NCBI GenBank assembly: GCA_003158475.1 | Contig: PMJR01000060.1 | Location: 1 to 37,380 of the forward strand | DNA from: Ignavibacteriota bacterium | Lineage (GTDB): Bacteria; Bacteroidota; Ignavibacteria; UBA10030; UBA6906 | Length of the DNA: 37,380 bases | Direction: 5' to 3' | Shown here: positions 1-37,380 of the stretch, one piece after another | Position numbering within the stretch: position 1 is the first letter of the stretch | How the letters are laid out: every line of letters starts with the position of its first letter | Program-made: the position numbers and the translations under genes | Notes under the pieces: generated by a model | Told to the model about the DNA's origin: nothing | Databases searched by the model: none | Seen by the model: only the letters and a program-made list of their open reading frames with translations

Positions 1-1
1 C

Positions 2-1270
2 GATGTCAATCTGATCGTGGTGACGGACGGAGAGCGGATACTCGGCCTCGGGGATCTCGGGTCGGATGGGATGGGGATTCCCGTGGGCAAGATCAATCTC
101 TATGTGGCTGCCGGGGGGCTCCATCCCGCCTGCTGTCTCCCGGTCTGCCTTGACGTCGGCACGAACAATGAGCGGCTCCTTTCTGATCCCCTGTATCTGG
201 GATACCGGGGGAAGAGGCTCGAGGGGGGAGAATATGACGAGTTTATCGAGCGGTTTGTCCTGGGAGTGACCCGAAGTTACCCCCACGCCCTTCTCCAGTG
301 GGAGGACTTTGCGAAGCACAAGGCGTTCATGCTCCTGGAAAGGTACCGGGAGAGGATCCTCTCCTTCAACGACGACATACAGGGGACGGGGTCCGTCGCC
401 CTGGCGGCTCTCATGACGGCGATGAGGATCAAACGGCAGCGCTTCCGGGATCAGCGGTTTGTCATTGCCGGCCTGGGACAGGCGGGCGTGGGGATCGCTT
501 CCAACATCCGCGCAATGCTTCTCGAGGAAGGAGCCCCGGAGGAGGAAGCGAGAAGCCGGCTGTTCGCATTCGACGTTCCCGGCCTCCTCACCGACGACAT
601 GCCCCGCCTGACCCCGGTCCAGGAGCCTTTTGCGCAGAGAAGATCCCTCCTCGCCGGCTGGGAGCTCGAGAACCCCGGGGCCATCACGCTCATGGACGTC
701 GTCCGGAATGCCAGGGCGACGGTTCTCATCGGTGTGACCGCCGCGAACGGGCTCTTTAGCCCTTCGTTGCTCGCTCAGATGGCCGCGAACGACGAACGGC
801 CGGTGGTCTTCGCACTCTCCAATCCGACATCGAAATCGGAGTGCACGCCCGAAGAGGTGGCCCGGGCGACCGGAGGGAGGGGGTTGGTTGCCACGGGATC
901 TCCTTTCGCCCCGTTCGAGTATGAAGGGAAGCCTCAGGTGATCTCCCAGTGTAACAACATGTTCATTTTCCCCGGGGTGGGTCTGGGGGCATTGGTGAGC
1001 AGGACGCCCAGGATAACGACGAAGATGTTTCTCAGGGCGACCAGGGCTATCAGCGGCCTTGTGTCGGATGATCAATGCAGAGCGAACAAACTCCTCCCCG
1101 ACCTGGCCGATATCAGATCCGTTTCAGCGAGTGTTGCGAAAGCGGTGGCGATCGAGGCCCGTGACTCCGGCCTCGGCCGCCTTCTTGAGGATGACAAGTT
1201 CGACGGGCTCATCAGCAGGGCACAGTGGAAGCCGCACTACGCGGCATTCAGGCCGGCGAACGGCGAGTGA
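2..1270 (+). CDS. maeA: NAD-type malic enzyme (oxaloacetate-decarboxylating), 5'-truncated
   Basis: Oxidatively decarboxylates malate to pyruvate with NAD(P)+ in the cytosol, linking the TCA cycle to pyruvate. The frame is open from base 2 with no start in the window, so about 423 C-terminal residues are seen of a family that usually has about 540-580. Visible family signatures are the tyrosine/aspartate-region motif GDLGSDGMGIPVGK near the start, FNDDIQGTGSV (metal and malate region), the Rossmann dinucleotide motif GLGQAGVGIAS, and ALSNPTSKSEC toward the C-terminus. The long bacterial MaeA/SfcA type is indicated rather than the short MaeB type, because the FNDDIQGTG block is of the eukaryote-like large form. 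The 3' end overlaps the convergent xylulokinase gene by 23 bp. Its tie to the sugar genes is positional only; it may be unrelated housekeeping. Confidence 0.95.
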   Translation, partial: DVNLIVVTDGERILGLGDLGSDGMGIPVGKINLYVAAGGLHPACCLPVCLDVGTNNERLLSDPLYLGYRGKRLEGGEYDEFIERFVLGVTRSYPHALLQWEDFAKHKAFMLLERYRERILSFNDDIQGTGSVALAALMTAMRIKRQRFRDQRFVIAGLGQAGVGIASNIRAMLLEEGAPEEEARSRLFAFDVPGLLTDDMPRLTPVQEPFAQRRSLLAGWELENPGAITLMDVVRNARATVLIGVTAANGLFSPSLLAQMAANDERPVVFALSNPTSKSECTPEEVARATGGRGLVATGSPFAPFEYEGKPQVISQCNNMFIFPGVGLGALVSRTPRITTKMFLRATRAISGLVSDDQCRANKLLPDLADIRSVSASVAKAVAIEARDSGLGRLLEDDKFDGLISRAQWKPHYAAFRPANGE

Positions 1271-2777
1271 ACCCTTTGTTCTCTCCTGTCGTGCTCAGCC
1301 TCCGCTGGAGCGCCTCTTTCCATCGTTCATAGTGATCGAGACACTCGGCGTTTCGTGCGGGGTCCGGGTCTATCGTTTCCGTCCGTGCGAGGCCTTTGAA
1401 CGCATCCGCGGGGGATGAGTAGAATCCGGCCCCGAGCGCTGCTCCACGGGCCGCACCCTGTGCGCCGTCTGTGTTGTAGAGTTCGATCGCGACGTCCGCC
1501 GTATTTGCCAGCGTTTCGCAGAAGACCCGGCTCCGGAACATGTTCGCGCTCCCGGCGCGGATGACCTGCGGGAGCATGCCGAATTCCGTCATGATGTCCA
1601 TCCCGTATTTGAACGACCAGGCGACCCCTTCCTGGACCGCGCGGATCAGGTGCGCGTCCGAATGGACCGTGAAGACGGCGCCTGAAATGTCCGCGCCGAT
1701 GTCCCGGTCGCCAAACATCCGCTCGGCGCCGTTGCCGAAGGGGAGGAGTATGAGTCCGCCGGAGCCTGCCGGGGCCTCTGCCGCCAGTGCGTTCAGTTTC
1801 TCGTACGGCGTATCCGCCTTCCCGAGTATCCGGCGCATCCAGCTATATGCGATTCCGCATCCGTTGATGCAGAGAAGAACGCCGATCCGCGTAGCCTTTG
1901 CCGAGTGGTTGACGTGCGCAAACGAGTTCACCCTGGACTCCGGATCGGGAGAAAGCGTTCCGCTCACGGCGTAGACGACCCCCGAAGTGCCGGCGGTGGC
2001 GGCAACCTCTCCCGGTTCCAGGACATTCAGCGAAAGGGCATTGTTCGGCTGGTCACCCGCGCGGTACGTCACGGGGATCCCCGCGCGGAGGTTGAGCTCG
2101 TCCGCGGCTTTCCGCACGAGAGTCCCCTGATCTCCGAATGTCGGAACAGTCTCCGGGATGAGCGAGGGGGGGATCCCGTAGTCATCGAGAAGAAAACCGG
2201 CCAGGGCGTTCGCTCTGAAATCCCAGACCATTTCCTCGGAAAGCCCGGGGACCGTCGTGGAGATCCGGTCGGTCAATCGCATGGCGATGTAGTCACCGGG
2301 GAGGAAATACTTGTGTATCCCCGCGAAGAGGGCGGGTTCATGTTCCCTCACCCAGCGGAGTTTGGAGGCTGTGAAATTGCCGGGGGAGTTCAGGAGTGAA
2401 TTGAGGCACCTCCCGTGGCCGAGCCTGTCGAACGCGTCTCTCCCGATGCCGGTTGCCCGGCTGTCGCACCAGATGATCGATGGGCGGAGGACGTTCCCCC
2501 CCTTTCCCACGACGACAAGGCCGTGCATCTGGTACGAGATCCCGATTGCGCCTATCCGGTCCGGGAGGCCGGGCGCGGCACCGAGGATTTCGCGTGTCGC
2601 CTCCTTCAGATTTTCCCACCACATCGCGGGATCCTGCTCGGCCCAGCCGGGCTGTCGTGCGAGTATGGGCATCTCCTGTTTCGGGGAGTATGCGCCTGCG
2701 AGCGTGGTCCCTTTTTCGGCGTCGAAGAGGACCGCCTTGACGGATGAACTTCCGATGTCGTAGCCGATCGTGAGCAT
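1248..2777 (-). CDS. xylB: Xylulokinase (FGGY family)
   Basis: Phosphorylates D-xylulose to xylulose-5-phosphate for the pentose phosphate pathway. The 509-residue length matches the family. The N-terminal FGGY nucleotide-binding motif GYDIGSSSVKAVLFD carries the conserved Asp7. The substrate-loop motif SYQMHGLVV is the xylulokinase form (MHG), GDQPNNALSLN holds the likely catalytic Asp, and the C-terminal ATP-binding half has RAGSANMFRSRVF and GAARGAALGAG. The ATG at 2777 begins directly before the DIG motif, so the start is secure. It diverges from the GH36 gene across a 107-bp gap and overlaps malic enzyme tail to tail. Xylose isomerase is not in the window. The nearby GH31 alpha-xylosidase candidates would supply xylose. 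Related FGGY kinases for other ketoses remain possible, but the MHG motif argues for xylulose. Confidence 0.9.
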   Translation of the reverse strand: MLTIGYDIGSSSVKAVLFDAEKGTTLAGAYSPKQEMPILARQPGWAEQDPAMWWENLKEATREILGAAPGLPDRIGAIGISYQMHGLVVVGKGGNVLRPSIIWCDSRATGIGRDAFDRLGHGRCLNSLLNSPGNFTASKLRWVREHEPALFAGIHKYFLPGDYIAMRLTDRISTTVPGLSEEMVWDFRANALAGFLLDDYGIPPSLIPETVPTFGDQGTLVRKAADELNLRAGIPVTYRAGDQPNNALSLNVLEPGEVAATAGTSGVVYAVSGTLSPDPESRVNSFAHVNHSAKATRIGVLLCINGCGIAYSWMRRILGKADTPYEKLNALAAEAPAGSGGLILLPFGNGAERMFGDRDIGADISGAVFTVHSDAHLIRAVQEGVAWSFKYGMDIMTEFGMLPQVIRAGSANMFRSRVFCETLANTADVAIELYNTDGAQGAARGAALGAGFYSSPADAFKGLARTETIDPDPARNAECLDHYERWKEALQRRLSTTGENKGFTRRSPA

Positions 2778-2815
2778 TGTGATTGCATGAAATTTGTGAA
2801 CGGGATAGTAATATA

Positions 2816-2832
2816 CGAAGAAATTCTCTTCG
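2816..2832. promoter_or_regulatory. Inverted repeat in the xylB/GH36 divergent intergenic region
   Basis: A perfect 6-bp inverted repeat, CGAAGA-AATTC-TCTTCG, lies midway in the 107-bp gap between the divergent xylB and GH36 starts. The position suits an operator serving both genes. The ten bases TATACGAAGA at 2812-2821 recur exactly at 18799-18808, in front of the epimerase/GH5 pair. No convincing -33/-7 promoter pair was found here. A function as operator is inference. Confidence 0.35.
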
Positions 2833-2884
2833 CATCCCGCGCATTGCTAATGTCAATCTTTTTGCACACATTTTTCGATTCCCT

Positions 2885-5110
2885 ATGACCCATCCCCTCT
2901 TAACGATTCTCCTGTTGCTGGTTTCCACACACCTTCTCACGGCCGGGCAACATTCCCGGGTTTCTCCTCCCGCCGTCAGACTGAACGGCAGCGCACTTGA
3001 TGTCAGTTTCGGAGGTGCCACCAGACTGGTCGGGGGCGGACCCCTCTTTCAGACCGGCACTCCGCCGTTCGCCCGGGTCATGGAGAAGAGGGGCGGGTTT
3101 TCGTTCCAGGCCGGCGACGTGCGGATTGACGTCACCGTGAAACCCGACAGCGGGGAGGGTGTCATCTCGTTCCTTGTTTCTTCCGCCGGGGCTCCGGCGC
3201 GCGCGGCGGACGAGTACATCGGTCTCTTTTTCCGGGGGATCCCGGGGTTTGTCCGGGGAGTGTCGCTCTGGCGCTACGGCCCGTGGAACAGCTGGTCGAA
3301 GCCTGTCCGGGTTGAGAACCCCGGTGATCTTCATGAGAACGACGTGCAGTTCTTCTACTGGCAGTATGAGGACGGCCTCTACGGCGCCGCGATGCCCCTC
3401 TCGGGGAGCGGGCACCGCTCGACGCTCGGGCAGGATCACGGTCGATTCGGTTCGAAATCTGTCAGCTATTTCGACGCGCAGACGGGGGAGGATATCCCCC
3501 TGATGACGGTAGGATTCGGGGAGGATCCCTACGCGCTCTTCGAGTCTCTCTGGGCTGCCGGCATGCGGGAGATGGGGCATCCCGAGAACCTGCGGAGGAA
3601 CAAGACATTCCCCCCGATATTCGAGCACATCGGCTGGTGCACGTGGAACAGCTCCTCGTTGGGGAGGAACCTGAATGAGGGCCTGTTGATCGGGGCCGCA
3701 AAGTACTTCCGTGACGCGCAATTCCCTGTCGGCTGGTTCCTCGTGGACGACGGCTGGTTCGACCAGACAGGCAGCAAACTGAATTCGATCCGTCCCGACG
3801 CGAAGAAATTTCCCCACGGATTCCGCGGGATCATCCGGAGGCTCAAGCAGGAGTATCACCTGAAAGACGTCGGCGTCTGGCACGCCCTGAACGGGTACTG
3901 GCAGGGGATCAATCCAGGATCGGCGCTGGGGAAAAGGTACGGGACCGACCTGATCGTCTACAGGGAACCCGCCGGTCCGGATGGGGACACGACCGCATGG
4001 AGGACTTGCTCGTTCATTTCTCCGGCGGGAGATGCGGCGGCGAAATTCTACGGCGAGTTTCACCGCTTCATGAGCGACGAAGGGTTCACGTTCGTGAAGG
4101 TCGATAATCAGCTTGTCGTGGAGCGGATGGCTGCGGGGAATTTTCCGATCTGGGACGGGGCCGCCCGCTATCACGCGGCGCTGAACGGCTCTGTGGCGCG
4201 GTGGTTCAACAACGCGATGATCAATTGCATGGACATGACGCCTGATGCGTGGGGGAATTTCGGGACGACGGCGGTGGCCCGCACATCCGAGGATTATTTC
4301 CCGTATGAAAAAGGGGAAACATACAACCTGCAGAGGGGAAACGCGGCCGCCCATGTCCTTCAGGCGACATACAATTCATTGTATTTCTCACAGATGGTCT
4401 TTCCTGATTTCGATCAATTCCAGTCGCACAATCCCAATGCGGTGTTCCACGCCATTGCACGCGCGATAAACAACGGGCCGATCTATATTACCGACAATAT
4501 CGGCGAGGGGAATTTCGACGTTCTCAGGCCGCTCGTGTACGCGGACGGAACGATCATCCGATCGGATGAACCTCTCCTTCCCGTGCGGGATTGCCTCTTC
4601 CAGGTGCAGGACCCGAAGCCTTTCAAGGCGTTCTCCCGCGCGGGGATCTCAGGGCTTCTCGGAATATGGAACTGTGCCGACGCGGACACGGTGGAGGGAA
4701 GTTTTCGCGTTTCTGACGTTTACGGGATGCAGGGGGACGCGTTTGCAGTCATCGAGCGGTCGGGCGGGGGCGTCCGGTACGCGGGGCGCGACGACGAGAT
4801 TCCTGTCTCTCTCGGAAGGCTCGGATGCCGGTTGTTCTACATCATACCGCTGGTCGACGGCATGGGCGCGGTCGGCCTGATCGAGAAGTACAACGCGCCT
4901 GCGACGCTCCTCCGTTCCTCCGTGCATGACGGCCAGATCAGCGCTCTCCTCTACGAACGGGGAAAATTCGCCGCGGTGGGCCCGCGGCCGCCCGTTCGGG
5001 TGACTGCGGAGGGGACGGATGTCCCGTTTACCTACAGCGGCGGGCTCATCATCGCACAGATTCCCCAGGGTGGGGAAACCGGGAATGTCCATGTCACAAT
5101 CACATTCTGA
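2885..5110 (+). CDS. Secreted GH36 / raffinose-synthase (Sip1)-like glycosidase
   Basis: A 741-residue protein of the GH36 raffinose-synthase/seed-imbibition (Sip1) group, whose members act on alpha-galactosides such as raffinose-family sugars or galactomannan side chains. An upstream in-frame ATG exists at 2783, but the ATG at 2885 is chosen because it opens directly into a signal peptide (MTHPLLTILLLLVSTHLLTA). The catalytic barrel starts near residue 245 with EHIGWCTWNSSS. DDGWFD (Asp288-Asp289) and the K-x-D motif VKVDNQ give the probable nucleophile Asp407, and RTSEDYFP gives the probable acid/base at Asp470. It probably acts in the periplasm or outside the cell. It stands alone between xylB and the ara operon. 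Plant raffinose synthases transfer galactosyl groups; bacterial secreted relatives are mostly unstudied, so alpha-galactosidase activity is an inference from family and neighbourhood. Confidence 0.82.
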   Translation: MTHPLLTILLLLVSTHLLTAGQHSRVSPPAVRLNGSALDVSFGGATRLVGGGPLFQTGTPPFARVMEKRGGFSFQAGDVRIDVTVKPDSGEGVISFLVSSAGAPARAADEYIGLFFRGIPGFVRGVSLWRYGPWNSWSKPVRVENPGDLHENDVQFFYWQYEDGLYGAAMPLSGSGHRSTLGQDHGRFGSKSVSYFDAQTGEDIPLMTVGFGEDPYALFESLWAAGMREMGHPENLRRNKTFPPIFEHIGWCTWNSSSLGRNLNEGLLIGAAKYFRDAQFPVGWFLVDDGWFDQTGSKLNSIRPDAKKFPHGFRGIIRRLKQEYHLKDVGVWHALNGYWQGINPGSALGKRYGTDLIVYREPAGPDGDTTAWRTCSFISPAGDAAAKFYGEFHRFMSDEGFTFVKVDNQLVVERMAAGNFPIWDGAARYHAALNGSVARWFNNAMINCMDMTPDAWGNFGTTAVARTSEDYFPYEKGETYNLQRGNAAAHVLQATYNSLYFSQMVFPDFDQFQSHNPNAVFHAIARAINNGPIYITDNIGEGNFDVLRPLVYADGTIIRSDEPLLPVRDCLFQVQDPKPFKAFSRAGISGLLGIWNCADADTVEGSFRVSDVYGMQGDAFAVIERSGGGVRYAGRDDEIPVSLGRLGCRLFYIIPLVDGMGAVGLIEKYNAPATLLRSSVHDGQISALLYERGKFAAVGPRPPVRVTAEGTDVPFTYSGGLIIAQIPQGGETGNVHVTITF

Positions 5111-5273
5111 GCCGGTAGTACCGCCGCTTCTCGAAGCACGATCCCTGTCAACATCGTTCGGGCCTCCGCGCTCAGGAACGCCGGCATCATAACTGTCCCC
5201 AACACGATCGACACCGTGACGCCTGTCGTCACGGAGCCTCATGTGAAGGCCTTCCAGAAGGAGAGAAAAAGCC
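5111..5273 (+). pseudogene. Possible coding remnant between GH36 and araB
   Basis: The 163-bp gap keeps reading in the same frame as the GH36 gene after its TGA at 5108-5110, for more than 60 codons. The predicted peptide looks protein-like (for example NAGIITVPNTIDTVTPVVTE), and most third codon positions are G or C, as in the real genes here. There is no start codon in the first part and no matching upstream half. I do not recognise the family. It may be the tail of a lost gene, a degraded C-terminal extension of GH36, or chance. The last 20 bases hold the araB ribosome binding site (AGAAGGAGAG, about 9 bases before the ATG). Confidence 0.3.
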
Positions 5274-6968
5274 ATGAAAGGAGAGGCATGTGTCTGCGGA
5301 GTGGATTTCGGCACCGATTCGGTCCGAAGCGTCATCATCGATGCCGCTGACGGATCAGAGGTCTCCGGTGCCGTCGCCCCTTACCCGCGGTGGTCGAAGG
5401 GACTCTTCTGCGACGCTTCACTCAACCAGTTCCGGCAGCATCCTCTCGACTACATCGAGGCGTTTGAATCCTCGATGCGGGACGCAATCGCGCACGCCCC
5501 CCGGGGGACCGCATCCCGCATAAGGGCGATTTCCGTGGACACGACGGGATCGACGCCCGTGGCGGTCGACCGTACGGGAGCCCCCCTTTCGCTCCTGAAG
5601 GAGTTCGATGCCAACCCGAATGCGATGTTTGTTCTCTGGAAGGACCACACCGCGGTCCGTGAAGCCGGGGAGATCAACATCCTTGCGCACACGTGGGGAG
5701 GGACGGATTTCACGATGTTCGAAGGGGGGGTCTATTCCTCCGAATGGTTCTGGGCGAAGATCCTCCACGTGCTCCGCGCGGACGCGGCCGTCCGCTCCGC
5801 CGCATTCAGCTGGGCGGAACACTGCGACTGGTTCACCGCGTGCCTCACCGGCGTGTCGGACGCGCGTCAGATAAAGAGGAGCCGCTGTGCGGCCGGCCAC
5901 AAGGCGATGTGGCACGAATCGTTCGGGGGGCTCCCGTCAGAGGAATTCCTCGTCAGGCTCGACCCCCTTCTGGCCGGGATCCGGGACTGCCTCTACACCG
6001 TCACGGAAACGAGCGATTTGCCGGCCGGATTCCTCTCCCCCGAATGGTCCTCCCGGCTCGGGCTCCCCGCGACCGTTCGCGTCGGTATCGGCGCTTTCGA
6101 TGCCCACATGGGGGCGGTGGGTGGCGGGATCACTCCCTACACGATGACAAAGATCATGGGGACGTCAACCTGTGACGTGATCGTTGCGCCGATGGACGAG
6201 ATGGGAGGGAAGCTCGTGCGGGGGATATGCGGCCAGGTGGACGGGTCCGTGATACCGGGGATGCTTGGGATGGAGGCGGGGCAGTCCGCATTCGGTGACA
6301 TCTACGCCTGGTTTAAATCCGTGCTGATGTGGCCCGTGGAAAACGTCATAGGCACAAGCATGCTCGTGGATGAGTCCGCGAGGGCGCGTATGGTGGAAGA
6401 GGCGTCGGACCGCCTCATCGAAGAATTGTCCGGATACGCGGAGCTGGTCCCTGTTGATGAAACGGGCGTGCTGGCGGTCGACTGGATGAACGGTAGGAGG
6501 ACCCCCGATGCCAACCAGCTCCTGAAGGGAGCCGTGACGGGCCTCAGCCTCGGCACCGACGCACCGAGGATATTCCGCGCGCTTGTGGAAGCAACGGCAT
6601 TCGGCGCGAAGGCGATCGCGGACAGATTCCGCCGGGAAGGTGTGCCGATCAACGGCGTGATAGCGCTCGGGGGCGTGGCGAAGAAGTCCCCGTTCATTAT
6701 GCAGATTGTGTCTGATGTCATGAACGTCCCCATCCGCGTCCCCCGTGCCGAGCAGACCTGCGCGCTCGGCGCCGCGATGTTCGCCGCAGTCGTCGCCGGC
6801 CTCTACCCGACGCTCGGCGACTCCATGAAGGCGATGGAGAGCGGATGGGAGCGTCAATACACCCCCCGTGCGGAATACGCGCGGGTGTATGCCGGCCTCT
6901 ACGAACGGTACTGTTCGCTTGCCAGGTTCGTGGAGGACGAAACGATGGCACCGCGGAGGACACAATGA
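5274..6968 (+). CDS. araB: Ribulokinase (FGGY family)
   Basis: Phosphorylates L-ribulose to L-ribulose-5-phosphate in L-arabinose catabolism. At 564 residues it matches E. coli-type AraB. The N-terminal motif CGVDFGTDSVRSVIID is the ribulokinase version of the FGGY phosphate loop. AISVDTTGSTPVAVD and WKDHTAVREA are ribulokinase-specific substrate-domain blocks. IGAFDAHMGAVGGG carries the likely catalytic Asp, and GGVAKKSPFIMQI lies in the C-terminal ATPase half. The ATG at 5274 has a good Shine-Dalgarno (AAGGAGAG). It is the first gene of a coupled operon: its stop overlaps the araD start by four bases (ATGA). AraB enzymes are known to accept several ribuloses and some pentitols, which matters given the polyol-type dehydrogenase three genes downstream. 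Confidence 0.94.
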   Translation: MKGEACVCGVDFGTDSVRSVIIDAADGSEVSGAVAPYPRWSKGLFCDASLNQFRQHPLDYIEAFESSMRDAIAHAPRGTASRIRAISVDTTGSTPVAVDRTGAPLSLLKEFDANPNAMFVLWKDHTAVREAGEINILAHTWGGTDFTMFEGGVYSSEWFWAKILHVLRADAAVRSAAFSWAEHCDWFTACLTGVSDARQIKRSRCAAGHKAMWHESFGGLPSEEFLVRLDPLLAGIRDCLYTVTETSDLPAGFLSPEWSSRLGLPATVRVGIGAFDAHMGAVGGGITPYTMTKIMGTSTCDVIVAPMDEMGGKLVRGICGQVDGSVIPGMLGMEAGQSAFGDIYAWFKSVLMWPVENVIGTSMLVDESARARMVEEASDRLIEELSGYAELVPVDETGVLAVDWMNGRRTPDANQLLKGAVTGLSLGTDAPRIFRALVEATAFGAKAIADRFRREGVPINGVIALGGVAKKSPFIMQIVSDVMNVPIRVPRAEQTCALGAAMFAAVVAGLYPTLGDSMKAMESGWERQYTPRAEYARVYAGLYERYCSLARFVEDETMAPRRTQ

Positions 6969-7690
6969 ACGGGTACCGGGAGCTGAGGGAGATCGCCTGG
7001 CGGTGCAACATGGAGCTGCCGAGGCGGGGGCTTGCACTTCACACGTTCGGCAACGCGAGCGCCGTGGACCGGGAGCGCGGCGTCATTGCCATCAAACCGA
7101 GCGGTGTTCCTTATGACGAACTCCGGCCGGACATGATGGTTGTCGTCGCGCTTGACAACAGGGTGGTGGACGGGACGCTCCGCCCATCATCCGACACCAG
7201 GACCCACACGCTCCTCTACCGACGCTTCAGGAGGATCGGCGGGGTTGTCCATACCCATTCTCCCTTCGCGGTGGCATGGGCGCAAGCCGGAAAGCCCGTC
7301 CCGATACTCGGGACCACGCATGCAGACCATCTCCCGACGGACATCCCCTGCACGAAACAGTTGACCGATAGAATGATCAGGGGGGACTACGAAGAAGAGA
7401 CAGGGAACATGATCGTGAGCACGTTTGCCCGGAAATCGTACGAGGAGGTGCCCATGGTCCTCGTCGCCGGTCACGGCCCGTTTGCGTGGGGTACGACGCC
7501 CGAAAAGGCGGTGTATCACAGCCTCATGCTCGAAGAACTCTCTAAAATCGCATACCTGACGCTTCAGATCAACCCGCGGGCCCCGCGGCTCAGGCGATCG
7601 TTGATCGAAAAACACCACCAGCGCAAGCACGGACCGGATTCCTACTACGGACAAACGGGTTCCGGGCCGAAGAAAGGAGAAAAAGAATGA
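6965..7690 (+). CDS. araD: L-ribulose-5-phosphate 4-epimerase (class II aldolase family)
   Basis: Converts L-ribulose-5-phosphate to D-xylulose-5-phosphate, joining arabinose to the pentose phosphate pathway. The length is 241 residues against about 231 for E. coli AraD. The start chosen is the ATG at 6965 inside the ATGA overlap with araB; an upstream in-frame start at 6845 would lie deep within araB. LHTFGNASAVD and IKPSGVPYDEL are the phosphate- and substrate-loop motifs, and RPSSDTRTH with GGVVHTHSPFAVAWA gives the zinc ligands (His-x-His). LVAGHGPFAWG carries the third histidine. It is translationally coupled to both neighbours, with ATGA overlaps at each end. The C-terminal tail is basic and ends in a short Lys/Glu-rich stretch that is probably unstructured. 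Confidence 0.93.
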   Translation: MNGYRELREIAWRCNMELPRRGLALHTFGNASAVDRERGVIAIKPSGVPYDELRPDMMVVVALDNRVVDGTLRPSSDTRTHTLLYRRFRRIGGVVHTHSPFAVAWAQAGKPVPILGTTHADHLPTDIPCTKQLTDRMIRGDYEEETGNMIVSTFARKSYEEVPMVLVAGHGPFAWGTTPEKAVYHSLMLEELSKIAYLTLQINPRAPRLRRSLIEKHHQRKHGPDSYYGQTGSGPKKGEKE

Positions 7691-9165
7691 ACAACATCCC
7701 CTCCAATGTCATGGGTCTTCTTGCAGTCAGCAGGGACTGCTTCCCGCTGGAGCTTTCAAAGAAAAGGCGCGGTCTTGTTGCCGCCGCATGTGCGGCGGGG
7801 AAGATTTCCGTGGTGGAACTGGAAACGGTGGTCGAGAACGAAGCCGACGTTCTCAAAGCGCTCAAGGAAATCCGGGCCAGGAATATCGACGCGCTTGTGG
7901 TCTACCTGGGGAATTTCGGGCCGGAGGGCCCGGCCACGCTCCTTGCGCAGAAGTTCGGCGGACCGGTCATGGTGGCTGCCGCCGCTGAGGAAAGCGGCAA
8001 AGACCTCATCAACGGAAGAGGGGACGCCTACTGCGGGCTCCTCTCCGCATCCTACAATCTGGGCCTCCGCTCGCTTCGCGTCCACATACCGGAAAACCCG
8101 GTCGGGACGCCCGATCAAATTGCCACGATGATCCGCGGGTTCATCCCGATCGCGCGCATATTCACCGGGCTCAAGCACCTCAAGATTTTCTCGTTCGGCC
8201 CCCGCCCGTACGATTTCCTCACCTGCCATGCCCCGATCAAGCCGCTCTTCGACATGGGGGTGGAGATCATGGAGAACAGCGAGCTCGACATGTACGACAT
8301 ATTTCTCTCCAAGAAGGGGGACCCCCGGATCCCCGCCGTCGCGGAAGACATGGCGAAGGAGCTCGGAAAAGGGAACACGTACCCCGATCTCCTGCACGGG
8401 CTCGCGCAATTCGAGATCGCCCTCCTTGACTTCATGGAGAAAAATCTCGGCGCATCGAACTACGCCGTGTTCGCCAACAAATGCTGGCCCTCGTTCGAGA
8501 AGTTCTTCGGGTTCGTCCCCTGTTTCATCAACTCCCGTCTTGCGACGCGCGGGATCCCGATCTCGTGCGAATCCGACATCTACGGCGCCCTGAGCGAATA
8601 CGTTTGTTCCTGTGCCACGGAGATGCCTGCTGCGATACTGGACATCAACAACACCGTTCCCGGCGACATGTATGCGGAAGCGGGTGCAGGGGCAAAAAAC
8701 TACGCGAACCACGAGCTCTTCATGGGGTTCCATTGCGGCAACACATCATCCACATGCATGGCTTCCCCGATCATCAAGTACCAGCTGATCATGCACCGTC
8801 TGATGGAGCCCGGGAAAGACCCGGATATCACGCGGGGGACGCTCGAGGGGAGTATCAAGCCCGGAGAGATCACGCTGTTCCGGCTTCAGGGGACGCCGGA
8901 AGCGGAGCTCAGGGCCTATGTCGCGCAGGGAGAGATACTGAATATCGACCCGAAGTCGTTCGGTTGCATCGCCGTCTTTGCCGTACGGGAGATGGGAAGG
9001 TTCTACCGCCACGTGCTGATCGGCAAGCGCTTCCCTCACCACACCGCCGTCGCGTTCGCTCATACAGGGCGGGCGCTCTTCGACGCGATGAACCTGATCG
9101 GCATCCGGGACATCTCATTCAATCACCCGAAAGGCGTCCCGTACGCGGGGGAGTACATTTCCTGA
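7687..9165 (+). CDS. L-fucose isomerase-related sugar isomerase, probable L-arabinose isomerase by context
   Basis: A 492-residue protein of the FucI/AraA fold, closest in appearance to the 'L-fucose isomerase or related protein' group (COG2407) rather than to classical AraA. Seen motifs are GPRPYDFLTCHAP followed by the acidic stretch FDMGVEIMENSELDMYD, the metal-site block SCESDIYGALSEYVCS near residues 292-307, LDINNTVPGD, and FMGFHCGNTSS with the probable metal-binding His. It starts in an ATGA overlap with araD and sits exactly where araA would be expected. The substrate is therefore inferred to be L-arabinose (aldose to ketose), but L-fucose, D-arabinose or another aldose cannot be excluded from sequence. 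No classical araA is present in the window. The cytosolic location follows from the absence of a signal peptide. Confidence 0.82.
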   Translation: MNNIPSNVMGLLAVSRDCFPLELSKKRRGLVAAACAAGKISVVELETVVENEADVLKALKEIRARNIDALVVYLGNFGPEGPATLLAQKFGGPVMVAAAAEESGKDLINGRGDAYCGLLSASYNLGLRSLRVHIPENPVGTPDQIATMIRGFIPIARIFTGLKHLKIFSFGPRPYDFLTCHAPIKPLFDMGVEIMENSELDMYDIFLSKKGDPRIPAVAEDMAKELGKGNTYPDLLHGLAQFEIALLDFMEKNLGASNYAVFANKCWPSFEKFFGFVPCFINSRLATRGIPISCESDIYGALSEYVCSCATEMPAAILDINNTVPGDMYAEAGAGAKNYANHELFMGFHCGNTSSTCMASPIIKYQLIMHRLMEPGKDPDITRGTLEGSIKPGEITLFRLQGTPEAELRAYVAQGEILNIDPKSFGCIAVFAVREMGRFYRHVLIGKRFPHHTAVAFAHTGRALFDAMNLIGIRDISFNHPKGVPYAGEYIS

Positions 9166-9166
9166 C

Positions 9167-10228
9167 ATGACCGGCGTCCGTCTCCACGGTGCTCGCGACC
9201 TGAGAGTGGAGGATCTCCCCGATCCTCCCCCTCCCGGTCCCGGCGAGGTCCTCATCCGCGTCACCGCAGCAGGCATTTGCGGCAGCGATCTCCACTCGTA
9301 CAATCATGCACGCATCGGCGACACGCTAGTGTCGGCCCCGCTCGTCCTCGGACACGAATTCGCGGGGGTCGTCGAACAGTGCGGGAGGGATGCAGCATCC
9401 GGCGATGGACGACCGCTTTGTGCCGGCCTCCGTGTCGCGGTCGATCCCGCCACACCCTGCGAAAAGTGCGAAATGTGCCTCAGAGGTGATACGCACATCT
9501 GCAGGAGGTTGCATTTCTGCGGGCTCTCTCCGGATGACGGCTGCTTCCGCGAAAGGCTGGTGTCACCGGCCCGATCCTGTTTCATTCTCCCACCGGACAT
9601 TGACGATGAGCGGGGGGCGATGCTCGAGCCCCTGGGAGTTGCGATGCATGCCGTCGACCTTTGCCGGATCATGCAGGGGGACACCGTCGCTCTCTACGGC
9701 GCCGGTCCTATCGGACTTCTGATACTCCAGCTTGCGCGGAACGCGGGGGCGGCGTCAGTATACGTCGTGGAGCCGCTTCCCTGGCGGCTTTCCCTTGCAC
9801 AGCGATTCGGAGGGATCCCCGTCGACCCCGCGGCCGACCCCGTCGCGGACATCATGAGAAAGACCGGTGACAGGGGAGTGGACGTCGCTGTCGAGGCCGC
9901 ATGGGCGGACTCGAGCGTACAGAATGTCGCTGAGTCCGCGGTTCCGGGCGGCCGCGTCGTGCTTGTCGGCATACCGGGCGACAACCGGCTGTCTCTTGAC
10001 CATTCAACGGCCCGGAGAAAAGAACTGTCGTTCTTTTTCTCGCGGCGCATGAAACACACGTACCCGGGGGCCATCCGGCTCGTGCAGAAGAAGCATGTCG
10101 ACCTTGAGGGACTCATCACGCACAGGTTCCCCTTGAGTGAACTCCCGGCGGCATTCGCGCTCAATGCCCGTTACAGTGAAGGGGTCGTGAAGGTGATCAT
10201 CACGAATTCTGGCACGCGTGGAGCGTGA
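9167..10228 (+). CDS. Zinc-dependent polyol-type dehydrogenase (MDR superfamily)
   Basis: A 353-residue medium-chain zinc dehydrogenase of the sorbitol/xylitol/threonine dehydrogenase group. The catalytic zinc site is Cys38 in ICGSDLHSY with His63-Glu64 in LGHEFAG, and a further Glu appears in MLEPLGVAMHAVD. The structural zinc lobe has four cysteines, C98-x2-C101-x2-C104-x7-C112. The Rossmann motif is GAGPIGLLIL. The second beta strand ends in an acidic residue (VVEPL), which suggests NAD rather than NADP. The segment HARIGDTLVSAPLVLGHE resembles sorbitol/xylitol dehydrogenases. It begins one base after the isomerase stop, so it is part of the ara operon. An attractive inference is oxidation of a pentitol such as L-arabitol to a ketose usable by AraB; L-threonine or another secondary alcohol is the alternative. 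Confidence 0.85.
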   Translation: MTGVRLHGARDLRVEDLPDPPPPGPGEVLIRVTAAGICGSDLHSYNHARIGDTLVSAPLVLGHEFAGVVEQCGRDAASGDGRPLCAGLRVAVDPATPCEKCEMCLRGDTHICRRLHFCGLSPDDGCFRERLVSPARSCFILPPDIDDERGAMLEPLGVAMHAVDLCRIMQGDTVALYGAGPIGLLILQLARNAGAASVYVVEPLPWRLSLAQRFGGIPVDPAADPVADIMRKTGDRGVDVAVEAAWADSSVQNVAESAVPGGRVVLVGIPGDNRLSLDHSTARRKELSFFFSRRMKHTYPGAIRLVQKKHVDLEGLITHRFPLSELPAAFALNARYSEGVVKVIITNSGTRGA

Positions 10229-10229
10229 G

Positions 10230-11543
10230 ATGGCACGAAACCTCCCCACGGGCTTCCTCATTTCTTGCGGCGTCCTGATGGAGCTCTGCTTTCTGAGCTT
10301 CTATCTCATGTCCCCCGGTCCCGGGGAAGTGCTCCTCTTTATCGCCGTCAATGTGGTGACGTTCCTCCTCCTTTCTTTTCTCCTCTGGCGCCTGCAGAAA
10401 GAACATGAGCCTGCCGGGCGGAGGTGGATCATCCTCATTGCGGCATTCGGGATCCTTTTCCGCCTGACGCTCATCCCGCACGGCATCATAGGTTCAGACG
10501 ACATATACCGGTACCTCTGGGACGGAAAGGTGGCCGCTGCAGGCATCAACCCGTTTGCCTACACCCCCACTGATCCGCATCTGTCCCGCCTGGCGACCGC
10601 TGACCTCCCGTCGAAAGTCAACCACCCGGAGATGAGAAGCATCTACCCGGCGCTTGCGCAATTTCTGTTCCTGACTGCGCATGCGCTCTTCGGTGACTCC
10701 GTCTGGGGGATAAAACTCCTGCTGGCAGGCCTGGATTGCCTGACGATATTTTTCATCTGGAGGTTCGTCCGTGAACGCGGGAACCCGGTGATCCCGGTTC
10801 TCCTGTATGCCTGGTGTCCGCTTCCGGTCCTGTACTTCGCGCTCGACGGGCACATCGACGCGCTCGGCATTCCATTCCTCATCCTGGGCCTCCATTTTCT
10901 CTCGACGCGGAGGTCCGTGCGGGGAGCACTCGCGATCGGGCTGAGCGCTCTTGCGAAGCTCATTCCTCTTCTCGTCCTCCCCCTCCTCCTCAGAGATCTG
11001 AGGGGGTTCCGCCGTTTCCTGATCCCGGCGATACCCGTGCTCATTGTCCTGGCCGGCGCCTTCATCTACTATGAGCCTTCGTGGGGCGTTGTCGAATCGC
11101 TGACGACATTCGGATCACGCTGGGAATTCAACGGGAGCATATTCTCCATCACGTACTTCCTGACGGGGTCCAACGAGGCAGCCCACATCGTCAGCGGAAT
11201 CCTGATTGCGCTCTCCATGGGCCTTCTCACGCTCATCGACCGCCCGTTCCTGGAGAAGGTGTTCTGGGGGTTCGTCGGGTTCATGCTCCTCTCACCCGTC
11301 GTTCATCCCTGGTACCTCACGTGGCTTGCCGCGCTCCTGGCGCTCCGCTGGTCGCCGGCCGTGTTTGTTTTTCTCGGCATGTCTGCTCTGGCGAACGTGG
11401 TGGTCTACCAGTACAGGGCGGACGGCGAGTGGATTGACCGGCCGTTCCTTCTTCTCATCGAATATCTCCCTGTCTTTGTCCTTCTCGTCCGCGAGATACT
11501 CCGGGGGGAAGTGCTCCCCGCGTCCGGGCGTGCTGCTGCCTGA
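10230..11543 (+). CDS. GT-C type membrane glycosyltransferase-like protein (GT87/DUF2029-like)
   Basis: An integral membrane protein of about 437 residues with roughly ten hydrophobic helices. The first loop holds SDDIYRYLWDGKVAA followed by GINPFAY, with acidic residues near 90-91. That arrangement is typical of polyprenyl-phosphate-sugar-dependent GT-C glycosyltransferases of the mannosyltransferase kind. The ATG at 10230 follows the dehydrogenase stop by one base and is preferred; a GTG at 10218 in the same frame would overlap that gene. It lies between catabolic genes, where a sugar-transferring membrane enzyme is unexpected. It may decorate envelope glycans with a sugar drawn from this pathway, or simply share the transcript. 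The donor and acceptor cannot be told from sequence. Confidence 0.7.
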   Translation: MARNLPTGFLISCGVLMELCFLSFYLMSPGPGEVLLFIAVNVVTFLLLSFLLWRLQKEHEPAGRRWIILIAAFGILFRLTLIPHGIIGSDDIYRYLWDGKVAAAGINPFAYTPTDPHLSRLATADLPSKVNHPEMRSIYPALAQFLFLTAHALFGDSVWGIKLLLAGLDCLTIFFIWRFVRERGNPVIPVLLYAWCPLPVLYFALDGHIDALGIPFLILGLHFLSTRRSVRGALAIGLSALAKLIPLLVLPLLLRDLRGFRRFLIPAIPVLIVLAGAFIYYEPSWGVVESLTTFGSRWEFNGSIFSITYFLTGSNEAAHIVSGILIALSMGLLTLIDRPFLEKVFWGFVGFMLLSPVVHPWYLTWLAALLALRWSPAVFVFLGMSALANVVVYQYRADGEWIDRPFLLLIEYLPVFVLLVREILRGEVLPASGRAAA

Positions 11544-11555
11544 GAAAGGAATCGC

Positions 11556-13115
11556 ATGATGAATCGTCGCGTCCGCTCGCTCTCTCTTCTCACGTTTCTC
11601 TGCGGGGTTGAAGCCTTCGCGGGATCCTCCACATTCAACGTCACGGAGTACGGGGCAGTAGGTGACGGCAAGACACTCAATACTGCTTCGATACAGAAGC
11701 TGATAGACACATGTGCTGCGCGGAACGGAGGGACCGTCGTCGTCCCCTCGGGCGTCTTCCTCACCGGCACGCTCCGTTTGCGGAGCAATGTCCACCTCTC
11801 TCTTCAGAGCGGCGCGGTGTTGAAAGGGAGCGAACGGCTCGGTGACTACACTCTGGATGGGAAGCTCGTCGGGCTCATCTTTACGCAGGATGCGGACAAT
11901 GTCACGATTACGGGGCCGGGGAACATCGACGGGAGCGGCGACGCGTTCATGGACCTCTCCCATGCGAAGAAGATCGACAGTGCCGGCACACAGTGGACCC
12001 GCCAGAAAAGTCACTTCCGCGAGGTGGCGGGCGGTCTCGGTGACGGCCCCGCCGTTCCCAAAGACCGTCCCTTTCAGATGATCATATTCTCCGGGTGCCG
12101 CAATGTCGTGCTCCGGGATTTTCTGATCACGAATTCACCCTTCTGGACAGTGCACTGTGCCGACTGCGATGGTGTCCTCATGTCGGGCGTAAGGATCTGG
12201 TGCAATCTTCTGGTGCCCAACAACGACGGAGCCGATTTCACGTCATGCAGCAACGTCCTCGTCTCCGACTGCGACATTCGCACGGGGGATGACTGCCTTG
12301 TTTTCACCGGCTACAGCCATCACTTCAATCTCCCCGGATACAGGGGGCTCGCTCACCCCTCCGAAAACATCAATGTCACCAATTGCACGATGGTCTCCCG
12401 TTCGGCCGCCATACGGATCGGCGGGTTCGATCAGAACCCGATGAGGAACTACACGTTCAGCAATCTCACGATACACAATTCCAACCGCGGGATCGGCATT
12501 TTCGCCCGGGACGAGGGGTCGATAGAGAACCTCACGTTCACAAACATCGTCATCGAAACGCGGCTCCATACCGGTGACTGGTGGGGAAACGGCGAACCGA
12601 TTCACCTCTCGGCGATCCGGTTGACGAAGGATGTGAAGCTCGGTCATATCAGCAACGTGAAATTCCAGAACATCATCTGCAGGGGGGAGTCGGGGATCGT
12701 GGTCTATGGAACGGAAGAGAACGTCATCGAAAACGTTTCATTCGAGGGGGTCACGCTTCACATCGCCGGGAGCCCGCTCAACGATGTCGCCGGCGGGAAC
12801 TTCGATTTCCGCCCCGTCCTTGACCCGGGACTCCAGCTCTTCTCGCACGACATTCCCGGTCTCTACGCACAGTGGGTCCGCAACCTTCGCATACGGGACT
12901 TCGACCTCTCGTGGGACCCGGTGCAACAGCCGTTTTTCACGCATGGCCTCGACATCCGGGAATTCGATGGAGTGTCGATCGACGGATTCAGGGGGACCGG
13001 GGCCCCGGGAAACAGGGACGCATTCCCCGTCTCCCTTAGAAGCGGCAAAGGACTCGACTGCCGGCTGCCGGCAGGATCGATGCACCTGGACAACGTCAGG
13101 AGAGAGAGCAGATGA
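11556..13115 (+). CDS. Secreted GH28 (polygalacturonase-like) pectin-fold glycosidase
   Basis: A 519-residue protein with an N-terminal signal peptide (about residues 1-22) and a right-handed parallel beta-helix of glycoside hydrolase family 28. The opening VTEYGAVGDGKT is the usual GH28 N-terminal motif. The catalytic region has PNNDGAD (Asp224, replacing the classical NTD) and IRTGDDCLVF (Asp245-Asp246). The classical GHG and RIK motifs are not present: the corresponding stretch reads AAIRIGGF and RGIGIFARDEG. The family hydrolyses galacturonan or rhamnogalacturonan, or removes terminal sugars from pectin. The altered subsites suggest an exo-acting or unusual specificity. The start has an AAAGGA site; a second ATG follows immediately. 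It is the last gene of the ara operon, which makes sense if the products are pectin side-chain arabinose and galacturonate. Confidence 0.85.
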   Translation: MMNRRVRSLSLLTFLCGVEAFAGSSTFNVTEYGAVGDGKTLNTASIQKLIDTCAARNGGTVVVPSGVFLTGTLRLRSNVHLSLQSGAVLKGSERLGDYTLDGKLVGLIFTQDADNVTITGPGNIDGSGDAFMDLSHAKKIDSAGTQWTRQKSHFREVAGGLGDGPAVPKDRPFQMIIFSGCRNVVLRDFLITNSPFWTVHCADCDGVLMSGVRIWCNLLVPNNDGADFTSCSNVLVSDCDIRTGDDCLVFTGYSHHFNLPGYRGLAHPSENINVTNCTMVSRSAAIRIGGFDQNPMRNYTFSNLTIHNSNRGIGIFARDEGSIENLTFTNIVIETRLHTGDWWGNGEPIHLSAIRLTKDVKLGHISNVKFQNIICRGESGIVVYGTEENVIENVSFEGVTLHIAGSPLNDVAGGNFDFRPVLDPGLQLFSHDIPGLYAQWVRNLRIRDFDLSWDPVQQPFFTHGLDIREFDGVSIDGFRGTGAPGNRDAFPVSLRSGKGLDCRLPAGSMHLDNVRRESR

Positions 13116-13137
13116 GCGAGGTACCACTTCGTCGCTC
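13114..13137. terminator. Possible bidirectional terminator between GH28 and the histidine kinase
   Basis: A perfect 6-bp inverted repeat, GAGCGA and TCGCTC with a 12-base loop, fills the 23-bp gap between the convergent GH28 and kinase genes and overlaps the GH28 stop codon. There is no long T run on either side, so it is a weak candidate for a factor-independent terminator. Confidence 0.35.
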
Positions 13138-13138
13138 T

Positions 13139-16100
13139 TCACACAGACGTTCCGAGGAGCACAGTCGCCAGAGCCCTCAGCAACTTCTCTGCCGTGTAGG
13201 GCTTTGTCAGGAAGGCCTGAACGTTGTAATTTGACGGGGTCTTGATTTGTCCCCTGGTGGTCAATCCGCTGGCAGCTATGATCTTCACATCCGGATTCAT
13301 CTTTTTCAGCGCAAGAATTGCGGCCGTCCCATCCATCACAGGCATCATGATGTCCGTGATCACGACTTTGATCCTCCCCTTGTTCTCGGCAAAGAGGGCG
13401 ACTCCTTCCGCCCCGTCGCTCGCCGTCATGGCTTTGTAGCCATAGGCCTGGAGGGTTTCGCTTGTAATTTCCCGGATTGCAGCTTCATCATCGATGATGA
13501 GGATCAGCTCCCCTTTTCCCGTCGGGAGGTCCGCTTGATCGCCTGCCGCCGCTGCACCTGAACCCGTTCCTGTCGCAGGAATGTATATCCTGAACGTCGT
13601 CCCTTTCCCCACTTCGCTGTACACATTGATGAACCCTTTGTGGCTCCTGACGATGGCAAGCGTGGTGGAAAGGCCAAGCCCGGTCCCCATCCCGATTTCC
13701 TTTGTCGTGAAGAAGGGTTCGAATATTTTTTCCCGGATATCTGCGGGAATTCCCGTTCCCGAGTCAGCGATCGCCAGGGAGACGTACGTCCCTGGTTTCG
13801 CCTCAAGATGCATGCGCGAATACGATTCATCCAGCGTCGTGTTCTCTGCCGATATTGTAAGGGCCCCTCCGTTGGGCATGGCATCCCGCGCGTTCACCAG
13901 CATGTTGAGGAGTACCTGGTGCATCTGTGTCGGGTCGGCGGAGACCGTCCAGAGATCCCGTGGAATATCAGTTCTGATGTCGATTGACTTCGGAAATGTC
14001 TGACCGGCGATCCTGACGACTTCGATGACGATATGCTTGAGCTGTACGAGGATGCGGTCACCTTCGACCCCTCGTCCGAATGCCAGCACTTGCCTGACAA
14101 TGTCTGCGCCCCGCTTTGCCGATGTCTCGATCGTATTGAGGATGTACTGCCCGCCCGGATCGGCAATTTTGCTCCGAAGGACCTCGATCGCCATCATAAT
14201 CGGCGCAAGGACGTTGTTGAGATCGTGGGCAATACCGCCGGCGAGTGTGCCGATGCTTTCCATCCGCTGCGCCCGCAGGAATTGCGCCGCAAGCCTCTTC
14301 TCCTCGGTCACGTCACGGGAGACCACGATCACCTGGGAAATCCTGCCGTCACTGTCTCTGATCACGCTCCCCTTCGAGTCAATGCTCCGAACGGTCCCGT
14401 CCTCAAGCAGGAAGCGGTATTCGAGCCGTTGTCCGATGCCCGTCCTCACGGTCTCCTGAAACACCTGCTTTACCCTCTCCCTGTCCTGCGGATGGATCTC
14501 CTGAAATCCGTCTGTCCCTTTCAGTGACTCCGGATCCCCCAGGATGCTCTCGTACGACGGGCTGTTATAGATCCTCTTGCCGTCCAGGTCCAGCACCGCG
14601 ATCATGTCCGCGACATTCTCCGCAATCAAACGAAATTGTTCTTCACTTTGCTTGATATGTTCCTCGGCCATCCTGCGTTCGGTTATGTCGCGGTCAATGC
14701 CGATCGACAATGACTTTCCCCGCCATGTGATCGGCATCCCCACATACTCGATGACGTTCTCCTTTCCATCCGGTCGAATCCAGGAGAAGGAGCCCGCATA
14801 CGCCGTTCCCTGGTTGAGGGATTCCAGGCGTTTGCTGTTTGCCGAGTCTTCGATCGTTTTCTGAAGTCCCTGGGTGTTTCCGATCCGGAGCAGTTCCTCG
14901 CGACTTCGCCCCGCCATGACGGCGTACCGGTCATTACACTCGACGAGTATTCTCCTGGAGGGGTCGGGATCTTCGCTGTAAATGCTGATGCCGTCAAACA
15001 CATGCTCGAACACCATGCGAAATCTCTCTTCGGAGTCCCGCACCACCTCTTCCGCCCGCTTCCGTTCGGTGATATCGGATATGAGTCCGTCGTATCCTGC
15101 GACCTTTCCGTTGTCATCATATTTCAACACATAGGTATTTCTGACCCACACGACCTGTCCGTTCTTGTGAAGTATGCGGTGCTCAAGCGCTGGAATATCT
15201 ATTCCTTCACAGAGGGGATCCGCGTAGTGCTCGACAATGTGCCGGTCGTTGAGAGGTACCATTTCAAGCCAGAGCCTGGGATTGGAGGAATAGTCGGAAG
15301 GTGTGTACCCCGTAACCTTCTCGCACCCGGATCCATGGACCGTGCTGAGGGGACTCCCGTTCTGTATCTCCACGGTGTAGGTATAGGCGGTGACTGATTC
15401 CAGGAGGTGTTTGTAGCGCAGTTCACTTTGACGTAATGCTTCTTCACCCCGCTTGCGCCTGGTGATATCGTGCATGGATCCGACAAGCCCCACACAGGTC
15501 TTTGAATCGTCAAACACAGGGGCGATACTCACTTCCCCGATCAACCGTCCCGTCGGATACTCTGATCTTTCCTCCCACCGGAGGTTTGAATTCTCTTCAA
15601 TTGCCTGGCGATATTTTTCCAGCGCCAGCGAAAGTGAGGGTTCGGGGATAACCTCGTTCACCAGTTTGCCGACTACCATGTGAGCGCCCAACCCTGTGAG
15701 ATTGCAGAAAGCCTGGTTGACCGAACTAAATCGATAGCTCCCGTTGGCTTCGACGGTCAGATGGAAAATTACATCCCCGACGGTATCGTAGATGGAGGAA
15801 AGCCGTCGCTTGCTTTCCTGCAAGGCTTCTTCTGCCCGCTTGCGTTCAGTGATGTCCCGGCCGATCACCAGGGACGCTTTGCGTCCGTGGTACGACAGCG
15901 TTTGCGAAGTGACCTCCACGTCAATGATGCGACCGTTCCTCAGCGCGTGGCGCGACTCGCCGGGTTGCTCAAGTTCCGATCGTAGCTTCGCTATATTGTC
16001 CAGCAAGTGCGTCCCATCTTGCGAAGGATGAATATCCCTCAGTGTCATCTTGAGGAATTCATCCCGCGAGTAACCGTATTTCTCGACGGCGGCGGCGTTC

Positions 16101-16234
16101 ACCTCGAGGAAGGCAAGTGTCTCGAGATCGCACACCCACATGGGAAGGGGGTGATGGAAGAACATGAGGCGGAAGATGTCCTCGCTTGCCTCAGGTTGCG
16201 GTTTCGATCTGCGAGGAGCTTTTCGTGGTTTCAT
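13139..16234 (-). CDS. Soluble hybrid sensor histidine kinase: five PAS domains, HisKA, HATPase, receiver
   Basis: A 1031-residue cytosolic signalling protein. Five PAS domains follow one another, each closing with a D-I-T-E/R-R-K-R-like linker near residues 130, 259, 390, 520 and 643. The dimerisation/phosphoacceptor domain has GGIAHDLNNVLAP with His670. The ATPase domain has LLNMLVNARDAMPNGG (N box), DSGTGIP (G1) and GMGTGLGLS (G2). A C-terminal receiver has IIDDEAAI, the phosphoacceptor Asp961 in ITDIMMPVMDG, and FLTKPY. No transmembrane segment or DNA-binding domain is visible. ATG 16234 is chosen over the upstream TTG at 16255 because an AAGG site lies 8 bases before it. It converges on the GH28 gene. 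With no response-regulator partner nearby, its output and signal are unknown; the PAS domains could sense redox state, oxygen or small ligands. Confidence 0.93.
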   Translation of the reverse strand: MKPRKAPRRSKPQPEASEDIFRLMFFHHPLPMWVCDLETLAFLEVNAAAVEKYGYSRDEFLKMTLRDIHPSQDGTHLLDNIAKLRSELEQPGESRHALRNGRIIDVEVTSQTLSYHGRKASLVIGRDITERKRAEEALQESKRRLSSIYDTVGDVIFHLTVEANGSYRFSSVNQAFCNLTGLGAHMVVGKLVNEVIPEPSLSLALEKYRQAIEENSNLRWEERSEYPTGRLIGEVSIAPVFDDSKTCVGLVGSMHDITRRKRGEEALRQSELRYKHLLESVTAYTYTVEIQNGSPLSTVHGSGCEKVTGYTPSDYSSNPRLWLEMVPLNDRHIVEHYADPLCEGIDIPALEHRILHKNGQVVWVRNTYVLKYDDNGKVAGYDGLISDITERKRAEEVVRDSEERFRMVFEHVFDGISIYSEDPDPSRRILVECNDRYAVMAGRSREELLRIGNTQGLQKTIEDSANSKRLESLNQGTAYAGSFSWIRPDGKENVIEYVGMPITWRGKSLSIGIDRDITERRMAEEHIKQSEEQFRLIAENVADMIAVLDLDGKRIYNSPSYESILGDPESLKGTDGFQEIHPQDRERVKQVFQETVRTGIGQRLEYRFLLEDGTVRSIDSKGSVIRDSDGRISQVIVVSRDVTEEKRLAAQFLRAQRMESIGTLAGGIAHDLNNVLAPIMMAIEVLRSKIADPGGQYILNTIETSAKRGADIVRQVLAFGRGVEGDRILVQLKHIVIEVVRIAGQTFPKSIDIRTDIPRDLWTVSADPTQMHQVLLNMLVNARDAMPNGGALTISAENTTLDESYSRMHLEAKPGTYVSLAIADSGTGIPADIREKIFEPFFTTKEIGMGTGLGLSTTLAIVRSHKGFINVYSEVGKGTTFRIYIPATGTGSGAAAAGDQADLPTGKGELILIIDDEAAIREITSETLQAYGYKAMTASDGAEGVALFAENKGRIKVVITDIMMPVMDGTAAILALKKMNPDVKIIAASGLTTRGQIKTPSNYNVQAFLTKPYTAEKLLRALATVLLGTSV

Positions 16235-16456
16235 GGCTGTGACCTTTAAGCGCAAAAACCTCCCTCATCGCTATGCGAATCAGGAGGTTTTCCGTTTCAA
16301 TCCCAGCTCACACAGGATCCGGGTCGAGTTTATGTTCTGCAAATGTAGACAATCGTCACGACTGTGGCAAGCCATGCAGAGACGAGAGAACGGGAAAGAA
16401 GGAAATAGCTCAAATATCTCCGGAAACAGACAATTCTCCGATCCATGTCAAATTGA

Positions 16457-16487
16457 TTTGAATCACATTAATAGGAGAGCTAGTTTG
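16457..16487 (+). promoter_or_regulatory. Candidate Bacteroidota-type promoter for the zinc-finger protein gene
   Basis: TTTG at 16457-16460 is followed after 20 bases by TAGTTTG at 16481-16487, close to the Bacteroidota -33 TTTG / -7 TAnnTTTG consensus (one base short in the -7 element). The gene starts at 16525, giving a leader of about 30 bases. The -33 box sits inside a 6-bp inverted repeat, TCAAAT-TG-ATTTGA (16448-16461), a possible operator. The rest of the 290-bp kinase/zinc-finger gap shows nothing further that I can name. Confidence 0.4.
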
Positions 16488-16524
16488 ACTGATATCACAT
16501 CATTTCGTTGGCCTGTTCCGTAAA

Positions 16525-16881
16525 ATGAGACGGAATTTGAATGGAACCAGGGCGCCTATGATCATACTTTCATACGTACTCGCCTCCCTGCTGCTCGTCG
16601 CGGCAGCCGTGTGCCTCATTCTCCTTGCCGACCGAACCCGCGGGAAGGCGTTTGAAAAGGAGAGGGCGGAACAGCTCATGGAAGCGAACCGACCCGTCAG
16701 CGTGTGGATATGCCGCTATTGCGGGTTCATGACACTGATGAAGAATCAGAATTGCACCTCGTGCGACGTCCCACGGCCGGAGGAATACGTCTACCGGACG
16801 ATCCCCGGAAAAGAATTCGCGGCTCAGTTCCGGAAGACCGTGCCGAAGCCGATCAGCGAACCGTCCGAGAAATCAGTCTGA
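16525..16881 (+). CDS. Small membrane-anchored zinc-finger (RanBP2-like) protein
   Basis: A 118-residue protein with one N-terminal transmembrane helix (about residues 12-35, ILSYVLASLLLVAAAVCLIL) and a cytoplasmic-looking zinc knuckle. The spacing W61-x-C63-x2-C66-x10-C77-x2-C80 followed by PRP is that of RanBP2-type zinc fingers, although the usual Asn after the second Cys is Thr. No enzymatic domain is present. An in-frame ATG at 16558 is an alternative start that would leave the helix nearly intact. It lies between the divergent kinase and the convergent GH5-like gene and has its own candidate promoter. I do not know a characterised homologue. A role as a small membrane adaptor or regulator is inference; the coding call is supported by its composition and clear domain structure. 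Confidence 0.65.
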   Translation: MRRNLNGTRAPMIILSYVLASLLLVAAAVCLILLADRTRGKAFEKERAEQLMEANRPVSVWICRYCGFMTLMKNQNCTSCDVPRPEEYVYRTIPGKEFAAQFRKTVPKPISEPSEKSV

Positions 16882-16911
16882 TCGACCGCGGCGGCGGGGC
16901 CCCCGTCCTGT

Positions 16912-18756
16912 TCACTTGTACGAGATTTCGATCCTGGCCACCTGACAGTCTGCTGCAAGGACGATTTTCACGAACTCTCCTTCAGGGGGAGCCGGCCGGG
17001 CTGAGTACCTGACGCACGTGTACGCGCCGTATTCGTTCTTCAGCGGTTCAAACACCTGCCGCGTGACAGGGAAAGGGGAGAGACTCCCTGCGGTGCTCCC
17101 GGTGAGGAACGCCATTGCTGTATCCGCGTTTTTTTTCGCTGCAAAGAGGTCGACACGGAGAGATGTGACTCCTCCCGGCAGCCTGTAGAGTATGAAATCT
17201 CCCGTCTTCCCCTGGACCCGGCTCCTGTCTTCCTTCGCCTTTGCCGCGTCCCTCGGTGAAAGGAACACCAGGTCTCCGGACTTCGAGTACCATTGCGAGT
17301 CATTCTCCATCTCGTCTATCAGCGTCCTGTCGCCGGCAGTGACCGGCCCGGCGGGATCCGATAGTTCCGAGTAGCCTGCGTCATTCCTCGCCCTGATCTG
17401 GTATGTGTAGCGTTTGCCGGGCCGCGCCGTACTGTCGCTGTAGAGCGGGCGATACCCGACATCGGCGTCGCTCGCTTTTGAGGCTATGACCTGCCAGAGC
17501 GGATCGTCATCGGACTTTCTCTCGATCAGGTAGGAGGACGCTCCCGCCGAACCCTGCCATGAGATTTTGTACGGTGACTCGATCGGGAGGAGTTTCGGTG
17601 TCGCCGGGGGAAGAACAATCTCCGGCGTCTTTCCGTTGATCTGGTATGCTTTCTCGCGAAAGAGTCGCGTGACCGCCTTCTCATCCCATGCCTTCCCGGA
17701 TTCGAACCCGGGCCACCTGTACGCGTTCTCGTGGTAATAGAATCCGCCGTCCCTGTTATGCGAACGAAGGCTCCAGACCATGATCCCTGAGATCCCTTTC
17801 GCGATCACCGTATCGATGATCCGCCTCATGTCCGCCGCCGGTATGAATCCGAACTCGCCGACGAAGTAGGGCTTCCTGTTTCTTGCTTTCTCCCTTGCCG
17901 CCGTGATTCTCAGTATGGATTCCGTTGCGGGCGCATACGTGTGTGTGGAGAGGACATCGATGTTCGTGTCGTTGAGCGCCTCGTCGCTGATCTCCCCCCT
18001 GTTCGTCCCTTCGATGACGATGTGGTTGGTGTCGAGGCTCTTGATATATGCGGCGATTTCTCTCGTCCAAGAGTAGGGACAAACAAGCTCGTTGCCGGTC
18101 TCCCAGCCGAAAATCGCCCTGTCCTGTTTGAACGGCACGCCGGTATACGTGTTCACTCTGTTGACGATGAACGCCACCGTCTTCTTGAAATCGGCGATGA
18201 GGAGCGAGTCCGTCCAGAATTCCTCCTTGCTCTTCCCGCGGAAGCCAGCATACTCTTTCGGCCCTCCCCACCACCACCAGTTATCCACGAGGGGTATGAT
18301 GACGCGGACACCCGTCTGATTTGCGACCTGCAGTATCCTGTCGTACGCCCTGAACGCTTCCTCGTTGAACTCGCCGGGGCCGGGCACGTGCCGTATGATG
18401 CTCGAATCATCCGTGGCTTTCCGGACGGACGGGACGTACATGCGTGTGACGTTTCCCCCCATCTGCCTGATTGTCGTCAGAGCGTCGCGGATTTCGAATT
18501 CGTCGGCGATCCGCCACGGGCTCACCTCGCTGAACTGGTGGTTGTCTTCGATATAGTGAAGATTGGGGATGTTGTATGAGACAAACCGGACCTCCTCGTT
18601 TCCGTCCATCAGTTTGTCCCCGCGGGCCTTCAGGAAATTCTGAAACTGGGATGAGGCGGTACCTGAGAGGAGCAGAAGCAGGGCTCCCAGGGAAATGTGC
18701 ACGGTGAAGTGACACGCGTGCGTATTCGTTCGTCCTTTGGGTCTTCTGGTGTGCAT
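16912..18756 (-). CDS. Secreted GH5-like glycoside hydrolase with FnIII and C-terminal beta-sandwich
   Basis: A 614-residue secreted clan-A glycosidase. The start is placed at ATG 18756: it gives a signal peptide (hydrophobic core ISLGALLLLLSGTASS after a basic stretch), whereas the longer frame opening at 18795 would run through the operator region. The barrel spans about residues 45-385. The acid/base motif GWETGNELV has Glu223, and the nucleophile motif FVGEFGF has Glu301, 78 residues later, as in GH5 and relatives. WWWWGG near residue 160 suggests an aromatic subsite. An FnIII-like domain follows (about 400-490) and then a beta-sandwich of CBM type. It diverges from the 2-epimerase gene and shares its control region, so mannan or glucomannan is the likely polymer. 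The exact GH5 subfamily is not resolved. Confidence 0.78.
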   Translation of the reverse strand: MHTRRPKGRTNTHACHFTVHISLGALLLLLSGTASSQFQNFLKARGDKLMDGNEEVRFVSYNIPNLHYIEDNHQFSEVSPWRIADEFEIRDALTTIRQMGGNVTRMYVPSVRKATDDSSIIRHVPGPGEFNEEAFRAYDRILQVANQTGVRVIIPLVDNWWWWGGPKEYAGFRGKSKEEFWTDSLLIADFKKTVAFIVNRVNTYTGVPFKQDRAIFGWETGNELVCPYSWTREIAAYIKSLDTNHIVIEGTNRGEISDEALNDTNIDVLSTHTYAPATESILRITAAREKARNRKPYFVGEFGFIPAADMRRIIDTVIAKGISGIMVWSLRSHNRDGGFYYHENAYRWPGFESGKAWDEKAVTRLFREKAYQINGKTPEIVLPPATPKLLPIESPYKISWQGSAGASSYLIERKSDDDPLWQVIASKASDADVGYRPLYSDSTARPGKRYTYQIRARNDAGYSELSDPAGPVTAGDRTLIDEMENDSQWYSKSGDLVFLSPRDAAKAKEDRSRVQGKTGDFILYRLPGGVTSLRVDLFAAKKNADTAMAFLTGSTAGSLSPFPVTRQVFEPLKNEYGAYTCVRYSARPAPPEGEFVKIVLAADCQVARIEISYK

Positions 18757-18770
18757 ATCGGCGCGCCGTC

Positions 18771-18803
18771 TTATCATTATGATAAAAGTTATCAAAAGTA
18801 TAC
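18771..18803. promoter_or_regulatory. Tandem operator pair (TTATCAAAANSATAA family) with overlapping minus-strand -7 box
   Basis: Two 15-bp imperfect palindromes stand 18 bp apart centre to centre: TTATCATTATGATAA (18771-18785, perfect around its central T) and TTATCAAAAGTATAC (18789-18803). On the minus strand 18800-18793 reads TACTTTTG, an exact match to the Bacteroidota -7 consensus TAnnTTTG. Transcription of the GH5-like gene would begin about at the first palindrome. A protein bound here would cover promoter and start site, which fits repression. The same palindrome family is found at 31449-31482 and 36441-36455. The binding protein is not identified. Confidence 0.6.
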
Positions 18804-18959
18804 GAAGATTCTGCCAAGAAATGCATTCTGGATTGACTTTTCGGCGGTTTCTCCTAGCACGAAACTTGGGTAGTAATCATGGATGCACATGCTCACGGTA
18901 AGTCTCAAACATACTCACAAACGTACCAATTGATTCTTATAGAAGAAAGAGCAAAAGCC

Positions 18960-20345
18960 ATGCCCTCGGAGATACTCGAAGAATTGAAACAGGCCCTCTG
19001 TGACGGGATACTCAGAAGATGGTATCCACTCGTCGTCGACCGTGAATGCGGGGGGTACTTCACCAATGTGACCTGTGATTGGACTCTCCCTCCTGAGCAG
19101 GAGAAGATGATCGTCTCTCAGGCGCGGCATATCTGGACGGCGTCGAAGGTGGCGGCCTTTACCGGTGAGATAGACGTGTATCTCCCGATCGCACGGCACG
19201 GCTACGAGTTCCTCCGCGACGTGATGTGGGACAGCAAGTATGGCGGGTTCTATCAGATACGCGACAGGCGTGGCGGGATGTCGGAGTTCAGGGGATGGCG
19301 GGACGAGAAGAGGGCGTACGGAAACGCTTTTGCCCTCTACGGCCTGGCCGCCCTGTACAGCCTGACGAGGGACCCCGAGGTGCTCGAGACGGCCCGACGG
19401 GCATTCCAGTGGATAGAGGAGCATGCATATGACCCCCGTTTTGGAGGATATTTTGAGTTCCTCACACGGGAGGGGGAGCCGTTTGACAGGGGGAGCGTAT
19501 ACAAGACGATTGCCTCCGATGCCAACGAGCTTGGGTTCAAGGATCAGAATTCGTCAATACATCTCCTGGAGGCGTACACCGAGCTCTACAGGGTCTGGCC
19601 GGATCCGTTCCTGCGCGAACGTCTGACAGACCTGCTGGAGCTGATCAGGGATACCATGGTGCACGAACGCGGATACCTGCAGCTCTTCTTCGAACCCGAC
19701 TGGACTCCCGTTTCCTTCAGGGACTCCACCGAAGAGGTTCGGCGGCAGAACTTCGGGCTCGACCATGTGTCGTTCGGTCACGACTACGAGACGGCGTTCC
19801 TGATGCTCGAGGCGTCACATGCGCTCGGGCTGGAGAATGACACGAAGACGCTCCTCGTTGCCAGGAAGATGCTGGATCATGCGCTGGCGAACGGGTGGGA
19901 GCGGGGGGTCGGAGGGTTCTTTGACGGAGCATACTACTTCAACGGCAACGGCCGCTCGACGATCATACACGAGACGAAGAACTGGTGGGCACAGGCGGAG
20001 GCGCTCAACGCCCTCCTGCTGTTTTCCCGGATCTACCCCGAGTCGGAATACCGGTCGTATTTCCTTAAGCAGTGGGAATACGTGAAGAAGTTTGTTATTG
20101 ATCACGAGAGGGGTGACTGGTTCGAAGGGGGAATCGACAGGGAGCCGGACTTCAGGACCGGCCCGAAGAGCCACATCTGGAAATGCACCTACCACACGAC
20201 ACGGGCGCTCATGAACTGCATCGCGCTCCTGAGCTATGCCCATTCGCCGGTGTGGGGTGAAGGGTTCGACAGTGCAAGGAAGGAACTCACCGAGTTCGTC
20301 GGACACTGGCACAACACCGCCATGCAGGCAGCGATCACCGCATGA
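18960..20345 (+). CDS. Cellobiose/mannobiose 2-epimerase (AGE superfamily)
   Basis: An (alpha/alpha)6-barrel epimerase of the N-acylglucosamine 2-epimerase superfamily. Members interconvert the reducing-end glucose and mannose of beta-1,4-disaccharides. The length is 461 residues, slightly longer than the usual 390-420. ATG 18960 is preferred (AGAAAGAG upstream, family-like N-terminus); an in-frame ATG at 18879 adds 27 residues of no family character. Motifs are SQARHIWTASKV (Arg-x2-Trp), His201, GHDYETAFLMLEA with His274, ETKNWWAQAEALN, and WKCTYHTTRALMN with His412, which are the conserved barrel and catalytic residues of cellobiose 2-epimerases. With the GH130 phosphorylase at 28259-29446 it makes the known mannobiose to mannosyl-glucose to mannose-1-phosphate route. 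Its last 11 bases overlap the convergent PQQ-type dehydrogenase gene. Confidence 0.87.
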   Translation: MPSEILEELKQALCDGILRRWYPLVVDRECGGYFTNVTCDWTLPPEQEKMIVSQARHIWTASKVAAFTGEIDVYLPIARHGYEFLRDVMWDSKYGGFYQIRDRRGGMSEFRGWRDEKRAYGNAFALYGLAALYSLTRDPEVLETARRAFQWIEEHAYDPRFGGYFEFLTREGEPFDRGSVYKTIASDANELGFKDQNSSIHLLEAYTELYRVWPDPFLRERLTDLLELIRDTMVHERGYLQLFFEPDWTPVSFRDSTEEVRRQNFGLDHVSFGHDYETAFLMLEASHALGLENDTKTLLVARKMLDHALANGWERGVGGFFDGAYYFNGNGRSTIIHETKNWWAQAEALNALLLFSRIYPESEYRSYFLKQWEYVKKFVIDHERGDWFEGGIDREPDFRTGPKSHIWKCTYHTTRALMNCIALLSYAHSPVWGEGFDSARKELTEFVGHWHNTAMQAAITA

Positions 20346-22011
20346 ATACCATCTTCCGTACGGCGATGAAATTCGTGCCTGTCTCGAGGCGGTAGAAGTA
20401 CATTCCGCTGCCGGCGGACATTCCGTGGGAATCTCGACCATCCCACCGTACGCTGTGGGATCCGGCGGGAACGACGCCGTTCACGAGCGTGCGGACGAGC
20501 CGCCCGAGCAGGTCGTACACGGCGAGCGTGACGGTCCCGGAAGCTTGTGTCGAAAAATCAATAGCGGTGGAGGGATTGAACGGGTTCGGGTAATTCTGCA
20601 TCAGTGCGAATGCCTTCGGCGGATCGGAGGGCCGGGCCGCGCTCGTGCGGACATCCGCGGGAAGTGTTATTTTCCAGAGTTGCGGCTGGTTGTTTGGCTG
20701 TTCCAGTCCGGTTTCAAGTACGTACAGTATGTTCCCTGCAATTTCGATTCCCAGGGGGGAATTAAAGCCCCGCACAAGCCGTGTAACGCGGGCCGTATAC
20801 CCGCTGTCTGTTTTGGCAAGATCGATGTGCAGGAGGTCCTGGCTCGTGTCGCCGAGTGCCTGGAAGACGGCGCCGGTCGCCACACTGATGACAAAACCGC
20901 CCCCCTTGAGGTCGCCGGCAAGGACGGAATCCCTGTCAAAGACGATCCCGTCCGGCGACCGGTGCGCCGTGAACGTCGAGATCCTCCGGCCGGAGGTGCT
21001 TGCATCCAGGACGGTTCCCGTGAGTGTATCCCGGAACCTGTCGGCATCAGGTCCGGTACTCGGGATGGGTTCGGTAAACGTCACGTTGGCCGGTGGAGGT
21101 GGATAGGTCGGGTCATCGCTGTATGTCGTGTACAGAGCGCCGCCCCCCCACGCGTCGGGATTAAGGAGGGGATCATGACGGGGGTCGTACGGAGTGAATT
21201 GCTGCGGAGTGTTGTTCCCTCCGATCCGCCACGGGAAACCGTAATGACGTCCTTCCCGGATCCAGTTCAGCTCTTCAGGGTCGTCCCGGTCGTCTGAATT
21301 TTCAACGCCGAAAAGATCCCCGTTCCCGGCATACGCAAAATCGAATGTGTTGCGGGTGCCCTCCGAGAAGAGATATCCGTTCGAGCGAAGCCATTCCCTG
21401 TCATTCTGCAGCGTGATGTTCTGGCCATTGACGGGGAGTTTCAATATGATGGACGTTAGGCCGACTTCGCGATTTCCTTCACGAAGCTCGCCATGGTCCG
21501 TGGCGGCGCCGCTGTTGACGTAAAGGTAATCGCCGGACGGGGAGACAATGATGCCGCTCATCCTGTGATTGTACACATGACCGTACGGGTACGGAACGGT
21601 TCTCGCTACTATGGTCCATGCCCTGTGTTCGCTCCCGGGGACGTCGCGGACCCCTTTCGCGACGGTCGCCGTGCCGAGCACACCGGTCGAATCGTTCCCG
21701 ACGAGGAACATCGTCCCGTCCTTTGCAAACGCCATGCCCAGGGGGGCGTTCACCCCGTCGTCCGAAGGCCGGTAGACGACCGTGTCGGTTGCCAGTCCCC
21801 CGGCGCCGAATACGACACGGAGAATGTTTCCGTCATTCTGCAGGATATAGAGGTTACCTGTGGAGGGATCCCGCCGTATGCGCACCGAAGCGTGGCCGAC
21901 GGTCGCGAGTGCCGTGATGGTGATACCGGCGCGGGTCGGTTTCGGCTGTGCGGTGAGACAGCTCGCGGACACGCATGCGATGCAGAAGCATAAGGTGAAT
22001 ATTCTCTCCAT
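20335..22011 (-). CDS. Secreted PQQ-dependent sugar dehydrogenase-like protein with T9SS sorting domain
   Basis: A 558-residue six-bladed beta-propeller of the soluble aldose/L-sorbosone dehydrogenase (GdhB-like) group. It oxidises sugars outside the cytoplasm if loaded with PQQ. A signal peptide is seen at residues 1-21 (FTLCFCIACVSASCLTA). Family blocks include VNAPLGMAFAKDGTMFLVGN, a DFAYAGNGDLFGVEN calcium-loop region with DDRDDPEELN, and GRHYGFPWRIGG. The C-terminus (about residue 470 on) is a T9SS type A sorting domain with MQNYPNPFNPSTA, VYDLLGRLVRTL and MYFYRLETG. The start at 22011 is set by the signal peptide and a GGGAG site; the frame stays open upstream through the neighbour's antisense, which is a GC artefact. 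It diverges from the gene at 22084 across 72 bp. No PQQ synthesis genes are in the window. Confidence 0.83.
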   Translation of the reverse strand: MERIFTLCFCIACVSASCLTAQPKPTRAGITITALATVGHASVRIRRDPSTGNLYILQNDGNILRVVFGAGGLATDTVVYRPSDDGVNAPLGMAFAKDGTMFLVGNDSTGVLGTATVAKGVRDVPGSEHRAWTIVARTVPYPYGHVYNHRMSGIIVSPSGDYLYVNSGAATDHGELREGNREVGLTSIILKLPVNGQNITLQNDREWLRSNGYLFSEGTRNTFDFAYAGNGDLFGVENSDDRDDPEELNWIREGRHYGFPWRIGGNNTPQQFTPYDPRHDPLLNPDAWGGGALYTTYSDDPTYPPPPANVTFTEPIPSTGPDADRFRDTLTGTVLDASTSGRRISTFTAHRSPDGIVFDRDSVLAGDLKGGGFVISVATGAVFQALGDTSQDLLHIDLAKTDSGYTARVTRLVRGFNSPLGIEIAGNILYVLETGLEQPNNQPQLWKITLPADVRTSAARPSDPPKAFALMQNYPNPFNPSTAIDFSTQASGTVTLAVYDLLGRLVRTLVNGVVPAGSHSVRWDGRDSHGMSAGSGMYFYRLETGTNFIAVRKMVFMR

Positions 22012-22083
22012 TGGTCTCCCGGGGACTGAGTGTGGTGACAGGACAGCTACTCTTATAATGAAAGAATCACGCAGGAGGTTCCA

Positions 22084-23931
22084 ATGCACGGCAGAATCAA
22101 CACAGGATTCGCATTCACCCGGAAGACCCTGATCCTCATCCTGCTCCTCGGGCCGGTCTCTCTCCCCGCCCAGGGGAAGCAGGGGGAGACTCGCCCGGTC
22201 TGGTCGCACCTGAAATACGCTCTGTATTTCACATACGGGGAGATTGAGAAGCTCCTTCTCGATACCGCCTCCATGCGCGAGACGATGGAATACCTCGGCC
22301 CCGTCAGGGCCGGAAGGGTGTATCTGGAGTGCACGAGCGCAGGGGACGTCAATGTGGCTCAGATGAAGGATCTGGCCGCGAGATTCCGCGCCCTCGGGCT
22401 CAGGGTCTCGGGGGCCATGGTCCCGACCATCCCCGGGGGCCCGATGTGCTACAATAATCCCGATCACCTGGCACAGCTTGAACGGCGTTCGCGGGCGGTG
22501 GCACAGGTGTTCGACGACTTCATTCTTGACGATTGGCTTTTCACGACGTGCACGTGCGAGAAGTGCGTTGCGGGGCGGGGCAAATCCACCTGGGCCGACT
22601 ACAGGACGAAACTTCTCCTCGAGAAGTCGAAGAAATACATCATCGACCCCGCGCGCGAAGTACACCCCGGCATCAAAGTGACAATCAAGTATCCGAACTG
22701 GTACGAGGGGCACCGGGATAACGGGTACGACGTCCTGAACGAGACGCACCAGTTCGATGCGATGGCCGTCGGGATCGAGACCCGGACGCGCGCGACGCAC
22801 GATCAGCATATCCCGATCTACAGCGGGTATGTATTCCAGAAGTGGTGGTCCTCTGTCGATCCCGCGAAGTGGGTCGGCTCCTGGCTCGATAACTACACGA
22901 TGAAGGGGGAGGACAACGACTACGTGGCACAGGTCTGGCAGGCGGTGATGGCGCAGGCGCCGGAAATAATACTCTGGTCCGGCGGCCACCTCCACCACAC
23001 GGGACCCTTCAGTGACGTCTATGCCCATTTCCGCGAGATGCTCCCCGAGTTTGACCGGGTCGCAGGGATGCTGAACGGCCCTCCCCGCGGGGTGCCGATA
23101 TACCTCCCCTACGGGTCCGAGGGGGAATACAACATTTTCGGCTATCTCGGTATGGCCGGAATTCCGCTTGCCCCCGTGGGCCGGTTCCCGGCGGAGAGCC
23201 AGAACGCGATATTCACGAGGCATTCGCTGAGGGATCCCGACCTTGCCGAAAAAATGCTCGCCCGCCTCCGCGCCGGACACGACGTCTTCATGACGTGGGA
23301 ACTCCTCTGCAAGCTGCAGGACACCGAGTTCCGCAATACGCTGAACGTGATCGAGCCCGGCGGCAGCGTCTCATCCTCAGTGTTCAGGACACGTGCCGGA
23401 TGGAATGATCAGATCACGAAGGCAGACAGGGCGTTCGTATTTCCCCGGATTGGAACGACGACCTGGCCCTACGCAAGGGAAGTGGCGGTCGTGAGGGAAG
23501 ACGGCGACTTCGGTGTGCTTCTGAGCGTGAAGTACCTCAATGGAACCCTGTATGTCCTTAATATGCCTGAAAACAGTTATGATCTCCTCCGGCTTCCTCC
23601 GCAGGTGCTCAATATGATCCGCCGCGCGTTCAACGGTGAGCTGGGTGTGCAGCTCACCGGTCCGGGGGGTGTGGGCATGTACCTGTTCGGGAGCGGCCAG
23701 TACGTCCTCTACAATATGAGCGATGAGACTGCCAATGTATCGCTGAGGTTCGGCAAAAAGGTCGGGGAATCCGGCTGGCGGGAACTTGTCCACGGCAGAG
23801 GGCTTGCCGTCACCGAGGAGAAACCGCAGCACCGGTTCGACGGGGGGGGGACGTACGACGATGTTTCCCTGACTCTCCGGTCGTTCGAGATTGTGGTCGT
23901 TCAATCTCCTGACACGGGGGGTGTGCGATGA
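22084..23931 (+). CDS. Secreted protein of unknown function, probable TIM-barrel glycosidase
   Basis: A 615-residue protein I cannot assign to a named family. It has a signal peptide (hydrophobic core TLILILLLGPVSLPAQ) and an AGGAGG Shine-Dalgarno at 22073-22078, five bases before the ATG. The first 330 residues read like a barrel hydrolase. A strand ends in FILDDWLFTT with acidic Asp149-Asp150, followed by a C156-x-C158-x2-C161 knuckle. Later strands give IKVTIKYPNWYEG, FDAMAVGIETRTR and PEIILWSGGHLHHTG. The C-terminal third looks like beta-sandwich domains, which is common in accessory parts of glycosidases. Its stop overlaps the start of a beta-mannanase lipoprotein gene (ATGA), so the two are made together and may act on the same polymer. 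Glycoside hydrolase function is inference from fold-like features and context only. Confidence 0.6.
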   Translation: MHGRINTGFAFTRKTLILILLLGPVSLPAQGKQGETRPVWSHLKYALYFTYGEIEKLLLDTASMRETMEYLGPVRAGRVYLECTSAGDVNVAQMKDLAARFRALGLRVSGAMVPTIPGGPMCYNNPDHLAQLERRSRAVAQVFDDFILDDWLFTTCTCEKCVAGRGKSTWADYRTKLLLEKSKKYIIDPAREVHPGIKVTIKYPNWYEGHRDNGYDVLNETHQFDAMAVGIETRTRATHDQHIPIYSGYVFQKWWSSVDPAKWVGSWLDNYTMKGEDNDYVAQVWQAVMAQAPEIILWSGGHLHHTGPFSDVYAHFREMLPEFDRVAGMLNGPPRGVPIYLPYGSEGEYNIFGYLGMAGIPLAPVGRFPAESQNAIFTRHSLRDPDLAEKMLARLRAGHDVFMTWELLCKLQDTEFRNTLNVIEPGGSVSSSVFRTRAGWNDQITKADRAFVFPRIGTTTWPYAREVAVVREDGDFGVLLSVKYLNGTLYVLNMPENSYDLLRLPPQVLNMIRRAFNGELGVQLTGPGGVGMYLFGSGQYVLYNMSDETANVSLRFGKKVGESGWRELVHGRGLAVTEEKPQHRFDGGGTYDDVSLTLRSFEIVVVQSPDTGGVR

Positions 23932-25328
23932 TCTTCTTCCGCGGTCGCAGATTCAGAACCGGCTCACGCCATTTCGTAGGGCTCGCGAGCTGCGCCATCC
24001 TCGTCGTGCTCATGCAAGCATGCTCCGCGTTGTTCCCCGGCGGGGAACGGGATGATTTCATCAGGGTGCGCGGGACGCATTTCACCCACAACGGAAAACC
24101 GTATTACTTTGCCGGAACGAACCTCTGGTGGGGTTGTTATCTCGGTTCGCCCGGGGAAACGGGGGACCGGGCCAGGCTCCAGCGCGAGCTGGATTCCCTG
24201 CGTGCCGACGGGATTGAGAACCTTAGGATACTTGCCGCCTCTGAGGAGTCGTACCTGAAACGCTCGCTGCGCCCCGCCATCGAACGGGCCCCCGGAAACC
24301 TGAATGACTCACTCCTCCAGGGACTTGACTACCTGTTGGCCGAGATGGGGAAGAGGAAGATGCATGCCGTTCTCTTCCTGAACAACTACTGGCAATGGTC
24401 GGGGGGGATGTCGCAGTACAACGTGTGGGCCGACGGGGGGAAAGGCCCCGATCCGGACGACCCCGCCGAGGGATATCCCGCGTTCATGGAATTCTCCGCG
24501 AAGTTTTATTCCAATGAAAGAGCCGACGCGCTGTTCCGGGACTACGTCAGGACAATCGTCACGAGAAAAAATACGAGCAACGGCCGGCTCTATGCCGCCG
24601 ACCCGACGATCATGTCATGGCAGCTTGCGAACGAGCCCCGGCCGGGAACATTCGGTCCGGAGGGAGAGAAGAACCTCGAAGTGTTTTACCGCTGGATAAG
24701 CCGGACGTCGGAGTACATTCACATGCTCGATACGAATCATCTTGTCTCGACCGGGAGCGAAGGGGCGGTCGGTTTCCGATGGTCGAACGAGTATGCCTTG
24801 AGGACGCATGAATCGAAATACGTCGACTACCTGACGTTCCATCTCTGGCCGCTGAACTGGGGATGGTTCAATCCCATGAAGATCGACAGCACGCTTTCCT
24901 CGTCCGAGGAAAAAGCCGTCGAGTACGTCGGCTCTTGCCTTGCGACGGCACGGCAGCTCAACAAACCTGCGGTTCTTGAAGAATTTGGCTTCCCGAGAGA
25001 CAGCGCCAGATGTACGCCGGAGAGCCCGACAACGGCCCGGGACAGGTACTACACGAGGATACTGGGCGTCCTGGCGGATTCTGCGATCAGCGGTGCGCCG
25101 ATTGCAGGATTCAATTACTGGGGCTGGGGCGGGTCGGCGAGAGGAAAGAACGCAGACAACGTCTGGCGGAAAGGAGACCCCTTCGTCGGCGATCCGCCGC
25201 AGGAGCCTCAGGGGTACAATTCGGTTTTCCTAGCGGATACGTCGACGCGGCGGGTTCTGCGCGGGCACGCGTTCAGGATGATGAGCATCGGCCTGGACGA
25301 TTCCCTTTCTGCTGTCGGAAGACGGTGA
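23928..25328 (+). CDS. GH5_7-like endo-beta-1,4-mannanase, lipoprotein
   Basis: A 466-residue clan-A glycosidase that resembles GH5 subfamily 7 beta-mannanases. An N-terminal basic/hydrophobic segment ends in the lipobox LMQAC with Cys32 as the lipidation site, so it is probably anchored in a membrane and faces the periplasm or cell surface. The domain opens with FTHNGKPYYFAGTNLWWG, the usual mannanase start. The acid/base is Glu236 in SWQLANEPRPG, and the nucleophile is Glu352 in LEEFGFPRD. Other mannanase-like blocks are LFLNNYWQWSGGMSQY and TFHLWPLNWGW. Expected products are mannobiose and larger manno-oligosaccharides, feeding the epimerase and GH130 phosphorylase of this region. It is translationally coupled to the unknown gene upstream and converges on the GH31-PA14 gene. 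Confidence 0.88.
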   Translation: MIFFRGRRFRTGSRHFVGLASCAILVVLMQACSALFPGGERDDFIRVRGTHFTHNGKPYYFAGTNLWWGCYLGSPGETGDRARLQRELDSLRADGIENLRILAASEESYLKRSLRPAIERAPGNLNDSLLQGLDYLLAEMGKRKMHAVLFLNNYWQWSGGMSQYNVWADGGKGPDPDDPAEGYPAFMEFSAKFYSNERADALFRDYVRTIVTRKNTSNGRLYAADPTIMSWQLANEPRPGTFGPEGEKNLEVFYRWISRTSEYIHMLDTNHLVSTGSEGAVGFRWSNEYALRTHESKYVDYLTFHLWPLNWGWFNPMKIDSTLSSSEEKAVEYVGSCLATARQLNKPAVLEEFGFPRDSARCTPESPTTARDRYYTRILGVLADSAISGAPIAGFNYWGWGGSARGKNADNVWRKGDPFVGDPPQEPQGYNSVFLADTSTRRVLRGHAFRMMSIGLDDSLSAVGRR

Positions 25329-25347
25329 TCCCCCCGGCCTCTCAACC

Positions 25348-25364
25348 CCGGCGGCGTGCGCCGG
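25348..25364. terminator. Hairpin between convergent mannanase and GH31 genes
   Basis: A GC-rich perfect stem, CCGGCG-GCGTG-CGCCGG, sits in the 38-bp gap between the two convergent stop codons, 2 bases beyond the GH31 stop and 19 bases beyond the mannanase stop. Neither strand has a T run, so a factor-independent terminator is uncertain; it could still protect 3' ends. Confidence 0.35.
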
Positions 25365-25366
25365 AC

Positions 25367-28159
25367 TCAAAACCTGACGTTCATTCTTTTCCCCCTGTAT
25401 TCGACCGTTGTATCCGGGGCGGCGGTGAAGTTCGCGCCTGCCCCGTGGTCTTTCCTCACAAGGACAATCGTGAATGGTCGCGACACAGAAGCTCCCCGGT
25501 AGCTCCCCCGCCGTTGGCCGAGGACTAACGTCCTCCGGGACTCGTCCCAGTGTATGGGAATGAGTGCGTAGAGTCCCTTCTCGTAGTCATACGTGTCCCC
25601 TTCATCGTCGTAGAGCTCGAAGTCGGCGTCCTTGCCCGTGTAGACCCGCAGTTCCGTGGGTGCGCTGCTCTGTTCCGTCGCGTACTGAATGTCCGGCCCC
25701 AGCGGGACGATCGACCCGCCGGGCACGTACAGGGGGATGCGGCTGATGGGAGCATCCGCACGGACCCCTTTCCCGCCTGCCGTGGATTTCCCGGTCCAGA
25801 AATCAAACCATGTGGTGCCGCGCGGAAGATAGACGCCGGTCGTCCCGGCCTCCCCCGTCGAATCGTCGGGCTGCGCCCAGTTGAGTTTCAGTAGGGCGTT
25901 GTTCGTTTTGAACTGTCTGTGTTCGAGCCGGAACGGGTACTTGACGCCGGCCGAGAGATCGACGGGCGCGGAGAACGTTGTGCGGACCCTGTTTTCGGGT
26001 TCGTCGATGACAGGCTTGTTGTCAAGCCAGAGGCGCACGCCGCCGTCGGTGATCACGTACAGCGTGTGGCGGCCGGCCCGTGCTCCTGTCATGATCGCAC
26101 CCTTCATCCTCACGGAATAGGAAGTGTCAAGCCCGTCAGGGAGACAGCCTGACCAGCTGATCTGGCTCGCGTCTGTCTTTCGCGTGAGTATCAGGTGCTC
26201 GAAGGATGTACCGCGGAAGACCTGGAACTCGCAGCCATGCTCACTGCCGTCGGCGGAATAGAAATGGGCCGGTGTGATGTCCACCCCGTTGTAGACCGGG
26301 AAATTGATCATGGGATGGGTTACCGGGCAGACCATGATTGCGGACCCGAACATGTATTGATCGGCGATGGAATAGACGGCCCTGTCGCCGGGAAAATCCA
26401 TCGGGAGTCCGCGGATGAAGGAGTAGTCGTCGTGTGTGACCTTCCAGGCCGTGGAATAGATGTACGGCATGAGCCTGTAACGGAGCCGGTCGCCCGCCGC
26501 CAGCGCGTCATACGCCCAGTCGCCTTGCTCGCCGAATTGCCATATTTCGCGGGGGATATTCGTCCCGTGCGCCCGAAAAATCGGGGAGAAAGCGCCGAAC
26601 TGGAACCACCGTACGTACAGTTCCTTGTAGGCAGGGTCGCCCAGACCCCCCGGGAAATGAATGTCGGTGATGAACCCTCCGATATCATGTGTCCAGTACG
26701 GGATCCCTGACATCGAGAAGTTGATGCCCGCGGCGATCTGCACGCGCAGGTCGTCCCATGTAGCGAACGTATCACCCGACCATGTGGCGGCGCCGTAGCG
26801 CTGCTGTCCCGCAAATGAGGAACGGGTCAGGATAAATACGCGCTTCCGGTCGGTGGCGAGCCGGTGGTTGTCGTACACGGCCCGGGTCGTCATGAGCGAA
26901 TAGGGATTGAGATATCTGGCGAAATCCCCGAGGAAGTTTTTCCCCGCCTTTTTCATCGAGAGTTCCGTGATGTACCTGTCGTCGCTGCAGCGGAATTCCG
27001 GTTCTGTCGCATCCATCCAGTACGCGTCCACGCCGTTATCGAAGAGGCCTCTCCTGACGTATTTCCAGTAGATATCCCTCGCTTCGGGATTGTAGGCATC
27101 GTACACCCTCCCGCCGTTCCAATGGGGGACCGCGTACAGGAGATTCCGGGCATTCATCTCCCTGTAAATTTCCGTTGCCGGGCCGAACGCGGGCCAGATC
27201 GACACCATGAGATGCGCGTTGTAGTGATGGAGCGTGTCCGTCATGCGGCGGGGCTCCGGGTAGTTGACGGAATCCCACATCATGCTGCTGAACTGGTCCA
27301 TCCCCCCCCAGTAGCTCCAGTCCTGCACGACGTTGTCCAGGGGGAGCCCTCTTCTCCGGTATTCCCTGACGATGCCGATGAGCTCCTGGCCGGTTTTGTA
27401 CCGTTCCTTGGATTGCCAGTAGCCAAACGCCCATTTTCCCGCGAGGGGTGCCTTGCCTGTCAGAAGTCGGTACCCCGCGACCACCCTGTCCAGACCCGGA
27501 CCGTGTACAACATAGTAGTCGATCCCGTCCGCAACCTCCGATTGGAACAGGGTCGTTTCCCTGCTGTCGGAAAAACGGGATCGGGAATAGTTGTCCCACA
27601 GTATGCCGTATCCCTTCGTCGAGACGAGGAAGGGGTTCACGGCCGTACGGTTCGCCTGCTCGATGAGGATGTCCTGACCCCGGTAGTTGACGATGGGGTC
27701 CTCGAACTGCCCGAGCCCGTATATCCCCTCTTCGTCGCTGAGTGAGAAGTGCTGTGTGACACGGTATGCCCCTCCCTGCGCTGCCGGCTCAAACGTCTCC
27801 GCGCCTGGTCCCTGTGAAACCAGAAACAGCTTTCCCCCGTTGTCGGAGAACCTGAGCTCCCCGTTCCGCCTGTTGACACGGACGGCCATCTCCCGGGTCG
27901 AGATCATGAGCGTGTCACCCCTCCCTGTCGCTTTGGAGGCCACATGCACAGGGACCGCAATCACGCTCAGGCTCGCGCCGGGGAAGAGAGTGGTGTCGGG
28001 TGAGACCCTCACCCGGATGATACCGGGAGCGTACCACTGCAGTGCGATCCGGCGGTGCTGGACATCAATCCGGTACGACGTCTCCTGCGCACAAACCCGG
28101 GTCGCAAGAAGAAGGCACAGAAGAGGGAGGTGTATCCGGACGCCGGGTCTTGAGGGCAT
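25367..28159 (-). CDS. Secreted GH31 glycosidase with PA14 insert, probable alpha-xylosidase
   Basis: A 930-residue family GH31 enzyme. ATG 28159 is chosen since it opens a signal peptide (HLPLLCLLLATRVCAQ); the frame extends to 28219 without family character. The nucleophile lies in AYWMDATEPEF (Asp383). Further GH31 blocks are NVVQDWSYWGGMDQF, ILTRSSFAGQQRYGAATW and WTHDIGGFIT. A PA14-like domain occupies about residues 645-765, between the barrel and the last beta domain. GH31 enzymes with a PA14 domain include characterised xyloglucan alpha-xylosidases of Cellvibrio and Bacteroides, so removal of xylose from xyloglucan oligosaccharides is the likely role, supplying XylB. It is a clear paralogue of the GH31 at 31546-33921, which lacks PA14. 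It lies downstream of a candidate terminator after the GH130 gene, so it may need its own promoter. Confidence 0.88.
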   Translation of the reverse strand: MPSRPGVRIHLPLLCLLLATRVCAQETSYRIDVQHRRIALQWYAPGIIRVRVSPDTTLFPGASLSVIAVPVHVASKATGRGDTLMISTREMAVRVNRRNGELRFSDNGGKLFLVSQGPGAETFEPAAQGGAYRVTQHFSLSDEEGIYGLGQFEDPIVNYRGQDILIEQANRTAVNPFLVSTKGYGILWDNYSRSRFSDSRETTLFQSEVADGIDYYVVHGPGLDRVVAGYRLLTGKAPLAGKWAFGYWQSKERYKTGQELIGIVREYRRRGLPLDNVVQDWSYWGGMDQFSSMMWDSVNYPEPRRMTDTLHHYNAHLMVSIWPAFGPATEIYREMNARNLLYAVPHWNGGRVYDAYNPEARDIYWKYVRRGLFDNGVDAYWMDATEPEFRCSDDRYITELSMKKAGKNFLGDFARYLNPYSLMTTRAVYDNHRLATDRKRVFILTRSSFAGQQRYGAATWSGDTFATWDDLRVQIAAGINFSMSGIPYWTHDIGGFITDIHFPGGLGDPAYKELYVRWFQFGAFSPIFRAHGTNIPREIWQFGEQGDWAYDALAAGDRLRYRLMPYIYSTAWKVTHDDYSFIRGLPMDFPGDRAVYSIADQYMFGSAIMVCPVTHPMINFPVYNGVDITPAHFYSADGSEHGCEFQVFRGTSFEHLILTRKTDASQISWSGCLPDGLDTSYSVRMKGAIMTGARAGRHTLYVITDGGVRLWLDNKPVIDEPENRVRTTFSAPVDLSAGVKYPFRLEHRQFKTNNALLKLNWAQPDDSTGEAGTTGVYLPRGTTWFDFWTGKSTAGGKGVRADAPISRIPLYVPGGSIVPLGPDIQYATEQSSAPTELRVYTGKDADFELYDDEGDTYDYEKGLYALIPIHWDESRRTLVLGQRRGSYRGASVSRPFTIVLVRKDHGAGANFTAAPDTTVEYRGKRMNVRF

Positions 28160-28188
28160 GGTATCGAATGCTCCCGATGTGGAAGGGG

Positions 28189-28230
28189 AAAAAACAGCGA
28201 ACGCCGGCGCCACTGGCAACGCCGACGTTC
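28189..28230 (-). terminator. Candidate factor-independent terminator after the symporter-GH130 operon
   Basis: Read on the minus strand, an 11-bp stem with one G-U pair (GAACGTCGGCG with CGCCGGCGTTC, 10-base loop) lies about 30 bases after the GH130 stop and is followed four bases later by TTTTTT (28194-28189). This is the best terminator-like structure in the window. It falls just before the GH31-PA14 gene at 28159. Confidence 0.6.
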
Positions 28231-28258
28231 ACTGCGGAGGTGCGTCGTATTGACGCGA

Positions 28259-29446
28259 TTATTTTTTCTTGAGCAGTTTCAGGTTCCTGTCGATCAGGGC
28301 GATCCTCTGCTGTACGCTTGCCGCGCTCCGCAAGCCGTCTTCAGGCGTGTGCAGGACATAGTCGAGGAGCTTCTCCGTCGTTGAAGTCGCGACGTGCATC
28401 CTCGTGTCGGACGAAGCGTAGTAGATCAACACGTCACCGTTCGGTCTCATCACCCAGCCGCTGCTGAAGACAACATTGGAGACATCGCCGACACGTTCCT
28501 CCCCCTCGGGTGCGATGAAATAGCCTGCAGGGCGGGCAATGACCTTGTACGGGACCTTCAGATCGCACAGGAACATGTAGAGCACGTAACGTAATCCCGC
28601 GGCGGTGTTGCGTACGCCGTGGGCCAGATGGAGCCACCCTTCAGCGGTCTTGAGAGGTGCCGGACCGAGCCCGTTTTTCACCTCCTTGATCGTGTGGTAG
28701 GCGCGGTCATCGACGATGATCTCGCTGTTGATCTGCGCGTGGTCGATGGAGTCGGACAACCCCCAACCTATCCCCCCTCCGGAACCCGCTTCGATGAAAC
28801 CGTCCTGGGGGCGTGTATAGAAAGCGTACTTCCCCTGGACGAATTCCGGGTGAAGGACGACATTGCGTTGTTGTGCGGACCCGGTTTTGAGATCCGGCAG
28901 CCGTTCCCATGTGACAAGGTCTTTTGTCCGCGCCATGCCGCATTGTGCGATGGCGGAGGAGAGGTCGGTCCTGGGGGCACAGGGGTCCTTCCGTTCGGTG
29001 CAGAACAGCCCGTACAGCCACCCGTCTTCATGCCTGACGAGCCGCATGTCGTACACATTGGTGTCCGGGTCGTCGGTCTCGGGCAGGACGACGGGATAGT
29101 CCCAGAACCGGAACCTGTCGATCCCGTTCGTGGATTCCGCGACCGCGAAAAATGATTTCCTGTCCGACCCTTCGACGCGGAGCATGAGAAGGATCTTCCC
29201 CTTGTGTTCGATCGCGCCCGCGTTGAACGCGGCATTCACGCCGATCCTTTCCAGGAGATGCGGGTTGGAGGCATGGTGAAGGTCGTACCGCCAGAAAAGA
29301 GGGGTATGCGCCGCCGTGACGACAGGATGGACATACCTGTTGAAGATCCCGTTCCCGCCGGCAGCTTTCTTGTTTGGCTTCGCAATCAGCCTTTTGTGTT
29401 CAATCGTCAGTGCGGCGAGCTTCCTTGAAAACTGTGCGCGTGTCAT
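28259..29446 (-). CDS. GH130 4-O-beta-D-mannosyl-D-glucose phosphorylase
   Basis: A 395-residue five-bladed beta-propeller phosphorylase of family GH130, subfamily 1 in appearance. It cleaves mannosyl-beta-1,4-glucose with phosphate to give alpha-mannose-1-phosphate and glucose in the cytosol. The length equals that of the characterised Bacteroides fragilis enzyme. The catalytic Asp133 lies in [16 protein letters not shown], and other family blocks are [44 protein letters not shown] and [14 protein letters not shown]. There is no signal peptide. It starts in an ATGA overlap with the symporter gene, which implies that the symporter imports its substrate or the precursor mannobiose. The partner 2-epimerase is encoded 8 kb away but appears to share the operator. 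Mannosylated N-glycan substrates (other GH130 subfamilies) are less likely given the motifs. Confidence 0.92.
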
Positions 29447-31320
29447 TGTTTTGCTCCCGCGGGGGCCAGAGGGATTGCCGGGATCGCCCGGACATCTCCC
29501 CTGGCGGCTATTTCGTCGTCGACGTCGGAAATCTCATCGAGTTTGTTCCACCAGTTGAATTTGAGTATCACGGAGGTGGCCACCAGGACGCCCAGCGTCA
29601 CAAGCATGGAGGTCGTTTCGTGAATGACGATAAAAATCGGGAGCGCAACAAGCGTCGTCTGCCATGTCGTGCCGACGACGACATTGAACATGTCGCGCTT
29701 GAAGTTCTTGTTCGGCTGGAAATCCGGATGCCGCAGGCGGACTTTTGCGAGGACCGGACCCCAGAACCCCCAGGGCTTTACCCGCGTGTAGAAATCGATG
29801 AGGACGTCGTCCGGCTCGGGGTCTGTCAGGTAGCTGCCTGCCACGCATCCGATGATGGAGACACCCAGCACGTACGGGAACGCGGAGAGTGCGGCGACCG
29901 AGGGGACGAATGCCGCGAGAACGAATGCCGACCCGATCCCGGCGACCATGCCCCAGAAATATCCGTACCCGTTGAGCCGCCACCAGTACCACTTCAGGAC
30001 GTTGGCGGCGGTGTATCCGGGGAAGAGGGCATTGACGATCCACAACATGACTTCGTTGATGGAGCCGACGATGAGTCCGACGCCGAACCCGAGAAGGACG
30101 AACACGATCGAGACGATGTAGCTCATCCGTACGTACTTTTTTGGATGTGCGTTGGGGTTGATGAACCGCTTGTAGATGTCGTTGACGACATACGCGGGGG
30201 CTGCGTTGATCGTCGCCGCGTAATTCGACATGAATGCGGCAATCAACCCCGCGAGGATGAGTCCCACCCATCCCACCGGGATGAGGTTCTTCAGCGCGTA
30301 GGGGAGGACCATCTCAAAGTCAATATTGGGTCCCATGGCTTTCAACTGGGGACTGAAAAACGCGAGGGCCAGCACGGTCAGACCGGCGATCATCATATAG
30401 CGCGGGAAGAAGAGGGCGACGTTGACGAAGAAACTCATCTTCGATGCGTCTTTCGGCGATCGCGTCGCGAGCACACGCTGCATGTCGTAGTTGGGGGCGG
30501 GACCGGCGGCGCTCACAAGGATTCCTTTAAAGACCATCAGCATGAAGAAGATCGAGAAGAGGCTGTACCCGTCACTCTGGATCTTCGTGTTCACAGCGTC
30601 GATGAGTCCCGTCCAGTTCAGGTTAAGGTTCCATCCGAAGAAGATGTCTTTCCATCCGGCGGGGATCACCGCATTGAGCATCTCGGGGCTGACGGCATTC
30701 ATCGCGATGATGCCCACGGCAAGAGAAGCAATCGTCAGGACGATGAACTGGAGAAACTCTGTGATGACGACGCTCATCATCCCTCCCTTCACGGCGTACA
30801 CCGCCGTGAAGCTCATCAGGATGACGGCATACGTGGCGGGCGACCAATCCCACGGGAGGAATATCTTTGCGAATTTCCCGATTCCCTGAAAGCCGTACGC
30901 GAGGAATCCGATGACGCTGACAAGCGCGAATATCACGACGATGATATGCGCAAGCTGAGCCCCGGTGCTGGTCCCGAACCGGGTCTTGATCCATTCCGCT
31001 CCTGTCATCACTTTCGACCGACGCAGCCAGATGGACAGGTAGACCATCAGGAATATCTGGTTGAATACCGGCCACACCCAGGGGAGCCACACGCTCTTCA
31101 GCCCGTAGACAAACAGGACGTACACGAGCCACATTGTTCCGGTGATGTCGAACATCCCGGAGGCGTTGGAAACGCCGAGCATCCACCAGGGGAGCGAGTT
31201 CGAGCTGAGGAAGTAGGAGTCGATGTCCTTGATCGCCCTCCGGGACACAAGGAAGCCGAGGACGATCACAGCGGCAAAATACGCCAGGATAATGGCGATG
31301 TCGATAACGTCAATTTTCAT
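29443..31320 (-). CDS. Sodium:solute symporter (SSS/SGLT family), probable manno-disaccharide importer
   Basis: A 625-residue membrane protein with about 13-14 hydrophobic helices of the SSS family. It begins with [20 protein letters not shown] and then the family motif [15 protein letters not shown], and later [25 protein letters not shown] and [19 protein letters not shown]. The ATG at 31320 starts exactly at the first helix; a TTG at 31341 would add seven polar residues. No Shine-Dalgarno is evident. Members import sugars and other solutes using the sodium gradient. Its stop overlaps the GH130 start by four bases, so the imported sugar is inferred to be mannobiose, mannosyl-glucose or a short manno-oligosaccharide. 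It would be the only inner-membrane sugar importer in the window, and no ABC, MFS or TonB-dependent partner is seen. Confidence 0.9.
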
Positions 31321-31379
31321 TGGATGGGGGTCTTTCGGCAATCAGGGACGGATCGTCTCGCCGCCGTCACCTTCACAAA

Positions 31380-31401
31380 TGGTGCCATATCGTCGGCACC
31401 A
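31380..31401. promoter_or_regulatory. Inverted repeat in the symporter leader region
   Basis: A perfect 7-bp inverted repeat, TGGTGCC-ATATCGTC-GGCACCA, lies 60 bp upstream of the symporter start. It could form a hairpin in the leader RNA, end transcripts from the GH31 gene upstream (a weak ATTTG follows on the minus strand), or be an operator. The 225-bp gap otherwise holds only the operator pair at 31449-31482 and no promoter that I can place with confidence. Confidence 0.35.
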
Positions 31402-31448
31402 GTTGAGTCGTTTTTTCTGGAAATATGCGGAAGAGAGGGATTGCGGCG

Positions 31449-31482
31449 TTATCAAAACGATAAAGGCTTATGGAATTGATAA
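31449..31482. promoter_or_regulatory. Tandem operator pair upstream of the symporter-GH130 operon
   Basis: TTATCAAAACGATAA (31449-31463) and, on the opposite strand, TTATCAATTCCATAA (31482-31468) stand 19 bp apart centre to centre. Both fit the palindrome family found in front of the epimerase/GH5 pair (18771-18803) and at 36441-36455. The spacing of the two pairs is nearly equal (18 and 19 bp), which suggests cooperative binding on one face of the DNA. They lie between the GH31 stop and the symporter start, about 130 bp upstream of the latter. Confidence 0.6.
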
Positions 31483-31545
31483 GCGGCGGCCGGCCCCGTC
31501 GGATGTCGGAGCAGACATTCATGATCCTGCGATGGAGGGAGTCTG

Positions 31546-33921
31546 TCAGTGCAGTGGGATGATAGTTTCCTTGCCGGAGTATCGCACGACTGCGTCGGCC
31601 TGTTCGGTCGATTCAATCCCCGCACCGTGATCCGTTCTGACGAGCACGATACGGAATGTCCGTTGCTGGAGCATTCCCGGGAATTGTCCCCGCCGGGTCC
31701 CGATGGTGAGTAGGCGTTGTGTGTCGTCCCAGTGGATCGGAATTGTCGCGTAAACCCCCTTTTCGTAGTCGTAGTTGTCATTCTCGTCTTCGTAGAGGGT
31801 GAAGTCTCCGTTTGTCCCCCGGTACACCCGCAATTCGATTGGGTCCGCGGGTTTTTCTGCCGCCCATTCGACGTCCGGTCCCACCGGGACTATCGAGCCT
31901 TGCCGGACAAACAGCGGGAGACGATTCAACGGGGCCGATGCGTCGATGCTCCGCCCCCCGATCACGGGGTCGCCGCTCCAAAAGTCGAACCACGTTCCCC
32001 GTGGGAGATAGAGGCGGCGCATGGTTGCCGAAGGCTCGGTGACGGGATTCACGAGGAAGGCCTCCCCGAACATGAATTGGTCGCCGATATCCGTCGCGCG
32101 CGCGTCACTGCGGAAATCCATGACCAGTCCTCTCATGGGTGTGTAACCCTCACTCGTGATCTTCCATGCCATGGTGTAGATATAGGGGAGCAGGCGGTAG
32201 CGGAGCCGGTCGAAATCCGTGAGGATCTTCTGCGCTGCGGTACCGTACGACCAGAGCTCGTTCTGATTGTTGGTGCGGGTGCCGTGCACCCGGAGGATCG
32301 GGCTGAATGTGCTGAACTGGAACCATCGGATGAACAGTTCACGGTACATCGGGTCGTCGGGATCGCCGGAAATGAACCCGCCCGTATCCGTTGTCCAGTA
32401 CGGGATTCCCGAGAGCGAACAATTGAGTCCGGCGGGAATCTGTTTCCTGAAGAAGACCCAGTCGGAATTGATATCGCCCGACCATACCGCCGTCGCATTC
32501 CTCTGGCTGCCGGCGAACGCCGAACGCGAAAGGATGAACACCCGCTTCCTGTCACTCTCATGCCGCTGCCCCTCGTACACCGCCGATGTAGTGAAAAGCG
32601 GGAACAGGTTGGCGTAACGGGCCCCGTTCGCGCCGGCGACCCTGTTTGTCACGAGGATATTCGTCTCACGCCCCTCTGTTTCGGGCTCCGTCGTGTCAAG
32701 CCACCAGGCGTCGGTGCCGATCGCAAACAGGGCCGTGTCCATCAGGTGCCAGTAGTATTTCCGCGCCTCCACGTTGAACGCGTCGTAGAGGGCCTGGCCG
32801 GTGGGATGGAATGCGGCGGTGATGGTCTTGTCGATGAAGAAACCCCTCCGGTCCATTTCCGCATATGTCCCGCTCCCGGGGCGGAAATAGGGCCAGACGG
32901 ATATCATGAAATGGAAGTGGTTCCCGTGAATCTCGTCGACCATCCCCTTCGGGTCCGGGTACCTGGAGGCATCGAACACCGGCTCCCCCATCGTATTCCA
33001 CCAGAACCAGTCCTGAACGATATTGTCTGCAGGGATACGGAGCTCGCGGTACTTTCGTGTGATCCCCACGATTTCATCCTGCGTGCGATAGCGGTTCTTG
33101 CACTGCCAGAAACCGTACGCCCACCTTCCGAACATCGGGACCCCGCCCGTCAGCATGCGGTAGCCGGCGACGATGGAATCGAACTCCGGCCCGGCGATGA
33201 AATAGTAGTCTATGGCATCCGCGACCTCCGAACTGAGGTACAGCGCGTTGAGAAAGCGGTTGTTGAACCGGCTGCGCGACGCATTGTTCCAGAATATCCC
33301 GTAGCCGTTCGACGAGAGGAAGAAGGGGATGGCGATGTTCGAGTTGTCCTGTGAAATATCGACCGCCTCCCCCCGGTAGTTCCACACGCCGGCCTGGTGC
33401 TGCCCCAGGCCGTAAAAGGCCTCGCCGGAACCCCAGAGGCTTGAAAACATCTCGGCATGGTAGGTCTTCTCGCCGTTGACCTCCACCGGAGTCAGGCTCC
33501 TCGTCTGGTCTTCGAAGAGTTTTCCCCCGGAGCTGTCTGTAAATATGATCGTCCCCTGGCTCCGCGAAACAACGACGCGGAGCGCCGGTGTACGAACGAC
33601 GACGCTGTCCCCGGCCGTCTGTGCCGTCCAGTTCACGGGGGGCCACGTCGTCTTGAGGACGACATCGTCCCGCCTGACGGGAAATGAGGATCCGGGTGAA
33701 TACAGGACCCGGATTATCGTCGGCGTGCACACCTGCAATTTCATGGTGCCGGACTTCATCGTGAAGACCACGCCGTCGTCCTGTCGCGTGATGGCTGTAA
33801 CAGGGTTCAGGGGGATCCACTGGGCCGGGGCTACGGCGGTCAGCGCCTGCCCGACGAACAGAAAGAGGATTCCCCGCCCTGCGGGGCGGAAAGTGCGCCT
33901 TAGGACACGCGCCACGTTCAT
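31546..33921 (-). CDS. Secreted GH31 glycosidase without PA14, alpha-xylosidase/alpha-glucosidase type
   Basis: A 791-residue GH31 enzyme. The ATG at 33921 overlaps the stop of the preceding GH5-like gene (ATGA) and opens a signal peptide (about residues 1-34, ending VAPAQ); upstream ATG choices lie inside that gene. The nucleophile lies in AWWLDTTEPETEG (Asp409). FILSRSAFAGSQRNA and GIPYWTTDTGGFIS are GH31 blocks around the active site. The last 130 residues align closely with the other GH31 of this region (PRGTWFDFWSG, GSIVPVGPD, YDYEKGVYATIPIHWDD), so the two are paralogues. This copy goes from barrel to C-terminal beta domain with no PA14 insert. Substrate is probably xyloglucan oligosaccharide or another alpha-linked side chain; family alone does not decide between xylose and glucose. 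Confidence 0.87.
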   Translation of the reverse strand: MNVARVLRRTFRPAGRGILFLFVGQALTAVAPAQWIPLNPVTAITRQDDGVVFTMKSGTMKLQVCTPTIIRVLYSPGSSFPVRRDDVVLKTTWPPVNWTAQTAGDSVVVRTPALRVVVSRSQGTIIFTDSSGGKLFEDQTRSLTPVEVNGEKTYHAEMFSSLWGSGEAFYGLGQHQAGVWNYRGEAVDISQDNSNIAIPFFLSSNGYGIFWNNASRSRFNNRFLNALYLSSEVADAIDYYFIAGPEFDSIVAGYRMLTGGVPMFGRWAYGFWQCKNRYRTQDEIVGITRKYRELRIPADNIVQDWFWWNTMGEPVFDASRYPDPKGMVDEIHGNHFHFMISVWPYFRPGSGTYAEMDRRGFFIDKTITAAFHPTGQALYDAFNVEARKYYWHLMDTALFAIGTDAWWLDTTEPETEGRETNILVTNRVAGANGARYANLFPLFTTSAVYEGQRHESDRKRVFILSRSAFAGSQRNATAVWSGDINSDWVFFRKQIPAGLNCSLSGIPYWTTDTGGFISGDPDDPMYRELFIRWFQFSTFSPILRVHGTRTNNQNELWSYGTAAQKILTDFDRLRYRLLPYIYTMAWKITSEGYTPMRGLVMDFRSDARATDIGDQFMFGEAFLVNPVTEPSATMRRLYLPRGTWFDFWSGDPVIGGRSIDASAPLNRLPLFVRQGSIVPVGPDVEWAAEKPADPIELRVYRGTNGDFTLYEDENDNYDYEKGVYATIPIHWDDTQRLLTIGTRRGQFPGMLQQRTFRIVLVRTDHGAGIESTEQADAVVRYSGKETIIPLH

Positions 33922-36329
33922 CGGAGCACCATGAGTTTCATCGTCTGCTGGAACGGCCTCCCAGGCGTCTCCGACGGGACTGCTTCCATCCGGCAGAAAT
34001 AGACACCCGAGGCGGCTCCGGCATTCCATCTGACGGCATGGTACCCTCTTTCCAGTTCGCCGTTGATGATTTCCGCCACGCGCTGACCCAGGACATTGTA
34101 GATGCTGATTGTCACCTGGCTCCGCAAGGGGAGTGCGAAGCTGATTGTCGTGGAGGGATTGAACGGATTCGGATAGTTCTGGAAGAGCGCAAAGTGGTCG
34201 GGGATTCCGGGTCCCGGTCCGCTCACGGAGAGGGGCTGCGAGACCCCGTACACCTCGAACTCGCGGATTGTGAATCCGGTCGATGTGGACGCTCTCGTGT
34301 CAAGCATCAGCCTCACATACGATCCGTTGTGATTCAGGCTGTCGATCACCGTCGTCCCTCCCTGTCCTCCCGTCGTCGCGCGCACGTCAAACCAGGTGTT
34401 GTCATCGGAAGAGAGTTGGAGCCGCCACGCTGTCGCGTAGTTGTCCCCCCATCGGACAATGACTTTTTTGACGAGGAAATTCTGTCCCAGGTTGCAGTCG
34501 AGCCACTGACCGTCGCTGGCGCCGCTTCCCCACTCCGTTGCGGTATCGCCGTCGACAAGACTCTGCGGGTTCGCGAGCGCGGGGGTCCTGCTGTTCGATG
34601 AGACAGAAACAGATTTCCGAAGCGCACGGTTGATCTGATCCAGCGGCACCGCCGTGATGAGAATGGCGGACGTGTCGCGGACGGTTCCGGCGCCGATGAG
34701 CCGGTATGTCGTCGTCTTCAGGGGATGCACGATGACGGAATCCGTGCGCCTGACCGACGAATCGTTGAGCGTCACAGCCGACCCGTGCGCGGCGTTCCAG
34801 CGGAGCACCACCTGGTCGCCGGCGCCGATGAACGTCTGTGAAGCGCTGAACGAAATAATCTTTCCTGTCTGATAAATGGCGAGCGTCACTGTTGTCGTAT
34901 CCACGATGCTCCCCCGTGCGATGAGCGTGTACGGGGTTGTCACCGTGGGCGCGACCGCCATCGTCCCGTGTATCGCCACCGGACCGCCGTTGAGCGTTGC
35001 CGATGTGCCGAGCGCGGTCTTCCAGTCAAGTATGCTCACCTGCCCGCTGTCCATCAGCGAAGGCGTGGCGGTGAACGAGTAGACCTTTCCGGAGACCGGA
35101 TCGGGGTCGATCTGATCCGGGAACCGTGAGAAGAGCTCCTGTGTCAGCACGAGCGTGTTGGCCTGCAGCGTGGCCTGCGAATGACCGCTTGCACCGCTGT
35201 ACCACCCCCACGACAGCGCGCCGGCGTACCCGTTTGCGTAGAGTGTGTCATAGAGAGCGGTGTAGGGGAGGGCGAGCGTCTGTTCGGGAAAGAACTCCGC
35301 GATCACGAGCGGCTTCGTCAGCCCCCATGAAGAGGCGGGATGGACGAAGGGGGAGATCGGCGTGCTCTGCCAGTCATAATAATGGTCCGTGTAGAAATCC
35401 AGCGTCCCCATGGGATCCCCGCCGGCCTGGATGAGGCGGTCGTCTCTATAATAGTTGTAGTTCGGTCCGGCGGCGAACTTCCTGATGAGGTTCTCGGCTG
35501 TCATTCTGAACCGGTACCGCGCATAGAACTCCTCCTCGATCCGAAGTTTCTCGGCGGCCGACAGCGAGCTGAGACGTGTCTGAAGCTCGGCGCTCTTCGC
35601 GAGGTTGTTCACATCGGTCTGGGCCGTCAATGCCCACGCGCCCGTCGTCACCTTGGCCGAGGGATCTGCCCTGTGGATTGCACCCGTGCAGAGGTTGACG
35701 AACGCCTGGATATCCGCCATCGGCACGTGATACGTGAAGTCCCAGCCGTACTCGTTGCTCATCCCTTCCGCCTCATTGAAGATTTCCCATCCGATGATCG
35801 CGGGATGTCCCCGGACGGCGTTGACCATCGGTATGAGCGCGTTGTCGATGTAGTACCTCGTGTAGCTCGTGTCCGTCAGCATGAGCTGCGACCTGTTCGT
35901 CACGACCGTCGCCCTGGATGTTTCCATCATATTGAACGACCAGAGTGTCAGGAGAAGTCCGATTCTTCTCTGCCACGCCATATCGAGTATCAGTTTCAAG
36001 TCCGCCAGTGCGTGGATTCCGGGTCCTGTGACTTTCCCCCCGGTGCTGAATTCAGGCGTGTTCTCCCCTGTCGTGTGAAGCCAGAAGCGGAGGGCATTTC
36101 CTCCGTGAGCATGAATCGAATCGAAGACAGCCCTGAATGAGGTGGTGTCGAGAGGATTCGGGCCGAGATCCTCCGCAAAATTGACCCACGCGATATTGGA
36201 CCCGTTCAGAAACACTTGCTGGTTGTTGAAATTAATCCGTGACTGGGAGAGACCAGGAGAAACGGCCGCATTCACGCAAACCAGGATAATGGCCGGGATC
36301 ACGAGAAGAGCACGACGATTGGATTTCAT
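33918..36329 (-). CDS. Modular GH5-like glycosidase with two Ig-like domains, F5/8-type CBM and T9SS sorting domain
   Basis: An 803-residue secreted enzyme. The start has a strong AGGAGG (36341-36336) six bases before the ATG. Order: signal peptide (1-30); clan-A barrel (about 31-405) with acid/base Glu186 in GWEIFNEAEGM and candidate nucleophile Glu345 in LVIAEFFPEQ; two related Ig-like repeats (about 418-485 and 493-562); a discoidin/F5-8C-type carbohydrate-binding domain (about 565-695, with SLVDGDTATEWGSG and FEVYGV); and a T9SS type A domain (from 711, FQNYPNPFNPST, IYNVLGQRVAEI). It is thus exported across the outer membrane and released or anchored on the surface. It is coupled to the downstream GH31 by an ATGA overlap. 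The likely target is a beta-mannan or beta-glucan backbone; the GH5 subfamily is not resolved. Confidence 0.82.
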   Translation of the reverse strand: MKSNRRALLVIPAIILVCVNAAVSPGLSQSRINFNNQQVFLNGSNIAWVNFAEDLGPNPLDTTSFRAVFDSIHAHGGNALRFWLHTTGENTPEFSTGGKVTGPGIHALADLKLILDMAWQRRIGLLLTLWSFNMMETSRATVVTNRSQLMLTDTSYTRYYIDNALIPMVNAVRGHPAIIGWEIFNEAEGMSNEYGWDFTYHVPMADIQAFVNLCTGAIHRADPSAKVTTGAWALTAQTDVNNLAKSAELQTRLSSLSAAEKLRIEEEFYARYRFRMTAENLIRKFAAGPNYNYYRDDRLIQAGGDPMGTLDFYTDHYYDWQSTPISPFVHPASSWGLTKPLVIAEFFPEQTLALPYTALYDTLYANGYAGALSWGWYSGASGHSQATLQANTLVLTQELFSRFPDQIDPDPVSGKVYSFTATPSLMDSGQVSILDWKTALGTSATLNGGPVAIHGTMAVAPTVTTPYTLIARGSIVDTTTVTLAIYQTGKIISFSASQTFIGAGDQVVLRWNAAHGSAVTLNDSSVRRTDSVIVHPLKTTTYRLIGAGTVRDTSAILITAVPLDQINRALRKSVSVSSNSRTPALANPQSLVDGDTATEWGSGASDGQWLDCNLGQNFLVKKVIVRWGDNYATAWRLQLSSDDNTWFDVRATTGGQGGTTVIDSLNHNGSYVRLMLDTRASTSTGFTIREFEVYGVSQPLSVSGPGPGIPDHFALFQNYPNPFNPSTTISFALPLRSQVTISIYNVLGQRVAEIINGELERGYHAVRWNAGAASGVYFCRMEAVPSETPGRPFQQTMKLMVLR

Positions 36330-36364
36330 GGGATTCCTCCTGAGTTGATGCTTCTTACAGGGCC

Positions 36365-36381
36365 TTATGCGGGCAGCATAA
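36365..36381. promoter_or_regulatory. Inverted repeat upstream of the GH5-T9SS gene
   Basis: A perfect 6-bp inverted repeat, TTATGC-GGGCA-GCATAA, lies 35 bp upstream of the start at 36329. It would fall in the leader of that gene or near its promoter. Its outer bases (TTAT...ATAA) recall the operator family, but the half-site and spacing differ, so it may bind another protein or fold in RNA. Confidence 0.3.
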
Positions 36382-36440
36382 CCTGTGCCAGCTAGTATAT
36401 CAACAATTGGGATCGAAATCCACGCCCCGGATCTGCTGCA

Positions 36441-36455
36441 TTATCAAAAACATAA
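36441..36455. promoter_or_regulatory. Single operator of the TTATCAAAANSATAA family
   Basis: TTATCAAAAACATAA matches the sites at 18789 and 31449 in its first nine bases exactly. It lies in the 226-bp gap between the divergent GH5-T9SS gene (start 36329) and the repeat-protein gene (start 36556), 26 bp upstream of the candidate promoter of the latter. Only one copy is visible here, unlike the pairs elsewhere. Confidence 0.5.
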
Positions 36456-36480
36456 AAACGCGGCACCCGTTCCCTCGTCG

Positions 36481-36512
36481 TTTGAATTTGTCAGGAGAGT
36501 TTGTTACTCTTG
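36481..36512 (+). promoter_or_regulatory. Candidate Bacteroidota-type promoter for the repeat-protein gene
   Basis: TTTG at 36481-36484 is followed after 20 bases by TACTCTTG (36505-36512), one mismatch from the -7 consensus TAnnTTTG. The start codon lies 43 bases further on, behind a strong GGAGGAGG site, which gives a plausible leader. Confidence 0.45.
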
Positions 36513-36555
36513 CCTCAAAGGATGCAGCCTCACAACATATCCGGAGGAGGTAATC

Positions 36556-37380
36556 ATGAAGAGAGCGTTAACGATTTTCGCAGCCCTTGTCGTGGCGGGT
36601 TCGATCGCCTCCGCGCAGGTCGTCGCAGACTTCGAGAAAAATACCGGCGGGTTCCACGTCCTGACACAGTATTTCGGGACCGCCCTGACGCGGGCTTCGC
36701 AAAAGGCGGATCCGACACTGAAGAGTGCGGGTGTCATGGTTCTCAACTTTAATTTCCCTCCCGGGAATGCCGGTGACAAAGGAGCTGTCGGCGCGAACAA
36801 CGCGATCGTAACGAACGGCGCTCATTTCATCACCTACTGGGTCTATCTCCCCGCAAGCACTCCAGACAGCCTCAACATCAGCGTGTTTGCGCAGGACAAC
36901 GTGGCGTATGCGTTCCACCAGAACACGGTCCAGGGGAAGACAATCCCCAAGAACAAATGGTATCCGCTCTCCCTCGACCTGACGCAGGCCGGGATCGGCG
37001 ATCCCACGTTTAATCTCGTCACAGGAAACATCTTTCTGACCGGTATCCAGGTTGACAACTTTGCCGGGAACTTCACGTGGCAGGACAGCATGCTCGTCGA
37101 CAACGTCGCTCTTGTCGGGTCGCAGCCCGTGTCGGTCGCCGCCTTTGAGTCGGGCCTCGGTGGTTTCGCGAACGTTAACTTCGGGCCGGCGCTGAAAAAG
37201 GTCGAACAGGTCGCGGATCCGACTGCGAAGAGCTCAGGCGTCATGCAGCTCAACTGGATCTTCCCCGCCGACACGAATTCGAAGGGTGCGGTCGGCCTTC
37301 AACAGTCGGGCGGGCTTCCGGTCAATGGCGCACGGTTCATCACCTACTGGATCTATCTGGCTGATTCGACGATGCCCGAT
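36556..37380 (+). CDS. Secreted protein of tandem ~171-residue beta-sandwich modules, 3'-truncated
   Basis: An open frame of 275 codons from the ATG at 36556 to the window edge, preceded by GGAGGAGG. A signal peptide is seen (MKRALTIFAALVVAGSIASA). Two copies of one module follow: each begins with an F-E-x-n-GGF motif (Phe26 and Phe197, a period of 171 residues), then VADPTAKSSGVM- and ADPTLKSAGVM-like segments, a GAVG motif, and the closely matching strands GAHFITYWVYL and GARFITYWIYL. This resembles CBM11/CIA30-like jelly-roll domains that bind glycans or form part of surface proteins. More copies, and perhaps an enzyme or T9SS domain, probably lie beyond the edge. It shares its upstream region and operator with the GH5-T9SS gene. 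Glycan binding is inference. Confidence 0.72.
   Translation, partial: MKRALTIFAALVVAGSIASAQVVADFEKNTGGFHVLTQYFGTALTRASQKADPTLKSAGVMVLNFNFPPGNAGDKGAVGANNAIVTNGAHFITYWVYLPASTPDSLNISVFAQDNVAYAFHQNTVQGKTIPKNKWYPLSLDLTQAGIGDPTFNLVTGNIFLTGIQVDNFAGNFTWQDSMLVDNVALVGSQPVSVAAFESGLGGFANVNFGPALKKVEQVADPTAKSSGVMQLNWIFPADTNSKGAVGLQQSGGLPVNGARFITYWIYLADSTMPD

Follow-up and report, generated by a model that had tools for sequence, protein, structure and literature searches.

The locus and its genes

The window analyzed here, meaning the whole stretch of 37,380 nucleotides, is contig sequence from an Ignavibacteriota bacterium. Within it, the gene termed P0001 lies in a cluster of genes for mannan-type enzymes, which contains the following.

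16912–18795, minus strand: secreted GH5, endo-beta-mannanase-like (Pfam GH5; PDB 3pz9, E 6.5e-24)
18879–20345, plus strand: AGE-family epimerase, cellobiose/mannobiose 2-epimerase-like (PF07221; PDB cellobiose 2-epimerases and AGE epimerases)
22084–23931, plus strand: P0001, putative secreted three-domain glycosidase of 615 amino acids, with a strong AGGAGG Shine-Dalgarno sequence just upstream
23928–25328, plus strand: GH5, exo-beta-1,4-mannosidase-like, with a lipobox-like N-terminus
25367–28219, minus strand: GH31 with a PA14 domain, alpha-xylosidase-like (BoGH31A, 5jou, E 2.8e-172)
28259–29446, minus strand: GH130, 4-O-beta-mannosyl-glucose phosphorylase-like (3was, E 2.2e-179)
29443–31341, minus strand: sodium:solute symporter, likely for sugar uptake (PF00474, E 5e-29; same neighbor at locus L061)
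31546–34029, minus strand: second GH31 of the cluster

P0001 begins with an ATG at 22084 and ends with a stop codon at 23929–23931. An earlier note, written from the DNA letters, had given this reading frame with its coordinates and length, all of them correctly, and had pointed to an ATGA overlap with the next gene. The overlap is present at 23928–23931 and is kept in the relatives L001, L002 and L059. The partner, a GH5 gene, had been called a beta-mannanase; its best PDB matches are exo-beta-1,4-mannosidases (Cellvibrio mixtus Man5A, 1uuq, E 6e-121; 4lyp, E 3.6e-72), and endo-mannanases are further off (1rh9, E 7e-36). Its product carries the lipobox-like motif LVVLMQAC and has no Pfam-A GH5 match despite the strong homology to 1uuq.

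Several other features of the window were observed. The PA14 domain is inserted in the first GH31, and the presence of two GH31 genes hints at xyloglucan besides mannan. Inside the mannan cluster, a gene at 20335–21993 (minus strand) encodes a secreted beta-propeller that resembles glucose/sorbosone dehydrogenases and carries a type IX secretion tail; the frame of this gene stays open antisense through 23280. A multi-PAS hybrid histidine kinase/response regulator (13139–16255, minus strand) is located between sugar-acid genes and the mannan cluster. An ORF of 441 amino acids (10218–11543, plus strand), without a Pfam match at E 0.01, has a zinc dehydrogenase gene on one side and a GH28-like gene on the other.

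Reading frame and export signal

Comparison of P0001 with L001 gives 227 differences at third codon positions against 61 and 55 at first and second positions, and the other two relatives compared give 232 against 58 and 50, and 284 against 105 and 77. Third-position changes are approximately three to four times as numerous as first- or second-position ones in these three relatives, a pattern which indicates that P0001 is under strong purifying selection and that the plus-strand frame is the selected one. Because of this third-position excess, the long antisense ORF at 20335–23280 was ruled out as the coding frame here.

The features of the P0001 product are as follows, all on the plus strand.

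22084–22176: signal-peptide-like N-terminus, approximately residues 1–31
22195–23079: predicted (beta/alpha)8 catalytic barrel, approximately residues 38–332
22447–22566: four-cysteine set C122, C156, C158 and C161, presumed structural (metal site or disulfides)
22528–22533: Asp149-Asp150, end of barrel strand 4
22687–22704: K202-x-P204-N205-W206-Y207, predicted strand 5
22777–22785: E232-T233-R234, predicted strand 6, with E232 a candidate catalytic partner
22882–22890: W267-x-D269, predicted strand 7, with D269 the other candidate partner
23080–23928: GH42-type C-terminal half, residues 333–615 (trimerization-like Rossmann domain and C-terminal beta domain)

The product is apparently secreted. 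The export-type N-terminus proposed in the earlier note is seen by eye in P0001 and, by the same inspection, in nearly all of its relatives; in this comparison the sequence of L003 is trimmed and the start of L059 was set too far upstream by the choice of ORF.

Family status and relatives

The P0001 product has no match in Pfam, NCBIfam or the PDB sequences, in agreement with the earlier note, in which no named family was recognized. Its distant relatives likewise match nothing in Pfam or NCBIfam, no member has a Pfam or NCBIfam assignment when searched one by one, and the 27-row family used as a profile finds no named Pfam or PDB-sequence match. Among individual Pfam models, there is no match to PF02449 or PF08532 (GH42), with PF02449 empty for P0001 and all 27 members even at E 10, none to PF07555 (NAGidase, GH84) and none to PF02638 (GHL10) or PF14871 (GHL6) in any family member. 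PF14871 was tried as a guide and set aside, since its matches in other genomes are GH29, GHL10 and GH13 proteins and the model is therefore too general to help. PF14883 (PgaB-type GHL13) had no member above the cut-off in 118 Bacteroidota genomes, and thus no profile of that type could be built for comparison. The family is new relative to Pfam, NCBIfam and the PDB sequences, and it may already carry a CAZy number.

The family alignment comprises 27 rows, namely the P0001 product and 26 relatives of 26–84% identity, all of them from Bacteroidota/Ignavibacteriota. The genome collection gave five loci, in Ignavibacteriae and Bacteroidetes MAGs, several of which come from one fen. Within the class, 25 of 391 genomes have a profile match (two of them marginal, with E near 1e-3), and within the phylum 6 of 296 do, while searches of viral contigs with two alignments, and of plasmids, found no relative. 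Long, fully supported branches split the tree into two subfamilies, approximately 26–30% identical to each other, of which the close one is 53–84% and the distant one 26–28% identical to the P0001 product. A distant paralogue, L019, occurs in P0001's own genome (G000:C7, 1899–3677); it has the same four cysteines, and a GH97 gene directly follows it.

Conserved residues and cysteines

Sixteen positions are identical in all 27 rows: D149, D150, R174, K202, P204, N205, W206, Y207, D225, E232, T233, R234, Q241, H242, W267 and D269. The earlier note had described the Asp149-Asp150 pair beside a C156-x-C158-x2-C161 knuckle, both of which are present in P0001, and had proposed to check their invariance. 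The acidic pair is constant down to 26% identity and ends a strand (residues 145–149) in both structural models; the variable acidic residues that the note had named as a refutation are thus not seen.

The cysteines behave differently and are not invariant. A fourth cysteine, C122, co-occurs with the three of the knuckle; all four are found in 9 rows, from both subfamilies, while 2 rows have C122 and C156 only and 16 of the 27 have none. C158 and C161 are never present without C122 and C156. On the tree, the cysteine states require 4 changes compared to 9.7 when shuffled, although such clustering alone is evidence only of an inherited label. This pattern fits a set that is lost as a unit, and the cysteines look structural, forming either a zinc site or two disulfides. 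The idea that the knuckle is a catalytic element, or part of the active site, was rejected because it is missing from 16 rows that keep the Asp pair.

Domain architecture

The C-terminal half was compared by hhalign with a GH42 set, consisting of ten proteins of this phylum that carry GH42 domains. Residues 333–615 align over 235 collinear columns, which cover the trimerization domain and the C-terminal beta domain, with 84% probability, an E-value of 7.7e-6 and a score of 51.3. As controls, the highest score among 100 column shuffles is 30.6 and that of the reversed profile is 18.4, and the same half gives approximately 0.1% probability against GHL10, GH84 and GH29 profiles. When the subfamilies are scored separately, the distant one reaches 33.6 and the close one 20.2; the support for GH42 therefore needs both together in one profile and can be called moderate. 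At that strength, the profile suggests a GH42-like C-terminal half.

The N-terminal part is less well defined. AlphaFold2 was run on the full-length protein and on the isolated barrel, with six sequences each, and the models are poor (pLDDT 52.5 and 58.6, pTM 0.45 and 0.60); strands 5–8 are therefore predicted only. In both weak models, strands and helices alternate as in a (beta/alpha)8 barrel, and TIM-barrel glycosidases lead the fold searches. With the barrel model as a weak query, Foldseek places human O-GlcNAcase first (E 1e-3, TM 0.34) and gives the best TM-score, 0.42, to Cwp19, a GHL10 protein; with the full-length model, human O-GlcNAcase chains dominate the list. In VIA-align the GH42 barrel 5e9a is at the top (Z 8.3, 240 aligned residues, rmsd 5.1); many clans come within 1 to 2 Z and are in effect tied, O-GlcNAcase among them at Z 6.5–7.3. 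GH164 is not among the fold-search rows, an absence that is uninformative. The barrel profile gives nothing significant against GH42, GHL10 (26 proteins), GH84 (8 proteins) or GH29. By its pattern and by the company it keeps, this part would be a TIM-barrel glycosidase, to which the GHL10, GH42 and GH84 barrels each match weakly. The earlier description, a barrel-like N-terminal part with a beta-rich C-terminus, holds as far as a barrel is predicted, and can be refined to a barrel, a GH42-type trimerization-like domain and a beta domain.

Neighborhoods of relatives

The pairing of a P0001-type gene with the GH5 gene recurs at L001/L051, L002/L050 and L059. In genome G558 (L061), the gene is accompanied by an endo-mannanase-like GH5, an epimerase, a GH130 and a symporter. 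Four close relatives and G558 are the only ones of 20 close members with a mannan-type neighborhood; no mannan gene is seen beside the other 15, one of which has a GH3 neighbor. Approximately 14 of the 20 close relatives have no glycosidase neighbor, their gene standing alone or beside unrelated genes, while six of the seven distant members adjoin a GH97, GH2, GH59, GH88-like or GH9 gene. In G558, a protein of 1030 amino acids with a weak GH42 barrel match (L061, 4957–8049, minus strand) is encoded divergently beside the P0001 relative.

The earlier note had taken the gene overlap as an argument for a joint role on mannan. An exo-beta-mannosidase-like partner and the mannobiose epimerase and GH130 genes nearby agree with it, whereas a neighborhood of this kind in only 5 of 20 close relatives does not. 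Carbohydrate breakdown is the common theme of the neighborhoods; mannan is a local one, and the mannan coupling is lineage-specific.

Proposed enzyme and alternative readings

It is proposed, with somewhat better than even confidence, that P0001 encodes a secreted glycoside hydrolase that combines a barrel with GH42-type trimerization and beta domains and uses an Asp-Asp active site on hemicellulose oligosaccharides. Residues 38–332 would fold as the (beta/alpha)8 barrel, and residues 333–615 would form the Rossmann-like trimerization domain and the C-terminal beta domain. The suggestion of a candidate glycosidase family in the earlier note gains support from this architecture, which fits a glycosidase, and from the invariance of the acidic pair.

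In the GHL10 structure Cwp19, Asp195-Asp196 on strand 4 replace Asn160-Glu161 of GH42, and Gly328 stands in place of the strand-7 Glu (PMC5765458). The D149-D150 pair with its following aromatic residue fits this pattern, and on this ground D150, at the strand-4 end, is put forward as catalytic acid, or as acid/base should the mechanism be retaining. Asp149 would correspond to the Asn of clan A. As partner of D150, either Asp269 on strand 7 or Glu232 on strand 6 may serve, since apart from the pair these are the only invariant acids that the prediction places at the end of a strand, and the cysteine set would have a structural role. A more specific proposal, which is tentative and falls short of an even chance, is that a GH42-type homotrimeric frame carries a non-clan-A active site made up of the strand-4 pair and one of these two partners, a mechanism that would be new on this frame.

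The known GH42-type trimers are beta-galactosidases and exo-beta-mannosidases of GH164 and GH5. The GH164 enzyme Bs164 is a homotrimeric exo-beta-mannosidase with a barrel, a trimerization-type domain and a beta domain (PMC7105311), and the GH5 enzyme Op5Man5 is a homotrimeric exo-beta-mannosidase with a barrel and a trimerization-type domain (PMC8233224). This suggests a trimeric exo-enzyme here. By analogy with GH42 and GH164, the product would probably form homotrimers, and its active site would be a pocket that works in exo fashion, releasing terminal sugars from oligosaccharides of hemicellulose. In P0001's genus, it would be co-translated with the GH5 exo-beta-mannosidase-like lipoprotein, and its probable task would be the trimming of galactoglucomannan- or xyloglucan-type chains before uptake. 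Because an alpha-xylosidase-like GH31 lies nearby, xyloglucan-type chains are as likely as mannan.

The barrel admits other readings. In O-GlcNAcase, one Asp of a strand-4 pair orients the 2-acetamido group of the substrate and the next is the acid, and the pair in P0001 could serve likewise in a GH84-like, substrate-assisted hexosaminidase acting on GlcNAc/GalNAc glycans. The leading place of human O-GlcNAcase in Foldseek would agree with this, but its modest E-value and TM-score come from a weak model. In the GH84 alignment, strand 4 has DD, strand 5 CPxxY and strand 7 W-DN, which LDD, YPNWY and WLDN resemble here, and a low-threshold hhalign run paired DD with DD and PNWY with PTxY without being guided to do so; however, the profile score of 25.6 is inside the shuffle range (up to 30.3), with 1–4% probability against the eight GH84 proteins. 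The strand-1 GFYG and strand-2 KDD motifs are not seen in the P0001 family, the C-terminus resembles GH42 and not GH84, and the cluster in the window points to mannan and xyloglucan, whose sugars carry no 2-acetamido group. This reading is considered distinctly unlikely. It is also unlikely that the protein belongs to the broad group of GHL10/GHL6-type barrels (Cwp19, PgaB-like) and has gained a GH42-type tail. This membership is favored by the TM-score of Cwp19 and by an hhalign register of strands 3 to 8 with the 26 GHL10 proteins (177 columns, LDDWLF on FDDYFY), whose score of 25.3 is just over all 40 shuffles (maximum 25.0). Nevertheless, its probability is 2% and the reversed profile scores 23.6, no member matches the corresponding Pfam models, and the conserved strand-1 Trp and the QxY motif of GHL10 are not recognizable in the P0001 family.

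Finally, the protein could be a catalytically dead, carbohydrate-binding or scaffold partner of the GH5 exo-mannosidase. It has no known activity, and its single conserved translational coupling is found within one genus. However, the GH5 partner is missing in most relatives, and the many acidic and polar residues at predicted strand ends that are invariant across both subfamilies would be unexpected of a decayed enzyme, which makes this reading very improbable.

Significance

The secreted protein of this peat bacterium could represent a new enzyme family for plant-fiber breakdown. If confirmed, the hydrolase proposed above would add a family of hemicellulose-degrading enzymes from uncultured bacteria of peat and soil, divided into two subfamilies among Bacteroidota/Ignavibacteriota genomes, and a GH42-type trimeric frame would have been joined to a different catalytic barrel. 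In addition, the 27-row profile gives automatic annotation a model where nothing is returned now. The discovery of new GH families is a regular event, and with an activity that is putative here the finding is not a startling one.

Comparison with known enzymes

The GH42 beta-galactosidases (5e9a, 4uni; Glyco_hydro_42, 42M and C-terminal domain) resemble the P0001 product in overall architecture and, by profile, in the C-terminal domains, and it is the barrel of 5e9a that best matches the P0001 barrel model in VIA-align. However, strand 4 ends in Asn-Glu in GH42 and in Asp-Asp in every row of the P0001 family. The strand-7 nucleophile of GH42 and GH164 (clan GH-A) is a Glu, while in the P0001 family only Asp269 is invariant at the predicted strand 7, where the model is unreliable.

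Bs164 and Op5Man5 have the barrel and the trimerization-type domain that are predicted for P0001, and Bs164 also has a beta domain, as predicted for P0001 (PMC7105311, PMC8233224); the window adds a mannan context. Their catalytic residues on strands 4 and 7, Glu160/Glu297 in Bs164 and Glu156/Glu281 in Op5Man5, are those of clan GH-A; the P0001 family ends strand 4 in Asp-Asp and has no invariant Glu at its predicted strand 7. GHL10 (Cwp19) is alike in the Asp-Asp-aromatic end of strand 4 and similar in how strands 3 to 5 are spaced, but differs in the motifs of strands 1, 6 and 7, gives no significant profile match and has no GH42-type tail. The GH84 O-GlcNAcases are alike in the adjacent strand-4 Asp pair, in the P-x-x-Y and W-DN-like motifs and in their top Foldseek rows for both weak models; they differ in lacking profile support, in having GFYG and KDD motifs that the P0001 family lacks, and in the architecture of the C-terminal part.
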